NCBI GenBank assembly: GCA_017992605.1
Contig: JAGOOG010000002.1
Coordinates: 62,001-126,000, forward strand
Source: Deltaproteobacteria bacterium
GTDB taxonomy: Bacteria; Desulfobacterota; Desulfomonilia; UBA1062
Length of the DNA stretch: 64,000 nucleotides
Reading direction: 5' to 3'
Shown here: positions 1-64,000 of the stretch, in pieces
Layout: each line of letters begins with the position of its first letter
Position numbering within the stretch: the stretch's first letter is position 1
Made by a program: the position numbers and the translations under genes
The notes under the pieces: generated by a model
Told to the model about the DNA's origin: nothing
Databases searched by the model: none
Seen by the model: only the letters and a program-made list of their open reading frames with translations

Positions 1-382
1 GCCCGGAAAAAGGACTGCGCTCTTCGGCAATACCATACTTCGCGCACGCCCTGTCGATGGATCGGGCCAGGGCGGCAAGCTCGGCGACATCGCCCTCCAG
101 GCCGATCCAGACGACCCGGGGCCGTTTCATGCCGGGGAAGGCACCAAAGCTCGCAAGGGAGAGCTGCAGGGGGCGGGATGTTCCGCCCACCCTGTCGAGG
201 TCCGCCGAAAGCGGGGCCACGATATCCTCGGGGATCTCGCCGAGGAACTTCAGCGTGATGTGGAGGCCCTCGGGCTTCACCCAGCGGACGGCACGGTTCC
301 TTTCCCGGAGCGCGGCTACGGCCGTATCGATGGAGGCCTTGATGTCATCAGGAAGGGCTATGGCGATGAATGTCCTGATCAT
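1..382 (-). CDS. thpR: RNA 2',3'-cyclic phosphodiesterase, ThpR/LigT family (3' end outside window)
   Basis: The leftward frame begins at the ATG at 382 and reads MIRTFIAIALPDDIKASI, then LHITLKFLGE. HITL is the first of the two HxTx motifs that form the active site of 2H phosphoesterases. The second motif lies beyond base 1, so the gene is cut by the window edge. Family members hydrolyse 2',3'-cyclic phosphodiester ends of RNA or close relatives. The first 35 nt overlap the 3' end of cinA, and thpR often follows cinA, so the two are probably co-transcribed. Family identity is secure; the physiological substrate is not known. Confidence 0.88.
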   Translation of the reverse strand, partial: MIRTFIAIALPDDIKASIDTAVAALRERNRAVRWVKPEGLHITLKFLGEIPEDIVAPLSADLDRVGGTSRPLQLSLASFGAFPGMKRPRVVWIGLEGDVAELAALARSIDRACAKYGIAEERSPFSG

Positions 383-1442
383 GGATACGGTTTCTTAGCA
401 TAAACATCGCCGCCTTGGCACTGACCATCTTGTTCCCGTCGCGGTCGAAGGAGAACCTGAACTGCCGCGCCTCGACATTGTCCTGGGTGCCCACGCATAT
501 CCACACCGTACCCACGGGTTTCTCGGGTGTCCCGCCATCCGGGCCTGCGATGCCGGTGGTGGCCATGCCCACGTCAGCACCGGTGAGCTCCAGCACCCCC
601 CTGAGCATGGCCTGGGCCACCTGCTCGCTCACCGCACCGTATCTCTCGAGATCGGTTCTGTCGACTCCGAGGACCCCGGTCTTGACCTCGTTGGCGTAGG
701 AGACCACGGATCCCAGAAAATAGTCCGAGCTTCCGGGGACCTGGGTGATAAGGTGGGATATGAGCCCGCCCGTGCAGGACTCGGCCGCGGCGCAGGTGAG
801 GCACCTCTTCTTCAACAGGGCCCCGAAGGTTGACGAGAGATCTTTCCCCTCCAGGGCATGCCTGCCCAGCATGGACCGGATCGTGTCTTCGAGATGCGCA
901 GGCACCACCAGGGCGATCTCCTTGTCCCTGGGGAGGAACCCGCAGATTTCCGCCAAGACCCCGATGCGCCGGGCGACCTCCGCTTCCCGCAGGCCGAAGA
1001 CCGGGACCTCCACCGTGGCTGGCTGCACGGATCCGGTTCCCTCCAGCACGGCGGGGAACATTGCCAGGGCCTCACTCGGCACGCCGGGCAGGAACACGAC
1101 ACGGCAGCCCTCGAACCCGAGGTCGATACCCGGAGCGGAACCCACGGGATTCCTGATGGAACCCTGGGACTGCGGGGGTCTGAGGTCTTTGAGCCTGTCA
1201 AGTGCTGCATGGGTGGTGTCGTCCGGCGTCAGGCCGAGCCCGCCGGTGACCACCACGAGGTCCGTGCCGTCCATGACATCCAGGACCGCTGTGCAGAGCT
1301 TTTCGGGTTCATCCGATATCACCCGGATCTCGCGCACCACGATGCCGCGGGCGGTGAGCCGGGCGGCACATGGCAGGATGAGGGCATCCTGCCGCCTGCC
1401 CGTGATGATTTCACTGCCGGTGACGATGATCGCGGCCTTCAT
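348..1442 (-). CDS. cinA: CinA family nicotinamide-nucleotide amidase
   Basis: This 364-residue protein has an N-terminal MoCF/CinA domain (MKAAIIVTGSEIITG, later VVVTGGLGLTPDDTT, about residues 1-165) and a C-terminal PncC-type amidase domain (AAESCTGGLISHLIT and TTGIAGPDGGTPEKPVG). CinA proteins deamidate nicotinamide mononucleotide in NAD recycling and act on pyridine nucleotide by-products. An upstream in-frame ATG exists, but 1442 is preferred because it makes a 4-nt ATGA overlap with pgpA and matches the family N-terminus. The order pgpA-cinA-thpR is a common bacterial arrangement. Nothing looks degraded. Confidence 0.92.
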   Translation of the reverse strand: MKAAIIVTGSEIITGRRQDALILPCAARLTARGIVVREIRVISDEPEKLCTAVLDVMDGTDLVVVTGGLGLTPDDTTHAALDRLKDLRPPQSQGSIRNPVGSAPGIDLGFEGCRVVFLPGVPSEALAMFPAVLEGTGSVQPATVEVPVFGLREAEVARRIGVLAEICGFLPRDKEIALVVPAHLEDTIRSMLGRHALEGKDLSSTFGALLKKRCLTCAAAESCTGGLISHLITQVPGSSDYFLGSVVSYANEVKTGVLGVDRTDLERYGAVSEQVAQAMLRGVLELTGADVGMATTGIAGPDGGTPEKPVGTVWICVGTQDNVEARQFRFSFDRDGNKMVSAKAAMFMLRNRIHDQDIHRHSPS

Positions 1443-1897
1443 GAAAGCCATCCGGTCCTGCGGATCACCCACAGCACCAGGGCCGCCATGACGCCGGCGG
1501 CGACGTCATCGGCCATGATACCGAACCCACCCTTGACGTTTTTGTCCAGGGTGCCCACCGGCGGCGGCTTGATGATGTCGAAGAGTCTGAACAGGGCCGC
1601 CCCCAGGGCGATCTCCTTCATCCCTGCCGGCCTCTCCACGAGGGTGACCAGCAGGCCGCAGACCTCGTCGATGACCACCCGGGACGGGTCCTTTCCCCAT
1701 TCCTTCTCCACCACGCCCGATGCCACGACACCCGCGACGAAGAGCTTGCCGATGATTCCGACATACAGAGGCAAGGATAGCCTGCGTACGAGAAGATAGA
1801 GCGGTATCGTCGCGATGGTTGCGAAAGTGCCGGGTGCCTTGGGGAAATACCCGGCACCGAAAAAGGTGGCTATGGATCGTGCTGCAAACCCGGCCAT
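1439..1897 (-). CDS. pgpA: phosphatidylglycerophosphatase A
   Basis: The predicted product is a 152-residue membrane protein of PgpA size. It carries FFGAGYFPKAPGTFAT near the N-terminus, the acidic VVIDEVCG element, and RLFDIIKPPPVG further on, all typical of PgpA. The enzyme dephosphorylates phosphatidylglycerophosphate in phosphatidylglycerol synthesis at the inner membrane. The frame is open far upstream, but the start at 1897 is chosen because the upstream part overlaps the ModE-like gene and only from MAGFAARS does the protein resemble the family. It couples to cinA through a 4-nt overlap. Confidence 0.9.
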   Translation of the reverse strand: MAGFAARSIATFFGAGYFPKAPGTFATIATIPLYLLVRRLSLPLYVGIIGKLFVAGVVASGVVEKEWGKDPSRVVIDEVCGLLVTLVERPAGMKEIALGAALFRLFDIIKPPPVGTLDKNVKGGFGIMADDVAAGVMAALVLWVIRRTGWLS

Positions 1898-1908
1898 CGG
1901 GACGACCG

Positions 1909-2262
1909 TCAGCGCTTCGCCGCGATGTGCATGATGCGGTCGATTCTCTTGGCCAGACTCCCCTTGGAAATGAAGGCCTCCATATCCCTGAGAAGGCCCT
2001 CGAACTGATCCACCATGAACAGACCCTTGTCCGTGAGGTGAGCCCCTGTCCTTCCGTGCCTGCCTTTCTCGAGCAGCTCCACGCCGAGCTTCTCCTCTGC
2101 CACCCGGATCTTTCCCCATGCGGCGCGATAGGACATCTTGAGTTGCTGGGCCGCCTTGTGCAGGGAGCCGGTCTCCCTCACCAGGGAGAGCAGGCGATAG
2201 AGCCCCATACCGAGGACCGACTTGTCCTCCATCTCGAACCACATCTTGTATACGAACCGCAT
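1909..2262 (-). CDS. ModE N-terminal-like winged-helix DNA-binding protein
   Basis: The product has 117 residues. The segment TGSLHKAAQQLKMSYRAAW followed by KIRVAEEKLGVELLEKG matches the LysR-like winged helix at the N-terminus of ModE. There is no C-terminal molybdate-binding (MOP/TOBE) domain, so this is a short, single-domain form. It is the first gene of the leftward pgpA-cinA-thpR run. Because the window holds two molybdate/tungstate uptake systems a role in Mo/W control is possible, but without a ligand domain this is inference only. Confidence 0.75.
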   Translation of the reverse strand: MRFVYKMWFEMEDKSVLGMGLYRLLSLVRETGSLHKAAQQLKMSYRAAWGKIRVAEEKLGVELLEKGRHGRTGAHLTDKGLFMVDQFEGLLRDMEAFISKGSLAKRIDRIMHIAAKR

Positions 2263-2318
2263 AGGTGAAAGATATCACGACGACCACCCACTTTCAAGGG
2301 CGGCACCTTGGATTGTGG

Positions 2319-2348
2319 TTGCCTGCCGTGCATGAAGTAAGCTATGAA
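2319..2348 (+). promoter_or_regulatory. possible sigma-70 promoter for asnS
   Basis: TTGCCT at 2319-2324 and TATGAA at 2343-2348 are 18 bp apart and lie 35 bp upstream of the asnS start. The match is weak and was found by eye. Confidence 0.3.
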
Positions 2349-2382
2349 TCCAATTCAGATCATTCATCAAGCGGAGTTCTCC

Positions 2383-3675
2383 ATGAACGCGATTCACATA
2401 TCAGACTTCCCCCGGCACACGGGCGAGACGGCGACGGTCCGAGGATGGATCGCCAACCGCAGGTCGAGCGGCAAGGTGTCCTTCCTCATCGTCAGGGACG
2501 GCTCCGGTGTCTGCCAGGCCATTGCCGAGCGTGAGACCATGGGCGACTTCTACGAGGAGATCAGGAGGCTGCCCCTGGAGTCTTCCGTTGCCGTGACCGG
2601 CACCGTGGTCGAGGAAGGCAGGTCTCCCGGCGGCTACGAGCTGCACGTGACGGGCATGACCATCCTGCAGAAATCCGAGGACTTCCCCATCGGCAAGAAG
2701 GAGCACGGGCCAGACTTTCTCCTGGGCATCCGCCACCTGTGGCTGCGCTCGCCCCGACAGATCGCCATCATGCGGGTACGGGACGCGCTGGTTCGGTACG
2801 TCCGCGACTTCTTCTACCGGAATGGATTCACCCTCATCGACACGCCCATCTTCACCACCACGGTGGGAGAAGATTCGTCCAACCTCTTTTCCGTGGACTA
2901 CTTCGATCTGGGCAAGACCTACCTCTCTCAGACAGGCCAGCTCTACCTGGAGGCGGCCATCTTCGGGCTGGGCAAGGTCTACTGCCTGGGCCCCACCTTC
3001 CGGGCGGAACGTTCCAAGACCAGGCGGCACCTCACCGAGTTCTGGATGGTCGAGGGAGAGATGGCCTTCTTCGAGCACAGGGACAACCTGGAGCTCCAGG
3101 AGAACTTCGTGTCTTTCATCGTGCAGAACGTCATCCGGGAAAAGGCCGATGAGCTCAAAAAGCTCGAGCGGGACATCGAGCCTCTCAGGAAGGTCGAGCC
3201 CCCCTTCTACAGAGTCGCCTACGACGAGGCCATCGAGATCCTGCGCATGAACGGGTCGGACATCCAGTGGGGGTCAGACCTGGGCGGTGACGACGAGACC
3301 ATCATCACCCGGCTCTTCGACAAGCCTGTGTTCATCGAGTGCTATCCCAAGAAGGTGAAGGCCTTCTACATGAAACAGCACCCCGAGAGGCCTGACCTGG
3401 TCATGTGCGCCGACCTGCTGGCACCAGAAGGCTACGGCGAGATCATCGGAGGATCCCAGCGCGAGGACGACCCGGAGATCCTGCTGAAGTCGATCCGGGA
3501 CAACGGGCTCGATCCCGAACGCTACGGGTGGTACTTCGACCTGCGGAAGTACGGCAGCGTGCCTCATTCCGGCTTCGGCCTCGGCATCGAACGGACCCTG
3601 TCATGGATATGCGGACTCAAGCACGTCCGCGAGTCCATCCCCTTCCCGAGGATGCTCTACAGGGCGTACCCGTGA
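2383..3675 (+). CDS. asnS: asparaginyl-tRNA synthetase
   Basis: The 430-residue class IIb synthetase has an N-terminal OB-fold anticodon-binding domain (VRGWIANRRSSGKVSFL). The catalytic core carries motif 2 (FRAERSKTRRHLTEFWMVE) and motif 3 (GFGLGIERTLSWICG). It charges tRNA-Asn. An upstream in-frame ATG at 2344 is open, but MNAIHISDF at 2383 has GGAG ten bases ahead and fits the family length. AsnS is preferred over AspS because the protein is short and lacks the GAD insertion. It stands alone, divergent from the ModE-like gene. Confidence 0.93.
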   Translation: MNAIHISDFPRHTGETATVRGWIANRRSSGKVSFLIVRDGSGVCQAIAERETMGDFYEEIRRLPLESSVAVTGTVVEEGRSPGGYELHVTGMTILQKSEDFPIGKKEHGPDFLLGIRHLWLRSPRQIAIMRVRDALVRYVRDFFYRNGFTLIDTPIFTTTVGEDSSNLFSVDYFDLGKTYLSQTGQLYLEAAIFGLGKVYCLGPTFRAERSKTRRHLTEFWMVEGEMAFFEHRDNLELQENFVSFIVQNVIREKADELKKLERDIEPLRKVEPPFYRVAYDEAIEILRMNGSDIQWGSDLGGDDETIITRLFDKPVFIECYPKKVKAFYMKQHPERPDLVMCADLLAPEGYGEIIGGSQREDDPEILLKSIRDNGLDPERYGWYFDLRKYGSVPHSGFGLGIERTLSWICGLKHVRESIPFPRMLYRAYP

Positions 3676-3784
3676 TGTTCATCAGATAAAAACCTAACCT
3701 GCCAAGATTCCCACGTCTTCACATCGCGCATACAGAACTCCACCCCTCGTCGGGATGGAAGGGGAAAGAGGAAAAGAAGAGGAC

Positions 3785-3859
3785 TGGAGCGGGAAACGGG
3801 ATTCGAACCCGCGACTTTAACCTTGGCAAGGTTACACTCTACCACTGAGTTATTCCCGC
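3785..3859 (-). tRNA. tRNA-Gly (anticodon GCC)
   Basis: Read leftward, the 75-nt element has a 7-bp acceptor stem GCGGGAA/TTCCCGC, a D arm with CAGTGGTAGAG, an anticodon stem-loop AACCTTGCCAAGGTT with anticodon GCC, and a T arm GCGGGTTCGAATCCCG. The 3' CCA is encoded. It decodes GGC glycine codons. It is the only tRNA gene I can find in the window. Confidence 0.97.
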
Positions 3860-3869
3860 GCCATCGCTT

Positions 3870-3898
3870 CTTATATGCAAGCGGGTATTGTTTGTCAA
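3870..3898 (-). promoter_or_regulatory. sigma-70 promoter for tRNA-Gly
   Basis: On the minus strand TTGACA (3898-3893) and TATAAG (3875-3870) are separated by exactly 17 bp. The expected start is a few bases before the tRNA 5' end at 3859. Confidence 0.75.
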
Positions 3899-3996
3899 GG
3901 TACAAATCCGGAGGTCCGTGACCGTCTGGACCGGCTTCACAAGGACCGTTCCGGTCGTCATCCACCGAGTATCGGCAGCCTCGACGCCGTCCTCCA

Positions 3997-4024
3997 TTGA
4001 CAAAATCACAACTGACATTACTAA
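3997..4024 (+). promoter_or_regulatory. probable sigma-70 promoter for the phaE operon
   Basis: A perfect TTGACA at 3997-4002 is followed after 16 bp by TACTAA at 4019-4024, about 85 bp before the phaE start. The -10 is imperfect. The rest of the 3860-4107 gap shows no other gene. Confidence 0.45.
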
Positions 4025-4107
4025 AGAAACTATCGGGCGTGCGGTCTCACATGGCTTGAAGCATGGAACACCAGCGCATGGCGGGCTTCTGAAGGATGAG
4101 GTGAGGT

Positions 4108-5019
4108 ATGGAAGAGAATAAACCACAGGGCAATCCGGCAGATGATCTGTTTCAGCCCTGGATTGACTTCATGAACCAGTTCTTTTCGGGCCTTGCCGGG
4201 ACGCAGCCAAAAAGGGACGGCGAAAAGACCGGCTCTGCCGAGGGCCATGCAAGGGCATCCCAGGAGGCCATGCTGTCCCTGTTCAAGACCTGGGGAAACC
4301 TGTCCACGGCCATGAGCGAACCATCGGCCGCTGGGTCCATTACCGGGGGCCTGGCGATCCTGCCCGATATCATGACCAGGTTTCTTCAGACAGGGTTGAA
4401 CGGCTTCCTCAAGGCCCAGGCCCAGGCGGCGGAGAAGATCAGGAGCCTGGGCGAACACAGCGAAGCCTACCGCTTCGACAATATCGACAAGGACAGTCTC
4501 AAGGCCTGGTCGGACTTCTATGAGAAGGAGATCCGCCAGTATCTCAAGGTGCCCCAGCTCGGGCTCGTCCGGTTCTACCAGGAACGACTCAACCAGGCCC
4601 TTGATAAATACCACATAATGAGCGCAAAGCTTGGCGACTTCATGCAGATACTGATGCTTCCCATGGAGAAATCCTTCAAGGTCCTCGCCGAGAAGATAGA
4701 GGAGCAGGTACGCCTGAGAAAGATTCCCGAAGACCCCCAGGAACACTACCGCCTCTGGGTCAAGATCCTGGAGGGCCATTACATGACCCTGTTCAAGTCG
4801 GAGGAGTACACGAGGGCCCTGGCGGAGACCCTGAGCGCCTTCGAGGACTTCATCAGTGCCCGGAACCGCATCGTCTCCGATGTCATGCAGTCGCTGCCCA
4901 TCCCCACGAACAAGGACATGGACGACCTGTACGACGAGATCTACCGCCTGAAAAAACGGGTAAAGGAGATGGAAAGGGTGAACAGGGACCTCAGGAAGAC
5001 AAACGCATCGGGAGGCTGA
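4108..5019 (+). CDS. phaE: class III PHA synthase subunit PhaE
   Basis: The 303-residue, largely helical protein has no enzyme motifs. A segment rich in tryptophan and aromatic residues (LFQPWIDFMNQFF) opens it, and a predicted coiled coil (LYDEIYRLKKRVKEMERVNRDL) closes it, which is the usual PhaE layout. PhaE forms an active complex with PhaC that polymerises (R)-3-hydroxyacyl-CoA at the granule surface. Its stop is 4 nt before phaC, the standard phaEC order. AGGTGAGGT lies before the start. A second PhaE-like gene occurs at 7727. Confidence 0.88.
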   Translation: MEENKPQGNPADDLFQPWIDFMNQFFSGLAGTQPKRDGEKTGSAEGHARASQEAMLSLFKTWGNLSTAMSEPSAAGSITGGLAILPDIMTRFLQTGLNGFLKAQAQAAEKIRSLGEHSEAYRFDNIDKDSLKAWSDFYEKEIRQYLKVPQLGLVRFYQERLNQALDKYHIMSAKLGDFMQILMLPMEKSFKVLAEKIEEQVRLRKIPEDPQEHYRLWVKILEGHYMTLFKSEEYTRALAETLSAFEDFISARNRIVSDVMQSLPIPTNKDMDDLYDEIYRLKKRVKEMERVNRDLRKTNASGG

Positions 5020-5023
5020 AATC

Positions 5024-6232
5024 ATGGAAGAGACGCCGAAGATACCGGTTGACGTGATCCTGAAGCACCTTGCCGAAGGCGCGGACAGGGCGCACGACCG
5101 TGCCGCGAAGGCCTCGGACATCCTGCTCGGGCCGCTGGAAACGGACATCGCCACCACCCCCTACGAAATCATCTACCAGGATGACCGCGTCAAGCTGAAG
5201 CACTACCTGCCCGTGCGCGAACCGTCCGAGGAGATCAGGACCCCCCTGCTCGTGGTCTATGCGCTCATCAACCGCGAAACCATGCTCGATCTGCAACCCG
5301 AGCGCAGCGTGGTGAGGAACTTCCTGCAGGCCGGGATCGACCTGTACATGATCGACTGGGGATATCCCTCCCGGAAGGACAAGTACCTCACCATCGACGA
5401 CCACGTGAACGGGTACATGGACAACATCGTGGACCACATCCGTCAGCGCTGCGATGTGGACAAGGTCAACCTCATGGGCATCTGCATGGGCGGCACTTTC
5501 TGCGTGATCTACTCGGCCCTGCACCCGGACAAGGTGAAGAACCTCATCACCACGGTGTGTCCCACCAATTTCGACACGGATCAGGGCCTGCTCCATATCT
5601 GGATGAAGGACGTGGATGTGGACAAGATGATCGATGCCTTCGGCAACATGCCCGGAGACCTCATGAACTTCGGGTTCCTCCTCCTGAACCCTGCCCGGCT
5701 CATGATCGACAAGTATGTGGGCTTCCTGGAGAACATGGACGACAAGGCCTTCGTGGAGAATTTCATCCGCATGGAGAAGTGGATCTTCGACAGCCCGGAC
5801 GTGCCTGGAGAGACCTTCCGTCAGTTCGTCAGGGACTGCTACCAGAAGAACCTGCTCATCCAGAGCAAGCTCGTCGTCGGCGGCAGGCGGGTGGACCTAA
5901 AAAAGCTCACCATGCCCCTGCTCAACATCTACGGCCAGTTCGACCACCTGGTGCCCCCGGGTGCCGCCGACAAGCTCACCAAGGCGGTGGGAAGTTCCGA
6001 CACCGAGGATGTGTGCCTGGAAACCGGGCACATCGGTATCTACGTGAGCTCCAAGACCCAGCGGGAGTTCACCCCCAAGATCATCCGGTGGCTCAAAGAC
6101 CGAGAGGCCCCAAAGACGGAAACCAGAATGAAGAAGCAGCCCTCCGGCAAGCCGGCGAAAAAATCAAAGAAAAGCTCGTGGACCGACAGGACGAAGAACA
6201 CCACCCGCTCAAAGGAGATGACCGATGTCTGA
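5024..6232 (+). CDS. phaC: class III PHA synthase catalytic subunit PhaC
   Basis: The 402-residue alpha/beta-hydrolase-fold synthase has its nucleophile in the lipase-like box MGICMGG (Cys154), the acid in YGQFDHLVPP (Asp307) and the base in CLETGHIGIY (His336). These three sit at a constant offset of five from Cys149/Asp302/His331 of the Allochromatium vinosum class III enzyme as I recall them. It polymerises 3-hydroxyacyl-CoA together with PhaE. Beyond residue 365 there is an unusual lysine-rich tail (KKQPSGKPAKKSKKSS) that ordinary class III synthases lack. The stop overlaps the GAF gene by 8 nt. Confidence 0.95.
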   Translation: MEETPKIPVDVILKHLAEGADRAHDRAAKASDILLGPLETDIATTPYEIIYQDDRVKLKHYLPVREPSEEIRTPLLVVYALINRETMLDLQPERSVVRNFLQAGIDLYMIDWGYPSRKDKYLTIDDHVNGYMDNIVDHIRQRCDVDKVNLMGICMGGTFCVIYSALHPDKVKNLITTVCPTNFDTDQGLLHIWMKDVDVDKMIDAFGNMPGDLMNFGFLLLNPARLMIDKYVGFLENMDDKAFVENFIRMEKWIFDSPDVPGETFRQFVRDCYQKNLLIQSKLVVGGRRVDLKKLTMPLLNIYGQFDHLVPPGAADKLTKAVGSSDTEDVCLETGHIGIYVSSKTQREFTPKIIRWLKDREAPKTETRMKKQPSGKPAKKSKKSSWTDRTKNTTRSKEMTDV

Positions 6233-7277
6233 AAAATGTGACTATTTCAATATTTTCTGCCAGGTGAGCAGGACCTTCGGCACCACGTTGAAAAGGGAAA
6301 AGATACTGGACCTCATCGTAAAGAGCGCCATCGAGACCATGGATGCGAAGGCGGCGTGCCTCTTCTTCGAGGACGACGAGGCGAAGAGCGACGTCTTTGT
6401 CCCCATCGCCCAGAAGGGCCTTTCCAGGAGCTATCTCCATGCGGAGCCCAAGGAGGCCAAGCGTGCAGCCGATGAGATCATGAAAAAGGGCTATATCGCC
6501 ATCCATGACGCCACCAGGGACCCGCGGGTCAAGACCCATGACATCAAGAAGCGGGAAGGCATCGCATCCATCCTGGTGGTGCCGGTCATGGTCAAGGAGA
6601 GGGTCAAGGGCGTACTCACCCTGTACACAGCCAAACCACGGACCTTCTCTGAGGAAGAGATCCAGTTCCTCACGGCGCTGGCCGAGCAGGGCGGGCTGGC
6701 CATCGAGCGGGCCCGCCTCATCATGCAGATCACGCAGAACATCCGCATCTTCAAGAGCATTGCCGAGGGACTCAACGAGAGCCTGGACATCAAGGTAATC
6801 ATGGAACGGCTCTCCGTGGACATGGCCCGCGCCCTGAAGGTCAAGGCGGTGTCGGTGCGGCTCATAGACAAGGACAAGGGGGTTCTCGAACTCGTGGCCA
6901 GTCACGGCCTGAGCAAGAAGTACCTGAACAAGGGACCGGTGCGCATCGAAAAGAGTGTCACCGAGGCGCTGGCGGGCAAGACCGTAGTCACCAGGGACTC
7001 CACTTCAGACAGGGACATCCAGTACAAGGACGAGAAGAAGAAGGAAGGCATCACCTCCATCCTGACCGTGCCCATAAGGGTCAAGGAGGAGGTCATCGGG
7101 GTCATGCGGTACTACACGGAACACGAGCGGGACTTCACCGAGGGCGAGGTCATGCTGGCGGAAGCGGTGGCAAGCCTGGGCGGCCTGGCCATCCACAACG
7201 CCTCCATGTACCTCATGCTCAAGAACGACATGCAGTGTCTCAAGGAAGACATCTGGAGCCACCGGTCGTGGTTCTAA
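6225..7277 (+). CDS. tandem GAF-domain protein in the pha operon
   Basis: The 350-residue soluble protein consists of two GAF domains, roughly residues 10-170 and 185-340. Each has the same local pattern: a FF/DKDKG strand, then REGIASILVVPVMVKE in the first copy and KEGITSILTVPIRVKE in the second. No kinase, cyclase, phosphodiesterase or DNA-binding domain follows. GAF domains bind small molecules or mediate protein contacts. The start codon lies within the 3' end of phaC (8-nt overlap), so translation is coupled to the synthase. This suggests a sensory or scaffold role in PHA formation, but that is inference. Confidence 0.85.
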   Translation: MSEKCDYFNIFCQVSRTFGTTLKREKILDLIVKSAIETMDAKAACLFFEDDEAKSDVFVPIAQKGLSRSYLHAEPKEAKRAADEIMKKGYIAIHDATRDPRVKTHDIKKREGIASILVVPVMVKERVKGVLTLYTAKPRTFSEEEIQFLTALAEQGGLAIERARLIMQITQNIRIFKSIAEGLNESLDIKVIMERLSVDMARALKVKAVSVRLIDKDKGVLELVASHGLSKKYLNKGPVRIEKSVTEALAGKTVVTRDSTSDRDIQYKDEKKKEGITSILTVPIRVKEEVIGVMRYYTEHERDFTEGEVMLAEAVASLGGLAIHNASMYLMLKNDMQCLKEDIWSHRSWF

Positions 7278-7304
7278 AACATTCCGTCAAAGGGGGGCCG
7301 ATCC

Positions 7305-7724
7305 ATGCTGGGCAGATCCATCAATGAAATGAAGGTGGGCGATTTCGCGGAATTCTCCAAGACCGTCTCCGAGACGGACATCTACCTCTTTGCAGGCATC
7401 GTGGGAGACTTCAACCCGGCCCACCTGAACGAGGCCTATGCCAAGACAACCTTTTTCAAGACCCGCATAGCCCATGGCATGCTCGCCGCAGGGTTCGTCT
7501 CGTCGGTGATCGGCATGCAGCTGCCAGGACCGGGAACCGTCTATATCAGCCAGGAGCTGAAGTTCCTTGCCCCGGTTCGCATCGGAGACACGGTGACTGC
7601 ACACGTGGAGGTATCCGAGATCAACACGGAGAAGAACCGGGTAAGGCTCAAGACCTGGTGCGTGAACCAGGACAACGTGAAGATACTTGAAGGCGATGCC
7701 ATGGCAAGCCCGCCGAAGAAGTGA
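7305..7724 (+). CDS. phaJ: MaoC-like (R)-specific enoyl-CoA hydratase (PhaJ-type)
   Basis: The 139-residue single hot-dog domain carries the hydratase 2 signature GDFNPAHLNEAYA with the catalytic Asp/His pair, followed by RIAHGMLAAGF. Such enzymes hydrate trans-2-enoyl-CoA to (R)-3-hydroxyacyl-CoA, linking beta-oxidation intermediates to PHA synthase. AAAGGGGGG precedes the start. It ends the rightward phaE-phaC-GAF-phaJ operon and is convergent with the PhaE-like gene, with only two bases between their stops. No clear hairpin terminator is visible at the junction. Confidence 0.9.
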   Translation: MLGRSINEMKVGDFAEFSKTVSETDIYLFAGIVGDFNPAHLNEAYAKTTFFKTRIAHGMLAAGFVSSVIGMQLPGPGTVYISQELKFLAPVRIGDTVTAHVEVSEINTEKNRVRLKTWCVNQDNVKILEGDAMASPPKK

Positions 7725-7726
7725 GG

Positions 7727-8296
7727 TTATTTCCTGCCTGATTCAGCGCCCCTCTTGCCGGCAGGCTTCGTCTTCTGCCTGCCCTTGAGCGGTTTACCGG
7801 GCTGCGCCCCTGCGGCCTTGGACCGTCGTTCGTCGAAGACCGTGGTCATGGTATCCATGAACTCCTGATACTTCCGAGCCTGATCATCGATGAGCTCCTG
7901 GAATCCCTTGAGTCCTTCGGCGGGGGCCGTCATTCTCTCATCGAGCAGGGTCCGGAGATGACGCACCGCGTCCTCGAGTTCGGATACCCGCCTATTCAGT
8001 TCCTGGTTCTCCCGGCTCACGGCGATGTAATCCCTTCTCGGCACCAGGTCCATCATGGCGACGAGCTCTCCATACGATTCCCTGAACTCGTTCATGGCCT
8101 TCTGCCACGGCGCCAGGTAGTCCGACTCCTGCTCCCGGCCGGGCTCGATGCGGTACAGTCTCCGGAACACGTCTGACAGGTCCGAGTAGTCCTTGATGTT
8201 GCCGGTCATCCACTTCACGATCTCTTCGAGATGTCGCTGGCCTTCTGCCGCCGAGAGCATCATGGTTCCCCAGAATTCGAGCAGCTGCTTATCCAT
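7727..8296 (-). CDS. PhaE-like / granule-associated coiled-coil protein
   Basis: The 189-residue helical protein begins MDKQLLEFWGTMMLSAAEGQ. It has a coiled coil around residues 95-125 (SRENQELNRRVSELEDAVRHL) and ends in a lysine/arginine-rich tail (KPLKGRQKTKPAGKRGAE). The layout resembles PhaE or granule-associated proteins, though it is shorter than the PhaE at 4108. The ATG overlaps the stop of the synthase-like gene by 8 nt (ATGGATAA), so the two are translationally coupled and may form a second PhaC/PhaE-type pair. The family call is by arrangement and composition, not by a strong motif. Confidence 0.65.
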   Translation of the reverse strand: MDKQLLEFWGTMMLSAAEGQRHLEEIVKWMTGNIKDYSDLSDVFRRLYRIEPGREQESDYLAPWQKAMNEFRESYGELVAMMDLVPRRDYIAVSRENQELNRRVSELEDAVRHLRTLLDERMTAPAEGLKGFQELIDDQARKYQEFMDTMTTVFDERRSKAAGAQPGKPLKGRQKTKPAGKRGAESGRK

Positions 8297-9881
8297 GGGC
8301 CTTCCCCTTTCCGACCTCCTCGTCGAGGTCGAGCTGGAACCGAACAGGGCCGCGCATGCCGTTGGGCAGTTTCGTGTGGATGGCATACTCCGAATCAACC
8401 TGCGACCACGACGTGGCTATGGCCCCGTGTCCCTTGGGAAACACGGTCACTTCGGCGTTCACGTAGTCGAGGGGCGCCAGGGCGGATTCCTTGTCAACCA
8501 GGTCATCCTTCTCCGCATAACAGATGAGAAACCTGATGCCTTTTTCCTCGATGCGTTTGATGTTGAGCTTTCTCCCGAAAAGCTTCACGGGCATGGTTCC
8601 ATCCTCGGCGATGGGGATGGTGTAGGAGTCGAAGCTCATCTTGGTGATGGCCTCCGGAATGTCCTTGCGGTCGTAGATGAGCCAGTGGTTCAGGGCCGCC
8701 GCGGTCTTGGTGATCTTCACGTCCTTGCCCGCAGGGTCGTCGAACATCATGAGGTCCCGGTACAGTGTATAGACAGGCGCCTCTTTATCCATGCTCTTGA
8801 GTTTGTATACCCAGCTCATGACCTTGCCGTCCACCACGCCGTTCCCATTGGGCAGTTCCTTGACCGCATAGCCCAGATCGCGGAAGCGTGCCGGCAGGTG
8901 TTCGAGGTATTCGATGAGCGCCTTGCTCCTGGTTCCGTCCATGGGGGCCACGCAGGTGACGAGCGCATCCACCAGGGCGTCGAGTTGACCGGTGAGGATG
9001 TTCAGCAGTGCCACGAACCCACCCTGGCAGAAGCCGTTGAGCGTCACGGGAAGGCCGTGCTTCTTGTTGATGATCTCGCAGAAATACCTCGTATCCAGGG
9101 CGTCGTCCTCACCGGTCATGGTCTGGACCGCCGGTGTGGAGTCGATATCCTTGAGGACGCGTATGTAGGTGGGTATGCCCTGGTTGGCGTAGGCATGCAC
9201 GTAGCTCTTGCCCTCCCCGGGCAGGAACCCGAGGATGTTCGCTCCCAGCACATAGGGCGGGATAATGAGGATGGGTTTGGATCGCGCCTTCGCCTTCGTA
9301 CCCTTCTGCGGCAGGACCTGATACACCGTGAACCTCTCGGTCTCGGCGAGTTTTCTGTACCCGTCCTGGTCGAAGTGGAATCCGTACTCGGGCTCGATGT
9401 CATCGATGGCCTTGGGATACTCGTATACTACCTTTTCCATAAGCCTTGCCTGGCGCTCCACGAAGGCCTGCATGTCTTCTCCGTCTCTCTCGAACACGGT
9501 GTTCAGCCAGGCGGAAAAAGCCCGGGAAAGCTCTTTGAGGTGGAACTCATTCATGGTGTCGAGGCTGCTCTTCATGCCACTCTGGGCTACCTGGATGTTG
9601 AAGAGGAGCAGTTCCAGGTAGTCCCTGATGCTCTCCTCGGGCGTATGACGAACGAGCTTGTCCCGTTCGGTGGCGTTGAACGAGTTCAGCGCGACCCAGA
9701 AGGGGGTCATGAATTCATTGATATACTTGTATATGCCGTTGAAGTAGATCTCGTTGGCCTTGATCTTTTCCCGGGTCGCCCCTGCAAAGGTCAGGCTCAT
9801 TCCCATGAGCCTCTCGAGGCCTTTGAGAAAAGCTCCATACTGCTCAAAACCGGCATCCACTGCGTCCTTCACGTCGTTCAT
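8289..9881 (-). CDS. PHA synthase-like alpha/beta hydrolase (long form)
   Basis: The 530-residue protein has a helical N-terminal region of about 195 residues and an alpha/beta-hydrolase domain. A cysteine sits in the nucleophile elbow NGFCQGGF (Cys285). Candidate acid residues lie in CYAEKDDLVD (Asp459/460) and the base in FPKGHGAIA (His485). The Cys elbow puts it in the PhaC superfamily, but it is far from the class III PhaC at 5024 and lacks standard class I sequence blocks. It might polymerise a different hydroxyacyl-CoA or act on polymer. The start at 9881 follows GGGGGGA. It lies downstream of three phasin-like genes. Confidence 0.72.
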   Translation of the reverse strand: MNDVKDAVDAGFEQYGAFLKGLERLMGMSLTFAGATREKIKANEIYFNGIYKYINEFMTPFWVALNSFNATERDKLVRHTPEESIRDYLELLLFNIQVAQSGMKSSLDTMNEFHLKELSRAFSAWLNTVFERDGEDMQAFVERQARLMEKVVYEYPKAIDDIEPEYGFHFDQDGYRKLAETERFTVYQVLPQKGTKAKARSKPILIIPPYVLGANILGFLPGEGKSYVHAYANQGIPTYIRVLKDIDSTPAVQTMTGEDDALDTRYFCEIINKKHGLPVTLNGFCQGGFVALLNILTGQLDALVDALVTCVAPMDGTRSKALIEYLEHLPARFRDLGYAVKELPNGNGVVDGKVMSWVYKLKSMDKEAPVYTLYRDLMMFDDPAGKDVKITKTAAALNHWLIYDRKDIPEAITKMSFDSYTIPIAEDGTMPVKLFGRKLNIKRIEEKGIRFLICYAEKDDLVDKESALAPLDYVNAEVTVFPKGHGAIATSWSQVDSEYAIHTKLPNGMRGPVRFQLDLDEEVGKGKAHG

Positions 9882-9915
9882 GTTCCCCCCGGATCGTTGC
9901 GGAAATAGCGCACGG

Positions 9916-10206
9916 TTACTGCTGCTTGGACTTTTTCTGGGGTTTGTCCGCGGTTGAAAAAACGTCTTCCATGCGTCTGAAGTTCTCGTCCACCGAGCTC
10001 TTGAACTCTTCGCGGGCCTTCTTGCAGGTCGCGACCCATTCACCCACCACCTTCTTGACGTCCTGGGGTACCCAGGAGGCCTGGGTGAGGAAGGTGTTGA
10101 TCATCTTCTCGGTCTGGTCCTGGAGCATGACAACGGCGTTGTAACTGTTCGTGAACGTGCTCTTATGGAAATCGACCATCTGTTTGACAATAATTTTCTG
10201 ATCCAT
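9916..10206 (-). CDS. phasin-like protein, copy 3 (lysine-rich C-terminus)
   Basis: The 96-residue helical protein is the third of three tandem paralogues. It shares the pattern KQMVDFHKSTFTNSYNAVV, a glutamine-rich LQDQTEKMINTFL segment, a W-P/P-W spot (QASWVPQD) and a basic KKAREEF helix with the other two. It differs by a C-terminal extension KPQKKSKQQ. Small helical phasins coat PHA granules. The family assignment rests on size, amphipathic helices and position next to synthase-like genes and phaR. The spacing to the synthase-like gene start is 34 nt, so it is probably in the same transcript. Confidence 0.72.
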   Translation of the reverse strand: MDQKIIVKQMVDFHKSTFTNSYNAVVMLQDQTEKMINTFLTQASWVPQDVKKVVGEWVATCKKAREEFKSSVDENFRRMEDVFSTADKPQKKSKQQ

Positions 10207-10253
10207 GACGTGTTCTCCTTACCACTCTATTTTGCTCTCTGCTCCCGGCCCGG

Positions 10254-10529
10254 TCACGAGCCCTGTCCGAACCTGCCGAAGAAGTCTTCGACCTTCTTGT
10301 AGCCTTCATCCATGGCCTTCTTGTAGTCGTCGCGGCCCTTCCGATAGACGCCGATCCACTGATCCAGCACCTTCCGGCCGTCGTCGTTCATCCAGGGCGC
10401 CTGATCCATGAAGGTCTTCATGAGTTTCTCCGCCTGCTCCTGGAGCATGACCATGGTGGAAAAACTGTTGTCAAACGTCGTCTTGTAAAACTGGATAACC
10501 TGCTTTGCCATGTCTTTCGGATAATTCAT
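10254..10529 (-). CDS. phasin-like protein, copy 2
   Basis: The 91-residue product is paralogous to its neighbours on both sides. It carries KQVIQFYKTTFDNSFSTMV, LQEQAEKLMKTFM, QAPWMNDDG and KGRDDYKKAMDEGYKKVEDF. The predicted structure is two or three amphipathic helices with no signal peptide. A GGAGGGAAGAG ribosome site precedes the start. Its closest relative here appears to be copy 1, since both share the TFDNSF/SFDNSF segment and the KKVEDF/RKVEDY ending. Granule coating is inferred from context. Confidence 0.73.
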   Translation of the reverse strand: MNYPKDMAKQVIQFYKTTFDNSFSTMVMLQEQAEKLMKTFMDQAPWMNDDGRKVLDQWIGVYRKGRDDYKKAMDEGYKKVEDFFGRFGQGS

Positions 10530-10588
10530 CGCTCTTCCCTCCTCGCTATCTCGCTCTGCAGTGTCCCTGTGTCGGTGTCCGCGGGACC

Positions 10589-10846
10589 TTACTTCTCGAT
10601 ATAATCCTCCACCTTCCTGTAGCCATCGTCCACCAGCTTTTTCAGGTCTTCACGGCCTTTCTTGTAGGTGGTGATCAGACTGGAAAAGGCCTTTTTCCCG
10701 TCTGCGGGCAGCCACGAGGCCTGATCCACGAAGGTGTTCACCATCTTTTCCATCTGGTCCTGCAGGTTCACGAGCATGTTGAAACTGTTGTCGAAGGATG
10801 TCTTGTGCAGGGCCACCATCTGTTTCACGAGTTCCTTGTTTTCCAT
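10589..10846 (-). CDS. phasin-like protein, copy 1 (promoter-proximal)
   Basis: The 85-residue product is the first gene of the leftward granule operon. It has KQMVALHKTSFDNSFNML, LQDQMEKMVNTFV, QASWLPADGKKAF and KGREDLKKLVDDGYRKVEDY. The start follows an AGGAGGCGGAT ribosome site. A strong promoter and a TGC-rich possible PhaR site lie just upstream, matching the usual repression of phasin genes by PhaR. It is the shortest copy, with no basic tail. Confidence 0.75.
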   Translation of the reverse strand: MENKELVKQMVALHKTSFDNSFNMLVNLQDQMEKMVNTFVDQASWLPADGKKAFSSLITTYKKGREDLKKLVDDGYRKVEDYIEK

Positions 10847-10881
10847 ATCCGCCTCCTAGGTATGTTCTTCGTACTGGACAT

Positions 10882-10909
10882 ATAATAGTGACTACCGGTC
10901 AGATGTCAA
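10882..10909 (-). promoter_or_regulatory. sigma-70 promoter of the phasin operon
   Basis: On the minus strand TTGACA (10909-10904) and TATTAT (10887-10882) are 16 bp apart, 36 bp upstream of the first phasin-like start. Both hexamers match consensus at five or six positions. Confidence 0.75.
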
Positions 10910-10916
10910 GGGCAAA

Positions 10917-10931
10917 TGTTGCACTGCAGCA
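10917..10931. promoter_or_regulatory. TGC/GCA-rich possible PhaR operator
   Basis: TGTTGCACTGCAGCA contains overlapping TGCA and CTGCAG palindromes and sits directly upstream of the phasin -35 box. PhaR of Paracoccus is known to bind TGC-rich inverted repeats of the CTGC/GCAG type upstream of phasin genes. The phaR gene begins 184 bp to the right. Binding here is inference. Confidence 0.45.
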
Positions 10932-11114
10932 TATTAAATATTCTGGGTGTCATCGCCATGTCGCCAGAATGACAATTTATTTATATGTTATCATTGATTA
11001 TATTGAACGGTCGGCCTGCCTATGCCTCGTCGCTACCCGAGCGTCGTTTTCTTTTTGTTGCATCATGGCAGAGTCTGTGGTAGACGATGACACGAGACGC
11101 ACGGAGGACAGGGC

Positions 11115-11588
11115 ATGGGCGAGACGGTGATCCTGAAGAAGTATGCAAGCAGAAGGCTCTACAACCCCGAAAACAGCTCGTATGTAACCCTGAACCAGGT
11201 CTCGGACATCATCAGGGAAGGCAAGGACGTGCAGGTCCTCGACGCCAAGACGGGCGAAGACGTCACGGCATTCATCCTCACCCAGATCGTCCTGGAAGAG
11301 GCCCGTAACAAGAACGCCCTGCTGCCGGCGCCCCTGCTCCACCTCATCATCCGCTCCGGGGGCACCGTGCTCCAGGAGTTCTTCGAAAAGCACCTGCAAG
11401 ATGCCATCACATCCTATCTGCAGCTCAAGCAGGCCTTTGATGCCCAGTTCAGCAGGTGGCTGAACATGGGCATGAACTACTCGGACATGGCCAGCACCGC
11501 CATGAAGGGCCTGTCGTTCCCGGACATCTTTCCTCAGGCGGGGCCGGCAGGCCCCGAAAAGGGAGCGAGAAAGAAAAAGGGCAGGTGA
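11115..11588 (+). CDS. phaR: PHA synthesis regulator PhaR
   Basis: The 157-residue protein starts ILKKYASRRLYNPENSSYV, the hallmark of the PhaR/PHB accumulation regulator N-terminal domain, followed by DIIREGKDVQVLDAKTGEDVT. PhaR binds both PHB and DNA and represses phasin and granule genes until polymer forms. It is divergent from the phasin operon across a 268-bp AT-rich gap, which holds the promoter and TGC-rich site described above. Its C-terminus ends ARKKKGR. No convincing promoter for phaR itself was found in the gap. Confidence 0.92.
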   Translation: MGETVILKKYASRRLYNPENSSYVTLNQVSDIIREGKDVQVLDAKTGEDVTAFILTQIVLEEARNKNALLPAPLLHLIIRSGGTVLQEFFEKHLQDAITSYLQLKQAFDAQFSRWLNMGMNYSDMASTAMKGLSFPDIFPQAGPAGPEKGARKKKGR

Positions 11589-11628
11589 CATTCACCCACC
11601 CCTCCTCCGGAGGTCCTGACCATACCCA

Positions 11629-12735
11629 CTATCGTGCACCGGTCCGTGGACCGGGGTCGGTCTTCCTCCTCGACTGAGTTCCGTAGGTGAGCGCACCGGC
11701 CAGGCCGGCCTTATCCAGGGTAAACCGCAGGGCAGGGGGCCAGTGGTCCTGCAGCGCGGTCCTCCCCATGAATACGGATATATGACCGGCGTCTTTCACC
11801 ACGGTCTGGAAGATATCCCCGGGGACGGTCCCTATGCAGCAACTCATGTTGAAGAGCTGGGGAACCAGCGTGATGTCGTCCTTCTCGCCTGCGAGCATGG
11901 CCACCGGGCAGGTAATCACGCCCAGGTCCACCGTCCTCTTCAGGACCCTGAGCGTGCCCTTGACGAGCATGTTCTTCTTGAAGAGCCTGTCCACGGCCTG
12001 CAGATACCACCTGCCCGACAGGCTCTGGGTGTACTCGTACCAGGTCTGGAACTGCTTGGACCGTTCGAGGTACCTTTCGTCCCGGACGTTCACCCACAGG
12101 TTTATGAAGTCGCTCACAAACCGCTCGTAGGGATTCATGATCTTCCACCCCATGAGCATGAGGTCGCCCATCATGGTGCCGAATCCCATGGTGACGAGCC
12201 ACTGGTAGAAGTCGAGGGGCACGGTCTGCACCACGTCCTGCAGCTTGCCGCCGCCTGCGGTGAAGTCGATGGGCGCTGCGGCGAGCATGAGGGCCCTCAC
12301 ATCCTTGGGGTACAGCGCGGCGTAGATCGCGCTGAGCCACCCGCCCTGGCAGAGCCCGACGAGGATGGCTGGCTCGCCCACTTCGTGCATGCACAGCCTC
12401 AGCTGCAGGACCAGGTCGTCGATGGTCTCGTGCTGACGGGTCGGGGTGCTGGGCTTCCATTCGAGTACGTACACCGGCAGGGTCGTCTCCTTCAGGCACG
12501 TCTGGACCAGGCTCTGCTCCGGGGCATAGTCGGCTATGCTGGAGTGGTGACCGGCCTGGGGCGGCACGATCAGCAACGGGGTCCCGGTGCGGCCCACGTC
12601 AAACCTCCTCAGGATAAGAGCCCTGTCCTCGTGAACGATGCGGTTGGGTGTTATGAACTCAGGTGTGCGCCTGTATGTTGCCGTCTCCATGAACCTGGCA
12701 ACGTCCATGCAGGGATCGATAATCGGGTTGAACAT
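11629..12735 (-). CDS. PHA synthase/depolymerase-like alpha/beta hydrolase (short form)
   Basis: The 368-residue enzyme has a Cys nucleophile elbow VGLCQGGW (Cys129), an acid in LAGEKDDITL (Asp286/287) and a base in VKDAGHISVFMG (His318). Overall spacing resembles class III PhaC more than the 530-residue protein at 8289 does. An N-terminal stretch of about 50 residues precedes the hydrolase core. It is convergent with phaR. It could be a third synthase, a thiolytic depolymerase or an acyltransferase; the sequence alone does not decide. It is preceded by AGGAGGGAGACAAAG. Confidence 0.7.
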   Translation of the reverse strand: MFNPIIDPCMDVARFMETATYRRTPEFITPNRIVHEDRALILRRFDVGRTGTPLLIVPPQAGHHSSIADYAPEQSLVQTCLKETTLPVYVLEWKPSTPTRQHETIDDLVLQLRLCMHEVGEPAILVGLCQGGWLSAIYAALYPKDVRALMLAAAPIDFTAGGGKLQDVVQTVPLDFYQWLVTMGFGTMMGDLMLMGWKIMNPYERFVSDFINLWVNVRDERYLERSKQFQTWYEYTQSLSGRWYLQAVDRLFKKNMLVKGTLRVLKRTVDLGVITCPVAMLAGEKDDITLVPQLFNMSCCIGTVPGDIFQTVVKDAGHISVFMGRTALQDHWPPALRFTLDKAGLAGALTYGTQSRRKTDPGPRTGAR

Positions 12736-12919
12736 TCTTTGTCTCCCTCCTGTTCTTCACCTTCACTGATAAGGTCGAGGTTTTCGTTTTTCAATGGCGG
12801 GCATAACTTTTGCCGGTCTCGGGATGAAGGGTACTGCCCGAGGCACCCCGCCAAGTACCCGTTCTCATGTATATCATCAGGACCACATGGATTGCCATGA
12901 GCCCGTTGCCTATCCATTC

Positions 12920-12948
12920 TTGATCTTTTCCGGGCGTACCGGTACACT
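12920..12948 (+). promoter_or_regulatory. sigma-70 promoter for hisF
   Basis: TTGATC (12920-12925) and TACACT (12943-12948) are 17 bp apart, ending 37 bp before the hisF start at 12986. The rest of the 12736-12985 gap shows no gene. Confidence 0.55.
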
Positions 12949-12985
12949 GGTCGCCTTCAATGCACAGACGAAGAGGAGGACCACC

Positions 12986-13750
12986 ATGGAAGCGATCAGG
13001 ATCATGCCGTGCCTCGACATGAAAGGAGGACGGGTCGTCAAGGGCGTGCACTTCGTCGACATCCACGACGCCGGCGACCCGGAGGAACATGCCCGGTTCT
13101 ACGAGGCCGAAGGGGCAGACGAACTGGCCATCCTCGATATTGCCGCAACGCAGGAAAACCGGAAAACCAGACTCGAGTGGGTGAACAGGGTGTCCTCGGT
13201 CATCGGCATCCCGCTTACCGTGGGGGGAGGCATCGGTTCGCTCTCTGACATCGAGTCGGTCCTGGATGCAGGGGCCGACAGGGTGTCCATCAACTCCGCT
13301 GCCGTCAGGAATCCAGGGCTCGTCCGCGAGGCTGCACAGGCATTCGGTCCCGGGAAGATCACGGTGGCCATCGATGCCAGGAGAAACCAGACCATGCCGT
13401 CGGGATTCGAACTCGTGATCTCGGGCGGCAACGTGGCCGTGGGCAAAGACGCCGTGGAATGGGCGCGGGAGTGCGAGCAGCTGGGGGCCGGCACCCTGCT
13501 TCCCACGAGCATGGACGGTGACGGCACGCTGGCGGGGTATGACATCCCCTTCACCCGTGCCATCGCGGACGCGGTGACCCTCCCGGTGGTTGCCTCGGGC
13601 GGTGCGGGCAGGCTCGAAGACTTCACCCTGGCCGTGCAGGAAGGCCATGCCAGCATACTTCTCGCCGCCTCGGTCTTTCACTTCAGGACCTTCAGCATCG
13701 CCCAGGTGAAGGAACACCTCCGGGCCAGCGGCATAACGGTCGCTTCGTGA
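12986..13750 (+). CDS. hisF: imidazole glycerol phosphate synthase cyclase subunit HisF
   Basis: The 254-residue TIM barrel has MPCLDMKGGRVVKGVHF near the start with the catalytic Asp of CLD, the second Asp in VAIDARRN, and TVGGGIGS plus TSMDGDGTLAGYD for phosphate binding. HisF uses ammonia from HisH to make imidazole glycerol phosphate and AICAR. The usual LTSMDRDGT is PTSMDGDGT here, a small deviation near the active site. GAGGAGG lies upstream of the start. It is not next to hisH or other his genes in this window. Confidence 0.88.
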   Translation: MEAIRIMPCLDMKGGRVVKGVHFVDIHDAGDPEEHARFYEAEGADELAILDIAATQENRKTRLEWVNRVSSVIGIPLTVGGGIGSLSDIESVLDAGADRVSINSAAVRNPGLVREAAQAFGPGKITVAIDARRNQTMPSGFELVISGGNVAVGKDAVEWARECEQLGAGTLLPTSMDGDGTLAGYDIPFTRAIADAVTLPVVASGGAGRLEDFTLAVQEGHASILLAASVFHFRTFSIAQVKEHLRASGITVAS

Positions 13751-13828
13751 GGAGACATGTCCGTGCCTGCGAGCTGTAACCGGGGCGGCCTCGCCTGCGG
13801 TGAGATGGTCTGTATCTTCTGATCAGAG

Positions 13829-16735
13829 ATGAAGAAGCTCCGCATCATATCCGTCATGCTCCTGTCCCTCCTGGTCCTGTTCACGATCACGGGGTTCTTC
13901 GTCCTGCCCCCGGTCCTCACCTCGGTCCTGACGAAGAACCTCTCCCAGGCCCTGCACAGGGATGTGGCCATAGGACAGGTCAAGGTAAACCCTTATACCC
14001 TCGTACTCGAAGTGCTGGATCTCTCCATCGGGGAACGGGACCGACCGGAGTCCTTTGTCTCTTTCGGTTCGCTCCATGTCAATGCGGAATGGGATTCCCT
14101 GTTCAGGAGGGCCCCGGTGGTGCGTGAGGTGAAACTCGACAGGCCTTCCATCAGGATCACCCGGTTCGAAGGCGGTACCTACAATTTCTCCGACCTCATA
14201 AAAGGCGGGGAAAAGCGGGAAGACTCAAGACCCCTGTCGTTCTCCGTATCGAACATCCAGGTCACCAACGGCACCGTGGTGATCGACGATCAGCCGGTGC
14301 ACAAGATCCACAGGGCAGAAGGCATAGCCCTGACCATCCCGTTCATTTCCAACATGCCCCATTACTCGCACATCTTCGTTCAGCCTTCGTTCCAGGCGAT
14401 CATCAACGGGACGCCCCTCGTGCTCGCAGGCAAATCGAAACCCTTTTCCGAGTCGCTCGAAAGCACGCTCTCCCTGGATCTCAAGGATATCGATATCCCC
14501 GAGTACCTTGCCTATCTCCCTGTGGACCTGGGGTTCACGATACAGAATGGATTGCTCGACCTGACGGCCACAGCGACCTTCCGCCAGTTCCAGGACAGGA
14601 GGGGTCCGGAATCCAGCCTGACAGGCCAGGTTGTCTGCAGAGAGCTCGCGGTTATACAGCGAGACGGTGAGCCGATCCTCTCCCTGCCTTCACTGGCCGT
14701 CGACTTGTCCCCATCGCAGATCTTCCAGAAAAAATTCCACGTCCAGAAGATCGCCATCTCCACCCCGGAGCTGAACGTGACCAGGGACAAGACAGGCACG
14801 CTGAACCTGATAGAGGCCTTCAGGAAAACGAGTTTTAGGGAAGAATCCCCGCACCGGGAGGAAGGGAACGGGGCAGCCCCTGTCACCCTCGTCATCGACG
14901 AGATCATTCTTTCCGGAGGAAAGGTCGCCTATACCGACGATTCCGGCAGCTCACGGGTTCGGATCGCCGCAAAAGGCCTCTCCGTCACAGCCCGGGGCAT
15001 AACCACGGAAGGGCGCGGCGGCGGAACGATCGACGTGGCCTGCTCCCTCAACGAGACAGGCCGTCTCTCTCTGGGCACCTCGTTCACCATGAAGCCTCTC
15101 ACTGCCGAGAACAGCATTTCCCTCGAGGGATTCCAGCCCGCATGGATCCAGCCCTTGTTCGTAGAGAAGATGCCGGGTCTCATCAGAAGGGGCACGCTGG
15201 CAACCACGGGAAGCCTCCGTATTGCCAGACAGGAAGGCCGCACCCTCCAGGCCCGTTTCACCGGGGATGTACGGGTGGCCGACTTCGCCTCGGTGGACAG
15301 GGTCCATGCCGAAGAGCTCGTGTCGTGGAAGGATCTGGCCATCAACGGCCTCGACTTTTCCCTGAACCCCGGCCGCCTGGCGATTCGCGCCGTCACCGTG
15401 TCCTCGCCCGCTGCCTTGGTCATCGTGAATCCGGACGGTACGACCAATATCGGGGGCATGTCAGGCGGGAGGGACACCGGGGCAAGGGACACCTCACCCG
15501 AAACGCAGGAGGCCTCTCAGGACAAGAAGGCCCTCGAGAGCATCTCCGTGGCCATGGTCACGGTCAAGGATGGCAGATTCTCGTTTTCCGACCGCTCCGT
15601 CACCCCGAGGTACACGACGTCGCTTACCGAGATCACGGGCTCAATCGCGGGGCTGACCTCCAATGCGTTCAGGAAGGCCGATGTCAACCTGGCAGCCAGG
15701 CTCGACAAACGGGCCCCCCTCTCCATCACCGGGTCCATGAATCCCCTGAGAGATGATCTGTTCGTGGATCTCGCGGTAACGATGAAGAACATGGAGCTCA
15801 CCCGGGTAAGCCCCTATTCGGGAAAGTTCGCCGGGTATGCCGTGGAGAAGGGCAAGCTCTCTGTGGACCTGAAGTATTTCATCGACAAAAAGGTACTCAC
15901 CGCAGAGAACGACGTCCTCATCGACCAGTTCACCTTCGGCGAATCGGTGGAGAGCACCCATGCAACCAAGCTCCCGGTCAAGCTTGCCGTGGCCCTGCTC
16001 AAGGACAGCAGCGGGAAGATCGAGCTGCACCTGCCTGTTTCAGGGCGCACCGATGACCCCGAGTTCAGCATAGGCAAGGTAATCCTGCAGACGATCGTGA
16101 ACATCCTCGAAAAGGCCGCCACTTCCCCCTTTGCACTGCTGGGTGCACTCTACCCCGGTGCAGCCGAGCTCAACACCATCGCGTTCGAACCCGGGAAAGC
16201 CCTGCTCACGGATGAGTCCAGGAACAAGCTGTCAGGGCTTGCCAAAATCCTCCAGGAGAAGCCTTCGCTCAACCTCGAACTGACAGGATATGTGGATACG
16301 GAACAAGACAGGACAGGGTTGGTCACGACCCTGTTCGAGCGGAAGCTCAAGGCCGTCAAGCTCAGGGATCTCCTCGGGGCCGGGAAACAGGCGCCGCATG
16401 TCGATGAGATCGTCATCGAGCCCAATGAATACTCTATGTACCTGAAAAAGGCCTATGCCGCGGAAACGTTCGACAAGCCATCGAACGTCCTTGGCATGGA
16501 AAAGACCCTCCCGGATGAGGAGATGAAGAAGCTGATCCTCGATCATATCTCGGTGAGCGACGACGACCTGAGGGACCTTGCCGTGAAGAGATCCCAGCGG
16601 GTGCAGGACGAGCTGATCGAGACCCTTCGGATAGCAGCCCCCAGGGTCTTCCTCGTGGAGCCCGACCCCTTCAACCCCGAAAATCAGGACTCGGCCTCGG
16701 CCGTGAGGTCCAGGGTGAGCGTCACCATCAGGTGA
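13829..16735 (+). CDS. DUF748/AsmA-like envelope protein with OmpA-like C-terminal part
   Basis: The 968-residue protein starts with an uncleaved signal anchor (residues 5-30, MLLSLLVLFTITGFFVLPPV). A long beta-rich AsmA/TamB-like body follows, with family segments such as VVREVKLDRPSIRITRFEGG near residue 90. The last 250 residues include NTIAFEPGKALLTDESRNKL, which resembles the OmpA/MotB peptidoglycan-binding fold. Large AsmA-like proteins bridge the envelope and are linked to phospholipid transport and outer-membrane homeostasis. It stands alone, 78 nt after hisF. The substrate is unknown. Confidence 0.85.
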   Translation: MKKLRIISVMLLSLLVLFTITGFFVLPPVLTSVLTKNLSQALHRDVAIGQVKVNPYTLVLEVLDLSIGERDRPESFVSFGSLHVNAEWDSLFRRAPVVREVKLDRPSIRITRFEGGTYNFSDLIKGGEKREDSRPLSFSVSNIQVTNGTVVIDDQPVHKIHRAEGIALTIPFISNMPHYSHIFVQPSFQAIINGTPLVLAGKSKPFSESLESTLSLDLKDIDIPEYLAYLPVDLGFTIQNGLLDLTATATFRQFQDRRGPESSLTGQVVCRELAVIQRDGEPILSLPSLAVDLSPSQIFQKKFHVQKIAISTPELNVTRDKTGTLNLIEAFRKTSFREESPHREEGNGAAPVTLVIDEIILSGGKVAYTDDSGSSRVRIAAKGLSVTARGITTEGRGGGTIDVACSLNETGRLSLGTSFTMKPLTAENSISLEGFQPAWIQPLFVEKMPGLIRRGTLATTGSLRIARQEGRTLQARFTGDVRVADFASVDRVHAEELVSWKDLAINGLDFSLNPGRLAIRAVTVSSPAALVIVNPDGTTNIGGMSGGRDTGARDTSPETQEASQDKKALESISVAMVTVKDGRFSFSDRSVTPRYTTSLTEITGSIAGLTSNAFRKADVNLAARLDKRAPLSITGSMNPLRDDLFVDLAVTMKNMELTRVSPYSGKFAGYAVEKGKLSVDLKYFIDKKVLTAENDVLIDQFTFGESVESTHATKLPVKLAVALLKDSSGKIELHLPVSGRTDDPEFSIGKVILQTIVNILEKAATSPFALLGALYPGAAELNTIAFEPGKALLTDESRNKLSGLAKILQEKPSLNLELTGYVDTEQDRTGLVTTLFERKLKAVKLRDLLGAGKQAPHVDEIVIEPNEYSMYLKKAYAAETFDKPSNVLGMEKTLPDEEMKKLILDHISVSDDDLRDLAVKRSQRVQDELIETLRIAAPRVFLVEPDPFNPENQDSASAVRSRVSVTIR

Positions 16736-16784
16736 ACAGGGCATATCCCCCGCTGAAAGGGACCTGGATGCACCGTTAACGAGC

Positions 16785-16829
16785 GAGCGCTCACTTTTTA
16801 ATTGGCATTTCGCCCCATAATGCTGTATA
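16785..16829 (+). promoter_or_regulatory. palindromic operator and putative promoter of the enoyl-CoA hydratase operon
   Basis: A perfect GAGCGCTC palindrome (16785-16792), extended on the left by GAGC, is the kind of site bound by TetR-family fatty-acid regulators. It is followed by TTGGCA (16802-16807) and TGTATA (16824-16829) with 16-bp spacing. No regulator gene is adjacent. Confidence 0.45.
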
Positions 16830-16896
16830 GTGGTACTTGCACGCTCATGCAGGTGCGCAATCTGCGGTGAAATAACCCCACTAACAAGGAGGCTCT

Positions 16897-17667
16897 ATGG
16901 CATATGAAACCCTTCTTCTGGAAAAACAAGGTTGTGTCGCTGTGCTCACCCTGAACAGGCCGCCCACCAATTCGGTGAGCTATGCCATGCTGGGGGAGCT
17001 GGACAAGGCCCTGGCCGAGGTGGCTTCCGACAAGGAGTCCCGCGTGCTGGTCATCACCGGCGCAGGCGACCGGTGCTTCTCCGCGGGCATGGATGTGTCC
17101 GATGCCATGAGCCATCCCGATGTCGGCGAGGTGGGCCGTGCCCTGTGGACCAAGGTGGACCTGTTCGAGAAGCCGACCATCGCGGCCATCAACGGCCATG
17201 CCCTGGGCGGTGGCTGCGAGCTGGCACTCGCCTGCCATTTCCGGTACATGGCGGACAACCCCAAGGCAGCCATCGGCTGCCCGGAGATCAACCTGGGCAT
17301 CATCCCGGGCTGGGGTGGAACCCAGAGGATGACCAGGCTCCTTGGCAGGACCAAGGCCCTGGACCTCATGCTCAACGCCAGGCGCCTGGCCCCCCAGGAG
17401 GCCCTTGCCATCGGCCTGGTGGAGGCGGTCTATGCCCCGGATCAGCTCATGCCCAGGGTCATGGAGACAGCCACCTCCCTGTCCGGGCGGGCGCCGCTCT
17501 CTGCGAAGGCCATCGTCAGCGCGGCCACCGCGTTCCTGTACAAGGGCATCGAGGAGGGACTCAAGGTCGAGGCGGCCGGAAGCAAGGTGTGTGCATCCTC
17601 CAAGGATGCCATCGAGGGCTTCACCGCATTCATGCAGAAGAGAAAACCCGAATTCAAGGGAGAATGA
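16897..17667 (+). CDS. enoyl-CoA hydratase/isomerase (crotonase family)
   Basis: The 256-residue crotonase-fold enzyme shows the oxyanion-hole segment GDRCFSAGMDVSDA and INGHALGGGCELALAC. The two catalytic glutamates are in GGGCELAL and GCPEINLGIIPGWGGTQR. It hydrates 2-enoyl-CoA to (S)-3-hydroxyacyl-CoA. A strong ACAAGGAGGC ribosome site precedes the ATG. It is followed after 19 nt by a 3-hydroxyacyl-CoA dehydrogenase gene, forming a two-gene beta-oxidation or butyryl/crotonyl-CoA pathway operon. Substrate chain length cannot be read from the sequence. Confidence 0.92.
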   Translation: MAYETLLLEKQGCVAVLTLNRPPTNSVSYAMLGELDKALAEVASDKESRVLVITGAGDRCFSAGMDVSDAMSHPDVGEVGRALWTKVDLFEKPTIAAINGHALGGGCELALACHFRYMADNPKAAIGCPEINLGIIPGWGGTQRMTRLLGRTKALDLMLNARRLAPQEALAIGLVEAVYAPDQLMPRVMETATSLSGRAPLSAKAIVSAATAFLYKGIEEGLKVEAAGSKVCASSKDAIEGFTAFMQKRKPEFKGE

Positions 17668-17686
17668 TTCTATCAGGAGGGACACT

Positions 17687-18826
17687 ATGGATGTGAAAAA
17701 GATCGCGGTCATCGGTGCCGGTGCCATGGGCAACGGCATCGCCCAGGCAGGACTCATGGCAGGTTATACCGTGGCCATGCACGACGTGGAGCAGCGCTTT
17801 ATCGACCGGGGCGTGAACACCATCAAGGACAGCCTCGCCAAATTCGTGGGCAAGGGCAAGATCACGGCGGAACAGAACGACGAGATGCTCAAGCGGCTTT
17901 TGCCCACCACCGACCTCAGGGCCGCCGTGAATGACGCGGACCTCGTCATAGAAGCCGTATTCGAGGACCTGACCCTGAAGAAGAAGATCTTCACCGACCT
18001 GGACGCCTTCGCACCGGAGCGGACCATCCTGGCGAGCAACACCTCTTCCATGAGCATCACCGAGATCGCTTCGTCCACAAAACGGCCCGGCAAGGTCGTC
18101 GGCATGCACTTCTTCAACCCTGCGGTGCTCCTGAAGCTCGTGGAGGTCATCTACGCCAAGCAGTCGACTGACGAGGCCATCCAGACCACCTATGACGTGG
18201 CCAAGAAGATGAACAAGGTCCCGGTCATTGTGAAGAAGGACTCGCCTGGCTTCATCTACAACCGGGTGAACGCCCCCACCGCCCTGTTGCTCCAGCTCCT
18301 CCTGGACAAGGGCAGCCCCACGCCGGCCCAGTTCGACGCGGCCTTCAAGGCGCTGATGCCCATGACACCCTTCGAACTTCTCGACTACGTGGGCCTGGAC
18401 ATCGTGCTCCACACCCAGGACTACTATTCCAAGACCCTGTCCAAAGACTACTCGCCGAGAAAGGCCCTGAGGGACCTGGTTGCTGCCGGCACCCTGGGCA
18501 AAAAGACGGGGAAAGGTCTCTACGACTGGTCAGCAGGGAGGCCGACCATCGACACGAGCAATCCCACCACCGAGTACGACTTCACCCACATGGTGGCCCT
18601 GCAGGTGAACGAGGCCACCAAGTGCCTGGAGGAGGGCGTGACGAACGATCCCAAGGACATCGACCTGGCCATTGCCAACGGCGGCGGCGGCATGGGCCCC
18701 TTCACGCTGGCCCAGAGCATCGGCTACGACAAGCTCGTGGCCCGGTGCAACGAGCTGGCGGACAAGTTCGGCATCGAGACCTTCCGGCCCACCAAGACCA
18801 TGCAGGAAGGCAGGATCAAGGTCTAG
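17687..18826 (+). CDS. 3-hydroxyacyl-CoA dehydrogenase
   Basis: The 379-residue enzyme begins KKIAVIGAGAMGNGIAQAG, the NAD-binding Rossmann motif. It has GMHFFNPAVLLKLVEVI with the catalytic His, then KDSPGFIYNRV. Unlike the short type of about 285 residues it carries two C-terminal dehydrogenase domains, the second around MVALQVNEATKCLEEG. It oxidises (S)-3-hydroxyacyl-CoA to the ketoacyl-CoA. The start at 17687 is set by the AGGAGGGACACT ribosome site, though the frame is open much further upstream inside the hydratase gene. A strong bidirectional terminator follows. Confidence 0.92.
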   Translation: MDVKKIAVIGAGAMGNGIAQAGLMAGYTVAMHDVEQRFIDRGVNTIKDSLAKFVGKGKITAEQNDEMLKRLLPTTDLRAAVNDADLVIEAVFEDLTLKKKIFTDLDAFAPERTILASNTSSMSITEIASSTKRPGKVVGMHFFNPAVLLKLVEVIYAKQSTDEAIQTTYDVAKKMNKVPVIVKKDSPGFIYNRVNAPTALLLQLLLDKGSPTPAQFDAAFKALMPMTPFELLDYVGLDIVLHTQDYYSKTLSKDYSPRKALRDLVAAGTLGKKTGKGLYDWSAGRPTIDTSNPTTEYDFTHMVALQVNEATKCLEEGVTNDPKDIDLAIANGGGGMGPFTLAQSIGYDKLVARCNELADKFGIETFRPTKTMQEGRIKV

Positions 18827-18854
18827 GGATCATCTGAAGAACTGTATCGGGGGA

Positions 18855-18878
18855 GGGGCTGCCCGAACGGGCAGCCCC
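18855..18878. terminator. bidirectional intrinsic terminator
   Basis: GGGGCTGCCCG and CGGGCAGCCCC form a near-perfect hairpin with a tiny loop, followed by TTATT. It separates the rightward dehydrogenase from the leftward peroxiredoxin. Confidence 0.85.
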
Positions 18879-18900
18879 TTATTCATCGGGGTGAAACCTT

Positions 18901-19620
18901 TCAGTCAAAGGCCATGGAGGTCTTCCAGACCTTCCAGACATTGCCCACGAGATCCGGACCCGGCTTGAGCGTCTTCTTGCCAGGCTTCCATCCCGACGGC
19001 GTGGCCTCGGTGCCCTTGCTCTTCCTGACGTGCTGGAACGCCTGGATCTGCCGCATGGTCTCGCTCACGTTCCTGCCCACGGGCGGGGTGAGGACCTCAT
19101 AACCCTGGATGACCCCGTCCGGGTCTATGATGAAGCGGCCGCGCATCTCCACGCCCGCATCCGGGTCGTACACGCCGTAGACGCTCCCCACCCGGCCCCC
19201 GCCGTCGGAGAGCATGGCAAAGGGGATACCCCCCTTGACCATCTTGGACAGCTCGTTGTCGTTCCACATCTTGTGGACGAACACGCTGTCCACGCTCATG
19301 GAAAAGACCTCGACCCCGAGCTTCTTGTACTTCGGATATTCCTCGGCAACTGCCGAGATCTCGGTCGCTCAGACAAAGGTGAAGTCACCGGGGTAGAAGC
19401 AGAGCACCACCCACTTGCCGAGGTAGTCCGAGAGCTTCACCTGTACGAACTTGCCCTTGAGGTATGCCGGGGCCGTGAAATCCGGGGCCTTGCCCCCCAC
19501 CTTGATCATGACCTTTTCCTCCCTTCGTGGTCCCTCCTCCTGGGGAGGGGCTTGCGGGGGTTTCTCCCCGACCGGCCCGCCGGTGGGCCTGGCACACCCT
19601 GCCTTGATTTCTTCAGGCAT
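18901..19620 (-). CDS. selenocysteine-containing peroxiredoxin (in-frame UGA at 19371-19369)
   Basis: Reading the UGA at codon 84 as selenocysteine gives a 239-residue AhpC/Prx-family protein. The residue sits exactly at the peroxidatic position in [19 protein letters not shown], where relatives have Cys. The downstream part ([35 protein letters not shown]) continues the same fold in the same frame. A compact hairpin with a G in its loop begins 11 nt after the UGA. The usual resolving VCP motif near the C-terminus reads [10 protein letters not shown], so there is no resolving Cys there. The only Cys residues are Cys9 and Cys74. A PerR-type palindrome lies upstream and GGAGGAAGGCT precedes the ATG. 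Confidence 0.9.
19342..19357 (-). promoter_or_regulatory. bacterial SECIS-like hairpin of the peroxiredoxin
   Basis: On the coding strand CTCGGC and GCCGAG pair perfectly around the tetraloop AGTT. The loop begins 18 nt after the UGA, and its second base is G, as bacterial SECIS rules require. Confidence 0.8.
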
Positions 19621-19674
19621 AGCCTTCCTCCTTCCCTAAGATCCCCTGTTCATGAATCTGGCGTATGATTCTCA

Positions 19675-19690
19675 CTATGAATAATTATAG
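19675..19690. promoter_or_regulatory. PerR/Fur-type operator upstream of the peroxiredoxin
   Basis: CTATGAATAATTATAG is a near-perfect palindrome and matches 11 of 14 defined positions of the PerR box TTATAATNATTATAA. It lies 55 bp upstream of the peroxiredoxin start. Confidence 0.65.
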
Positions 19691-19764
19691 CCTCGAGATA
19701 AAGGAAGGCAATACCCATGCACGGTGCAGGCAGGAATAATTTTCAATCCGGATGCAGCGATCTC

Positions 19765-19811
19765 TTGACAGGATGACAAGAGATATGTAAAATTACCTAA
19801 GAATATTTCTT
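19765..19811 (+). promoter_or_regulatory. perR promoter with overlapping downstream operator
   Basis: TTGACA (19765-19770) and TAAAAT (19788-19793) have exact 17-bp spacing. Just after the -10, AAGAATATTTCTT (19799-19811) is a perfect palindrome covering the expected start site, which suggests autoregulation. Confidence 0.7.
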
Positions 19812-19826
19812 GATAGGAAAGACACC

Positions 19827-20291
19827 ATGAAGAACCCGTCCGTGAAGCATCGAGATCAGGTTGCCAGGCGCCTTGAGCAGATGCTCTCAAGCCTCAGGGA
19901 GCGCAGCTTCCGCCTGACGCCGCAGCGCATGGCCGTGCTCGAGATTCTCGCATCCAGTCAGGGACATCCGACCGTGGCCGAGATCTATGAATCGGTCAGG
20001 GCAAGGTTTCCCACCACCAGCCTGGCCACGGTTTACAAGACAGTCATCCTCCTGAAGGAGCTGGGTGAAGTCCTCGAGCTTGGCTTCCCAGACGGCAGTA
20101 ACCGCTATGATGGGTCCAGGCCCTATCCCCATCCTCACATCGTCTGCACCAGATGCAGGAAGATCATGGACCCGGAGCTCTCGAGCATCGATCACCTGAA
20201 CGAAGAGATCGCGGAAAAGACCGGCTACACTATTGAACACCATCGCCTTGACTTTTTCGGTCTCTGCCCCGCCTGTCAGGCGAGGGCGTAA
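19827..20291 (+). CDS. perR: PerR-like Fur-family peroxide regulator
   Basis: The 154-residue Fur-family protein has the winged helix RLTPQRMAVLEILASSQGHPT and the metal-site segment HPHIVCTRCRKIMDPE. A second Cys pair lies in FFGLCPACQARA, and together the four Cys form the structural zinc site. PerR proteins sense peroxide by metal-catalysed His oxidation. PerR rather than Fur is chosen because the gene is flanked by peroxiredoxin and katG and because PerR-box-like palindromes lie upstream of all three. The start is at 19827, 34 nt downstream of the -10 box. Confidence 0.82.
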   Translation: MKNPSVKHRDQVARRLEQMLSSLRERSFRLTPQRMAVLEILASSQGHPTVAEIYESVRARFPTTSLATVYKTVILLKELGEVLELGFPDGSNRYDGSRPYPHPHIVCTRCRKIMDPELSSIDHLNEEIAEKTGYTIEHHRLDFFGLCPACQARA

Positions 20292-20309
20292 AAAATATTC
20301 TGCTTTACA

Positions 20310-20324
20310 TAAGAATTATTATTT
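20310..20324. promoter_or_regulatory. PerR-box-like site upstream of katG
   Basis: TAAGAATTATTATTT matches 10 of 14 defined positions of the PerR box and shares its left half with the operator before perR. It lies in the 172-bp AT-rich katG upstream region. Confidence 0.5.
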
Positions 20325-20436
20325 GATAGTTATCATAATCCTTAAATATTGTTTATTTTCATATGTCGATTACTATTAATAGCGGAGAGCGAGACAGGAC
20401 GGGAGACAACGATAGCGATGACACCACGGGTGATAG

Positions 20437-22662
<2,226 letters not shown>

Positions 22663-22704
22663 TCGGAGCATGGAGGTGACCGGGCACCCCGAGAAACCTC
22701 AACA

Positions 22705-22728
22705 GGCGGTCGCGGTCCCGCGGCCGCC
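22705..22728 (+). terminator. possible katG terminator hairpin
   Basis: GGCGGTCGCGG and CCGCGGCCGCC can pair with one G-T wobble around a 2-nt loop. No T tract follows, so function is uncertain. The remainder of the 22663-22883 gap shows nothing else I can support. Confidence 0.35.
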
Positions 22729-22883
22729 GTAGAATCGATACGGCCCTGCCAGCGTTTGCCTCCCCCTATCCGCCGCGCCCCGAATATCGGCCCTTTTCCC
22801 GCCTAGAACACGACAATCCATAGTTCATCCATTGTATTCTTCAACGAGGTAACTATTTTCATTCTGGTATAGGGAGATATGAC

Positions 22884-23594
22884 ATGAACATCCTCATTTC
22901 GTTCTTTTCCCGCACCGGGTATACGGAGCGACTGGCTCTTGCCATAGGCGACGATCTGAAGACGAGGGGGCACACCATTGAATGGGATGTCATCAGACCG
23001 GCAATTTACTATTCATGGCTCCGCGAGGCGGCCAGGGACTTTCCCCGCTACCCTTCCATCGCCTGCGGCCTGGTAAGCAGTTCCTGGAGGCGGCACCACA
23101 TCGAGACCTATTGCCAGGTCGAGGAGGACATCCAGCCCCTTCGATACCCCGATGTGTCCGGCTTCGACCGCATCTGCATCGGCGGGCCGAAGTGGGCGCA
23201 GCTCTCGTATCCGCTCGCCCGGTACCTCCAGACGGTACGGGGCATCCGGGGCAAGAAGATTGGCTCGTTCGCCACCTTCGGCGGCCCGCCCCTGCAATCA
23301 TTCGAACTCGAGCTCATCGAGAAACCCATGGCGCGCCTGCTCAGCCGGATGGGGGCGGAGGTCGTCGCGAGCCTGGGCGTGTCGAGCGCTTACCACGAAG
23401 CAAGTATCATGCCCCTGTTCAGGCTCGTGAGCCTGCTCCGTTTCGGCAGGCCCATCGAGGATTTCACCCTGGGAAGCGACTACGCAGCCTCGGGGATAGA
23501 GAACTTCTGCAATGACCTGACCCAGGACCTGCCCGCAAGAGACGGGGAGACATATCGGGATAGAGGAGTGAGAAGCCATGCCCAAGTTCAGTGA
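22884..23594 (+). CDS. flavodoxin-fold protein (NAD(P)H reductase/WrbA-like)
   Basis: The 236-residue protein starts MNILISFFSRTGYTERLA, the phosphate-binding loop of flavodoxins (S-R-T-G-Y-T). It contains RICIGGPKWAQLSYPLARYL, the second flavin-contacting loop, and KIGSFATFGGPP, the third. It probably binds FMN and works as an electron carrier or quinone-type reductase. Its last 17 nt overlap the MerB-like gene, so the two should be translated together. The middle (residues 55-80) carries a short insertion absent from standard flavodoxins. The exact reaction is unknown. Confidence 0.75.
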   Translation: MNILISFFSRTGYTERLALAIGDDLKTRGHTIEWDVIRPAIYYSWLREAARDFPRYPSIACGLVSSSWRRHHIETYCQVEEDIQPLRYPDVSGFDRICIGGPKWAQLSYPLARYLQTVRGIRGKKIGSFATFGGPPLQSFELELIEKPMARLLSRMGAEVVASLGVSSAYHEASIMPLFRLVSLLRFGRPIEDFTLGSDYAASGIENFCNDLTQDLPARDGETYRDRGVRSHAQVQ

Positions 23595-24474
23595 TACGGT
23601 ACTGTTTCATGTCAACAGGTACAGCGACGAGACGAAGCGGGTGAAGAGACACATCTACGAATCGGTCCTGGATACCGGGCGTGCACCGGCGGTGGCCGAC
23701 ATCTGCGCGGATCTGGGCCTGTCCGCGGAGACAGTCCGCAGGAGCCTCCACGACCTGGAAGGCGGGGTCATCATCGCCCTGCAGAACGAGCAGCACCTCC
23801 ACCTCAAGGAGTTCATGGGGCAGCGGCTCCCAAAGGACTGCGTGCTGCCCGGGATGGGCGAGATCTTCTACGCCAGGCCCTTTGCCAATTTCAAGAACCA
23901 CCACAGGGTCTTCGTCGGCGGCGAGCAGAAGTGGTTCGGCGAGTGCCCGGTGGAGTCCGTCACGATCTCGTACTTCTTCCCGGGCAAGGAGGTGCGCATG
24001 GAGTCCGTGTGCCACGAGACGGGTGCACCCGTGTCCATAACGGGAAAGGACGGCATGCTTCTGGATTACGAGCCCAAGAGCCTGAGAATCTACTGGGGCC
24101 GGCCCTTTGGGCAGTGGCTGACCACGCCTGGTCACGAGGGGGACTTCATCTTCCCCTGCGACATGAACTACTTCTTCAGCTCGGAGGAGGCCTTTGCCGC
24201 ATGGAAAGAGAGGAACCCCCGGGAGCCCGGGCAGCTCTTCACCCCCATCCAGCTCAACCACCTGCTGCGGATCTTCAACTACGGACACGAACGCTTTGAT
24301 TACCAGTACCACTTCCCGCTCTTGAGGCTGCTTGCGGCCTTGGTGACGGCAGGGCTGTTCCGGTGGCGGATGCTCGTGCCCGTGCCAAACCTCTTCTTCC
24401 TCTCCATGGCAAAGCTCATGCGGGACGCATACCGGTTCCAATACAGGCTCTTCTTCGATGTGAAGCTTTGGTGA
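23578..24474 (+). CDS. alkylmercury lyase (MerB)-like protein
   Basis: The 298-residue protein has an N-terminal winged helix (VADICADLGLSAETVRRSL) and a MerB-like core. Cys123 lies in the MerB-type block KWFGECPVESVTI and Cys194 in FIFPCDMNYFFSSEEAF, followed by AAWKERNPREPGQLFTP as in MerB. These correspond to Cys96 and Cys159 of MerB, but the partner Asp99 is Glu126 here. The C-terminal 80 residues extend beyond MerB and end in a hydrophobic, aromatic segment. No mercuric reductase or MerR is nearby, so activity on carbon-metal bonds is possible but not established. Confidence 0.72.
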   Translation: MPKFSDTVLFHVNRYSDETKRVKRHIYESVLDTGRAPAVADICADLGLSAETVRRSLHDLEGGVIIALQNEQHLHLKEFMGQRLPKDCVLPGMGEIFYARPFANFKNHHRVFVGGEQKWFGECPVESVTISYFFPGKEVRMESVCHETGAPVSITGKDGMLLDYEPKSLRIYWGRPFGQWLTTPGHEGDFIFPCDMNYFFSSEEAFAAWKERNPREPGQLFTPIQLNHLLRIFNYGHERFDYQYHFPLLRLLAALVTAGLFRWRMLVPVPNLFFLSMAKLMRDAYRFQYRLFFDVKLW

Positions 24475-24494
24475 GCCTCGATCGTACCATGCTG

Positions 24495-24528
24495 CGCAGG
24501 GGTGAAGGGATTCCCCTTCACCCCTGCG
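24495..24528. terminator. bidirectional terminator between convergent genes
   Basis: CGCAGGGGTGAAGGG (24495-24509) and its exact inverse (24514-24528) form a 15-bp stem with a 4-nt loop, followed by TTCATT on the plus strand. Confidence 0.85.
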
Positions 24529-24529
24529 T

Positions 24530-25302
24530 TCATTGTGGTATGTGGGATTGCTCGTGGGCGAGACAGTGACTTGATTTTGCCTGCTCGATAACGTGGCAGA
24601 ACTGCTTCAGCCCGAGCAGGCTGGCTACCCCGGTGACGGTTACGCCGTAAAAAAAGGTGTCCCGGCCCGCATCCAGTATCTCGTCGATGGTTCCATTCAC
24701 CACCGTGCTCCCGGTGGCGAAGATCGCACCGGCCCATGCGGCGTTCTCAGAAAAACGATCCGGACCGTCGATCACGACGCCCGATCTGATCGTTCCAATG
24801 ACATCAGGGTTCAGGTCGCAGACCCGCACGGTCTTGATCGCTGCCAGCTGTTCCAGAAAGCGCGGCTGCAGGCCGACGAGCAGGACATTATCCGCACTGA
24901 TGAACTGACCCCTCAGGGCATCATGCAGGTGGTCTGCGCATTTCATGAGATCGTTGTCCTTGCAGTGGATCGATTCGGGGACCCTTCCCAGGTGGGCCAT
25001 GATGGCGTTCAGCGACGCGACGAGGCCCTCCGCGCATTCGTTTCCAGATCCAGGGAAAGGATGTCGCGAACCTTGCCGGTTAAATTGGAGCAGGAATCCG
25101 AGAAGGCCTGTCCCTTTCTGCCCAGGAAATCGGCCTCGATCATCCGCTCCTTGCCCAGCTGGATGGGATAGTCGTCGTGCAGCGGGTTGCCGATGGCCTC
25201 TTCGGGCGTCAGTGTCTTGCAGGTGATGGTTATCTCCCCATTCCTGATGGTCGGGGTGTCGATGAGCTCCATGAGCCGTTTGCGGGCCTGTTCGAGAATC
25301 AT
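24530..25302 (-). pseudogene. DUF364 putative heavy-metal chelation protein, reading frame broken
   Basis: From the ATG at 25302 the frame reads MILEQARKRLMELIDTP and, near the break, RKGQAFSDSCSNLTGKV, then stops at 25009. A second frame, shifted by one base, carries the rest of the same family from CAEGLVASLNAIMAHLG to the stop at 24530, including LLVGLQPRFLEQL and ATGSTVVNGTIDEIL. The switch is near 25030-25045 and fits loss of one base or gain of two. It is either a recent frameshift or a sequence error, since both halves look well conserved. It follows a ModA-like gene, consistent with a metal-linked role. Confidence 0.75.
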
Positions 25303-25337
25303 GCGGGATGTCCTCTCTTCTCCTCGTGCTCTGTGCA

Positions 25338-26123
25338 TCAGCGATCGTCTGTGATCCTGGTATACCCGTATTTCTTTTTTATGGTTTCAGCTTCCGTGGA
25401 AACGAGAAACGCGGCAAAATCGCGGGTACGGTCGATCTCCTTCGCGTTCTTCAGCACGCAAGCCGAATACACGACAGCAGGAACCCCCTTCATTTCATAA
25501 TAACAACCCGTTTTCCCCTTGTCCGTATAAGCATGCGCGAGGGAACAGAAGGCCACATCAACGGCTCCCTCCGAGGCAAACTGAAATACCTGGGACAGGT
25601 CCGGCGCATAGACGAGTCTCGGGGTAACCGCGTTCCAGAGGCCGGCATCCTCGAGTGCCCTTTTCGCCCGCCCACCATGCACGGCGGTTTCAGGGTTGGC
25701 TATAGCGATCTTTTTCACGCCATCGCGCGCGAGGGCCGATCGCCAGTCGGGAGAGTCACAGAAACTCCGGTTCGAAGACCAGAGGACAAGCTCGCCCTTC
25801 GCATAGACGAAAGGCTTCTCACACAGTGCCTTTTCGTGAAGCAGGTCAGGCCTTTCCCTGTCTGCGGAGAGGAAGATGTCATAGGGCGCACCGTTGACGA
25901 TCTGACCGTAGAACCTTCCTGCCGACGTGTACGTGGGCACGATCTTGACGCTGGTCTTCGCCTCGTAGGCGGCTGCAATCTCTCCAAAGGGCATGATGAA
26001 CCCCGCGACCACGGCCGCTGTTATCTTCTTGTCAGCATAGGCCTGCCCCGAAAGGAACATGAGCTGTACGGAGACTACGACAAAAACCATGACAACCATG
26101 TACATCCGTTTTGATCGATCCAT
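25338..26123 (-). CDS. modA: ModA-like periplasmic molybdate-binding protein
   Basis: The 261-residue precursor has an N-terminal signal peptide (MVVMVFVVVSVQLMFLSGQAYA). The mature part shows the ModA/SBP_bac_11 pattern VVAGFIMPFGEIAAAYEAKT, PTYTSAGRFYGQIVNGAPYDIFLSAD and TRDFAAFLVSTEAETIKKKYGY. It binds molybdate or a similar oxyanion. No ModB or ModC gene is adjacent, so the permease partner is elsewhere, or the Wtp system at 28306 is shared, which is inference. It is transcribed with the broken DUF364 gene. Confidence 0.82.
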   Translation of the reverse strand: MDRSKRMYMVVMVFVVVSVQLMFLSGQAYADKKITAAVVAGFIMPFGEIAAAYEAKTSVKIVPTYTSAGRFYGQIVNGAPYDIFLSADRERPDLLHEKALCEKPFVYAKGELVLWSSNRSFCDSPDWRSALARDGVKKIAIANPETAVHGGRAKRALEDAGLWNAVTPRLVYAPDLSQVFQFASEGAVDVAFCSLAHAYTDKGKTGCYYEMKGVPAVVYSACVLKNAKEIDRTRDFAAFLVSTEAETIKKKYGYTRITDDR

Positions 26124-26167
26124 GAATACGATGACCTTTCTTTCCCAGGATGAGATATCGGGGAGGG

Positions 26168-26196
26168 AGTCTAAGGTAAAATGTTTTTTATGACAA
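26168..26196 (-). promoter_or_regulatory. putative sigma-70 promoter for modA
   Basis: On the minus strand TTGTCA (26196-26191) and TAGACT (26173-26168) are 17 bp apart, 45 bp upstream of the ModA-like start. Confidence 0.5.
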
Positions 26197-26303
26197 GCTT
26201 AACATAATGAAAAAGCCTTTGCCTGGTACTTTGTTTTCCCTTTGCTTCCAGGTCCGCATGTGGCAGCATGAACGCGGCCGACACTCCACAAGGGGGGAAT
26301 CAC

Positions 26304-27632
26304 GTGCATACCGTCAAGGCTGAAACGGTGGTCGTGGGAACCGGACCGGGCGGCGCCACCATAGCGCGGGAGCTCGCCAGGGCGGGAGAGGACGTCCTCG
26401 TCCTCGAAAAGGGGAGGGACCACCAGCTCCCCGTCGGCAGCATCCTGGCCTATGCCACCATGTACGACATCCAGCGGTCACGGGAGGGGGTGCTCATCCG
26501 CAGGGGCATCACCACCGGCGGGTCCACCATGATCTATTCGGGCAATTCCTACGATCCCCCGGCCTTCCTCAGGGAGGAGCTGGGCATCGACCTGTATGCG
26601 GAGGTGGGGGAGACCAAGGAGGAGCTCGGCATCCGGCCCATCCCCGAGTCTTATTACAGGAACTGGCCGGGCACCGCCAGGATCGTGGAGGCTGCCTCCG
26701 GGCTGGGGTACGCCATGGAGCCCCAGGAGCGGTTCATCGACCCCGGCCTGTGCGACCCCGCATGCGACCGCTGCCTGTTCGGCTGCAGGAGGGGGGCCAA
26801 GTGGACGGCCCGGGACTACCTCTACGAGGCCATGGCACTGGGTGCCCGGGTCATGACTCGCTGCGACGTGCGCAAGGTCATACGCTCGGGCAATGCCGCT
26901 GCAGGTGTTTATGCAAGGACGCCCGAAGGATCCCTGGTGGTGGAGGCCGGCCGGGTCATCCTGGCCGCGGGCGGTCTGGGCACACCCCTCATCCTCCAGG
27001 CATCCGGGATCAGCAGTGCCGGGACAAACTTCTTCACCGACCCCATGTCGGTCATGGTGGGGCTCTCGTCGGATGGCGCGGGCACCTGGCACGAGATCAC
27101 CTACACCTTTGCGGACGAGTCCCACGTGGGTGAGTTCGTGATGGGCAACGTGGGCGCGGTGAACGCCTTCATGGCCCAGATCGCGGCCCTGCACCTCCCC
27201 TACGCCTGGAGGGTCGCCCAGCTGAGAGGCCTGGTGGGCATGTTCGTCAAGCTCTGCGACGAGCCCTCGGGAAGGATAGAACCCGACGGCACTCTGCACA
27301 AGACCTTCACCGTGAAAGACGAGAAGACCATGGCCAAAGGCGTGGAGGCGGCGAAGGCAATCATGATCCGGGCAGGGGTGATCCCCTCCACCATATCGGT
27401 GGCCAAGGGGATCGGCGGCCACCCGGGCGGCACCGCGGCCATGGGCTCCGTGGTGGATACAAACCTCATGACGGACGTGGAGAACCTCTACGTGTGCGAC
27501 AACAGCGTCATGCCGCGCTCCGGTGGCATCCCCCCGGTGCTGACGCTGATCGCCCTGGGCAAGAAGTTCGCCCGGTCGCTCATCAAAAAAGGGAACTGGA
27601 CAGGAAAGGCACGGAAGAAGAGACATGACTGA
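26304..27632 (+). CDS. GMC-family FAD oxidoreductase with a Cys-rich segment
   Basis: The 442-residue flavoprotein has ETVVVGTGPGGATIARELA for FAD binding and the GMC C-terminal block SVAKGIGGHPGGTAAMG with SVMPRSGGIPPVLTLIALG. A Cys-rich stretch near residue 155 (DPACDRCLFGCRRGAKW) is not part of the classic GMC core and could hold a metal or Fe-S centre. It probably oxidises an alcohol or sterol-like substrate. The GTG at 26304 is chosen over the ATG at 26268 because AGGGGGG lies just upstream of it. It overlaps the transglutaminase-like gene by 8 nt. Confidence 0.85.
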   Translation: MHTVKAETVVVGTGPGGATIARELARAGEDVLVLEKGRDHQLPVGSILAYATMYDIQRSREGVLIRRGITTGGSTMIYSGNSYDPPAFLREELGIDLYAEVGETKEELGIRPIPESYYRNWPGTARIVEAASGLGYAMEPQERFIDPGLCDPACDRCLFGCRRGAKWTARDYLYEAMALGARVMTRCDVRKVIRSGNAAAGVYARTPEGSLVVEAGRVILAAGGLGTPLILQASGISSAGTNFFTDPMSVMVGLSSDGAGTWHEITYTFADESHVGEFVMGNVGAVNAFMAQIAALHLPYAWRVAQLRGLVGMFVKLCDEPSGRIEPDGTLHKTFTVKDEKTMAKGVEAAKAIMIRAGVIPSTISVAKGIGGHPGGTAAMGSVVDTNLMTDVENLYVCDNSVMPRSGGIPPVLTLIALGKKFARSLIKKGNWTGKARKKRHD

Positions 27633-28278
27633 GAGAGAAAAATACCTCAGGCCCACGGACACCATCGACTGCGACCACGCCACCATCAGGGCAACGGCCA
27701 GCGAGCTCACCGAGGGATGCCTTACCCCCCGGGAAAAGGCGCTCAGGCTCTTTCGCCATGTGCGCGACGAGATCCCCTACAGCCTCTACATGATCTCGGT
27801 CTTCAAAGAGGACTTCACGGCCTCGCGCATCCTGGCGTGGGGCAAGGGATACTGCGTCCAGAAGGCGGTGCTGCTGGCCGCCCTGGCCCGCGCCGCGGGC
27901 ATCCCGGCCCGCCTCGCCTTTGCCCGCATCCGCAACCACAAGGCCCCGGCAAAGATCGTGGCGTTGACCGGGACCAACATCTTCCCCCGCCACGGCTATA
28001 CCCAGCTCTTCCTGGAGGGAACCTGGGTGAGCATGGCCCCGACCTTTGACAGCACCCTGTGCGCAAAGATCGGCGTGCCTGTGGTCGAATGGGACGGACA
28101 GACCGACGCCACCCTGCCCCTCGAGGATCTCAATGGCGGGAAGTACATCGAGTACGTCGAGAAGTTCGGTCATTACGCCGACCTGCCCTTTGACTGGATC
28201 GTGGCGGAGACGTCCAAGACCGTGGGGAAGGACAAGCGGCCCTGGCTTTCACGGGAAGACATCACCAGGGGCCTGTGA
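27625..28278 (+). CDS. transglutaminase-like cysteine protease-fold protein
   Basis: The 217-residue protein matches the transglutaminase-like superfamily. The catalytic Cys lies in WGKGYCVQKAVLLAALARA, the His in FPRHGYTQLFLEG, and the Asp in APTFDSTLC. No signal peptide is visible, so it is probably cytoplasmic. Members can be peptidases or amide-forming enzymes. The start codon is inside the 3' end of the GMC gene, so the two proteins are made together and may modify the same substrate. It is convergent with the leftward wtpC gene across a 27-nt gap. Confidence 0.8.
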   Translation: MTEREKYLRPTDTIDCDHATIRATASELTEGCLTPREKALRLFRHVRDEIPYSLYMISVFKEDFTASRILAWGKGYCVQKAVLLAALARAAGIPARLAFARIRNHKAPAKIVALTGTNIFPRHGYTQLFLEGTWVSMAPTFDSTLCAKIGVPVVEWDGQTDATLPLEDLNGGKYIEYVEKFGHYADLPFDWIVAETSKTVGKDKRPWLSREDITRGL

Positions 28279-28305
28279 TCCGACCCCGCAGGCGAGATCC
28301 TATTT

Positions 28306-29343
28306 TCAGAACATGTGCACGGCCGAGGTCTTGAACGAGACCTGCACGTCAGTGCCGATGTCGAGCCCCAGGTCCACTGCCGAACCCTTGGTGACGAGTG
28401 ACTTGAACACCTGGTCGCGCACGGATACATGAACCTCGTAGAGGAATCCCTGATCGACGATGCCCCGGATGACGCCGACGAACGAGTTGCGCATGCTTGA
28501 TTCCAGGGGATCGAGGCTGAGCACGATATCCTCGGGACGGATGGCGACATAGCCGCTGGAGTTCTCGTGCAGATGCGGGACTTCGATGGAAAGCTCGCCC
28601 ACGCGGGCCGTGGTACTGTCGAAAACCGCAGGCAGGATGTTCTTCATGCCCACGAAATCCGCCACGAAGGAACTCGTGGGCCTCTGGAAGATGTCCCGGA
28701 CCGTCCCGGTCTGCACGATGGCCCCGTCATGCATGACCGCCGCGCTGGTGGCGAGCGTCAGGGCCTCGGAAAAGTCGTGCGTCACCATGAAAAAGGTGAT
28801 GTGCGAGTTCCTGTGGAGCTGCTTGAGCAGCAGACGGATGTCTTCCCTGAATCCGGGGTCCAGGGCGGAGAGGGGTTCGTCCAGCAGGATCACCCGCGGC
28901 TCCACCATGAGGGCCCGTGCCAGGGCCACCCGCTGGAGTTCTCCCCCGCTGAGCGTCTCCGGGTGCCTATGCAGAAGGTGGCCGATGCCGAGATCGTCCA
29001 CGAGCCTGCCGAAGCGCTGCCGGGCGGCCGTCCTGTCGTGCCGGTGATAGCGCAGGCCAAAGGTTATGTTGTGCTCAATGCTCAGATGCGGGAAGAGGGC
29101 ATAGTCCTGGTACATGATTCCCACACCACGTTTCTCCGGCTGCGACCGCGTGATATCCCTGCCGCCGACGGCTATGCTTCCTCCCAGAACCGGGACCAGC
29201 CCCGCGATGGCCTCCAGCAGGACGGTCTTGCCCGCACCGGTGGGGCCCATGAGCACAAAGAATCCCCCGTCCTCGATGGAAAGGTCGATATCCCGGAGGC
29301 GGAATTCGCCGAGATGGACCCTGAGACCCCTGATCTCGATCAT
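28306..29343 (-). CDS. wtpC: tungstate/molybdate ABC transporter ATP-binding protein
   Basis: The 345-residue ATPase has Walker A GPTGAGKT, the Q-loop MYQDYALFPHL, the signature LSGGELQRVALARAL and Walker B VILLDEPLSALDP, then the switch VTHDFSEA. About 110 C-terminal residues form a TOBE/MOP-like oxyanion-sensing domain (VAIRPEDIVLSLDP), as in ModC and WtpC. It powers uptake through WtpB with WtpA. The start at 29343 overlaps the wtpB stop in an ATGA arrangement. It is the last gene of the long leftward run that begins at 39939. Confidence 0.88.
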   Translation of the reverse strand: MIEIRGLRVHLGEFRLRDIDLSIEDGGFFVLMGPTGAGKTVLLEAIAGLVPVLGGSIAVGGRDITRSQPEKRGVGIMYQDYALFPHLSIEHNITFGLRYHRHDRTAARQRFGRLVDDLGIGHLLHRHPETLSGGELQRVALARALMVEPRVILLDEPLSALDPGFREDIRLLLKQLHRNSHITFFMVTHDFSEALTLATSAAVMHDGAIVQTGTVRDIFQRPTSSFVADFVGMKNILPAVFDSTTARVGELSIEVPHLHENSSGYVAIRPEDIVLSLDPLESSMRNSFVGVIRGIVDQGFLYEVHVSVRDQVFKSLVTKGSAVDLGLDIGTDVQVSFKTSAVHMF

Positions 29344-30125
29344 GCGGTCTTCTTCCCAGGCAGCGCCAGGACCCTCAGGACCAGGAACAGGGTCAGGCAT
29401 ACAAGCACCAGCCAAACGGCCACGGGCTGGGAGTACTTAAGCCCGTAGGCCTCGTAACGCTCGTAGATGAGTACCGGCGCGATCATGGGGTGGTAGGCCA
29501 CCACCACGACAGCCCCGAACTCGCTGATGGCCCGCGCGCAGCACATGATGATCCCGACCAGAACGCTGCGCCATGCAAGGGGAAAGGTGATCCGGGCAAA
29601 GGTGCCCCACATGGAGGCGCCCAGGCTGCGGGACACGTTCTCGAGTCGTGGGGAGACGGCCTCAATCCCGCTCTTGAGGGCATTGATGTAGAAGGGCATG
29701 CCCACGAAGGTGAGCACCGCGATGATGCCCGTCGTAGTGCCCATGATCCTGATGCCGAGTTCGCTCATGATCTGGCCCAGCCAGTGGTTCCTCCCGGCCA
29801 CGCCCAGGATGGCGATGCCCACCACGGGGTGCGGGATCACGATGGGCAGGTCGATGATGCTCTCGATGAGGTGCTTGCCCCTGAACCTCGACCGGGCGAG
29901 CACGTAGGCGAGCGGCGTTCCCACCACGAAGGATATGCCCGCCGCGGCAAAAGCCGTGTATACGCTCAGCCAGATCGATTGGACAACGTTCTTGTCGTGA
30001 AGCGTTTCCTTGAGCATGGCCGAGGAGGGCGCCGTGAGCATCTCCACCAGCGGCAGGAGAATGAATGCCAGGACCACGATGCCGCAGGACACCGACACCC
30101 AGTAGAACGGCTCCCTCCTCGCCAT
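29340..30125 (-). CDS. wtpB: tungstate/molybdate ABC transporter permease
   Basis: The 261-residue membrane protein has about six predicted helices. It carries the ABC permease EAA-type loop SRSLGASMWGTFARITFPLA, and LPIVIPHPVVGIAILG is typical of ModB/WtpB permeases. It forms the channel for oxyanions delivered by WtpA. It lies 13 nt after wtpA and overlaps wtpC by 4 nt. WtpB and ModB cannot be fully separated by sequence; the WtpA-type binding protein next to it decides the name. Confidence 0.88.
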   Translation of the reverse strand: MARREPFYWVSVSCGIVVLAFILLPLVEMLTAPSSAMLKETLHDKNVVQSIWLSVYTAFAAAGISFVVGTPLAYVLARSRFRGKHLIESIIDLPIVIPHPVVGIAILGVAGRNHWLGQIMSELGIRIMGTTTGIIAVLTFVGMPFYINALKSGIEAVSPRLENVSRSLGASMWGTFARITFPLAWRSVLVGIIMCCARAISEFGAVVVVAYHPMIAPVLIYERYEAYGLKYSQPVAVWLVLVCLTLFLVLRVLALPGKKTA

Positions 30126-30138
30126 GATGTTCTTCCTG

Positions 30139-31125
30139 TCAGTCCTTCACTTCGACGAGGCCCTTCAGTTCTGCGGGCAGTGCGGATTTCATCTGTTCCG
30201 TGGGGACCCTGCAGGGGACGAAGGGCGGCTGGCCCTGGTCCTTGAGGACCTTCAGACCACCCTTGGGATCGAGCAGGTACTTGAGAAACGCCACGGCGGC
30301 CTCCCTGTTCGGGGCGTCTTTTATGAGGGTGACCCCGTAGGTGACCGACTCACCCTTCATGTCCATGAACTCGCCCGGCTTGCTCCCGGTCACCTTCACC
30401 ACGGCCTGGGAGTAAAAGTCATCCTTCTTGTAGTCGCCCAGGTTTATCTCATCTGGCAATGTCACATACTTCAGCCCGTGCTGCACGGCCACGGAGAGAT
30501 ACTCCCACGCGTAGTCCATGTTGCCGGTCTGGAGCAATGAAACGAGCTCCACGGACTTGGGCCTCACATTGGCCTGGGGGCGATTCGCGATCATCCTGTC
30601 GTAGATGCCGGGCTTCTTGTAGTACTTCTCAGCCAGCAGGAGCACCATGAGGGCTCGGTACCCGCATGGATCCAGGTTTGGGTCCGAGTGCCCCCAGACA
30701 ACCTCCTTCTTCTGGAGGATCTCGTACCAGTTGTCGGCATTCACATCCTTGGCGAACCTGCTCTTGTCAGTATAGCAGAGCACGAGCTGGTTGGTGGCGA
30801 ATCGGATGTTCCAGTCTGCATGCTTGGGGACAAGGAGTTTGTCTATGACCTTGAAATCCGCCGATGCCATGATGTCGCAGGGCTTGTTCAGATCCGTGAC
30901 CTTGCGCGCCGCCGCCTGACTGCCGCTTGCCTCGCGCTGCAAGTCAACGCCCGGATACATGGTCTCGAACTCCTTTTCCATGGTCTCGAAGGGCATGGTA
31001 AGGCTCCCCGCATGGAACATGACCACGGTCCCCTTGGGCTCTGCCTGGGCATACTGGGGTGCCCCAAAAACAGTGGATCCCAGGATGACAGCCAGTGCGA
31101 CCACCTTGTATAATAGGTTCTTCAT
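30139..31125 (-). CDS. wtpA: WtpA-type tungstate/molybdate-binding protein
   Basis: The 328-residue precursor has a signal peptide ending near AQYAQA, followed by [19 protein letters not shown]. The FHAGSL element is the hallmark of WtpA rather than Mod[25 protein letters not shown] and [18 protein letters not shown] also match WtpA oxyanion-binding blocks. It captures tungstate or molybdate in the periplasm. TGAGGAGGAAACAAT gives a very strong ribosome site. It lies 60 bp after the metallo-beta-lactamase gene. Confidence 0.88.
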
Positions 31126-31185
31126 ATTGTTTCCTCCTCAGATTGTGGTTAGTCAGACACCCTTTGTCCCTCAGCGACCGTGCAA

Positions 31186-32139
31186 TCACGCACTGAAGGT
31201 CAGCTTCGTCCCGGACATGTTCAGGATGAACTGCCCCGGCATCTCGCGCTCGATGTGCATGATGGCCTTGCGTCCCGTGCAGTGGGTGGGCACGACATAG
31301 AGCGGGTTCAGGGCCTTGAGCTCGTCCGTTGTCCGCTCGATGATGGGCTCGAAGAAGGGGCCGCTCAGGTGGAACCCGCCGATCACCGCACACACCCTGT
31401 CCACGCCTGCCACCTTCATGGCGTGACGGACCGTGTTCACCACGCCCGCGTGCGAGCAGCCGGTTAAAACAACGAGCCCTTTGCCCTTCACGTTCACCGC
31501 GATGCCGGTGTCGTCCTCGATGGCATCCCACTGCTCGTGACCGTCCTCCACCCGGTGGGCGATGGGAAAGCCCTTCTCGAAGTCGGTGAGCCGGGGCACC
31601 TCGCCGAGGAACAGGGCACTCCCGTCCAGGAGCGGGTAGGGCTCGGTGGTCTCGACGAGCCTGAACCCCTCCTTGAGCACGGCGTCCTTGGTGAACTCGG
31701 GGAAGTAGACCTTGATCTCCTCGCCGAACTTCAGGTACCGCGACTTCTTGAAGGCCGCGGGGTGGCAGACGAACTCAACGGCGTCCTTGTTGCCGGCGAC
31801 GAGGGCGCTGAACTTCTGGATCCCGCCGGTGTGGTCAGAATGCCCGTGGGACAGCACGAAGGCCTTCGCAGAACCTACATCCGCTCCCAGCATGGCGGCG
31901 TTGCGTGCTGCCCCGTCCTCGGAGAACCCGAAATCGAAGAGCAGGGACGATGCCTTGCCCTGCGCATGGACCGTGACAAAGGCCGAGAACCCGTGCTCCG
32001 CCAGGACGGAATTCTTGATCTGCATGTCCTTGAGCGGCACCGCCCGCTGCACGACCGCCGAGTTGTCCAGTGCCGTGATGTCGATGTAGTTGTCCTGCAG
32101 GGTGAGGATTTCCACCTTGTCAACTTCTTGCATCTTCAT
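31186..32139 (-). CDS. metallo-beta-lactamase-fold protein, pterin-pathway-like subfamily
   Basis: The 317-residue protein has the metal motif LSHGHSDHTGGIQKF, a Cys/His segment VVLTGCSHAGVVNTV, IGGFHLSGPFF and PTHCTGRKA. This subfamily includes an archaeal enzyme of tetrahydromethanopterin synthesis and many proteins of unknown role. The start at 32139 is preceded by GGAGGG, and an upstream in-frame ATG is less likely. A paralogue lies at 59362. Position between WtpA and the CoA-disulfide reductase suggests a cofactor-linked function, which is inference. Confidence 0.85.
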   Translation of the reverse strand: MKMQEVDKVEILTLQDNYIDITALDNSAVVQRAVPLKDMQIKNSVLAEHGFSAFVTVHAQGKASSLLFDFGFSEDGAARNAAMLGADVGSAKAFVLSHGHSDHTGGIQKFSALVAGNKDAVEFVCHPAAFKKSRYLKFGEEIKVYFPEFTKDAVLKEGFRLVETTEPYPLLDGSALFLGEVPRLTDFEKGFPIAHRVEDGHEQWDAIEDDTGIAVNVKGKGLVVLTGCSHAGVVNTVRHAMKVAGVDRVCAVIGGFHLSGPFFEPIIERTTDELKALNPLYVVPTHCTGRKAIMHIEREMPGQFILNMSGTKLTFSA

Positions 32140-32225
32140 AGATCCCTCCTTCACGTTCATCGTGGAGCGGCCGTGTACGGCCGCTCCCATTTCTCACCAG
32201 TGAAGAGAATCACACCGCAGGGAGA

Positions 32226-33926
32226 TCACTTCTCCCTCGCATAGGGCCACGCCGCGATGCCGCCCTCCATGACCTTGACGTTCCTCCACCCGTTGGCCTC
32301 GAGCACCAGGGCTGCCTCGTAGCCCCTCAGCGAGATCTTGCAGTAGCAGACGATCTCCCTGTCCTTGTCCTGGGGAAGCTCCCCGAGTCGCCTCCTCAGG
32401 GCGCCCAGCGGGATCAGCGTCTCGCCGATGCCCAGGCGCACCTGCTCGTACTCGTCGGGACCCCGGGCATCGATGAAGAAGGGCCTGTCCTTCTCGTCGA
32501 GCTTCTTCCTGACCTCCATGGGCGAGACGCCCTTGAGCCTTCCCTTGAGCTTGTTCTGCATGAGGTGGGCCGTGGCGATGAAGTGGTCGATGGCGAGCGA
32601 AAAGGGAGGTGCGTACGGCAGGTCCGCGTTCACGATGTCCTCCACGTGCATGCCCGCCTGGATGGCCATGGCCCACTGGGCGATCTGCTTGGCCGCGTTG
32701 CCGGGGCCGATGCACTGGGCGCCGAGGATCTTCCCGGTGGAGCGTTCGCACACCAGCTTGGTGATGATGAGCTCGCCGCCCATGAAATTCGGCTTGTCCG
32801 TGCTCGCGTTCATCACGGTGACGATATCGTCGTAGCCGTTCTTTTTCGCCGAGGTCTCGGACAGGCCGGTGGACCCCGCAGAATAGTCGAAGACCTTGCA
32901 GATGCCGGTCTGGATCGTGCCGGGGAAGATGACCGTGTTGCCCATCACCGCGTTCTCTCCAGCCACCCTGCCCTGGAGGTTTGCCAGATCGCCGTACGGG
33001 GCCAGCACCTTTTTGCCTGTGATACGGTGCACGGTCTCCACGCAGTCACCCACGGCGTAGATGTCCGGGTCCGAGGTCTGCATGTACTCGTTGACCTCGA
33101 TGCCGCCCGTTGCCCCGATGGAAAGCCCTGCCTCCCTGGCAAGCTTCACGTTGGGTATAACGCCGATGGCGACCACGGCGAGCTCGCAGGGCAGCTCGGT
33201 CCCGTTGGCCAGCTTCACCCCGGTGAGCCTGCCGTTCTCGCCCAGGAACTCGACGATGCCGTTGCCGGTAATGACGTTGGCATTCTTGGTCTTCACGTGA
33301 TTTTCCACGAGCTTGGCCAGGTCCCAGTCCAGGAAGGTCAGCAGCTGGGGCAGCAGCTCGATGACCGTGATCTCCACGCCGGCCAGCTGCAGGGCCTCGC
33401 AGGTCTCGATGCCGATGAGACCACCGCCGATGATGACCGCCTTCTTGATGGTGCCCTCGTCGCGCACCCTCCTGAGAAAGTCCGCGTCCTTCATGGACTG
33501 GAGGGTGGTGATGCCCTTGAGGTCCACCCCCGGTATCGGGGGCATCCTGGGGGTTGCGCCCGTGGCTATGACGAGCTTGTCGTAGGCTACGGTGCCTGTC
33601 ACGCCGGTCAGCAGGCTCTTGAAAGACACCTCGTGCGCTTTCCTGTCGATGCCGGTGACCTCGGTGTTGGTTCCTGCCTTGATGTTCTTTGCGTTGAGAT
33701 AGAACTGGGGGTCCCGCACGATGCCCGCAGGCGTGCACAGCAGCATGTTCCGGTCGTCGAAGTACCCTCCGACGTAATAGGGGTAACCGCACGACGCCAT
33801 CGAGAGATCCGCGTCCTTCTGGAGGATCACCACCTCGGCATGCTCGTCCATGCGCCGTGCCTTTGCCGCCGCCTTGGGTCCTGCCGCGGACCCGCCGATT
33901 ATCACGATTCTCTTCCTGTCTGCCAA
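32226..33926 (-). CDS. CoA-disulfide reductase-like flavoprotein with C-terminal rhodanese domain
   Basis: The 566-residue protein starts with the FAD motif IVIIGGSAAGPKAAAKAR. It has the redox Cys in MASCGYPYYVGG typical of CoA-disulfide reductases and NADH oxidases, an NAD motif VIIGGGLIGIETCEAL, and YAVGDCVE. From about residue 470 a rhodanese domain follows, with FFIDARGPDEYEQVRLG and the active-site loop VCYCKISLRGYEA. Such fusions reduce CoA-disulfide or persulfide species. It lies between the NifX-like and metallo-beta-lactamase genes of the leftward run. A second, rhodanese-free relative is at 51528. Confidence 0.9.
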   Translation of the reverse strand: MADRKRIVIIGGSAAGPKAAAKARRMDEHAEVVILQKDADLSMASCGYPYYVGGYFDDRNMLLCTPAGIVRDPQFYLNAKNIKAGTNTEVTGIDRKAHEVSFKSLLTGVTGTVAYDKLVIATGATPRMPPIPGVDLKGITTLQSMKDADFLRRVRDEGTIKKAVIIGGGLIGIETCEALQLAGVEITVIELLPQLLTFLDWDLAKLVENHVKTKNANVITGNGIVEFLGENGRLTGVKLANGTELPCELAVVAIGVIPNVKLAREAGLSIGATGGIEVNEYMQTSDPDIYAVGDCVETVHRITGKKVLAPYGDLANLQGRVAGENAVMGNTVIFPGTIQTGICKVFDYSAGSTGLSETSAKKNGYDDIVTVMNASTDKPNFMGGELIITKLVCERSTGKILGAQCIGPGNAAKQIAQWAMAIQAGMHVEDIVNADLPYAPPFSLAIDHFIATAHLMQNKLKGRLKGVSPMEVRKKLDEKDRPFFIDARGPDEYEQVRLGIGETLIPLGALRRRLGELPQDKDREIVCYCKISLRGYEAALVLEANGWRNVKVMEGGIAAWPYAREK

Positions 33927-33985
33927 TCGATCCTCCTTAGATCTAACCTATTTATTTCTATTCTTCTCCCCGTGCCCTTGACAGG

Positions 33986-34324
33986 TCAATGGTCGCAGAC
34001 ATTCTGTCCGCCCTGGAGCCTGCCCGCCAGGTACTCCTCCACGAGGGCCTCGGGGGCCAAGGCAGGGGCGCCTACGAGGACCTGAATGCCCTGCTGGTTG
34101 AACAGGGCGATGGCCCGCTGGCCCATGCCGCCTGCGATGACAAAGGTGGCGCCGCGCTCGGCGAGCCAGGGGGGCAGCAGGCCGGGCTGGTGGGCAGGGG
34201 CCGCCACGTCTTGGCGGCCCGTGATCTTCCTGGTGGCCGGGTCCACATCGACAAGCGCGAAGCGCTCGCAGTGACCGAAGTGCATGCACAGTGTTCCGTT
34301 TGCTACCGGTATGGCAATACGCAT
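33986..34324 (-). CDS. NifX/NifB C-terminal-like (orange-protein-type) metal-cofactor protein
   Basis: The 112-residue single-domain protein reads MRIAIPVANGTLCMHFGHCERFALV, then VIAGGMGQRAIALFNQQGI. This is the dinitrogenase iron-molybdenum cofactor fold shared by NifX, NifB C-termini and the Desulfovibrio orange protein. His15 and Cys19 in the HFGHCE motif are possible ligands. It is the gene after the NifU-Mrp fusion. It probably binds a Mo, Fe or mixed metal cluster; no nitrogenase genes are present. Confidence 0.88.
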   Translation of the reverse strand: MRIAIPVANGTLCMHFGHCERFALVDVDPATRKITGRQDVAAPAHQPGLLPPWLAERGATFVIAGGMGQRAIALFNQQGIQVLVGAPALAPEALVEEYLAGRLQGGQNVCDH

Positions 34325-34355
34325 ATATCATCTCTCCTTTACGTTCGTTCTTCTG

Positions 34356-35651
34356 TTATTCAGTCCGCTCCTGCTCGCTCGGTTCCGCGATGGGACGGAT
34401 GATCTCCTGCATGATGCCGGCTGTGGCCGATTTCGCATAGGCGTGGATGAACGGACAGCCTTCGTCCGAGGCCTCTGCGACACCCGGGTCCATGGGGATC
34501 GACCCGAGGAACGGCACGCCCATGTCCTCGGCGATGCGGCGGCCGGCGCCGGACCGGAAGACCGTGGTGACCTCGCCGCAGCGCGGACAGACAAAGCCGC
34601 TCATGTTCTCCACCACGCCCAGGACAGGCACTCCGAGGTGCCTGCAGAACGATATGGACTTGCGCACATCCACCTCGGCCAGGCGCTGAGGTGTGGTGAC
34701 GATGACCGCGCCGTCGAGGTTGCCGATGAGCTGGCAGATGGACAGGGGTTCATCGCCCGTCCCCGGGGGAGAGTCGATGATGAGGAAATCGAGGTCGCCC
34801 CAGGCCGCGTCCCGGAGAAACTGCTTGAGGGCCCCCATCTTCATGGGGCCGCGCCAGATCACGGCGTCGTCCTGGCTGGAGAGAAAGAATCCTATGGACA
34901 TGACCTTGAGCCCGCCGATCTCGATGGGCAAAATCTCTCCGTCGCGGCTTTCCGGTTTCCGTCCCTCAAGGCCCAGCATGGTAGGCACGCTGGGACCATG
35001 GATATCGGCGTCCAGGAGCCCCACGGTCCACCCGTCCATGGACAGGGCAACGGCCAGGTTCACCGCCACCGTGCTCTTGCCCACACCACCCTTGCCGGAG
35101 AGCACCACGATCTTGCGCTTTATCCTGCAGAGCCTGTTCTCGAGCCTCTGCCGTTCCTCGAAGTCCTTGTCGCTCTCGCCCTCTTTGCGCGTGCGGGCCG
35201 AACAGGATGAGTCGGTGCAGGTACCGCACGCCTTTGTCTCCTCGGGACGGTCCTTCCGGCGCCCCTGCACCGTGCTGTGTACATAGTTCTCGCAGGCTGC
35301 CCTCAGGGTGTTGGCCGCCAGCAGGGCACAGTGCTCGTGGTCCCGGGACAGACCGCCCAGCGCATCGAGGATATCCTGCTGTTCCATGACCGCGGCCTCT
35401 TCCAGGCTCACCCCCTGGGCAAGGCTCGTGGCCATGCTGCCGCAGGCCTGGGAATGACCGCACCCGTCCGTGGTGAATGATGCCTTTTCCACCTTGCCTC
35501 CCTTGACCAAGATCCAGACCTCCATGGTGTCGCCGCAGGGACCGGTGACTCTGGCATGTCCATTGAAGGCAGGCAGGGGCCCCATGTTCCTCGGGTTCTC
35601 GGCATGGTCCATGGCTGTGCCTGAAAGTGTCCTGTGTGCGTCCGTATCCAT
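34356..35651 (-). CDS. NifU/IscU-like scaffold fused to Mrp/NBP35-type P-loop ATPase
   Basis: The 431-residue fusion has an N-terminal IscU/NifU-like scaffold (residues 10-130) with the three ligand cysteines in VTGPCGDTMEV, TTDGCGHSQACG and RDHEHCALLA. A linker with CGTCTDSSCSAR follows. The C-terminal Mrp ATPase has deviant Walker A VVLSGKGGVGKSTVAVN, FLIIDSPPGTGDEP and a C-terminal VCPRCGE metal-binding pair. Mrp/Nbp35 proteins carry and deliver Fe-S clusters. Fusing scaffold and carrier in one chain suggests cluster build-up and transfer in one protein. GGAGG lies 12 nt before the start. Confidence 0.9.
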   Translation of the reverse strand: MDTDAHRTLSGTAMDHAENPRNMGPLPAFNGHARVTGPCGDTMEVWILVKGGKVEKASFTTDGCGHSQACGSMATSLAQGVSLEEAAVMEQQDILDALGGLSRDHEHCALLAANTLRAACENYVHSTVQGRRKDRPEETKACGTCTDSSCSARTRKEGESDKDFEERQRLENRLCRIKRKIVVLSGKGGVGKSTVAVNLAVALSMDGWTVGLLDADIHGPSVPTMLGLEGRKPESRDGEILPIEIGGLKVMSIGFFLSSQDDAVIWRGPMKMGALKQFLRDAAWGDLDFLIIDSPPGTGDEPLSICQLIGNLDGAVIVTTPQRLAEVDVRKSISFCRHLGVPVLGVVENMSGFVCPRCGEVTTVFRSGAGRRIAEDMGVPFLGSIPMDPGVAEASDEGCPFIHAYAKSATAGIMQEIIRPIAEPSEQERTE

Positions 35652-35652
35652 T

Positions 35653-36555
35653 TCAGCCTCCTGATGGCGTAAGATTCTCCCATACCTGTCTGATGTCGCC
35701 GGCCGAGTCCGTATCCGTCTCCACCACGGTGAGTTCCCTGATCTGTGCCCTGGTAACGCCGGGATCGTACCTGATGCGACCTGCGAGCCGGGCCCCGGCC
35801 CCCATGGCATGCTTCTCTATCCGCTCTGTCATGGCAGGGTTCAGGTCCCACTTGTTCACGCAGATCACTGCCGGGACCCCGAAATGCCTCGCCAGTGCGA
35901 GGACCCGTTCGAGGTCGTGTTCCCCGGATACCGTGGGCTCGGTGACCACGAGCACCTGTGTAGCACCGCCCAAAGACGCGATGACCGGGCAGCCGATGCC
36001 CGGGGGGCCGTCCACGATGATCAGGGAATGCCCCTGCTCCTCGGCGATGCGACGGGCCTCGCTGCGCACCATGGAGACGAGCTTGCCCGAGTTCTCGGCC
36101 GCGATGCCCAGCCTGGCGTGGACCATGGGCCCGCACCTGGTCTGCGAGACCATCCAGTGCCCGCAGGAACGGTCGGGAAAATCGATGGCCTGCTCCGGAC
36201 AGAAGTGCGCGCACACCCCGCAGCCCTCGCAGGATACGGGGTCAACACGGAAGGTGTCCCGGCCCGATCCTGTCTTGTCCCGCACGATGGCATCGTACCG
36301 GCACAGGTCCTCGCAGGTGCCGCACCCGGTGCAGTCCTGCTGCCTGATCACGGCCTCGCGGCCGCTGACGAACTCGTTCTTCGACATGACCTGCGGCTTC
36401 AGGAGCAGGTGCATGTCCGCCGCGTCCACGTCGCAGTCCGCTATGACCGCGTCCTGTGCCAGCACGGCCAGCGAGGCAGCCAGGCTGGTCTTGCCCGTAC
36501 CACCCTTGCCGCTGATGACGACAAGCTCCTGTATGCTTCGACCCTGACCGCTCAC
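35653..36555 (-). CDS. MinD-superfamily ATPase with inserted 2[4Fe-4S] ferredoxin domain (A)
   Basis: The 300-residue protein has the deviant Walker A VVISGKGGTGKTSLAAS and LIIVDGPPGIGCPVIASL. Between them lie two clusters, CTGCGTCEDLCRYDAI and CEGCGVCAHFCPEQAI. This layout matches the two adjacent MinD-ferredoxin ATPases of the Desulfovibrio orange-protein locus. The GTG start at 36555 is chosen because GAGGAGTGAGG precedes it and because the longer frame would overlap the FmdB-like gene. Only one base separates its stop from the NifU-Mrp ATG. Confidence 0.9.
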   Translation of the reverse strand: MSGQGRSIQELVVISGKGGTGKTSLAASLAVLAQDAVIADCDVDAADMHLLLKPQVMSKNEFVSGREAVIRQQDCTGCGTCEDLCRYDAIVRDKTGSGRDTFRVDPVSCEGCGVCAHFCPEQAIDFPDRSCGHWMVSQTRCGPMVHARLGIAAENSGKLVSMVRSEARRIAEEQGHSLIIVDGPPGIGCPVIASLGGATQVLVVTEPTVSGEHDLERVLALARHFGVPAVICVNKWDLNPAMTERIEKHAMGAGARLAGRIRYDPGVTRAQIRELTVVETDTDSAGDIRQVWENLTPSGG

Positions 36556-36562
36556 GACAGCC

Positions 36563-36823
36563 TCACTCCTCGCACCGGGGCGCTCCACAGCGTTCACCCC
36601 TCCCGCAGCAGGTCTTTCCCGTGGTCTCCAGAGAGCACGAGCCTGTACGGGATGCGGCCCTTCCCGGACCGCCGCCCTTGAAGTAAAACCCCGTGCCGCC
36701 GCTGACCACCCTGCGGACCGCACCTCCGCACTGGGGACAGTGTTCCAGCGGTGCATCGGTCATGGCCTGCTCGCGCTCGAAATGCAGGCCGCACGCCGTG
36801 CATTCATATTCATAGGTCGGCAT
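36563..36823 (-). CDS. FmdB-family zinc-ribbon protein
   Basis: The 86-residue protein begins MPTYEYECTACGLHFEREQ and has HCPQCGGAVRRVVSGGTGF, the FmdB putative regulatory zinc ribbon. The Cys-rich tail (KTCCGRGERCGAPRCEE) is longer than usual and could bind an additional metal. The start at 36823 follows AAGGAGGGCGACCC and lies 14 nt inside the 3' end of the upstream MinD gene. Its position between two MinD-ferredoxin genes suggests a small partner of these ATPases, which is inference. Confidence 0.85.
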   Translation of the reverse strand: MPTYEYECTACGLHFEREQAMTDAPLEHCPQCGGAVRRVVSGGTGFYFKGGGPGRAASRTGSCSLETTGKTCCGRGERCGAPRCEE

Positions 36824-37676
36824 GGGTCGCCCTCCTTGCCTGTTTATCATACCCCTTCACCGTCGCCAGGAGCCTGCCGAAGAGATCGCGGTACTCGGGC
36901 AGCGCATCCACCATGAGTTCTCCCCTGGAATAGGCCTCGGCAATGCGGCGATCATCGGGTATCTCCATGAAAATGGGCACCCCCTCGTCCCTGCAGAAGG
37001 CATGGACCCGATTATCACCGATACCCACCCGGTTGACGATCACCCCGAACGGGACGGCGAGCTCCCTGACCATGTCCACGGCCAGGCTCAGGTCGTGCAG
37101 CCCGAAGGGGGTGGGCTCGGTGACCAGGATGACCAGGTCGGTGTCCTTGATGGTGGCGATGACCGGACACGAGGTGCCCGGAGGCGCGTCCAGGATTGCC
37201 ATGCCCTGCCCGTCGAGGCGTTCCTTCACGGCCCGTATGACCGGCGGCGCCATGGCCACGCCCACGTCGATCCTGCCCTGGACGAGAGAGATGTGGCCGG
37301 CCTGGATGACCTCGACCTCGCCGATGCGGCGGTCCTTCTCGGTGATGGCCTTGGTGGGACAGACCAGGGTGCAGCCACCGCACCCGTGGCAGAGTTCCTC
37401 GAACACGAGGGCCTCGTCTTTCAGCGCCGCGATGGCGTTGAACTCACAGATGGCGCTGCAGGCGCCGCAGCCGTTGCAGAGCGCGACGTCCACCTCGGGC
37501 ACGGGCATGGTGACCACATCCCGGTCCTTCAGCTCGCCCCCCAGGAACAGGTGGCAGTTCGGTTCCTCCACGTCGCAGTCCAGGAGCTGCACCGGCGCGG
37601 GGGATACCCGCGCCAGGTTCACGGACACCGTGGTCTTTCCCGTCCCCCCTTTTCCCGACGCCACAGAGATGATCAC
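36810..37676 (-). CDS. MinD-superfamily ATPase with inserted 2[4Fe-4S] ferredoxin domain (B)
   Basis: The 288-residue protein starts with GTG and reads IISVASGKGGTGKTTVSVN. It has clusters CNGCGACSAICEFNAI and CHGCGGCTLVCPTKAI, then MAILDAPPGTSCPVIATI. It is a paralogue of the gene at 35653, and both belong to the pair known from orange-protein loci. The GTG overlaps the trmO stop by 4 nt (GTGA). ATP-driven transfer of electrons or metal to the NifX-like proteins is the likely role by analogy. Confidence 0.9.
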   Translation of the reverse strand: MIISVASGKGGTGKTTVSVNLARVSPAPVQLLDCDVEEPNCHLFLGGELKDRDVVTMPVPEVDVALCNGCGACSAICEFNAIAALKDEALVFEELCHGCGGCTLVCPTKAITEKDRRIGEVEVIQAGHISLVQGRIDVGVAMAPPVIRAVKERLDGQGMAILDAPPGTSCPVIATIKDTDLVILVTEPTPFGLHDLSLAVDMVRELAVPFGVIVNRVGIGDNRVHAFCRDEGVPIFMEIPDDRRIAEAYSRGELMVDALPEYRDLFGRLLATVKGYDKQARRATHADL

Positions 37677-38203
37677 GACGTTGCCTCCGGTTTCCTGCCG
37701 GGTCTGTATCCGCGCCGGCCCCGCCTGCGGGCCGTGGATTCATCCACCTCGTGCTGCCAGCCGTCCCGCGTCCCCTCGATGCGGTCGAACCTGCCCACAT
37801 AGGGCTTGATATCGAGCAGGGGTGTGCCGTCGAGGATGTCCAGCCCGTCGAGATGAAGGATCGTGCCTTCCCGGCTCACCAGTTCCACGATGCTCAGGCC
37901 GATGGGGTTGGGCCTGCACGGCGCCCGGGTGGAGAACACCCCGTGATCGACGTCCTGGAGGAAGGGCTGCACGGTCAGATGTACGGTTTCAGTGCAGTGA
38001 AAATGATAAATGAGGATGACATGAGAAAATCCCTCGAGGTCTTTCAGTCCTTCCACATACTCGGGCAGCACCTCGGCCCTGCCGGGGCACCCCCGTGCAT
38101 AGACGGGTTGGATCGGCGTCTGCTCGGGCACGGTGTGCTGACTGCGGATGACGCCGATGGGCTCATAGTTTATATGCACCGCGGAAGGTCTCTGCCCTGT
38201 CAT
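37673..38203 (-). CDS. TrmO/TsaA-family SAM-dependent tRNA methyltransferase-like protein
   Basis: The 176-residue protein carries the family pattern YEPIGVIRSQHTVPEQTPIQ, LEGFSHVILIYHFH, STRAPCRPNPIGLSIVEL and LDGLDILDGTPLLDIKPYV. E. coli TrmO N6-methylates the t6A37 of tRNA, but many anaerobes place such genes in metal-cofactor loci. It overlaps the NifX-like gene upstream by 4 nt and the MinD gene downstream by 4 nt, so it is embedded in the operon. A role on a non-tRNA substrate is possible. Confidence 0.88.
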   Translation of the reverse strand: MTGQRPSAVHINYEPIGVIRSQHTVPEQTPIQPVYARGCPGRAEVLPEYVEGLKDLEGFSHVILIYHFHCTETVHLTVQPFLQDVDHGVFSTRAPCRPNPIGLSIVELVSREGTILHLDGLDILDGTPLLDIKPYVGRFDRIEGTRDGWQHEVDESTARRRGRRGYRPGRKPEATS

Positions 38204-38562
38204 ACCCAGTGCCCCTCGACGTCCGCTGCATTCGCCGGGGTCAGGCTGCCTGCCCTGAACCGGTCGATGGCCTCGGAGATGGTGGGGGCATCCGTTGTGT
38301 AGATCGTGATCCCGGCGGCAGACAGAACCTTGAATGCGTTGGGGCCGCAATGCCCTGTCACCAGGTGCCTGGCTCCGGTTCTGGCCACGTTCTGGGCCGC
38401 CTGGATGCCTGCACCCTGGGAGGCATTCAGGTTCTGGGTGTTGTCGGTGACCTCGATGGCCCCGGTATCCAGGTCATACACGAGGATCTTCGGTGCACGG
38501 CCGAACCGGATGTCTATCGGGGCATCCAGGCCGTCGCCGGACGTGGTGAATGCAATCTTCAT
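38200..38562 (-). CDS. NifX/NifB C-terminal-like (orange-protein-type) metal-cofactor protein
   Basis: The 120-residue protein reads MKIAFTTSGDGLDAPIDIRFGRAP, then LVTGHCGPNAFKVLSAAGI and TISEAIDRFRAGSLTPA. The GHCGPNAF motif with its Cys is characteristic of the orange-protein branch. It resembles the N-terminal domain of the fusion at 57318 (GNCGPNAFQTLSAAGI) closely, so the two modules in the window share an ancestor. AGGAGAAGACC precedes the start. It probably binds a metal cluster. Confidence 0.9.
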   Translation of the reverse strand: MKIAFTTSGDGLDAPIDIRFGRAPKILVYDLDTGAIEVTDNTQNLNASQGAGIQAAQNVARTGARHLVTGHCGPNAFKVLSAAGITIYTTDAPTISEAIDRFRAGSLTPANAADVEGHWV

Positions 38563-38602
38563 GGTCTTCTCCTTTCAGCTTTCCATTCAGGAAAACTGAT
38601 CT

Positions 38603-39046
38603 TCAGTCATAGGCCTGCATGACCTCATGGTCTTCCGCCATCAGGTCTCCGGCCAGGTCTCTCGTGCCCGAGCGATCCCAGAAATCGAGCCGCTCGTGAA
38701 CGGTCAGGTATTTCAGGGGGATGGGGTGGGTGCCGATAACCACGTCCAGACCGTACTGCGTCTCTATGTACTTCTTGAACTCACCGATGTACGGGCAGGG
38801 AGGGTACCCCACGACGAACCCCGTTGCCAGGTGTATGACCTCGGCGCCGTTCTTCTTCATCTCTGCCGGGACCTGTTCCACATTGCCCCCCGGACACCCT
38901 CCGCAGGTCGAGTAGCCCACGATCTCGACCTCTTCGCCGGCAGAGTACCTCGCAAAGGCACCTTTCCGCTCTCTGAGCGCCCTGAAGCACTTGCCGCCCC
39001 CGCAGTCGCGGTAGCGGTCACAGATGATGATGCCGATCTTCTTCAT
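38603..39046 (-). CDS. CGGC-domain protein
   Basis: The 147-residue protein has IIICDRYRDCGGGKCFRAL near the N-terminus and the eponymous VGYSTCGGCPGGNV, with FVVGYPPCPYIGEF later. CGGC domains are rich in Cys and His and are thought to bind metal, but no member has a firm function that I know of. It lies between a small unknown gene and a NifX-like gene in the sigma-54 run, which favours a role in metal-cofactor handling. Confidence 0.85.
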   Translation of the reverse strand: MKKIGIIICDRYRDCGGGKCFRALRERKGAFARYSAGEEVEIVGYSTCGGCPGGNVEQVPAEMKKNGAEVIHLATGFVVGYPPCPYIGEFKKYIETQYGLDVVIGTHPIPLKYLTVHERLDFWDRSGTRDLAGDLMAEDHEVMQAYD

Positions 39047-39067
39047 CGCATACCCCCCTAGCCCAGC

Positions 39068-39394
39068 CTACCGTCTGTTCCCGCCGCCGCCGGCGTGGTC
39101 CCTCTCGTCATCAGGCCCCTCGATGGCCGATGGCTCCACAACTATGGTCCTGACGCGCTGGGGCGCCTTGCGCTTCTCGAGCAGGCGCCGAGCAAAGGCC
39201 TTGATCCTGCTGTCCGGCTGCCGCAGATCGTGCACGGCTGCCCCTGCCAGCCACGCCAGCACAGGACCGAGAAGGGGCGCCCTCCTGAAGAGGCGTCCCA
39301 GTATCAACGAAGAACCGGGAAGCCTTTTCCCCAGGGACCTCCGGATGATCCTCTTGCCCCACCTGTACTGCCACGGTCCTCCCGGGTTCGTACT
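39068..39394 (-). CDS. small basic hypothetical protein
   Basis: I do not recognise this 108-residue product. It starts MSTNPGGPWQYRWGKRIIRR, is strongly basic, has one hydrophobic stretch of about 16 residues (LGPVLAWLAGAAVHDL) and ends in an acidic, glycine-rich tail. AGAAGG lies 10 nt before the ATG. It fills the space between the NifX-zinc-ribbon gene and the CGGC gene in the same direction with short spacers, so it is probably real. Nothing in the sequence gives a function. Confidence 0.55.
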   Translation of the reverse strand, partial: STNPGGPWQYRWGKRIIRRSLGKRLPGSSLILGRLFRRAPLLGPVLAWLAGAAVHDLRQPDSRIKAFARRLLEKRKAPQRVRTIVVEPSAIEGPDDERDHAGGGGNRR

Positions 39395-39429
39395 CATGGT
39401 ATGCAACCTTCTCTTTCCATCCCCGTACC

Positions 39430-39939
39430 CTATCCCCTGACCAGCGGACTTCCGCACGTGGGGCATTGCTTCCGCGAGCAGGGGGTGCCCCGTACGTGGG
39501 GTTCCCTATGGGAACACTGCGGGCATACACAGAAGCCGCACGTACCGGAGGCATCCCCGATCTCGCACCAACGCCGACCGGACCCGTCCCTTTGCCTCAC
39601 CTGCGAGCAGCAGCCGGGCATGGCAAAGCTGTCATCATGGATCCTGCCCTCGATCCAGGCCTGGATCACCTCGTGCAGATCCCCGGCCACGAACGGGATG
39701 AGCGTTATCCCGCTGGAGGAGACAAGTCCCTGCATGGGCCGCGATATGGCCCCGCAGACCAGGGTGTGCACCCCGAGCCTGGCCAGGCATTCGACCTTCG
39801 CTCCCAGGTCATCGGCCGGTATGGTTTCCTCGCTCTCGCTGAGAATCCGGCCTGCATCGACCTCCACAACCAGGAGCTGCCGCGCCACGTCAAAGACCGG
39901 TGCGATCCTGTTGTTCCAGAAGGGGAATGCTGTTTTCAT
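39430..39939 (-). CDS. NifX-like protein with C-terminal Cys-rich zinc ribbon
   Basis: The NifX-like part reads MKTAFPFWNNRIAPVFDVARQL and VHTLVCGAISRPMQGLVSSSG. It ends in AMPGCCSQV and is followed by a ribbon with CGFCVCPQCSHRE and CSRKQCPTCGSPL. The first half is clearly related to the protein at 56391 (HWGDRISPVFDVTDNL). The ATG at 39939 is preferred over that at 39957 because the sigma-54 promoter would start transcription near 39961. It is the first gene behind that promoter and the likely namesake target of the activator at 40122. Confidence 0.85.
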   Translation of the reverse strand: MKTAFPFWNNRIAPVFDVARQLLVVEVDAGRILSESEETIPADDLGAKVECLARLGVHTLVCGAISRPMQGLVSSSGITLIPFVAGDLHEVIQAWIEGRIHDDSFAMPGCCSQVRQRDGSGRRWCEIGDASGTCGFCVCPQCSHREPHVRGTPCSRKQCPTCGSPLVRG

Positions 39940-39971
39940 GCGGTCGTTGCTGTCCATCCGCCCAGGTATCC

Positions 39972-39987
39972 AGCACAGATCGTGCCA
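39972..39987 (-). promoter_or_regulatory. sigma-54 (-24/-12) promoter of the long leftward operon
   Basis: The minus strand reads TGGCACGATCTGTGCT, matching TGGCACG-N4-TTGCW with a single mismatch. The predicted start is near 39961, just ahead of the NifX-zinc-ribbon gene. Confidence 0.75.
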
Positions 39988-40073
39988 TGGTCACGACATC
40001 GTGTTCGCGACAGCCAACATGCCGGAAATACTGTTTTCTTGATATTCTCTGGGATGTTGACCCGGCCCCGGTG

Positions 40074-40122
40074 GTCGCTTTTTTGCGACTATGGCCTCTA
40101 ACGATGGTCGCAAAGTTGCGTC
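40074..40122. promoter_or_regulatory. paired activator-binding repeats GTCGC-N6-GCGAC
   Basis: GTCGC-N6-GCGAC at 40074-40089 is a perfect inverted repeat. GTCGC-N6-GCGTC at 40107-40122 is a second copy with one change. They are 33 bp apart start to start and 87-150 bp upstream of the -24 box, the usual place for enhancers of sigma-54 activators. Confidence 0.7.
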
Positions 40123-41504
40123 TATTCCCTCCGGGCTCCGGCAGGTCCTGTTCTTTCCGGCACTGCAATCCCGTACCGCCTCATCTTCCTGAACAGGGTG
40201 CTCTTGTGGATGCCGAGCTCGCGGGCTGCGGCCAGGCGGCTGTTCCCGTTTCGCTCCAGGGCCTTCCGGATGGCCTGGGCCTCGACAAGGTCCCTGGCCG
40301 ATCTCATCCCACTCTGGGCCTTTCCCTTTGCATAGCGCTCGGTCAGCTCTTCGGGCAGATGCCCGATACCGATGGAGCCCCTGGCACAGAGGATGAAGGC
40401 ACGCTCCACGACATTCTCGAGCTCCCGGATGTTGCCCGGCCAGTCGTGGGCCATGAGCAGGGAGAGGGCCTCGGAGGTGATCCCCTGGACGGATTTCTTC
40501 TGCAGGGCGTTGAAGTGTGCGACGAACTGCTCCACCAGGATGGGGAGGTCCTCCTTCCTCTTCCTCAGCGGCGGCAGTTCGAGGCGGACCACGTTCACCC
40601 GGTAGTAGAGGTCTTCGCGGAACTGGCCCTGTTTCACCTGTTTGGCCAGGTCCCTGTTGGTGGCGACGATGATCCTGGCATCCGCGGTCTCGGTCCGGGT
40701 GGAGCCCAGCGGCTCATATTTCCGCTCCTGAAGGACACGCAGGAGCTTCACCTGGAGCGCCGGGCTCACATCTCCGATCTCGTCGAGGAACAGGGTCCCG
40801 CCCTTTGCCAGGGCGAACCTGCCGGGCTTGTCCCGCGTGGCCCCCGTGAAGGCCCCTGCCTTGTAGCCGAAGAGCTCGGACTCGAGGAGAGTGTCCGGAA
40901 GCGCGCTGCAGTTGACCGCGAGAAAAGGCCCCTGGCGGCGAGGACTCAGGGCATGGATGGTCCTGGCAACGACCTCCTTGCCCGTGCCGGTCTCGCCGAG
41001 GATGAGCACGGTGCTGGGGCTGGCCGCCACGGCAGGGATGACCTCGAACACCTTCTGCATGGTGGGGCTCCGGCTCACCAGCTCCCCCACATGGGAACGC
41101 CCTTTCAGTTCCTGGCGGAGTTCCTCGAGCTCGGTGAGGTCGCGGAAGGTTTCCGCCCCGCCGGTGACTCGCCCACTCGCATCCCTCAGCACGGCCGTGG
41201 AGACGCTGATGGGGATGCGCTGCCCCTGCGTATCGATGATGTAGCAGGACCTGCCTATGATCGGCCTGCCGGTCATGAGGGTCCGCTTCAGCGCACAGTC
41301 CACCTCGCACATGCTGGAGCGGAAGACCTCGGAACAGAGCCGGCCCACCGCTTGGTTGCGGGGTATGCCGGTGATCTCCTCGGCGGCCCGGTTGAACGAG
41401 GTGACGATCCAGTTCTCGTCCACGGTGAACACCCCGTCCGAGATGCTCTCCAGTATGGCATCCGTGGGGGTCGTGGTTTTCCAGCTCCTCTGTTTCTGCA
41501 CCAT
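40122..41504 (-). CDS. sigma-54-dependent activator (PAS-AAA-Fis) of the orange-protein-type operon
   Basis: The 460-residue regulator has a PAS domain (residues 15-125), an AAA domain with Walker A GETGTGKE, the sigma-54 contact loop GAFTGA and [18 protein letters not shown], and a Fis-type helix-turn-helix [20 protein letters not shown]. The PAS domain holds Cys57, Cys66 and Cys70 in a spacing shared with the activator at 54845. It lies directly upstream of a -24/-12 promoter and paired inverted repeats. In Desulfovibrio the orange-protein operons are controlled by such an activator with sigma-54. The start at 41504 gives the family N-terminus. Confidence 0.92.
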
Positions 41505-41596
41505 TATGCTTCTTCCGGGGGATTCATGGTCCCGCTCTCCAGGGGCCTGCCCCCCGCTTCTTACCACAACCGCTCGATTCCTGGAAGATCCGGGGG

Positions 41597-42406
41597 TTAT
41601 GCGTCGCGCTCATCGGCAGAACCTTCTGCCGTCGGGCTCGTATCCCCTTCAGAAGGGACCTCCATCGACTCGGCTATGACTCTATCTTCTTGGCCCTCAT
41701 CTTTTGTCATGCCCCCCTCCCGTTCACGCGCCATGTCACCGGCCATCTCGGCGATCCACAGGGGGTGGCGGTGCTCGGCGTAGTCGCGTCGTATCCAGCC
41801 GGTAAGGATGGCCCGGATCATGGGCCGGTTGGGCGTGATGAGTATGGCCGCCATGTGGGCGAAAAAGGCAAGCACGAAGAGGGCAAAGAAGAGGTTGTGG
41901 GCCCAGGTGGCCCAGAGAACGACCGTCAGGGACATGTCCGGGGCGAAGAGGTTTTTCCAGGTCTTGACCAGCCCGCTCGCGATGAGTCCGGCGACGATGA
42001 CCACAATCCCCACATAGGCGAGGCGCTGCTCGGGGAGGTACTTTGCAAAAGGTGGTTCCTGCCCTGAGCCGAGGAAGGATTTGATCACCTCCCAGGAATC
42101 CCTGAGGTCGCCCCGCTTGGGCAGGATGGCCCGGTGTCCCATGAGCCCGTGATAGACCACGTGGAACATGCTCGCGCCGATGAAGACCACCGAGAATGCG
42201 TAGTGCAGCTGCAGTGAGAAGATATAGTCTCCCGACCACCGCAGCCCCGGGATCTCGGTGACGAAGTAGCGCCGGGCAATGGGGAGCTCGAAGAGCCCGG
42301 TAAGGATCAGGGCAAGCCCTGAGAGCGCTATGGCCCAGTGCTCGATGAGCACGATGATGTCGTGCCTCTTCACCAGCCCCTTTTCATCGGTCAGACGGTC
42401 ACTCAT
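41597..42406 (-). CDS. formate dehydrogenase gamma-like cytochrome b membrane subunit
   Basis: The 269-residue protein has four predicted helices. Candidate haem-ligand histidines lie in LIEHWAIALSGLAL, LQLHYAFSVVF, MFHVVYHGLMGH and ATWAHNLFFALFVLAFFAHM, as in FdnI/thiosulfate reductase type di-haem cytochrome b. A long acidic, unstructured C-terminal tail of about 50 residues follows. It would pass electrons between a periplasmic partner and the quinone pool. It overlaps the Fe-S protein gene by 8 nt. No catalytic molybdopterin subunit is adjacent. Confidence 0.82.
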   Translation of the reverse strand: MSDRLTDEKGLVKRHDIIVLIEHWAIALSGLALILTGLFELPIARRYFVTEIPGLRWSGDYIFSLQLHYAFSVVFIGASMFHVVYHGLMGHRAILPKRGDLRDSWEVIKSFLGSGQEPPFAKYLPEQRLAYVGIVVIVAGLIASGLVKTWKNLFAPDMSLTVVLWATWAHNLFFALFVLAFFAHMAAILITPNRPMIRAILTGWIRRDYAEHRHPLWIAEMAGDMAREREGGMTKDEGQEDRVIAESMEVPSEGDTSPTAEGSADERDA

Positions 42407-43388
42407 GGGGCTCCTCCCTGTCTTTCTTCATCCGCACGCCTGCAACGGCGGCAACACCGGCGACGACACCGAGGAGCGGCGAGGCCATCACTGCCTTGCC
42501 CATGGGATCGGTCTTCTCCATCCTCCGCGGCGCCTCGGCCAGGTGGGGCCTGCCCGGACCCTTCTCGATGGCCGCATTCAGGGCATCGAAAGGCACCGGC
42601 GAAACGTACAGGGTGGAGGTGCCGCCGTTCTCCTCCTTTCCGTAGATGAAACCATTCATTGCCGCAGCCCGCCGCTCGGCCTCGGCGAGTATCTCTTCCC
42701 TGGGGCCGATGCTCATTGCCTTTCTCGGGCAGGCAGGGATGCACACGGGCTCCTTGCCTTCGAGGAGCAGGTCCCGGCAGAGGTCACACTTGAACATGAC
42801 CCCGTTGCCTGCGAGCGTCGGCAGGATGTGCAGGTAGATGCCCACGCCGGACTGCCGCTGGGGAATGGCCCAGGGGCATACCTCCTTGCACTTGGCGCCG
42901 CCGAAGCAGATGTCCTTGTCGATGGCAACCGCCCCGGTTTCATACTTGTGATTTGCCGAGAAGGGGCAGATGGTGGCGCAAGCAGGGTTGTCGCAGTGCA
43001 TGCAGCGCCTGGGGATGTAGACGGTCTGCGTCCTGCCTTCGTATTCCACGTCCGCCTTCTGGACGAAGAGGTAGTTGTACGGGGTGAGGCGGTCCTTCAC
43101 CCCCTGCCTCGTCGACCAGTCTTCTATCCTGCCCCTGGGGAACAGTTCCGGGATGGGATCGACAGGGACCGGCACCACGCCTGCGTTCTTCGCCCTGCAT
43201 GCCGCGACGCAGGCCGGCGTTTCTCTGCCCCGGCACCCGTCGCACAGGCTCAGGTCGATGAGGGTGGCAACGGTCCCGCTGCCTGCGGCTCTGACCTTTT
43301 CTGGCAATCCCACCGTTCCGGCCAGGGCTGCGGTCGCCGCAGCCGCGAGGAACGTCCGCCTGGAGATTCCGCTTTGTCTCTTCTTCAT
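42399..43388 (-). CDS. Tat-exported multi-[4Fe-4S] electron-transfer subunit
   Basis: The 329-residue protein begins with a twin-arginine signal (SGISRRTFLAAAATAALAG). It carries four groups of cysteines in CDGCRGRETPACVAAC, CMHCDNPACATICP, CFGGAKCKEVCP and CDLCRDLLLEGKEPVCIPACP, like the beta subunits of formate dehydrogenase-N and DMSO reductase types. The C-terminus has a hydrophobic anchor near residue 300. It should pair with the cytochrome b encoded next to it. The start at 43388 gives the Tat signal at the proper distance. Confidence 0.85.
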   Translation of the reverse strand: MKKRQSGISRRTFLAAAATAALAGTVGLPEKVRAAGSGTVATLIDLSLCDGCRGRETPACVAACRAKNAGVVPVPVDPIPELFPRGRIEDWSTRQGVKDRLTPYNYLFVQKADVEYEGRTQTVYIPRRCMHCDNPACATICPFSANHKYETGAVAIDKDICFGGAKCKEVCPWAIPQRQSGVGIYLHILPTLAGNGVMFKCDLCRDLLLEGKEPVCIPACPRKAMSIGPREEILAEAERRAAAMNGFIYGKEENGGTSTLYVSPVPFDALNAAIEKGPGRPHLAEAPRRMEKTDPMGKAVMASPLLGVVAGVAAVAGVRMKKDREEPHE

Positions 43389-43472
43389 GGACAAACCCCT
43401 GAAGCAAGTCCTTCTTCTTAATAATAAGACGCACACCGTGATTGAAAAGGTACGTACCCTGTACGACCAGGG

Positions 43473-43625
43473 TTATCCATGGTCCTTACCCTTGTCCTTT
43501 TTTCTGTCTGCCACCTGGCAGGAGCCGGGGGAGACTCACGTGGGGACCCCGAGCCTGGGCAATACCCAGGCCTGGAGAACGAACCATACACCGACGATTG
43601 CGATGAACACCAGGAAATCACCCAT
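43473..43625 (-). CDS. predicted 50-residue single-span membrane selenoprotein (in-frame UGA at 43538-43536)
   Basis: This gene is hidden because an in-frame UGA stops it at codon 30. Before the UGA it reads MGDFLVFIAIVGVWFVLQ, then AWVLPRLGVPT, one clear membrane helix. Read as selenocysteine, it continues U-VSPGSCQVADRKKDKGKDHG to a TAA at 43473. The U-x4-SC spacing puts a Cys five residues past the Sec, so a selenenyl-sulfide is possible. A hairpin with loop AGGT starts 14 nt after the UGA. The ATG is 8 nt after the thioredoxin stop, behind TGAGGT. The tail would be hydrophilic and basic. A 29-residue peptide ending at UGA is the alternative. Confidence 0.75.
43508..43521 (-). promoter_or_regulatory. 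bacterial SECIS-like hairpin of the small membrane protein
   Basis: On the coding strand CTGCC and GGCAG pair around the loop AGGT. The loop begins 20 nt after the UGA and has G at its second position, like the peroxiredoxin hairpin. Confidence 0.65.
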
Positions 43626-43633
43626 GGCAGACC

Positions 43634-43969
43634 TCAGCCCATGTTCCTGTCGATGAAGGCGGCCAGCTGGGCCTTGGGCATGGTGCCGATCCGGGATTCC
43701 TTCACGGCCCCGCCCTGGATGAAGAGCAGCGAGGGGATGCTCCGTATCCCGTATTTACGGGAGACCTCGGGGCTTTCGTCCACGTTCACCTTGACCACCC
43801 TGAGCCTTCCGTCATACTCCTTCGCGATCTCTTCCAGAACCGGACCGATGGCCCTGCAGGGTCCGCACCAGGGTGCCCAGAAATCCACCAGGGCAGGGCT
43901 GTCGGACTTGAGAACAAGGGGTTCAAAAGTTGTATCATCGGCATGGACAATCTGTTCGCTGTTGCTCAT
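43634..43969 (-). CDS. trxA: thioredoxin
   Basis: The 111-residue thioredoxin has the active site DFWAPWCGPCRAIGPVLEE, KVNVDESPEVSRKYGIRSIP with the cis-proline, and no signal peptide. It reduces protein disulfides in the cytoplasm. AAAGGAGGAACCA precedes the start. It is the first gene of an operon with the small membrane selenoprotein and lies opposite the Crp/Fnr gene. A TTGAT-N4-ATCAA site stands 79 bp upstream, placed well for activation of this promoter. Confidence 0.95.
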   Translation of the reverse strand: MSNSEQIVHADDTTFEPLVLKSDSPALVDFWAPWCGPCRAIGPVLEEIAKEYDGRLRVVKVNVDESPEVSRKYGIRSIPSLLFIQGGAVKESRIGTMPKAQLAAFIDRNMG

Positions 43970-44047
43970 TGGTTCCTCCTTTATCCTTTGTCGCTTTGGT
44001 TTTTTTGGGATCTGCAGTATAGTTAGGCATTCCTGATGGAGATTTCA

Positions 44048-44061
44048 TTGATCCAGATCAA
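44048..44061. promoter_or_regulatory. FNR/DNR-type operator TTGAT-CCAG-ATCAA
   Basis: The site is a perfect TTGAT-N4-ATCAA inverted repeat between the divergent trxA and Crp/Fnr genes. Toward trxA it is followed after 22 bp by TAACTA, the class II FNR promoter spacing. Toward the regulator it ends 15 bp before the ATG, a position suited to repression. Confidence 0.8.
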
Positions 44062-44076
44062 CAGGGCGCATTATTT

Positions 44077-44757
44077 ATGAAAAAACACAACGAGCTCCGC
44101 TCAACTCCTCTCTTCCAGGGACTTTCAGAGGATCTCCTGGAGACCATATCCCGAAAGGCCCTGCTCAGAACCTACCGGGCCGGCGAGGCGGTCGTGAACG
44201 AGGAAGACCCGGTCAGGAGCCTCTCCGTGGTGCTCGACGGCCAGGTGAAACTCTCCAAGAGCTCGGCCGAGGGGAGGGAACAGACACTCACCCTCCTCGG
44301 CCCGGGAGATCCCTTCGGCCTGTGCACGGCCTTTGCCTCCAACGATTTCCCGGCGAGCGCCGTGACGCTTAAGAAGACGACCATCCTCACCATCCCGGGA
44401 TCCGCGGTGGAGGACATCGTCAGGCAGGAGCCCATGCTCCTGCTCAACATCATCCGGGTGCTCTCGCTGCGCCTGAAGGAGACCATGCGCCTCGTGGAGT
44501 CCCTCGCCCTCAAGGAGATCCCCCAGCGGGTCGCCTCGTTTATCCTCCACGACCTTGCCAAGCAGGATACCGGCTCGCAGTGCAGCCTGGAGCTGGCCAT
44601 CACACACCGGGAGCTGGCCAAGATCATCGGGGCCACCCCCGAGGCTTTGTCCCGTGCGTTGAAAAAAATGAGCGAGGACGGGCTGCTCCGTGTCGACGGC
44701 AGGATGATAACCGTGTACGACCGCAAAGCACTGAAGGAACTGGCGGACGGAGGATAA
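44077..44757 (+). CDS. Crp/Fnr-family transcription regulator
   Basis: The 226-residue protein has a cyclic-nucleotide-binding-like N-terminal domain (DGQVKLSKSSAEGREQTLTLL), a dimerisation helix and a winged helix THRELAKIIGATPEALSRALKKM. The recognition helix keeps the E-x2-SR signature of FNR, which reads TTGAT half sites, and just such a site lies upstream. There is no N-terminal four-Cys cluster, so it is not a classical FNR and is closer to DNR/NnrR-type haem or NO sensors; the signal is unknown. It heads a rightward run with the NapH-like gene. Confidence 0.88.
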   Translation: MKKHNELRSTPLFQGLSEDLLETISRKALLRTYRAGEAVVNEEDPVRSLSVVLDGQVKLSKSSAEGREQTLTLLGPGDPFGLCTAFASNDFPASAVTLKKTTILTIPGSAVEDIVRQEPMLLLNIIRVLSLRLKETMRLVESLALKEIPQRVASFILHDLAKQDTGSQCSLELAITHRELAKIIGATPEALSRALKKMSEDGLLRVDGRMITVYDRKALKELADGG

Positions 44758-44796
44758 GCGCCATACTGCTGAAGATACTTCCCTGAGGAGGTCCCT

Positions 44797-45993
44797 ATGC
44801 AGGCACCCGACAGGAAAAAAGTGCTGGTCTTAACCGAGGCCATCATCCTCATAGCCGCCGTAGTCGCCCTGTCCTTTCTCTCGACCGGTCTCTGGGGAGA
44901 AAAGGCACACAAGGGCGACGCCCCTCTCATGCTTATACCCGACGATATCCTCTCAATAAGGAATCTCGCCCGCACGCACCACATCCCTGAGCAGACACTC
45001 ATGAAGGCCTTTTCGCTGAAAGTGGATGCAGATCTCGATAAGACCATTACAGACCTCGGTATCAGCCCTGAGAGGGCAACACGGGCGCTGGAACGTGCCC
45101 TTGCCGTTGCAGCAGAACAATCATCCAAGAACTGGAAAAAGATAACTCTGAAGTTCGTCCTCTGGACCGCCTTCCTCATCATGGTTTTCATACTCATGCG
45201 CAGGAAGGTCATCACCCCGTCAAGGCGCAAGGCCCTCTACCTGTCTGCAGCGATCCTGTTCGGGGTCCTGTTCGGCTCCGACCCAAATCCCATGGGAACG
45301 GTCAAAGACGCCATAATCCTTTACGGACAATCCGGTGCTATCTTTCCGCCCCGCCTCTTCGCGTTTGCAGCCTTCATGGTCATGGTCATCGCGGCCAACA
45401 AGTTCATCTGTTCCTGGGGGTGCCAGCTCGGTACACTGCAGGACCTGCTCTTCAGGCTCAACCGCAACAGGAAAGACACCTCTGGCATCATGAGGCAGTA
45501 CAAGATTCCCTTCATCATCACCAACACCGTGAGGGTCATCCTCTTTTCCGTGCTCACCTTTGCAGCACTCGCATGGGCGCTTGACATCATAGAGCCCATC
45601 GATCCTTTCAAGGTATTTCATCCTGGAGCCCTCATCCTCGGCGGTGCGTTGTTCACCATGGCAATCCTCGCCGCAAGCCTCTTCATCTACAGGCCCTGGT
45701 GCCATTTCTTCTGCCCCTTCGGCCTCATCGGGTGGCTGGGAGAAAAGGTCAGCGTAACCAGGATCCGGGTGAACTACGATACCTGCATCGCCTGCAGGGC
45801 CTGCGAAAAGGCATGTCCGTCCACAGTGATGGGTGCCATCCTCACCCGGGAACGCATCATCCCCGACTGCTTCGCCTGCGGCACCTGCATCCATACCTGT
45901 CCAACAGGCTCCATCAGCCTCAGCGCGGGGAGGAGGCCGAGACCTCCCGACGGGAAATTCTCTGAAGAAAAAACCGGCAGGCAGGTCCCCTGA
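44797..45993 (+). CDS. NapH/CcoG-like membrane polyferredoxin
   Basis: The 398-residue membrane protein has about six helices. Cysteine pairs at CSWGCQLGTLQD and CHFFCPFGLIGW are typical of the NapH/YccM family, followed by two ferredoxin motifs CIACRACEKACPSTV and CFACGTCIHTCPTGSI. An extra segment of about 85 residues (from IPDDILSIRNLARTHHIPEQ) lies between helix one and helix two and is not usual. It would pass electrons between the quinone pool and a soluble partner. CTGAGGAGGTCCCT precedes the start. Confidence 0.82.
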   Translation: MQAPDRKKVLVLTEAIILIAAVVALSFLSTGLWGEKAHKGDAPLMLIPDDILSIRNLARTHHIPEQTLMKAFSLKVDADLDKTITDLGISPERATRALERALAVAAEQSSKNWKKITLKFVLWTAFLIMVFILMRRKVITPSRRKALYLSAAILFGVLFGSDPNPMGTVKDAIILYGQSGAIFPPRLFAFAAFMVMVIAANKFICSWGCQLGTLQDLLFRLNRNRKDTSGIMRQYKIPFIITNTVRVILFSVLTFAALAWALDIIEPIDPFKVFHPGALILGGALFTMAILAASLFIYRPWCHFFCPFGLIGWLGEKVSVTRIRVNYDTCIACRACEKACPSTVMGAILTRERIIPDCFACGTCIHTCPTGSISLSAGRRPRPPDGKFSEEKTGRQVP

Positions 45994-46003
45994 AAGACTC
46001 TCC

Positions 46004-46558
46004 ATGGAGACCTTCACCAACCTGAAGCCCCTGGTGGATCACTCCTCCTTTCATGAGGACAGGAGAAGGTCCATTGCAGGATTGGCCATGAACGAGATCG
46101 ATGCGCCCATCAGGGACATCGTCGACGCCTTCACAAAAATGACCTGCTGTTTCACCCTCCAGTGCTGCTGGGGCCACTTCCTCACGGACAGGTCCCAGGA
46201 CCCGCACACCCTCGAACCCCTTGCAGCCCTTTCCCTCGCCGAGACCGTGGAGTACCGGATCGCCTACCTTGCACTGTGCATAGAGAACAGCGATGCAGGC
46301 AGGAGGCTCATGGAAGACCTGGGCCGAACAGTCTTTCTGGACCCTGAGTACATACAGTTCGGCAGCGCCTGGTGGTTCTGGGACAGACAGATCAACTCCT
46401 ATGCGCTCCAGGTGGAACCGAAACGACACGCGGACCAGGACTCGGTCACACTCCCGTATGAGGAGGCCCTGCACGTCCAGGGCGTCAGGGACCTTGAGTT
46501 CGCCGCGGTCAGGGAGATCCTGAGGCGCTGGAAAACCTCTGTACTCCCGGAGAAATGA
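46004..46558 (+). CDS. conserved hypothetical protein with CCFTLQCC motif
   Basis: I do not recognise this 184-residue soluble protein. A Cys-rich core lies near residue 49 (KMTCCFTLQCCWGHF), followed by YRIAYLALCIENSDAGRR and DPEYIQFGSAWWFWDRQ, then YALQVEPKRH. The dense aromatic and Cys/His content suggests a metal or substrate pocket. The start at 46004 is 8 nt after the NapH-like stop; no good ribosome site is visible, which suggests coupling to the upstream gene. It is followed by uppP. Confidence 0.7.
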   Translation: METFTNLKPLVDHSSFHEDRRRSIAGLAMNEIDAPIRDIVDAFTKMTCCFTLQCCWGHFLTDRSQDPHTLEPLAALSLAETVEYRIAYLALCIENSDAGRRLMEDLGRTVFLDPEYIQFGSAWWFWDRQINSYALQVEPKRHADQDSVTLPYEEALHVQGVRDLEFAAVREILRRWKTSVLPEK

Positions 46559-46576
46559 CTGGTAGGGAACATTCAT

Positions 46577-47491
46577 ATGTATCCGGTTAGAATTGCCGTG
46601 CTTGTCGTGCTCTGTATCTTTGGCTTGTGCACTGCCGCCCTGGGCGCGGTCGACGGGCACGGGATGACTTTTCTCCAGGCCGTCGTCCTCGGCGTCACCG
46701 AGGGCCTCACCGAGTACCTCCCCGTGAGTTCCACCGGCCACCTGTACCTCGTCAGCCGCCTGCTGGGCATCGGGACCACGCCCGAGGGCAAGTCCGCCTC
46801 GGACGCCTACGTGGTAGCCATCCAGATCGGGGCGATCCTCGCGGTCATCTGGCTCTACCCGAACCGGGTCTCCTCCATGTTCCAGGGGCTCGCCGGCCGC
46901 GACCGTCAGGGCCTCGGCCTGGCGAGGAACACGATGGTGGCCTTTCTCCCGGCCGCAGTCATCGGCCTCGCCTTCGGAGAACTCATCAAGGAACGCCTCT
47001 TCGGGATCTGTCCCGTCACCCTGGCATGGCTGGCAGGCGGCATCGCCATCCTCCTGGTGGCAAAGCGTGTGCATCACCATCGTGAACGGGGCATGGATCT
47101 CGGGGCATTGACCATGAAAGGCGCTCTCATCATCGGGCTGATCCAGTGCGTCGCCATGTGGCCCGGGGTGAGCAGGAGCCTCGTCACCATCCTGGGGGGC
47201 ATCCTGGTGGGTCTGTCGGTCCAGGCTGCCGTGGAGTTCAGCTTCATCCTCGGCCTCGTCACCCTAGGGGCCGCCACCTGCTACGAGATCGTCAGTCAAG
47301 GGCCGGTGATGCTCGTCCAGTTCGGGTGGATCTCACCCGCCATCGGCATCGTGACGGCCTTCCTTTCGGCCGTGGTTGCGGTGAAGTGGATGGTTGCCTA
47401 CCTGAACAGGCACGGACTCGAGATCTTCGGGTACTACCGGATCGGCCTGGCGTTCGTCACCATGGTCCTCATGCTTACCGGCGTGGTATAA
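46577..47491 (+). CDS. uppP: undecaprenyl-diphosphatase UppP/BacA
   Basis: The 304-residue membrane protein carries the two BacA signatures, GVTEGLTEYLPVSSTGHLYL with the catalytic Glu/Ser/His and IGLIQCVAMWPGVSRS in the second half. It recycles undecaprenyl diphosphate for cell-wall synthesis. The N-terminus (VLCIFGLCTAALG) adds an extra hydrophobic segment of about 25 residues before the usual start, perhaps a signal anchor. An internal ATG at residue 30 would give the normal family length. It is not related functionally to its neighbours. Confidence 0.92.
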   Translation: MYPVRIAVLVVLCIFGLCTAALGAVDGHGMTFLQAVVLGVTEGLTEYLPVSSTGHLYLVSRLLGIGTTPEGKSASDAYVVAIQIGAILAVIWLYPNRVSSMFQGLAGRDRQGLGLARNTMVAFLPAAVIGLAFGELIKERLFGICPVTLAWLAGGIAILLVAKRVHHHRERGMDLGALTMKGALIIGLIQCVAMWPGVSRSLVTILGGILVGLSVQAAVEFSFILGLVTLGAATCYEIVSQGPVMLVQFGWISPAIGIVTAFLSAVVAVKWMVAYLNRHGLEIFGYYRIGLAFVTMVLMLTGVV

Positions 47492-47582
47492 GGCCTGAAG
47501 CGCATGAATACAGTATTCTCTTCATCCTGCCTGAACTATTCATATATTGAATGCAATCTTATCATTAATTCAATAGAAACAT

Positions 47583-47611
47583 TTGTCATACATTTATTAT
47601 TCAAGTAGGTT
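47583..47611 (+). promoter_or_regulatory. possible promoter of the yedE operon
   Basis: TTGTCA (47583-47588) and TAGGTT (47606-47611) are 17 bp apart in an AT-rich gap. An inverted repeat ATTGAAT-N15-ATTCAAT lies just upstream at 47546-47574. Both were found by eye. Confidence 0.35.
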
Positions 47612-47674
47612 CATCTTCTGTCGTCGGGAATGAATCCAGTATCCGGCCGACTATCCAGGGGAGGAGGTTGGTGC

Positions 47675-48766
47675 ATGAAGATGAAGAACGTATTCGCAAC
47701 ACTGGGGGGCATCATGGCCGTAGGCGCCCTTATCGGCGTCCTCGCGCCACTGCTGCAGAAGCTGGGCAACCCAGGCAACATGGGCATCTGCGTGGCATGC
47801 TTCGAACGTGACATCGCCGGCGCCCTGGGGCTCCACCGGGCCGAGGTGGTGCAGTACATGCGTCCCGAGATCATCGGGTTCGTCCTGGGCTCCCTGGTGG
47901 CCGCACTGCTGTTTAAGGAGTTCCGTCCCCGGGCCGGCTCCGCACCCATCGTGAGGTTCGTGCTCGGGGTGTTCGCCATGATCGGTGCCCTGGTATTCCT
48001 GGGCTGTCCCTGGAGGGCACTGCTCAGGCTCTCCGGCGGCGACCTGAATGCAATCCTGGGGATCCTCGGTCTCGCCTTCGGGATCTGGATCGGCACACTT
48101 TTCCTCAAATCGGGCTATAACCTGGGCCGCACCGAAAAGACCCACAGTGCGGCAGGGCTGGTACTGGCGGCGATCATGACAGGATTTCTCGCCCTGGCCC
48201 TCGTCTTTCCGCCCCTTGCCGGAGAACCGAAAAACGACATCCTGTTCTACAGCCTGAAAGGGCCGGGCTCCATGAACGCCCCGCTCTTCGTGTCCCTCGG
48301 CATCGGGCTGGCCATCGGGTTTCTTGCCCAGAGAAGCAGGTTCTGCACCATGGGGGCCATCCGCGACCTGGTCCTGTTCGGCCAGACGCACCTGTTCATG
48401 GGCATCCTGAGCCTGGCGGCGGCGGCCTTCGTCACCAACCTCGTGCTGGGGCAGTTCCACGCGGGGTTCACCGGACAGCCCGTCGCCCACACCATGCACG
48501 TCTGGAACTTCCTGGGCATGGCGCTGGCGGGCCTGGCCTTTGCCCTGGCAGGGGGCTGTCCGGGCAGGCAGCTCTTCCTGGCCGGCGAGGGTGACGGCGA
48601 CGCCGCGGTGTTCGTCATCGGCATGATCGTGGGCGCGGGCATTGCCCATAACTTCGGTCTTGCAAGTTCACCTCAGGGCGTCGGCCCGCACGGCATCGCA
48701 GGCGTGGTGGTGGGATTCGCCGCCTGCCTGGCCATCGGCTTCACCATGCGCAAGAGCGCTGCATAA
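47675..48766 (+). CDS. yedE: YedE/FdhT-type selenium-metabolism membrane protein
   Basis: The 363-residue membrane protein belongs to the YeeE/YedE transporter family. It has the selenium-branch features NPGNMGICVACFERDIAG, VFLGCPWRALLRLSGGD and ALAGGCPGRQLFLAGEGDGD, with conserved Cys residues in each. Family members are transporters or channels for a sulfur or selenium species. GAGGAGG precedes the ATG at 47675, so that start is preferred to 47630. It is followed by TusA-like and DUF3343 genes, the usual company of this selenium-linked branch. Confidence 0.86.
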   Translation: MKMKNVFATLGGIMAVGALIGVLAPLLQKLGNPGNMGICVACFERDIAGALGLHRAEVVQYMRPEIIGFVLGSLVAALLFKEFRPRAGSAPIVRFVLGVFAMIGALVFLGCPWRALLRLSGGDLNAILGILGLAFGIWIGTLFLKSGYNLGRTEKTHSAAGLVLAAIMTGFLALALVFPPLAGEPKNDILFYSLKGPGSMNAPLFVSLGIGLAIGFLAQRSRFCTMGAIRDLVLFGQTHLFMGILSLAAAAFVTNLVLGQFHAGFTGQPVAHTMHVWNFLGMALAGLAFALAGGCPGRQLFLAGEGDGDAAVFVIGMIVGAGIAHNFGLASSPQGVGPHGIAGVVVGFAACLAIGFTMRKSAA

Positions 48767-48777
48767 GGAGGAAGACC

Positions 48778-48996
48778 ATGAGTATCACCGTAGATGCGCG
48801 GGGCCTTTCCTGCCCCCAGCCGGTCATCATGACCATGGCGAAGATCAAGGAAATGGGCACGGGTGAGTTCACGGTGCTCGTGGACACGGACACGTCCAAG
48901 GAGAACGTGAGCCGGGCCGCTTCCAGCAAGGGCTGGGACGTCAGGGACGTCCAGCCGGACGGAGACGGGTACCGGATCACCCTGAAAAAGGGCTGA
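48778..48996 (+). CDS. TusA/SirA-like sulfur (selenium) carrier
   Basis: The 72-residue protein has the TusA fold with VDARGLSCPQPVIMTMAKIKE, where the CPQP cysteine is the persulfide carrier. In the YedE/YedF selenium group the same domain may carry selenium as a perselenide. It lies 11 nt after yedE behind AAGGAGGAAGACC and ends two bases before the DUF3343 start. A longer YedF would contain a second domain; here the second domain is encoded as the next gene. Confidence 0.9.
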   Translation: MSITVDARGLSCPQPVIMTMAKIKEMGTGEFTVLVDTDTSKENVSRAASSKGWDVRDVQPDGDGYRITLKKG

Positions 48997-48998
48997 GC

Positions 48999-49544
48999 GT
49001 GGCGTTCTTCAGAAAAAAGACAACAGCTGAACCCGAGGCCAGGGACGTGGACCTGGGGTTCCTTGTCTTCCAGAACACCAGCGAGGTGCTGCAGGCGGAA
49101 AAGGCCCTGCGGAAGGCCGGGTGGAAGGACATCCGGGTCATGGGCCCCCCGCCCGAGGTGCGCACCGGCTGCGACCTGGTCATCGAATTTCCCCTTATGG
49201 AGGAGCTGAAGGTCCTGAAGATCCTGGAGGATTCGGGCGTAATCCCCGAGGCCGTGGTGCCGGTGAGCAGCCCCCTGCTGAAGCCCGTGGATCTCTATGC
49301 AATCACGGACTTCGGCGATTACCTCATGGTCAGGGCCGCGAACATGAAGATCACCGTGGACAAGAACACCCTCGTGATCGTGAACATATCCGGGGGCGGC
49401 TGCCCGGACGTCCCCTATCTCGCGCACGAAATGACCGGAAAACGCCTTGACGAGGCCCCCTGCCCCAAGGACATCGGTCACACCCTGTGCGCCTATGCCC
49501 TGCAGCTCGCCTACGAGGAGGTCGGGAAGCGATGCTCGCCATAG
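48999..49544 (+). CDS. DUF3343 putative Se/S carrier-like protein
   Basis: The 181-residue protein starts with GTG. Residues 18-90 form a DUF3343 domain (LGFLVFQNTSEVLQAEKALR, VRTGCDLVIEF with a conserved Cys). The rest has ISGGGCPDVPYLAHEMTGK and CPKDIGHTLCAYALQLAY, a second Cys-bearing part that is not a standard DUF3343 element. Such genes sit beside yedE and selenoprotein genes. It overlaps the kinase-like gene by 13 nt. Which half binds selenium or sulfur is not known. Confidence 0.82.
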   Translation: MAFFRKKTTAEPEARDVDLGFLVFQNTSEVLQAEKALRKAGWKDIRVMGPPPEVRTGCDLVIEFPLMEELKVLKILEDSGVIPEAVVPVSSPLLKPVDLYAITDFGDYLMVRAANMKITVDKNTLVIVNISGGGCPDVPYLAHEMTGKRLDEAPCPKDIGHTLCAYALQLAYEEVGKRCSP

Positions 49545-50425
49545 TCGGCACCGTTCCGATCAGGGACTTCCCCCTGACCCACGGCCCCCTTTCGGTCTCC
49601 GGCCCGTGGCTCGAGATCCGCGGCAACCGGGTGGACATCAACCGTGGCACACCGGCCCTCATGGCCGCGGCCGTGGCTGCATCTCAGGCCCTGGGGAAAG
49701 AGTCGCCCTATGGCTTTCTGGTGGGTGACATCGGCCACGGCAGGGGGAGCAGGGAGCTCTACCACTTCCTCACCGAACACGCGGCCGACCATTCCTTCTC
49801 GGTCATGACCTTCCACTACCTCCAGCCCATTGCCCACTGGAACGAGAAGGTCATCAACGCCGTGCTGTCCGTGCACAGGCCGCCCATGCTCATAGCGGAC
49901 GCAGGGTTCATGTACGCGGCCAAGATGAGCGGGCACGCACAGCGCTTCGACCTCTTCACCCCGGACATGGGGGAACTGGCCTTTCTGGCGGACGAGAACG
50001 CGCCGCACCCGTTCTACACCCGAGGCTTCATCCTCCACGAGTCGAACCGGGCACCCGAGCTTATCGCCAGGGCCTATGCACACGGAAACGCTGCACGATA
50101 CCTTCTCGTCAAAGGGGCTATGGATTACGTTGCTGACAGGAGCGGGATCCTGGAGGCGGTGAGCGAGCCCTCGGTGCCTGTTTTGGAGCCAATCGGCGGC
50201 ACCGGGGACACCGTCACGGGTATCGTCTCCGTCCTCATCGAGGCCGGCTATGCCGTCCCGGAGGCGGCAGCCGCGGCCGCGATGGCCAACCGCCTCGCAG
50301 GCCGTTATGCGCAGCCGACACCCGCCACCCAGGTCATGGACATCATCAAACAGATCTCCCGGGCGCTCGGCGAAGTGCTTGGTCTCGGCGTATCGAAGGT
50401 AACCCATGCACCACTCCCGCAGTGA
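49532..50425 (+). CDS. ribokinase-fold/NAD(P)HX dehydratase-like protein in the yedE operon
   Basis: The 297-residue protein has the anion-hole motif LEPIGGTGDTVTGIVSVLI of ribokinase-fold enzymes and ADAGFMYAAKMSG in the middle, related to the C-terminal YjeF domain. The N-terminal 30 residues (VGTVPIRDFPLTHGPL) are a short extension. The start is inside the DUF3343 gene behind GAGGAGGTCGGG. It is kept in this operon type but its substrate is not known. A kinase or hydrolyase acting in selenium or thiol metabolism is possible. Confidence 0.75.
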   Translation: MLAIVGTVPIRDFPLTHGPLSVSGPWLEIRGNRVDINRGTPALMAAAVAASQALGKESPYGFLVGDIGHGRGSRELYHFLTEHAADHSFSVMTFHYLQPIAHWNEKVINAVLSVHRPPMLIADAGFMYAAKMSGHAQRFDLFTPDMGELAFLADENAPHPFYTRGFILHESNRAPELIARAYAHGNAARYLLVKGAMDYVADRSGILEAVSEPSVPVLEPIGGTGDTVTGIVSVLIEAGYAVPEAAAAAAMANRLAGRYAQPTPATQVMDIIKQISRALGEVLGLGVSKVTHAPLPQ

Positions 50426-50642
50426 ACCACGCATCACAAAGGACATGACCGTGCTGGACGTGGTGTCCGCATACCGCTCCACCGAGGCGGTCTTCCGCAG
50501 CTATGACGCCAGGGCGGGGGCGTGCGTCTGCTGCTCCTGCCTCTTCGAGACCGTCGAGTCTCTCGCACGCACATTGGGCCTCGACCTCAACGCGTTCCTG
50601 CGCGAGGTCGAAAACGCTGCGTTCGGGGAAACGAGCCGGTAA
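50406..50642 (+). CDS. DUF1858/redox-disulfide domain protein
   Basis: The 78-residue protein reads ITKDMTVLDVVSAYRSTEAVF, then ACVCCSCLFETVESLARTLG. It matches the DUF1858 redox-disulfide domain, which usually bears one or two cysteines near the tip of the second helix. Here the tip is unusually rich, CVCCSC. It overlaps the kinase-like gene by 20 nt and ends the tightly coupled operon yedE-tusA-DUF3343-kinase-DUF1858. It could pass persulfide or perselenide between the carriers. Confidence 0.82.
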   Translation: MHHSRSEPRITKDMTVLDVVSAYRSTEAVFRSYDARAGACVCCSCLFETVESLARTLGLDLNAFLREVENAAFGETSR

Positions 50643-50697
50643 TCCTTCTAACGATCACTCCTTTTCCTATCTCATAGCGGAAATCAAAACCACGGCC

Positions 50698-50726
50698 TTC
50701 CCTTGCCCTTCCTGATCGCGTATGAT
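50698..50726 (+). promoter_or_regulatory. possible promoter for the DUF1847 gene
   Basis: TTCCCT (50698-50703) and a good TATGAT (50721-50726) are 17 bp apart, 33 bp before the start at 50760. Confidence 0.35.
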
Positions 50727-50759
50727 CTCTCTCCAGATCAACCCTGCAAGGAGGATGTC

Positions 50760-51500
50760 ATGGGGAATGAAACCAGGGAGAGAAAAACCATCTGCGCACA
50801 GTGTCCGGGCACAGCCTGCTACCCCATGATCCCCGCAGGCGCACCACTGCCGCCCCTGGAGGAAGCGCCTGCCTTCTGCCCCATGCGGCGTTTCCCGGAG
50901 GTCATGGAACGGGTGGCTGGAGAATACGCCAAGCCCTCGGTGAAGGAATTCGCCCGACTGGCCTCCATCCAGGAGGCCCAATGCTACGAGCTCACCGCTA
51001 CCGGGATCAGGACGAAAATCCCCCGCATCGAGGAGACCATCGAGTTCGCGAAGAAGTGCGGGTACACGCGACTCGGCATCGCCTTCTGCGTGGGGCTGCG
51101 GGAAGAGGCGAAGATGCTCACGGGCATCTTCGAGGCCAAGGGGTTCGAGGTGGTGTCCGTGAACTGCAAGGTGGGCCGCATCCCCAAGGAGGACATCGGC
51201 CTCACGGGCGAGGAGAAGATCATGGCACCCCTCATGGAACCCATGTGCAACCCCGTTGCCCAGGCCGAGGTGCTCAACGCCGAGCAGGTGGACCTGGCCA
51301 TCCTGCTCGGGCTCTGCGTGGGGCACGACACCCTGTTTATCAGGTACTGCAGGGTCCCGTGCACGGTGCTCGCGGTCAAGGACCGGGTGCTGGGCCACAA
51401 CCCGCTGGCAGCCCTGTACCTGACCAAGGGTCCCTACTACAGCAGGCTGAACGCACCGGCACAGCCCGGGGAGGACAGACCCAAGGTCACCCTGGATTGA
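50760..51500 (+). CDS. DUF1847 metal-binding protein
   Basis: The 246-residue protein has the N-terminal Cys cluster KTICAQCPGTACYPM and FCPMRR. A Rossmann-like core follows with RLGIAFCVGLREEAK, NCKVGRIPKEDIG, MEPMCNPVAQAEVLN and GLCVGHDTLFIRY, all Cys-bearing. DUF1847 is a family of predicted metal-binding proteins seen mainly in anaerobes. A classic AAGGAGGATGTC precedes the ATG. It is convergent with the CoA-disulfide reductase. The function is unknown. Confidence 0.85.
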   Translation: MGNETRERKTICAQCPGTACYPMIPAGAPLPPLEEAPAFCPMRRFPEVMERVAGEYAKPSVKEFARLASIQEAQCYELTATGIRTKIPRIEETIEFAKKCGYTRLGIAFCVGLREEAKMLTGIFEAKGFEVVSVNCKVGRIPKEDIGLTGEEKIMAPLMEPMCNPVAQAEVLNAEQVDLAILLGLCVGHDTLFIRYCRVPCTVLAVKDRVLGHNPLAALYLTKGPYYSRLNAPAQPGEDRPKVTLD

Positions 51501-51527
51501 ACATCGAGCTCCCCTCGTTGATGGGGG

Positions 51528-52865
51528 TCATTTCTTCTTCCGAGCCACCCGAGCCGCGAGCAGCACCGGGTCGTACACCGGGGAAAAGGGCGGGGCATAG
51601 GCAAGATCGAGGTCGAACACCTGATCGATGGTCATGCGGTTGGAGAGGGCGCACACATAGACATCGATCCGCTTGACCGACTCAATCCTGCCGGACAGCT
51701 GCGCGCCGAGCACGCGCCGGTCCTTTCTCCCGATAATCACGAGGGAGGTCATGGGCATGGCCCCCGGGTAGTACCGCGCCCGGTCTCTCGATGTGACCAC
51801 GACCTTCTCGGGGTCGAGCCCCAGCTCGACGGCCTGGTCAAAGGACAGTCCGGTGCGCGCCACGCCGAGGTCGAACACCTTGGTGATGGCCGTGTTCAGG
51901 ACCCCTGCAAAGGCCTCCCGACCGCCTGCTATGTTCATGCCCGCTATGAGGCCCTGCTTGTTCGCCTTGAGGGCCAGCGGGGCATGGACCTCGAGCCCGA
52001 AGGTGGTCAACCTGGCAGTGGCACAGTCACCCGCTGCATAGATCCCCGCGACGCTGGTCTCCATGAACTCGTTCACCCGGATGGCCCGGCTGGCTCCCAG
52101 CTCGACACCCGCGGCCTTGGCGAGGTCGCTGTTCGGTTCCACGCCTACGGCAAGCAGGACCGCATCGAACTCGAGGACATCCACGTCACGAACGATCCCT
52201 ATCCTGTCGCCCCTTTGTTCCAGTCCGGAGAACGGCCGCCCAAGGCTGAGGCTCACCCCCTGTTCGGTCAGTTTCTCTTTGATGATGTCTGAGAGCTCCT
52301 TTTCAAAGGAGCGATGGAGGTCTTCCCGGCGGTGGACCAGCGTGGTCTCCACCCCCTGTTGGCGAAACGACTCGCACGCCTCGAGCCCGATGTAGCCTCC
52401 GCCGATCACGGCCACGCTTCTCGGCTTCCGGTCAACGAGGAATTCCCGTATCCGGGCCGCGTCATAGAGGTCGTTCATGGTGAAGACGTTCGGATATGCC
52501 CCGACGTCGATCCCCATGGACTGGGCCCTGGCTCCGGTGGCGATGAGGAGCCGGTCATAGGGCTCCACTGCCTGCGCCCCGTCATGTTCAACCGTCACGG
52601 TCCGCTTCGATGGATCGATAGCCACGACCGTGTGGCGAAGCCTCAGGTCGACCCTTCGCTTTTCCCTTGCTTCCTCTGGAGAGACCTCGACGAGGTCGTC
52701 CAGGCCGGCCACCGCTCCCCCGACATAGTATGGGACGCCGCAGGCCGCATACGATATGTACTCACCCCGCTCGAAGACGATGACCTCGTATTCGGGCCTC
52801 TGACGCTTGACCTGACTCGCCGCGCTCATGCCCGCGGCATCGCCGCCGATGACGATGACCCTCAT
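51528..52865 (-). CDS. CoA-disulfide reductase/NADH oxidase-family flavoprotein
   Basis: The 445-residue protein has the FAD motif VIVIGGDAAGMSAASQVK, the redox Cys in SYAACGVPYYVGG (Cys42), an NAD motif VAVIGGGYIGLEACES, and GIYAAGDCATARL. It ends with the pyridine-nucleotide disulfide dimerisation domain and has no rhodanese domain, unlike the relative at 32226. It reduces CoA-disulfide, polysulfide or oxygen. It has its own transcript and is convergent with the DUF1847 gene. The substrate cannot be read from sequence. Confidence 0.88.
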   Translation of the reverse strand: MRVIVIGGDAAGMSAASQVKRQRPEYEVIVFERGEYISYAACGVPYYVGGAVAGLDDLVEVSPEEAREKRRVDLRLRHTVVAIDPSKRTVTVEHDGAQAVEPYDRLLIATGARAQSMGIDVGAYPNVFTMNDLYDAARIREFLVDRKPRSVAVIGGGYIGLEACESFRQQGVETTLVHRREDLHRSFEKELSDIIKEKLTEQGVSLSLGRPFSGLEQRGDRIGIVRDVDVLEFDAVLLAVGVEPNSDLAKAAGVELGASRAIRVNEFMETSVAGIYAAGDCATARLTTFGLEVHAPLALKANKQGLIAGMNIAGGREAFAGVLNTAITKVFDLGVARTGLSFDQAVELGLDPEKVVVTSRDRARYYPGAMPMTSLVIIGRKDRRVLGAQLSGRIESVKRIDVYVCALSNRMTIDQVFDLDLAYAPPFSPVYDPVLLAARVARKKK

Positions 52866-52899
52866 GATTTCCTCCGTTTTGCCGCCGTGCCCACCGGAC

Positions 52900-53238
52900 C
52901 TATTTCCGCTTCTTCAGATCGCCCCAGAGCGGGTCTGTTCCGAACCGTCTCATCCACCAGTCATCATCAGAGGCGATCCTGGAGAACTCTTCGACCGTGA
53001 AGGAGTACCTGTAGTGTCTGCAGTAGGCCATGACGGTCTCGTAGGCTGCAACGATTCTCTTCGTCATCTCAGCGCACCGTTCATCCTGTTCCATGCACCT
53101 GTCGGGATGCCATTTTCTGAGGAGCCTCCGGTAACTGGACTTGATCTCCCCCATGGTCGCCCGCTCGGGAAGATCGAGCACCTTTCGTGCCTCGTCGATC
53201 TCCTCGTGCGTTACCATGGTCTTCATGCCCGGTGTCAT
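52900..53238 (-). CDS. J-domain (DnaJ-like) protein
   Basis: The 112-residue protein has one J domain near the N-terminus, ATMGEIKSSYRRLLRKWHPDR, with the HPD tripeptide needed to stimulate Hsp70. The C-terminal 40 residues are rich in Trp, Asp and Arg. There is no G/F or zinc-finger region, so it is a stand-alone co-chaperone of class C. It overlaps the upstream methyltransferase by 4 nt (ATGA), so the two are translated together. Confidence 0.88.
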   Translation of the reverse strand: MTPGMKTMVTHEEIDEARKVLDLPERATMGEIKSSYRRLLRKWHPDRCMEQDERCAEMTKRIVAAYETVMAYCRHYRYSFTVEEFSRIASDDDWWMRRFGTDPLWGDLKKRK

Positions 53239-53867
53239 TGCTTCCTGCCTCGTATCACGACGAACGAACCCTTCCCGTGACCGGGCCTGACCTCCTCGTG
53301 TTCGGTTATCCGGGGAAGGTCGTCAAAGATGGTCTGGCAGAGGATGAAATCCCCAAAGCAGGCGGCTTCCAGTGCATCGACGACCTCTTCGACGGAGTAG
53401 AACGTCGCCTCCCGGTAGAACACATTCTCATGCTGGTGCCGTACGTATTCCTGCCCGATGCGGCTTGTGCGGTCCACGAACCCGATGATGAGGTCTCCAC
53501 CGTCGGTCAGGACCCTTGAGGATTCCCGGAAGGACGCAGGTACATCATCAAGGAAGCAGAGCGTCGTCACCATGAGCACAAAACCAAAGGCTGCGTCCCT
53601 GAAGGGGAGGTGCTCGGCCACGGCCCCCAGGACATTCATGCCTTTTTCACGGGCACGCGCCCGCATGTTGCCGGATGGTTCTATGCCCACGTCAATGGCT
53701 AAGGGAACGGCGAAACTGCCGGTCCCGGCACCGATCTCCAGTCCTCGTTTCCCGGGCGGCAGCATGGATCCGACCGCCCGCAGTTCAGCCTCGTAGACAA
53801 AGCGGTATTCCTCGAACCACCCGTCATACTGGGCGGTGTGCCGCTGAAAGGGACCGGTTCTTGTCAT
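53235..53867 (-). CDS. class I SAM-dependent methyltransferase
   Basis: The 210-residue protein contains the SAM-binding motif RGLEIGAGTGSFAVPL, VGIEPSGNMRARA for the second strand and EHLPFRDAAFGFVLMVTTLC for the third, as in the UbiE/COQ5-like Methyltransf_11 group. The N-terminus DGWFEEYRFVYEAELRAVG is typical of small anaerobe members. It sits between DUF89 and J-domain genes. The methyl acceptor is not known. Confidence 0.85.
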   Translation of the reverse strand: MTRTGPFQRHTAQYDGWFEEYRFVYEAELRAVGSMLPPGKRGLEIGAGTGSFAVPLAIDVGIEPSGNMRARAREKGMNVLGAVAEHLPFRDAAFGFVLMVTTLCFLDDVPASFRESSRVLTDGGDLIIGFVDRTSRIGQEYVRHQHENVFYREATFYSVEEVVDALEAACFGDFILCQTIFDDLPRITEHEEVRPGHGKGSFVVIRGRKQ

Positions 53868-53891
53868 TGTCTAAGAATACATCTTTCTGGG

Positions 53892-54782
53892 CTATGATAC
53901 AAATTCCCTTTTATGGACGCGATCGAACTGTTTCAGCACGTGGGTCCCCACCGGCAGCCCTGTGTGCAGGGCAACCACAGGACACTTCACCTTGAACAGA
54001 AAAAATATGGGTGCCGTTTCGCCGAAGAGGGTCTCAAAGTTCCCCTGGCCCTTGGAGACGATCAGATCGGCATCGTGGAAACGCCTGCGGAACTCTTCGC
54101 TGCAGTCTGCCAGAACCGTCCCTGGGGCATCCGACCCGTTATCGATCACCTCGACGAGATTCTGGAGTCCTGCCTGGAGTGCATCGTGAACCGTGGCGTC
54201 ATTGATCACTGGCACTCCTCTCACTGCAAAAACCACCGGCCGAGGGGAAAGCTGCTCTATAAGAAGCCGGTCGAAGACAATCTCGCCCGCGTTGTCTCCC
54301 AGGTAAAGAATCCGTTCGGCGCTCTCAACCGCCCGGCGGAAGGCATCAAGGTCTCCGTGGAAAGGTTCTTCCATGGACCTTGCCACCGCAGTACGGGCAT
54401 CATCCTCTTTCAGGTCCGCCTTGGCGCCCAGATCAATGACGTTGCCTGCAATGGCCAGCCGGGTCGCCATGCCGAAAGGATCCGGCGCTTTCGCCAGCCT
54501 GGCCTCGATCTCGGGCAGCATTTCAAGGGCCATACGATTGAATCTGTCCTTGGCCGCAAGGTACGGGTCGTCCACCCCGGTGAGCTTCCTCAGATGCCGA
54601 TGGATCTGCTGGGAGATCACCGGAGGAACCTTCTTCATGTCCATGTCCGCAATGACAAGCAATGTCTCGCGCACGATTCGCTCGTGGACCTCGGGGTCGA
54701 CGGTCGAAAGTCTGGCCGTTTCCAGTGCCTGGCGGACAAAGCAGGGGATGCAGCCCAGTGTTGTCATGATGCCGGGCTCCAT
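53892..54782 (-). CDS. DUF89/ARMT1-like damage-control phosphatase family protein
   Basis: The 296-residue protein has TLGCIPCFVRQALETARL at the start and the family motif YLGDNAGEIVFDRLLIEQL. VRGVPVINDATVHDAL and VSKGQGNFETL add catalytic Asp, Asn and Lys residues. DUF89 enzymes are metal-dependent phosphatases that remove harmful sugar phosphates. The CIPC pair in residues 11-14 marks the archaeal/anaerobe subgroup. It is 24 nt upstream of the methyltransferase, in the same direction, so it heads the DUF89-methyltransferase-J-domain run. Confidence 0.88.
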   Translation of the reverse strand: MEPGIMTTLGCIPCFVRQALETARLSTVDPEVHERIVRETLLVIADMDMKKVPPVISQQIHRHLRKLTGVDDPYLAAKDRFNRMALEMLPEIEARLAKAPDPFGMATRLAIAGNVIDLGAKADLKEDDARTAVARSMEEPFHGDLDAFRRAVESAERILYLGDNAGEIVFDRLLIEQLSPRPVVFAVRGVPVINDATVHDALQAGLQNLVEVIDNGSDAPGTVLADCSEEFRRRFHDADLIVSKGQGNFETLFGETAPIFFLFKVKCPVVALHTGLPVGTHVLKQFDRVHKREFVS

Positions 54783-54844
54783 GGTGTCCTCCTTATGATC
54801 CTCGGAACTATCTCGATACCACGATTCCGTCGCGGGGTGTATGC

Positions 54845-56221
54845 CTATCTCCGCCTGCCCCGGCCGTCTGTTTCGGGCACCTCGATAGCGAGGGCCTCGA
54901 TCTTCCTATAAAGCGTACTGGTGTTGATGCCCAGGATCTGAGCCGCCCGTTTCCTGTTTCCGGCGGAAAGTCTCAGCGTCTCGGTAATGAGGCGCCGCTC
55001 CATGACCTGCAGGCTCATGGGCCCGAGGCTTTCCTTTCCCGTTGCCAAGGCAGGGCGCAGTTCGGACGGCAGGTGATGCAGCTCGATGATACTGCCGCGG
55101 CAGAGCACGAAGGCCTGCTCTATGATGTTCTCCAGTTCGCGGACATTGCCCGGAAAGCTGTGCTCCATGAGGCGGGCCATGGCCTCCGGGGAAACGCCTG
55201 CTATGTCCCTGTCCTGCAGGTGATTGAACCTGGACACGAGGTGGTCGACGAGCAGCGGGATGTCCTCCCTGCGCTCCTTCAGGCCGGGCAGGGCCAGGTG
55301 GACCACGCGGATGCGGTAGTACAGGTCTTCCCGAAATGACCCGGAACGTACGAGCTCGGCAAGGTTCCTGTTCGTTGCAGCCACCACACGCACATCCACC
55401 TTCACCGGCTCGACCGAGCCCAGCGGTTCCACGATGCGGTCCTGGAGGACCCGCAGAAGCTTTGCCTGCATGGCCGGGGATATATCACCGATCTCGTCCA
55501 GGAACAGCGTCCCTCCGTTTGCCAGAGTGAACCGTCCCGCCTTGTCGCGCCTGGCATCGGTGAAGGCCCCGGCCTTGTGCCCGAACAGCTCGCTCTCCAG
55601 CAGCGTATCAGGCAGGGCTGCGCAGTTCACCGGGACGAAGCGTTTCTTCCTGCGCAAGGAAAGGTTGTGGATGGCACGTGCAAAGAGTTCCTTGCCTGTG
55701 CCGCTGGGACCTTCGATGAGGACCGTGCTGCTGCTCTGGGCGATCTGTGGCAGGATCTCAAAGAGATTCATCATGGCCGGGCTCCTGCCGACGATGTCCT
55801 CGAAGGTCCGGCGTCCCTCCAGCTCCTTCTGGAGATGCTTGACCTGACTCAGATCCTGGAAGGTCTCGACACCGCCGATATGGTTCCCTTTCTCATCCCT
55901 GAGGATGGCTGCCGAGATGCGGATCGGCACCTGCTGCCCCTGGATATTGATGATGTGGGCCGTTGTGTTCACGGTGGGCGTGCCTGTTTCCAGGGTACGT
56001 CGCAGTGCGCAGGCCTTCTCGCAGATGTCTGCATGGAACACGTCGGAACAGGCCTTGCCCAGGGCCTCTTCACTGGGCACACCGGTGATGCGCTCAGCCG
56101 CAAGGTTGAACGAGGTTATCCGCCAGTCCGAATCTACCGTGAACACCCCCTCGTTGAGGGAATCCAGGATGATGTCACGCTCGTTCTGATTCGCAGCCGT
56201 TTCTTCCTGCCGCATATACAA
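54845..56221 (-). CDS. sigma-54-dependent activator (PAS-AAA-Fis), second copy
   Basis: The 458-residue regulator has PAS, AAA and Fis-type domains. The AAA part carries GPSGTGKE and [18 protein letters not shown]. The sigma-54 contact loop reads GAFTDA instead of GAFTGA. The PAS domain has Cys58, Cys67 and Cys71 in KACSDVF-x4-CEKACALRRTL, the same layout as in the activator at 40122. The DNA-binding helix is NRKRAAQILGINTSTLYRK. It is divergent from a NifX-like gene with a strong -24/-12 promoter and paired repeats in between, so it probably controls that module. Confidence 0.92.
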   Translation of the reverse strand: MYMRQEETAANQNERDIILDSLNEGVFTVDSDWRITSFNLAAERITGVPSEEALGKACSDVFHADICEKACALRRTLETGTPTVNTTAHIINIQGQQVPIRISAAILRDEKGNHIGGVETFQDLSQVKHLQKELEGRRTFEDIVGRSPAMMNLFEILPQIAQSSSTVLIEGPSGTGKELFARAIHNLSLRRKKRFVPVNCAALPDTLLESELFGHKAGAFTDARRDKAGRFTLANGGTLFLDEIGDISPAMQAKLLRVLQDRIVEPLGSVEPVKVDVRVVAATNRNLAELVRSGSFREDLYYRIRVVHLALPGLKERREDIPLLVDHLVSRFNHLQDRDIAGVSPEAMARLMEHSFPGNVRELENIIEQAFVLCRGSIIELHHLPSELRPALATGKESLGPMSLQVMERRLITETLRLSAGNRKRAAQILGINTSTLYRKIEALAIEVPETDGRGRRR

Positions 56222-56242
56222 GTCCCTCCTGTGCTTTTATAA

Positions 56243-56290
56243 TAGTGCATCCTGCAATAGTCAATGCATTTAATTAGTGCACTTTGCATT
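56243..56290. promoter_or_regulatory. paired activator-binding repeats TAGTGCA-N3-TGCA
   Basis: TAGTGCA-TCC-TGCAAT (56243-56258) and TAGTGCA-CTT-TGCATT (56275-56290) are direct repeats 32 bp apart. They lie 74-121 bp upstream of the -24 box, a suitable place for enhancer sites of the divergent activator. Confidence 0.65.
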
Positions 56291-56363
56291 TTCATGGTCG
56301 AGGATATCCCTTGGCCATCATCTAACCTTTTTTAATTATTAGGGTATTTTTGGTTTAAAAAAC

Positions 56364-56379
56364 TGGCATTGCCTTTGCA
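56364..56379 (+). promoter_or_regulatory. sigma-54 (-24/-12) promoter of the second NifX module
   Basis: TGGCATTGCCTTTGCA matches TGGCA-N6-TTGCA exactly at the conserved GG and GC. The expected start near 56390 is almost at the ATG (56391), so the mRNA may be nearly leaderless. Confidence 0.85.
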
Positions 56380-56390
56380 GAATCACTTCC

Positions 56391-56783
56391 ATGAGGATCG
56401 CGGTAGCCCATTGGGGAGATCGCATCTCCCCGGTCTTCGATGTGACCGACAACCTGTATGTCGTCGACATCGATGGCAACCGTGAGATCCGGCGTGAAAG
56501 CAGGGCGCTGGTCAGCCGTAACCCTTTTCAGAGAGCCATGGAGGTGTCCGGGCTCGGGGTGGACCTGCTCGTGTGCGGGGCCCTGTCCCATGTACAGGAG
56601 GCCGCGCTCATGAGGGCGGGTATCCAGGTGGCAGGATTCATCTGCGGCGACGTGGCCGCCGTTGTCAATGCCTTCCTCAACGGAAAACTGACCGACGGTC
56701 GTTTCCTCATGCCCGGCTGCTGTGGCAACCGGCGGAGGATCCGCATCCAGGGGCGCAGGGGCGGCCACCGATGGGGCCGCTGA
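56391..56783 (+). CDS. NifX-like (orange-protein-type) metal-cofactor protein
   Basis: The 130-residue protein reads MRIAVAHWGDRISPVFDVTD, then GVDLLVCGALSHVQEAALM and FLMPGCCGNRRRIR. It is a close relative of the NifX-zinc-ribbon protein at 39430, sharing the PVFDV, LVCGA and MPGCC elements, but it ends in a short arginine-rich tail instead of a ribbon. It is the first gene behind the sigma-54 promoter. It probably binds a metal cluster. Confidence 0.87.
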   Translation: MRIAVAHWGDRISPVFDVTDNLYVVDIDGNREIRRESRALVSRNPFQRAMEVSGLGVDLLVCGALSHVQEAALMRAGIQVAGFICGDVAAVVNAFLNGKLTDGRFLMPGCCGNRRRIRIQGRRGGHRWGR

Positions 56784-56829
56784 GAATAAGATACAGAAAA
56801 AAACCAATCGAGAAAAGGAGGACACGATC

Positions 56830-57216
56830 ATGCCATTCGGAGATGGAACTGGACCTGGTGGATATGGACCCATGACAGGACGCGCAGCAGGATTCTGCGC
56901 CGGATACGCAGTGCCCGGATACGCGAACCCCGTCTTTTGCCGCGGCTTCTGGGGCGGGGGAAGGGGCAGAGGAGGTGGAGGCGGCTGTGGCTGGCGGCAC
57001 TGGTATTATGCAACAGGCCTGACCGGCTGGCAGCGCTCTGCCGCATTATCTCCCGCATGGGGGAGGCCCTGGTCCTATGCAGCGCCGGCAGCGCCTCCCG
57101 TAGCGAGACAACAGGAGCTTGACGCGCTGAAGGGACAGGCGGGGTACCTTGAACAGACCTTGTCGGAAATCCGCAGGCGTCTCGAGGAGCTCCAGGCACA
57201 GGGGACCGAAGACTGA
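56830..57216 (+). CDS. DUF5320-type glycine-rich small protein
   Basis: The 128-residue protein begins MPFGDGTGPGGYGPMTGRAA, the DUF5320 signature found beside NifX-like genes in many anaerobes. A glycine-rich, Cys-containing section (FCRGFWGGG, GGCGWRHWYY) follows, and the C-terminus is a coiled coil (LDALKGQAGYLEQTLSEI). The start at 56830 is behind AAAAGGAGGACACG. The coiled coil suggests oligomerisation. The function is not known; the constant context points to metal-cluster proteins. Confidence 0.8.
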   Translation: MPFGDGTGPGGYGPMTGRAAGFCAGYAVPGYANPVFCRGFWGGGRGRGGGGGCGWRHWYYATGLTGWQRSAALSPAWGRPWSYAAPAAPPVARQQELDALKGQAGYLEQTLSEIRRRLEELQAQGTED

Positions 57217-57317
57217 AGCGGTATCCGGGTCGTTTCCCGGATGCCCCTTTGCCGCGGACGATCGCCAATCCGGCAGTCGTCCCGGCGGCTTTATATCGAC
57301 TCACAGAGAGGTGTTTT

Positions 57318-58079
57318 ATGAAAATAGCGGTTACATCGACAGGTCCTTCCCTGGATGCGCCGGTAGAGCCCCGGTTCGGCAGGTGCCCGTGGTTTCTCGT
57401 GGGAGAGACTGATACCATGCAGTTTGAAGCGGTGGAGAACTCCAGTGCCGCCCTCGGGGGAGGGGCTGGCATCCAGACAGGCCAGACCATGGCAAAACTG
57501 GGCGTCACCCATGTCCTCACCGGCAATTGCGGACCCAACGCCTTTCAGACGCTCTCCGCCGCAGGGATCACCGTCGTGACAGGATGTTCAGGCATGGTTC
57601 GGGATGCAATTGAAAGATTCAGATCTGGCAGCATGACCGCCTCGGCCGGGGCCAACGTGATGGATCACTACGGCATGGGCGGGACCGGAGGAAACGATAT
57701 GAGTAGAGGTGGTGGACGCGGAATGGGCGGTGGCAGAGGCATGGGTGGTGGGCGTGGCATGGGTGGCGGTCGCGGTATGGGAATGGGCGGCGGTCGCGGT
57801 AAGGGTGGTGGACGCGGCATGGGCATGGGAGGCGGCAGAGGCATGGACATGAGTGTCGCGGGTAACGCCATCCCGCCGACCATAGAACAGGCGGGAAGAA
57901 AAACAACGATCGCAAAGGTGGACCCCGACCTGTGCACCGGGTGCGGGGTGTGCGTGGACATGTGTCCCATGGGCGCGATCAGTCTCCGGGACAATACCGC
58001 ACAGGTGGACGTTCAGAAGTGCACCGGGTGCGGGATCTGCGAAGATGAATGCCCGGTGGGGGCCATCAGCCTTCAGTGA
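57318..58079 (+). CDS. NifX-like domain fused through a GRGMGG repeat to a 2[4Fe-4S] ferredoxin
   Basis: The 253-residue fusion has three parts. Residues 1-115 form a NifX/orange-protein-like domain (MKIAVTSTGPSLDAPVEPRF, TGNCGPNAFQTLSAAGI). Residues 131-177 are a low-complexity tract of G-G-G-R-G-M units. Residues 200-253 are a ferredoxin with CTGCGVCVDMCPMGAI and CTGCGICEDECPVGAI. The domain matches the single-domain protein at 38200. The fusion could link electron delivery to a metal-cluster carrier. GAGAGGTGTTTT precedes the ATG at 57318. Confidence 0.88.
   Translation: MKIAVTSTGPSLDAPVEPRFGRCPWFLVGETDTMQFEAVENSSAALGGGAGIQTGQTMAKLGVTHVLTGNCGPNAFQTLSAAGITVVTGCSGMVRDAIERFRSGSMTASAGANVMDHYGMGGTGGNDMSRGGGRGMGGGRGMGGGRGMGGGRGMGMGGGRGKGGGRGMGMGGGRGMDMSVAGNAIPPTIEQAGRKTTIAKVDPDLCTGCGVCVDMCPMGAISLRDNTAQVDVQKCTGCGICEDECPVGAISLQ
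57708..57848 (+). repeat. in-frame GRGMGG-coding repeat tract
   Basis: Degenerate 18-24 nt units of the form GGTGGxCGCGGxATG recur about seven times, encoding alternating GGGRGM, GMGGGRGM and GGGRGK. Third positions vary, so the tract has been kept at the protein level. Confidence 0.8.
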
Positions 58080-58098
58080 TACGCTTCAGGGCACCGTC

Positions 58099-58126
58099 GG
58101 CCGGGAAGGCACCCGGAGAACCGGCC
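58099..58126 (+). terminator. possible hairpin after the NifX-ferredoxin fusion
   Basis: GGCCGG (58099-58104) and CCGGCC (58121-58126) can pair around an internal CCGGG/CCCGG stem. There is no T tract. The rest of 58080-58206 shows no gene. Confidence 0.3.
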
Positions 58127-58206
58127 TTGCGATATTCCCTGTTGACGACGGGGGGTGCTCTGGCGGAAGGTACCATATCATCAACCTGTGAAAGGAACAG
58201 TATCCC

Positions 58207-59352
58207 ATGTCACCTGATCCCCTGACCCCGTATGGCAACCGGCCCATGGTAACCCCCATTGTCAATGCAGTGAACTACGAGTACTCCTCCTTCGAGGTGC
58301 TCCGCCAGATCACGGACGGCGAGATCGACGGCTACACCTACCACCGGGACGACAACCCGACGGTCCGGGCCGTGGAGCACAGGGTGGCGGCCCTGGAGGG
58401 GGCCGAAGACTGCATCATCTGCACCTCGGGCATGGCGGCCTGTACCATGGTGTACCTGACCTATCTCCATGCAGGCGACCACGTGATCATCTTCCACGAC
58501 ACGTACGGGGCCAACTACAAGGTCTCCCTCATCCTCGAGCGCCTGGGCGTGAACATCACTTGGCTGGACGCGGACCAGGCGGATGACATCGAGGCTCTCC
58601 TGCGGCCGGACACCCGCATGATCTTCCTGGAGACCCCGAGCAACCCCCTGTGCAAGGTCATCGACATACGCGCTGTCAGAGCGGCTGCTGACAAGGTGGG
58701 CGCAATGGTCGTGGCGGACAACACCTTTGCCACCCCCTACCACCAGAACCCGCTGAAACTGGGCGCCCACCTGGTGATCCACAGCGCGACCAAGGGCCTT
58801 GGGGGTCACAATGACCTGATGGCAGGGGTCATTGCGGGCACGAAGAAGGACTATGACGAGCTCTGGTTCACGAGGCAGGCCATAGGCACCACCCTGGATC
58901 CCCATTCGGCCTTCCTGCTCGCCCGGGGGCTGAAGACCTTCGATCTCCGCGCACAGACCATGTCCCAGAGCGCCCAGGCTGTTGCCGAGCACCTCGAAGG
59001 CCACCCGAAAATCTCACGTCTTATTTACCCCGGCCTCAAGAGCCACCCCGCTCACGCAGCGGCAGCGCGGCAGATGCAGAGGGGCTTCGGCGGCATGATG
59101 GCCTTTGACGTGGGAGACACCCAGGAAGACGCCAAGCGGTTCATCCTGAATTTGAAGCTCATCTATCACGCGGTCAGCCTGGGCGCCACGGAGACACTGA
59201 TCTGCATCCCTTACCTGACCACCATGCTCTATCTGCCGCCCGAGCGGAGGACGTCTTTCGGGGTCAGGGAGAACACGATCCGCCTGTCCCTGGGGATCGA
59301 GCCCACACAGAGCATCCTGGAAGACCTCGACCAGGCCCTGGCGGACCTGTAG
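58207..59352 (+). CDS. PLP-dependent Cys/Met metabolism enzyme (gamma-lyase/synthase family)
   Basis: The 381-residue enzyme has the family PLP lysine in HSATKGLGGHNDLMAG, DNTFATPYHQNP for cofactor binding, SGMAACTMVYLTYL and SLGATETLICIPYLT. It cleaves or forms C-S bonds in cysteine, homocysteine or methionine metabolism; gamma-lyase and gamma-synthase activities cannot be told apart here. It heads a rightward group with a metallo-beta-lactamase, Nudix and radical SAM gene. The spacer to the next gene is 9 nt. Confidence 0.88.
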   Translation: MSPDPLTPYGNRPMVTPIVNAVNYEYSSFEVLRQITDGEIDGYTYHRDDNPTVRAVEHRVAALEGAEDCIICTSGMAACTMVYLTYLHAGDHVIIFHDTYGANYKVSLILERLGVNITWLDADQADDIEALLRPDTRMIFLETPSNPLCKVIDIRAVRAAADKVGAMVVADNTFATPYHQNPLKLGAHLVIHSATKGLGGHNDLMAGVIAGTKKDYDELWFTRQAIGTTLDPHSAFLLARGLKTFDLRAQTMSQSAQAVAEHLEGHPKISRLIYPGLKSHPAHAAAARQMQRGFGGMMAFDVGDTQEDAKRFILNLKLIYHAVSLGATETLICIPYLTTMLYLPPERRTSFGVRENTIRLSLGIEPTQSILEDLDQALADL

Positions 59353-59361
59353 GGAGAGTCA

Positions 59362-60198
59362 ATGGGAGATTTCCGGATCACGGTCCTGGTGGAAAACACG
59401 GCCTCGAAGAAAGGGCTCCTCGCCGAGCACGGCCTGTCCGTGTGGATCGAATCCGAGCATGGGCGCTTCCTCTTCGACACCGGCCAGGGACCTGCCTTGG
59501 GCGTGAATGCAGACATGCTCGGCATCCCCCTGGAACGCTCCGATGCCGTCATGCTGAGCCACGGCCACTACGACCATACGGGCGGTCTCCCTAATGTCCT
59601 GCATCTGAAAGAACACCTGCCTGTTTACACACACCCGGCGGCCCTTGAGCCCAAGTACGCCATGGGGCCCGGCACGATGTCACGCGACATAGGAATGCCG
59701 TCACGGGTGAAAGACCTCGTGGAAGACCGGGCCGAACTCAGATGGATCCAGGGACCGACCGAGGTATCCGATGGGCTCCTCCTCACCGGGCCCATACCCC
59801 GCAGGACCGGGTACGAGGACACCGGCGGGCCGTTCTTTGCCGATGCGTCGTGCCGCACCCCGGACGGGATGCCCGACGACCAGGCCGCATTCCTGCGTAC
59901 GAACCGGGGCGTCTTCGTGGTGCTGGGGTGCGCCCATGCCGGGGTCATCAACACGCTTTGGTACATCAGGGAACTCACGGGCAATGCCCCTTTCTGCGTG
60001 GTCATGGGCGGCATGCACCTCGTGGCCGCCGGGCGCCAGCGCATGGACAGGACCGTCGAAGCACTGAAGGAACTCGACATCGAGCGGATATTCCCAGCCC
60101 ACTGCACGGGCCCGGATGCAGTGGCCCGCCTGCGGCGTGAGTTCCCCGACAGGTGCTTCCCGTTTTCAGCCGGCACGGTCCTGGACATCGAGGGATGA
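59362..60198 (+). CDS. metallo-beta-lactamase-fold protein, second pterin-pathway-like copy
   Basis: The 278-residue protein has the metal motif LSHGHYDHTGGLPNV, VLGCAHAGVINTLWYI, VMGGMHLVAAG and FPAHCTGPDA, the same blocks as the paralogue at 31186 (GCSHAGVVNTV). It therefore belongs to the same subfamily, with a known archaeal member in methanopterin synthesis. AGGGAGAGTC precedes the start. It is followed after 4 nt by a Nudix hydrolase gene, so a nucleotide or pterin substrate is possible. Confidence 0.87.
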   Translation: MGDFRITVLVENTASKKGLLAEHGLSVWIESEHGRFLFDTGQGPALGVNADMLGIPLERSDAVMLSHGHYDHTGGLPNVLHLKEHLPVYTHPAALEPKYAMGPGTMSRDIGMPSRVKDLVEDRAELRWIQGPTEVSDGLLLTGPIPRRTGYEDTGGPFFADASCRTPDGMPDDQAAFLRTNRGVFVVLGCAHAGVINTLWYIRELTGNAPFCVVMGGMHLVAAGRQRMDRTVEALKELDIERIFPAHCTGPDAVARLRREFPDRCFPFSAGTVLDIEG

Positions 60199-60202
60199 CC
60201 CG

Positions 60203-60670
60203 ATGGCACCGTACGCGCACATGATACGATCCCTGGTGGGGTCGCGATGCATCTTCGTACCCGGGGTGCGTGCGCTCATCATCAACGACTTTGGAGAGGT
60301 CCTGCTCCAGCGGCGTTCGGACACCGGGTGCTGGGGGCTCCCCGGAGGCGCCGTGGAACTCGGGGAAACGGTGCTGGAGGCGCTCAGGCGGGAGGTGCAC
60401 GAGGAGACCTCTCTGAGAGTCCTCTCGGCTGAGCCCATGGGCCTGTATACGGGCCCGCAACAGCGCTTCGCCTACCCCAACGGCGACGAGGTCCAGTGCT
60501 TTGCCGTGGCCTTCATCGTCTCTCAGTGGGAAGGCAGCCCGCGGCCGGACGGGACCGAGGGCACCGATCTTTGCTTCTGGCCGAGAACAGGACTCCCGGA
60601 CAACCTCGTGCCCATCCATGCCGAGACCCTTGCGGACCTCGAGCGCTACCGGGGACAATTCCTCTTCTGA
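60203..60670 (+). CDS. Nudix hydrolase
   Basis: The 155-residue protein carries a complete Nudix box starting at GGAVELGETVLEALR and ending REVHEETSLRV. The N-terminus VPGVRALIINDFGEVLLQRR and GCWGLPGG are typical of ADP-ribose or NUDT-type enzymes. It hydrolyses a nucleoside diphosphate linked to another group. CGAGGGATGACC precedes the ATG at 60203, and the frame is open further upstream. The precise substrate is unknown. Confidence 0.9.
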   Translation: MAPYAHMIRSLVGSRCIFVPGVRALIINDFGEVLLQRRSDTGCWGLPGGAVELGETVLEALRREVHEETSLRVLSAEPMGLYTGPQQRFAYPNGDEVQCFAVAFIVSQWEGSPRPDGTEGTDLCFWPRTGLPDNLVPIHAETLADLERYRGQFLF

Positions 60671-60684
60671 GGGCAGCGCCGGCC

Positions 60685-61617
60685 ATGAAGACGAGACACA
60701 TCTTCGGTCCGGTTCCCTCCAGGCGCCTCGGACGCTCCCTGGGCGTGGACCTCGTTCCGTACAAGACCTGCACCTATGACTGCATCTACTGCCAGCTCGG
60801 CCGGACCACCAACCTGACCGTGGATAGACAGGAGTGGTTCCCTCTTGACGAGATTATCGATGAACTGAAGGACAAGCTGGCAACACGTCCCGACTGGATC
60901 ACCATGAGCGGCTCGGGGGAGCCCACCCTGTATTCTCGTCTCGGCGAGCTCATCGCACGCATACACTCCATCACGGATGTCCCGGTGGCCGTGCTGACCA
61001 ACGGGTCCCTGCTCTGGCATGAGGATGTCCAGCGCGAGATCATGGACGCGAACCTGGTCATCCCCTCCCTGGACGCGGGCGACCAAAGCATGTTCACTGC
61101 AGTGAACCGGCCGCACCCGTCCATTTCCTTCGACTTTATGGTGGACGGGCTTGCCACCTTTAGGGACCGCTACCGTGGTCAGTACTGGCTGGAGGTCTTC
61201 ATCCTGGGGGGCCATACGGCGGTGAGGGCCGAGACCGGAAAGATCACCTCCTGTGTGCGTCGTAGGATCAGACCGGACAGGATCCAGCTGAACACGGTGA
61301 CCCGGCCACCGGCCGAAGACTATGCGGCCCCGGTGGACCGACACCTGCTGGAGGAACTCTCAGAGCTGTTCACACCCCGGGCCGAGGTTATCGCGGACTT
61401 CCGGGGCGCGCACGGCGCACCCGAGTTCTCGGCGACCAGGGACACGGTGCTGGACCTGCTCCGCAGACGGCCATGCACCCTGCAGGACATTGCCGGCGGG
61501 CTCGGCATCCACCGCAACGAGGCGGTGAAGTATGTGGAGGACCTGCTGGGAAAGGTGCTCATAGACCGGGTCAACCTGAAAGGGACGACCTGTTTCCGTG
61601 CCGGACCGAGTGGCTGA
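60685..61617 (+). CDS. radical SAM protein, COG0731-type
   Basis: The 310-residue protein has the radical SAM cysteines in YKTCTYDCIYCQLGRTTNL, preceded by HIFGPVPSRRLGRSLGVDL, typical of COG0731 proteins related to the wybutosine enzyme TYW1. MSGSGEPTLYSRLGELI binds SAM. The last 70 residues form a winged helix (TLQDIAGGLGIHRNEAVKYV), probably a separate DNA- or protein-binding part. The ATG at 60685 is 14 nt after the Nudix stop. A strong hairpin follows. Confidence 0.87.
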   Translation: MKTRHIFGPVPSRRLGRSLGVDLVPYKTCTYDCIYCQLGRTTNLTVDRQEWFPLDEIIDELKDKLATRPDWITMSGSGEPTLYSRLGELIARIHSITDVPVAVLTNGSLLWHEDVQREIMDANLVIPSLDAGDQSMFTAVNRPHPSISFDFMVDGLATFRDRYRGQYWLEVFILGGHTAVRAETGKITSCVRRRIRPDRIQLNTVTRPPAEDYAAPVDRHLLEELSELFTPRAEVIADFRGAHGAPEFSATRDTVLDLLRRRPCTLQDIAGGLGIHRNEAVKYVEDLLGKVLIDRVNLKGTTCFRAGPSG

Positions 61618-61627
61618 AGATGAAAGA

Positions 61628-61655
61628 GGGGTGCTGCCGTGTCAGGCAGCACCCC
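61628..61655. terminator. bidirectional intrinsic terminator
   Basis: GGGGTGCTGCC (61628-61638) and GGCAGCACCCC (61645-61655) form an 11-bp stem with a 6-nt loop between the convergent radical SAM and thiolase genes. No long T tract follows. Confidence 0.75.
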
Positions 61656-61683
61656 CACGTGGTTCCTTTCCGTGAATCCGCTC

Positions 61684-62889
61684 TTAGTCGCAGAGCTCGA
61701 ACAGTGCTGCAGCACCCATGCCGCCGCCGATGCACATGGACTCGACGCCGTACTTGGCGCCTCTGGCCTGCATCTCGGTCATGAGCTGGGCGCAGAGCTT
61801 GGCGCCGGTGCAGCCGAGCGGGTGGCCCAGCGCGATGGCGCCGCCGTTGACGTTGATGATGCGCTTGTCGCTGTCGGACAGCCAGAGCTCCCTCTTCTCA
61901 TAGAGCCCGAGCTGCTGCAGGGAGTAGATGCACTGGGACGCGAAGGCCTCGTTGACCTCCCACAGGTTGATGTCCTCGACCTTCTTGCCCGTGACCTTGA
62001 GGAGCTTGGGGATGGCATAGGCCGGGCCCACGCCCATCTCGTCGGCGCGGCAGCCGGCGACCACGTAGGCCACCATCTTGGCGATGGGCTTCACGCCATA
62101 CTTCTTCACCGCATCGCCGCTCATGATCAGCGAGCATGCTGCGCCGTCGGTGGTCTGGGAGGAGTTGCCCGCCGTGACCGAGCCCATGGCAGCGAATGCC
62201 GGGCGCAGCTTGGCAAGATTTTCCATGGTGGTGGGCCGCACGCCGTCGTCGAAGTCCTGGACGAAGGTCTCCTTCACGGTGATGCCGTTCTTCTCCTTGA
62301 ACCTGACCGCATTGACCGGCACGATCTCCTTGAACTTGCCGTTCTTCTGCGCCTGGGCCGCCTTGGCCTGGGAGTGGAAGCCGAACTCGTCCTGCATCTC
62401 GCGGGTGATCTTGTAGCGGTTGGCCACGTTCTCGGCCGTTATGCCCATGGAGGTGTAGACGTCCGGGTTTTCCATTGACCACTCGGGGTGGGGCCTGGGC
62501 ATGTTGCCGCCCATGGGCACGATGGACATGGACTCGAGCCCGCCGCCGATGCAGACATCGGCCATGCCCGCCATGATCCTCATGCCCTGGAGGCAGATGC
62601 CTTCGAGACCGGAGGAGCAGAACCGGTTCACCGTGGCGCCGCAGGTGTCATCCGGGAACTTGCACATCTGGGCGATGATGCGGCCGATGTTGAGACCCTG
62701 CTCGGCCTCGGGGAAGGCGCAGCCGATGAGGACGTCTTCCACGTCCTTCTTCTCAACGCCCTTGGCCCTGTCCATGAGCCCGTTGATGGCCGTCTTGAGG
62801 AGATCCTCGGGCCTGGTATATGCGAGAGCTCCCTTGCCCCTTCTGCAACCGGGAGTCCTGACTGACTGAACGATATATGCTTCTCTCAT
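61684..62889 (-). CDS. acetyl-CoA acyltransferase (thiolase, FadA-like)
   Basis: The 401-residue thiolase has the acyl-accepting Cys91 in ATVNRFCSSGLEG, the second catalytic region NVNGGAIALGHPLGCTGAK and the final Cys in VESMCIGGGMGAAALFE. WEVNEAFASQ is the usual His/Asn loop. It cleaves 3-ketoacyl-CoA to acyl-CoA plus acetyl-CoA. A FadB-like gene lies directly upstream, so this is a fadBA-type beta-oxidation operon read leftward. AGGAGGAAACCA precedes the start. Confidence 0.93.
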   Translation of the reverse strand: MREAYIVQSVRTPGCRRGKGALAYTRPEDLLKTAINGLMDRAKGVEKKDVEDVLIGCAFPEAEQGLNIGRIIAQMCKFPDDTCGATVNRFCSSGLEGICLQGMRIMAGMADVCIGGGLESMSIVPMGGNMPRPHPEWSMENPDVYTSMGITAENVANRYKITREMQDEFGFHSQAKAAQAQKNGKFKEIVPVNAVRFKEKNGITVKETFVQDFDDGVRPTTMENLAKLRPAFAAMGSVTAGNSSQTTDGAACSLIMSGDAVKKYGVKPIAKMVAYVVAGCRADEMGVGPAYAIPKLLKVTGKKVEDINLWEVNEAFASQCIYSLQQLGLYEKRELWLSDSDKRIINVNGGAIALGHPLGCTGAKLCAQLMTEMQARGAKYGVESMCIGGGMGAAALFELCD

Positions 62890-62923
62890 TGGTTTCCTCC
62901 TAGTTCTTTCTCGTGTTTTCCGA

Positions 62924-64000
62924 TTACAGGAACAACGGCTTGCCCGTGGTCATGATGTTCTCGGCCATCTTCTGGGTGTTTTCCGTCTTCCACAGGTCCA
63001 CAAAGGCCTCGCGCTCGAGGGTCATGAGGTGCTCCTCGCTCACTGCGGTGCCGCAGGGGACGTCGCCGCCGGACATGCATATGCAGATCTTCTTGGCAAT
63101 GAACTCCATGTGGGGCGTGATGTAGCCGCCGACCTTCATGTTGTTCATCTCGGCCCAGACCATACCGTGGGCCTCGCGGCCGAAGACCGGGATGTTCTTC
63201 TTGATGGGGGGCGCGTACCCGTCGTCCACCATCTTGAGGACCTCTTTCTTGGCCTCGCCGATGAGGTTGTCGCGGTTCATGACGATGCGGTCCGCAGCAC
63301 CGAGGAAGCCTCTGGTTCGTGCCTGATCGGCCGAGTTGGAAACCTTGGCCTGGGCCACTGCCATGAAGGCGTTGAGGAAGAATCCGCCGTAATCGGTGAC
63401 CTTGGCGTCCTCGGGCTTTGAGGTGATGAACCGCCGCCAGAGGTTGATCATGCCGCAGCCGCCCGGGACCAGACCGGCGCCGATCTCCACCAGACCCATG
63501 AACAGGTCGGCGTGTGCCACGATCCTGTCAGCGGACAGACACACCTCGCAGCCGCCGCCCAGGGTGAGCCCGTAGGGGGCTGCCACCACCGGGTAGTTGC
63601 TGTACCGGGTGGCCATGATGCCGGTGTGGACCTTGCGGATGAAGCCGTCGATCTCGTCGAACTTGCCGGCCCTGGCAAGGCCCAGCATGAACGCCAGGTC
63701 GCCGCCTGCCGAGAATGCGCCCGGCATGCCGCCAGCCTGGTTGCCGATGACCATGCCCACGCCGTTCTCGCCGACATAGGCACCGGCCTTCTGCATGAAC
63801 TCCACCATCTCGAGGTTGACCGCGTTCATCTTGGAGTGGAACTCGAGGCAGTACACGCCGTCGCCGATGTCGATGAGCGAGCAGGACCCGGAGGTCAGCG
63901 CGATTTTCTTCTTGTCCACCTTGACGTTGGCAAGGGACAGGGCCTTGGGGCTGACCTTCACGGGCTTGTAGCTCTCGGAGACGAAGTCGAAGAACATCGG
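62924..64000 (-). CDS. FadB/FadN-like multifunctional protein, C-terminal part (5' end outside window)
   Basis: Only the last 359 or so residues are in view. They hold an enoyl-CoA hydratase domain (AGGDLAFMLGLARA, LTLGGGCEVCLSADRIVAH, VEIGAGLVPGGCG). The segment before it, MFFDFVSESYKPVKVSP, looks like the linker after a 3-hydroxyacyl-CoA dehydrogenase part, so the hydratase domain is C-terminal as in FadN-type enzymes. It converts enoyl-CoA to hydroxyacyl- and then ketoacyl-CoA ahead of the thiolase. The true start lies beyond 64000. Confidence 0.88.
   Translation of the reverse strand, partial: PMFFDFVSESYKPVKVSPKALSLANVKVDKKKIALTSGSCSLIDIGDGVYCLEFHSKMNAVNLEMVEFMQKAGAYVGENGVGMVIGNQAGGMPGAFSAGGDLAFMLGLARAGKFDEIDGFIRKVHTGIMATRYSNYPVVAAPYGLTLGGGCEVCLSADRIVAHADLFMGLVEIGAGLVPGGCGMINLWRRFITSKPEDAKVTDYGGFFLNAFMAVAQAKVSNSADQARTRGFLGAADRIVMNRDNLIGEAKKEVLKMVDDGYAPPIKKNIPVFGREAHGMVWAEMNNMKVGGYITPHMEFIAKKICICMSGGDVPCGTAVSEEHLMTLEREAFVDLWKTENTQKMAENIMTTGKPLFL

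Follow-up and report, generated by a model that had tools for sequence, protein, structure and literature searches.

Prokaryotic selenoproteins have been catalogued in 119 families and subfamilies (PMC13188914, Table 1). In the bacterial SECIS model, a small apical loop with a G in its first two positions lies 16–37 nt past the UGA (PMC13188914, Fig. 2). The 50-residue gene described here, which lies in the window (the whole 64,000-nt stretch of DNA that was analysed), shares with the catalogued selenoproteins an in-frame UGA, a SECIS-like hairpin, co-occurrence with selB and Cys forms in Sec-less genomes, but none of those selenoproteins is described as a one-helix protein of 45–60 residues with a GVxT-U-MSxxC motif. 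Like the hypothetical protein GOS_A, reported with two Sec sequences and 155 with Cys (Zhang and Gladyshev 2008, PMC2398784), it belongs to a class of small selenoproteins that has neither a name nor a domain. GOS_A is mostly Cys, however, and the window's family consists almost wholly of Sec forms; identity with GOS_A was ruled out because of its many Cys homologues. Thioredoxin-fold selenoproteins (UxxC or CxxU) offer another likeness, with a Sec and a nearby Cys, a redox role (here proposed) and thioredoxin-linked genes, whereas the family lacks that fold and has U-x4-C or U-x5-C instead of UxxC; the 50 residues gave no Pfam match at all, to a thioredoxin domain or otherwise. The job proposed for the family, carrying electrons from thioredoxin to the membrane or across it, would be shared with DsbD and CcdA, and one of the family's Cys members is encoded immediately upstream of a DsbD_TM-thioredoxin gene. 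DsbD, however, is a multi-helix protein whose membrane domain contains a Cys pair, whereas the single-helix proteins of the family show no sequence similarity to DsbD, and the selenoprotein gave no match to the DsbD_TM domain (PF02683).

Whether the family was already catalogued, a question raised in the preliminary description, was answered for NCBIfam, Pfam and two published lists, from all of which it is absent. Alignments of 30 and 75 members gave no meaningful model match in Pfam or NCBIfam, and no entry in the Table 1 selenoprotein lists of 2026 (PMC13188914) and 2022 (PMC9312934) fits by name or motif. In openly accessible papers, no match was found for a small or single-pass membrane selenoprotein, and the Sec motif matched only unrelated text. 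We consider it quite probable that the family has not been catalogued before; an earlier uncatalogued notice of it is possible. By its authors' account, the deep-Sep method may filter out selenoproteins without Cys homologues, which every known selenoprotein now appears to possess (PMC12013277); a family so dominated by Sec would be missed by searches that demand such homologues. No new selenoproteins were reported for LCP-89 bacterium B3_LCP, a deep-Sep test genome (PMC12013277), and a record with the same organism name (L168) carries a member. Given such a family, the selenoproteome sizes of many phyla would be underestimates.

The gene and its homologues

The gene lies on the minus strand (43473..43625) and would encode 50 residues including Sec30, an assignment based on the frame and its homologues. 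It starts with an ATG at 43625-43623 and runs for 29 codons (MGDFLVFIAIVGVWFVLQAWVLPRLGVPT) to the in-frame UGA of Sec30 (43536..43538, minus strand), after which 20 further codons (VSPGSCQVADRKKDKGKDHG) are closed by a TAA at 43475-43473. Immediately upstream, trxA (43634..43969, minus strand) encodes a thioredoxin with WCGPC (Pfam PF00085, 3.9e-30; NCBIfam TIGR01068 over cut-off). Its stop (43636-43634) is separated from the ATG by 8 bases (GGTCTGCC), and a ribosome-binding-like GAGGT stretch lies between the two. The checked coordinates thus bear out the 8-base gap after trxA, the ribosome site and the ATG of the preliminary description, and its frame of a UGA, 20 codons and a TAA stood as well; the strand, which had been left unstated, is the minus strand.

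A selenoprotein frame in one sequence alone could be due to chance, but its homologues, as judged from their sequences, take that doubt away, and a chance origin of the frame was therefore dismissed. A search reading through stops found the 50-residue read-through form in 37 of 60 relatives, each with one TGA. Profile searches gave matches in 32 of the 42 genomes of the window's class and in 169 of the 395 genomes of its phylum, with TGA in all matches listed in both cases; at ~43% of the phylum's genomes, the family is commoner than a rare oddity. In Acidobacteriota, matches were obtained in 73 of 297 sampled genomes (about a quarter), one of them with TGT. A DNA pattern permitting TGA, TGC or TGT, with one genome per species searched, returned at least 80 loci (79 TGA and one TGC), whose record titles carry more than twelve labels at phylum level: Deltaproteobacteria, Acidobacteria, Planctomycetes, Cyanobacteria/Obscuribacter, Verrucomicrobia, Spirochaetes, Myxococcota, Zixibacteria, Armatimonadetes, Rokubacteria, SAR324, LCP-89 and CSSED10-310. 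The putative read-through relatives number hundreds, from at least twelve bacterial phyla.

Within one Acidobacteriota lineage (L248, L249 and L252) a G replaces the M after the stop (GVPT-TGA-GV...), and this lineage therefore escapes any pattern that demands ATG there. Six stop-less Acidobacteriota matches, one of them in G758, were considered as candidate Cys or fusion forms; those in G523, G565 and G727 had merely ended before a TGA. In G641 a stop follows GVPT, its codon not being given in the match listing, and the match in G637, with LPRLGLG-TGA at its end, is possibly an unrelated sequence.

Predicted membrane topology and proposed redox partners

The family motif is W-x-L-P-[RK]-x-G-V-x-T-Sec-M-S-x-x-Cys, with a charged tail, in proteins of 45–60 residues. 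AlphaFold2 predicted a helix over residues 2-24 (43554..43622, minus strand), taken to be a single membrane helix, with a pLDDT of about 90 over residues 1-20 and nothing confident beyond the helix. Over 130 members the mean charge was -0.7 for the first six residues and +1.7 for the C-side; combined with the positive-inside rule, this bias suggests an N-out/C-in topology in which Sec would face the cytoplasm. The conserved Cys36 (43518..43520, minus strand) is a candidate resolving cysteine: like M31 it is present in at least 90% of 75 members, a few members lack this second Cys, and the Sec–Cys spacing is U-x5-C in the window and U-x4-C in most members. This conservation and spacing make a selenenylsulfide between Sec and Cys plausible.

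In the mechanism that we propose, the UGA would be decoded by SelB and tRNA-Sec, guided by the hairpin just downstream, and the product, of 45–60 residues with one N-out/C-in helix, would hold its Sec motif at the cytoplasmic membrane face. There, Sec and the Cys that follows it by five residues (by six in the window) would most likely cycle between selenol/thiol and selenenylsulfide, a thioredoxin-type partner would reduce the selenoprotein, and the electrons would be passed on to a membrane or membrane-near acceptor. No simpler protein could bring selenium to the membrane, and, if the proposal is true, this one would be a membrane electron carrier reduced to its minimum, bound to escape selenoprotein searches based on Cys homology.

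The gene neighbourhoods of the family bear on the proposed donor. Thioredoxin-type genes were adjacent in 12 of 111 loci, and only four further loci had a match elsewhere. Among upstream neighbours, Pfam identified thioredoxin (PF00085) in 9 of 93 and AhpC-TSA, Redoxin or Thioredoxin_8 domains in 12 of 93, two sets that may overlap, and thioredoxin-fold domains were the commonest upstream domains; downstream, thioredoxin-type genes were found in 5 of 91. At L173 (3880-5739) the order is a thioredoxin gene, the Cys member and the DsbD_TM-thioredoxin gene, and at L139 (CSSED10-310 bacterium, 537-1067) an entire thioredoxin domain follows in frame (PF00085, 6e-29), this fusion lacking the usual second Cys. 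The adjacency, the fusion, the DsbD context, the charge and the Cys together favour a membrane-face redox carrier. The thioredoxin redox relay suggested in the preliminary description remains a proposal: neighbouring genes, the single fusion and the Cys member flanked by thioredoxin and DsbD genes speak for it, but most members do not lie beside a thioredoxin gene. We consider a Sec-decoding selenoprotein that is also a thioredoxin-linked membrane redox carrier to be fairly likely as the best joint explanation, and for the thioredoxin-linked carrier role taken by itself the balance leans in favour. Only tentatively do we extend this to a widespread one-helix family in which selenium is near obligatory and a membrane-face selenol would relay electrons from thioredoxin-type donors to membrane acceptors.

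ArsR, DUF302, zinc-ribbon and universal-stress genes are recurrent neighbours as well. This variety, with ArsR-type genes downstream in 9 of 91, a NikR-like gene further down in one family, and DUF302, di-haem peroxidase, zinc ribbon and universal stress protein genes also nearby, would suit a genuine selenoprotein for which thioredoxin is not the dedicated partner, namely a peroxidase-type protein acting on lipid or organic peroxides or a soft-metal-binding selenolate at the membrane, as would the many loci without a thioredoxin-fold neighbour. However, thioredoxin-fold domains remain the commonest upstream, a fusion and a DsbD-linked Cys member are known, and there is no metal-binding motif besides Sec and Cys; we regard this alternative as rather unlikely. 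In the class relatives L025-L040, an ArsR-type and then a NikR-like regulator lie downstream and a TlpA/ResA-like protein is encoded upstream.

In the window, a perfect FNR-type palindrome, TTGATCCAGATCAA, is located between trxA and a divergent Crp/Fnr-family gene (44048..44061), as had been claimed for an FNR-type site; it occurs once in 64 kb vs 0.02 expected. When positions were compared, eight other loci proved to have such a site upstream of either trxA or the selenoprotein gene itself (L012, L013, L015, L017-L019, L082 and L135). On the 3' side of the selenoprotein gene (40125-43388, minus strand) are genes for a 4Fe-4S protein (HmcB/HybA-like, scoring below the HmcB/HybA cut-offs), a b-type cytochrome and a sigma-54 regulator. 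At 47630-48996 (plus strand) the window also encodes a YedE-type selenium transporter (TIGR04112, 482 bits vs a cut-off of 200) and after it a YedF/TusA-like protein (TIGR03527, which scored below cut-off); this pair is ~4 kb from the selenoprotein gene.

Decoding of the UGA codon

The preliminary description had named relatives ending at the same point, or a lack of Cys homologues, as observations that would speak against a selenoprotein. The relatives do not end there. Conserved residues flank the UGA in the alignment (W, LP[RK], G and T before it, then U, M-S and Cys), and a comparison of 26 disjoint close pairs gave 23/20/63 substitutions at codon positions 1/2/3 over the ten codons that follow it, a pattern like that of the codons before it (120/57/243). 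Neither TAA nor TAG occurred at the Sec position among the listed matches spanning the site; since a plain stop would be TAA or TAG in some members, this argues that the UGA is not an ordinary stop. The listed spanning homologues have UGA there except for two Cys forms, L173 (TGC) and L230 (TGT), the only Cys homologues found. Both of these come from genomes without selB over cut-off. Cys forms are thus very rare, and a nearly Sec-only family raises the question of why Cys cannot replace Sec.

A SECIS-like hairpin, CUGCC-AGGU-GGCAG, follows the UGA (43508..43521, minus strand; nt 15-28, counted from the base following the UGA). CUGCC (nt 15-19) pairs with GGCAG (nt 24-28) around the loop AGGU (nt 20-23), with -8.3 kcal/mol for the isolated hairpin. 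For SECIS-type stems we required a G in the first two loop bases, a loop 16-37 nt away and a stem of at least 4 bp, and the window's hairpin, with a loop beginning at nt 20, is of this type, in agreement with the 5-bp hairpin with loop AGGT described earlier. In a 42-nt fold, a competing structure using nt 1-12 was more stable (-15.6) and the AGGU hairpin was not the minimum-energy structure; a ribosome at the UGA would be expected to cover nt 1-12.

The hairpin is more clearly seen across the family. SECIS-type stems averaged 6.5 bp in 136 genes vs 4.2 bp in a null of synonymous recodings that preserved the protein and local codon use, and reached at least 5 bp in 121 of the 136 members. For the 109 genes that align without gaps from the UGA to the Cys, compared in a fixed register, the top covarying pairs were nested (19-31, 18-32, 17-33, 21-29, 22-28 and 23-27). 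Of the seven pairs, 70% were formed, vs 51% when the 3' halves were permuted among genes (maximum 56%) and 31-47% when slid, and in any one register only about half of the 109 members had all five inner pairs of the stem. The family loop lies 24-26 nt downstream of the UGA, the window's slightly earlier, at nt 20. Whole-ensemble folding energy, a weaker test than the SECIS-specific stem and covariation, gave a mean z of -0.97, and an Rfam scan around the gene returned three sub-threshold hits, which were taken as chance.

A lack of Sec machinery in the genome had also been named as contrary evidence. The window's genome contains selB (2.1e-98), selD (8.5e-112) with its own in-frame TGA, and a tRNA-SeC with anticodon tca; selA was the part not found, with either TIGR00474 or PF03841, in this assembly of 63 contigs (98.5% complete). 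Because selD itself holds an in-frame TGA and the assembly is in 63 contigs, the missing selA is probably an assembly gap. Across 49 family-carrying genomes, chosen mostly outside Desulfobacterota, selB was over cut-off in 45, and the four without it include the Cys-form genome G464. In Acidobacteriota, selB was present in 60 of the 63 genomes with a strong UGA-form match (counted from listings) vs 134 of 234 others (Fisher 7e-10), and in the window's phylum, where selB is almost universal, in 161 of 169 carriers vs 192 of 226 others (p 9e-4), a weaker contrast in the same direction; the genomes are related rather than independent, so both Fisher values overstate. The Cys-form Acidobacteriota genome G652 (TGT) lacks selB.

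Taken together, homology running through the UGA, a covarying hairpin, Cys forms in selB-lacking genomes and co-occurrence with selB are features of the sequences themselves, and on these grounds the gene almost certainly encodes a selenoprotein in which the UGA is read as selenocysteine. A tiny gene, often near other genes and with YedE 4 kb away in the window, might instead suggest that the UGA and hairpin form a selenium-sensing leader-peptide switch, Sec insertion vs termination controlling a downstream gene; we judge this very improbable, as the genes downstream show no conservation within the family, YedE is on the other strand and the protein is conserved on either side of the UGA. Hardly credible at all is a plain 29-residue peptide ending at the UGA, with the rest untranslated and its similarity due to chance or RNA structure: standard gene calling would end the frame there and selA is missing from the assembly, but M31 and C36 are kept in at least 90% across phyla, the third-position bias persists past the UGA, TAA or TAG was never seen at the site, sense codons TGC and TGT stand there in selB-less genomes, and the thioredoxin domain of L139 follows in frame.

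One member with a UGA and hairpin (L099, 9278-9427) was found on an IMG/VR contig, which is putatively viral.

Follow-up and report, generated by a model that had tools for sequence, protein, structure and literature searches.

Storage of iron–sulfur outside ferritin is, going by the literature found and the available portions of it, characterized for one archaeal protein. This protein, IssA of Pyrococcus furiosus (PF2025), stores thioferrate on a PF02579 domain, forms particles and reconstitutes the [4Fe-4S] cluster of ferredoxin in vitro. Its tail is predicted to be unstructured, cationic and Gly-rich, is rich in aromatic residues (14 of 70) and has been proposed by its authors as the part that holds the anionic thioferrate chain; an uncharacterized 'IssX' clade with Gly-rich tails is also named, and MTH1175 is counted as an IssA-type protein (all in the available portion of PMC5524996). 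A survey of methanogens classes IssA by its PF02579-type domain (PMC8351635, available portion). Among the orange proteins (ORPs), that of D. gigas carries a Mo–Cu sulfide cluster, the orp operons of D. vulgaris are under sigma-54 control, and in MrpORP the PF02579-type domain was shown to bind Fe–S (PMC6345978, available portion).

The window, by which we mean the whole 64,000-nucleotide stretch analyzed, encodes a protein that resembles IssA and IssX in its IPR003731/PF02579 domain, in the disordered, cationic and Gly-rich tail after that domain and in its link to ferredoxin cluster supply. IssA terminates in its tail, which is Pro/aromatic-rich, whereas the window tract has Met in place of aromatics, alternates Gly and is fused to a ferredoxin. 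P. furiosus IssA also has a single Cys in its aromatic-rich tail; the window tract (58 aa) contains neither an aromatic residue nor a Cys, so the window protein is not classed as IssA. To the ORPs (D. gigas 2wfb and Orp8 of D. vulgaris) it is alike in fold, in sequence (48% identity to 2wfb) and in the sigma-54-type regulator nearby, and relatives of the fusion gene have MinD-type ATPases nearby. MrpORP (NF041136) likewise joins a PF02579-type domain to an Fe–S protein, but its partner is an Mrp/NBP35 ATPase and not a ferredoxin, and the available portion of PMC6345978 does not mention a Gly-rich tract. No description of an ORP–tract–ferredoxin fusion or of the G-X alternation described below was found in the available portions of the literature searched. 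The architecture is real and recurring, in its domains, tract pattern and conservation, predicted disorder, gene context and repeated fusion; it is apparently undescribed and best placed as a variant of the tailed PF02579 kind. A bacterial polypeptide that unites a domain of the storage type, a patterned tail and a putative ferredoxin acceptor, encoded in a recurring gene cluster, would make storage and delivery testable in a single small protein. DUF5320, the family of the adjacent gene, would gain its first testable role as well; no functional account of it was found in the literature searched, which turned up work on poplar heat-shock factors and archaeal G-quadruplexes instead.

The fusion gene and its domains

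Translation of positions 57318-58079 (+) gave a single open frame of 253 aa plus stop, with the following features.

57318..58079, +, ORP/NifX–(Gly-X)n–ferredoxin fusion gene, 253 aa, Shine-Dalgarno (SD) GAGAGG at the start
57318..57665, +, orange-protein-like PF02579 domain, aa 1-116, with conserved LTGNCGPNAF (C71) and pLDDT >90 over most of it
57672..57851, +, Gly/Arg/Met tract with looser flanks, aa 119-178; core repeats aa 130-176, 47 aa
57687..57701, +, GGAGG-N7-ATG (M128), at which a free tract–ferredoxin may be started internally, homologous to the leader and start of a separate ferredoxin gene in the family genome G019
57912..58073, +, 2[4Fe-4S] ferredoxin domain, aa 199-252, Fer4 profile from aa 200

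The initial annotation had read the gene as a NifX-type metal carrier joined by a Gly/Arg/Met repeat of about 47 residues to a 2[4Fe-4S] ferredoxin. The core repeats have that length and link the two domains within one frame, and the ferredoxin part is borne out by its Fer4 profile and by two CxxCxxCxxxCP motifs in the translation. For the first domain the metal-carrier type stood: a Pfam profile search matched PF02579 (Nitro_FeMo-Co) at aa 13-102 with E 3e-22 and 79.1 bits against a curated cut-off of 26.3. The name NifX proved loose, since among solved structures the best match is 2wfb, the D. gigas orange protein (E 3e-23, TM 0.91 normalized by target, 48% identity over 115 columns), which upholds the suggested kinship with a Mo–Cu orange protein.

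In the AlphaFold model, two confident folds are held in no fixed mutual arrangement (pTM 0.51), and aa 117-194 are mostly at pLDDT <50 and thus predicted to be disordered. Cys residues are confined to the ORP domain and the ferredoxin.

Relatives and history of the fusion

A scan of one genome per species across 84,980 species returned 437 relatives of the window protein, and the best 80 of 437 were kept; these are the closest matches to the window protein itself, which inflates the fused share in all counts below. Of these 80 loci, 59 gave a row in the table of distinct proteins, nine had ORP frames without the required CGP motif, and the other 12 comprised five loci that duplicated family genomes and others dropped by a start-codon filter. 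With a tract criterion of ≥15 aa, the resulting comparison set (the best 80 of 437 relatives, the family and the window) holds 82 distinct PF02579 proteins, 63 tract-bearing and 19 tract-less, and a ferredoxin is fused in 24/63 and 1/19, respectively. The 39/63 tract proteins scored as unfused are an upper count, as at least four rows (L050, L088, L091 and L101) hit contig ends and draft-genome frameshifts are possible. Fused members span Planctomycetota, Fermentibacteria, Krumholzibacteriota, Paceibacterota, Syntrophaceae, Chitinispirillaceae and others, named as in the draft metagenome records. Fused relatives in several phyla rule out a fusion unique to this genome, and with 24 other distinct fused frames tabulated, a sequencing artefact of the repeat is unsupported.

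Within the family, all 24 genomes (own included) matched the query at E 1e-10, many through ferredoxin parts alone. The fused form was parsed in five of the 24 (own, G001, G002, G009 and G010), and the tailed form was scored unfused in eight (G004, G006, G007, G012, G017, G019, G020 and G021), of which the G007 locus runs past a contig end and the G004 tract measures only 13 aa. Neither form was parsed in the remaining 11/24, four of which (G003, G005, G016 and G023) were covered as 2-3 kb loci only.

Mapping the fused label onto a tree of the domain gave 11 gains or losses, at least six of them forced by well-supported branches, as expected of working partners; the nearest partner of the window protein on this tree is the unfused protein of G012 (96/97). 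In a reference tree, which has few columns and some long branches, D. gigas ORP, MTH1175, the tail-less ORP of the window (38200-38562) and 10 of the 19 tract-less rows formed one 13-row set (97/82) that includes none of the 63 tract-bearing proteins; the nine remaining rows without a tract also fell outside it. In this tree the fusion protein thus differs from D. gigas ORP, which has no tail, and lies outside the clade that this ORP forms with the tail-less ORP of the window. MTH1175, IssA-type according to the available portion of PMC5524996, groups with the tail-less ORPs on a long branch, and the IssA sequence itself is outside the tree.

Gene neighbourhood, joint and internal start

The fusion gene is the third of four genes on its strand that follow a divergent activator, in the order activator (−), then NifX-type, DUF5320, fusion and Mgl-type enzyme.

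54845..56221, −, divergent PAS/sigma-54 activator
56364..56378, +, sigma-54-type −24/−12 element TGGCATTGCCTTTGC, 1 mismatch, 12 bases before the listed start of the NifX-type gene
56391..56783, +, another PF02579-like (NifX-type) protein, whose gene opens the presumed operon, 25.3 bits against a Pfam cut-off of 26.3
56833..57216, +, DUF5320 protein, rich in Gly/Arg and by eye coiled-coil-like at its C-terminal end, adjoining the fusion gene upstream
58207..59352, +, Cys/Met metabolism PLP enzyme ('Mgl' here), adjoining the fusion gene downstream
39973-39987, −, the other −24/−12 element with 1 mismatch, 15 bases upstream of the start listed for a NifX-type gene

These two elements were the only sites with one mismatch in the −24/−12 search of the window, which returned none with zero. 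Each directly precedes the first NifX-type gene of a cluster, where the Shine-Dalgarno sequence is weak or lacking. At ≤2 mismatches the window held 49 sites, not above the chance expectation of 64.6.

Neighbours within 6 kb were assigned by motifs and by similarity to the proteins of this window for 44 of the 62 tract genes outside it, namely those with >1.5 kb on both sides. Around these 44 loci (best 80 of 437 relatives and family), MinD/Mrp-type ATPases were found at 41, DUF5320 at 35, NifX-type proteins at 34 and a sigma-54 activator at 14. A separate small ferredoxin lay near 2/16 fused genes versus 9/28 unfused genes of the same loci.

The window contains two ORP-type clusters less than 25 kb apart. 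The classical one (33986-41567, −) comprises NifX-type genes, two MinD–ferredoxin type ATPases, the tail-less ORP, a CGGC protein, an IscU/NifU–Mrp type fusion (below NCBIfam cut-offs), a gene that by eye resembles a second sigma-54 activator and one that we take to be TsaA-like. The MinD genes of the window sit in this cluster, at 34-42 kb, away from the fusion gene. A WtpA and WtpB tungstate transporter (29343-31125, −) lies 3 kb from it, with WtpA over both cut-offs and WtpB below its own. Elsewhere, a YedE-family putative selenium transporter is encoded at 47630-48763 (+; 482 bits against a cut-off of 200).

One family genome, G019, carries a stand-alone (GRGM)n–ferredoxin gene (L044:6471-6983, −) between DUF89 and Mgl genes, and the same two genes in the window flank the entire stretch from activator to fusion. 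The leader and ATG of the G019 ferredoxin gene are identical to window codons 119-128 at 26/30 bases; 23 of its 27 leader bases match at this joint, compared to 19 at the next best place on both window strands. By eye, no ATG, GTG or TTG occurs in the G019 frame upstream of the ferredoxin ATG, so the counterpart of M128 is the likely start there. The sequence upstream of that ATG reads FGTGG and resembles the ORP-domain end H-F/Y-G-M/T-G. This points to loss of the ORP portion of a fused gene in G019 and away from a gain in the window. Judged from sequence, the chance that an internal start at M128 works in the window and yields a free ferredoxin falls a little short of even. Shine-Dalgarno strength was rejected as proof of this start, five other ATGs of the tract being slightly better in predicted energy than M128 (−9.8 to −10.5 versus −9.5). 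A core SD of some kind precedes an internal start codon in 16/25 fused genes of the comparison set (best 80 of 437, family and window); as Gly codons create SD-like sequences by chance, the one argument that counts for M128 is the homology of the joint.

Other arrangements differ again. In G012 (same genus, stretch 77% identical), a segment that begins inside the tract and extends to about 60.0 kb is absent, and with it the ferredoxin, Mgl and the greater part of the gene that follows. In G022 and G011, activator, NifX and DUF5320 genes occur together with a separate ferredoxin and an Mgl-type gene, and the interval between DUF5320 and ferredoxin lacks an ORP gene; the Mgl-type gene adjoins the ferredoxin gene in G019, G022 and G011. 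The differences among these four genomes mark the locus as modular. At L106:4573-5055 and L132:5680-6198, a DUF5320-like N-terminus and Gly/Arg tract are fused to a ferredoxin (for L106, Pfam reports the ferredoxin alone), and this type is a second route to a tract–ferredoxin.

The Gly-X tract and its possible roles

The repeat array was located at 57708-57823 with period 18 by TRF. It comprises seven six-codon units, six of GGGRGM and one of GGGRGK, with extra GM pairs interspersed. Across the whole genome (2.71 Mb, 63 contigs), a GRGMG DNA pattern gave 13 matches versus eight for the reversed control pattern; the sole cluster comprised five matches inside the fusion gene, and the remaining eight were scattered. 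The window tract (58 aa) is cationic and Gly-rich, with 35 G, 8 R, 1 K and 1 D. Tracts were chosen as the best-scoring G/R/M stretch after the PF02579 domain, so that composition and residue presence in the 63 tracts of the comparison set (best 80 of 437, family and window) are partly by construction: pooled, their 2288 residues are 58.4% G, 20.8% M and 12.8% R, with 4 acidic, 8 aromatic and 5 Cys residues, and net charge is above zero in 62/63.

In most tracts, glycine occupies alternate positions with Met, Arg or Gly in between. For successive non-Gly residues in the 63 tracts of the comparison set, the spacing was an even number 777 times and an odd number 111 times (n=888), against an even fraction of 0.365 after shuffling, and alternation was significant at 0.05 in 52/63. 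Among 16 representatives below 65% domain identity, 225 spacings were even versus 41 odd; when adjacent pairs were excluded, 225/240 were even versus 0.72 under an adjacency-forbidding null. Tract picking does not fix residue order, so alternation, unlike composition, is not by construction. As read from the tract list, 4-residue and 6-residue units obey it alike, and slippage of one ancestral unit therefore explains the pattern poorly; shared descent contributes. In an extended chain, G-X alternation would put all side chains on one face.

We tentatively favour, at somewhat less than even probability, reading the fusion protein as an IssA-like metal-sulfide carrier with an attached ferredoxin client, which may be a storage-and-delivery device for iron–sulfur clusters. 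The ORP/NifX domain would nucleate or hold a metal-sulfide cluster, and the disordered cationic (Gly-X)n tract would hold or condense metal sulfide and gather copies of the protein, with Arg pairing with the anionic sulfide and Met serving as a soft donor or sticky residue. The ferredoxin in cis could be the first [4Fe-4S] acceptor or an electron source for loading and unloading. Metal-sulfide binding, self-assembly and transfer to the ferredoxin would then be the activities of one chain, and the mineral could be either iron sulfide, as with IssA, or a Mo/Cu sulfide, as with ORP. Storage and reconstitution by IssA together with Fe–S binding by the MrpORP domain favour metal-sulfide holding by domain and tract, and the Fe–S/ORP-type gene context, including the IscU/NifU–Mrp type fusion in the classical ORP cluster of the window, counts for the same reading. 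Against it count the aromatic residues, 14/70 in the IssA tail (PMC5524996, available portion) versus 8/2288 in the 63 tracts of the comparison set; the L088 tract without Arg; L049, fused with an 11-residue tract, and L052, unfused with 13; the 11/63 tracts without significant alternation (for example L127, L050, L108 and L139); and the position of the window MinD genes, which are not beside the fusion.

A bolder form of the IssA-like reading is unlikely. In it, the (Gly-X)n tract (X = Arg, Met or Gly) would be a dedicated template for anionic metal sulfide, its Met and aromatic forms common to the ORP, DUF5320 and ferredoxin proteins of one multi-phylum cluster. Jointly these would form a metal-sulfide storage body of anaerobes that hands clusters to a tethered ferredoxin, with the internal start here possibly adding free tract–ferredoxin to make a mixed scaffold.

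Also unlikely, yet the most probable of the alternatives, is a tract that acts as an assembly tag. Coiled coils and Gly-Arg-Met/aromatic tracts would then make ORP, DUF5320 and ferredoxin stick together or to MinD-type ATPases, without direct metal contact. Within one cluster, G/R-rich tracts are carried by three unrelated partners, namely ORP, DUF5320 and the stand-alone ferredoxins (L044, L053), and the DUF5320-like–ferredoxin fusions L106 and L132 point the same way. The DUF5320 profile (PF17253), besides the adjacent gene, matches 19/29 scanned relatives at E 0.01. A coiled-coil-like end is present by eye in many relatives, and in L098 the profile match, over the C-terminal half, covers that end. 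The window fusion protein, however, lacks such an end, has no DUF5320 match (Pfam profile, E 0.01) and no modelled helix between tract and ferredoxin (AlphaFold). DUF5320 proteins differ further in their N-terminus (MP.GDGTGP...) and in tracts that, in the listed rows, lean towards aromatics more than towards Met and that alternate less strictly (28/66 at p<0.05).

A mere flexible spacer that Arg keeps soluble and repeat slippage has lengthened would fit the predicted disorder, the lack of fixed domain contact in the model and tract lengths of 11 to 63 residues across the fused proteins of the comparison set, with L049 nearly repeat-free yet fused. We consider it quite improbable, because composition and parity are kept across phyla, also where no ferredoxin follows (the 39/63 scored unfused, at least four of them at contig ends), and because the seven window units differ mostly at silent positions (pS 0.692, pN 0.058, ratio 0.084, a descriptive figure as the units are related). 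The silent third-base variation previously taken as a sign of selection on the peptide is thereby confirmed.

The initial annotation had also raised Cu(I) binding by the Met-rich tract; such binding might feed a Mo–Cu sulfide cluster in the ORP domain. Met is present in 63/63 tracts of the comparison set (best 80 of 437, family and window), at a per-tract share (mean 0.214, sd 0.072) about as constant as that of Arg (mean 0.134, sd 0.048), and MGM occurs in 48/63 and MxxxM in 49/63. These spacings resemble known Cu(I) Met motifs, but G-X alternation alone already gives even Met spacing. The Mo–Cu cluster of D. gigas ORP (PMC6345978, available portion) and the tungstate-type transporter 3 kb from the classical ORP cluster also speak for copper. 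Arg, which is no Cu(I) ligand and occurs in 62/63 tracts of the comparison set, would be left without a role, and, as a weak objection, the neighbours recognized by similarity to window proteins and motifs are Fe–S/ORP-type genes; we hold the proposal to be decidedly improbable. A metal-free role in RNA binding or liquid condensates, also raised earlier, is very improbable. The literature with GRGMGRG strings, which in its available portions concerns eukaryotic GR-rich proteins such as SmD3, speaks for it; against it, the gene context is of Fe–S/ORP type, and the usual tract period is 2 (G-X), not RGG.

In one relative (L092:3140-3814), a tract-bearing ORP continues into a Cys-rich CPKCG...CPKCG end in the place of the ferredoxin, and the NifX-type protein of the window at 39430-39957 has a similar CPQC...CPTCG end.
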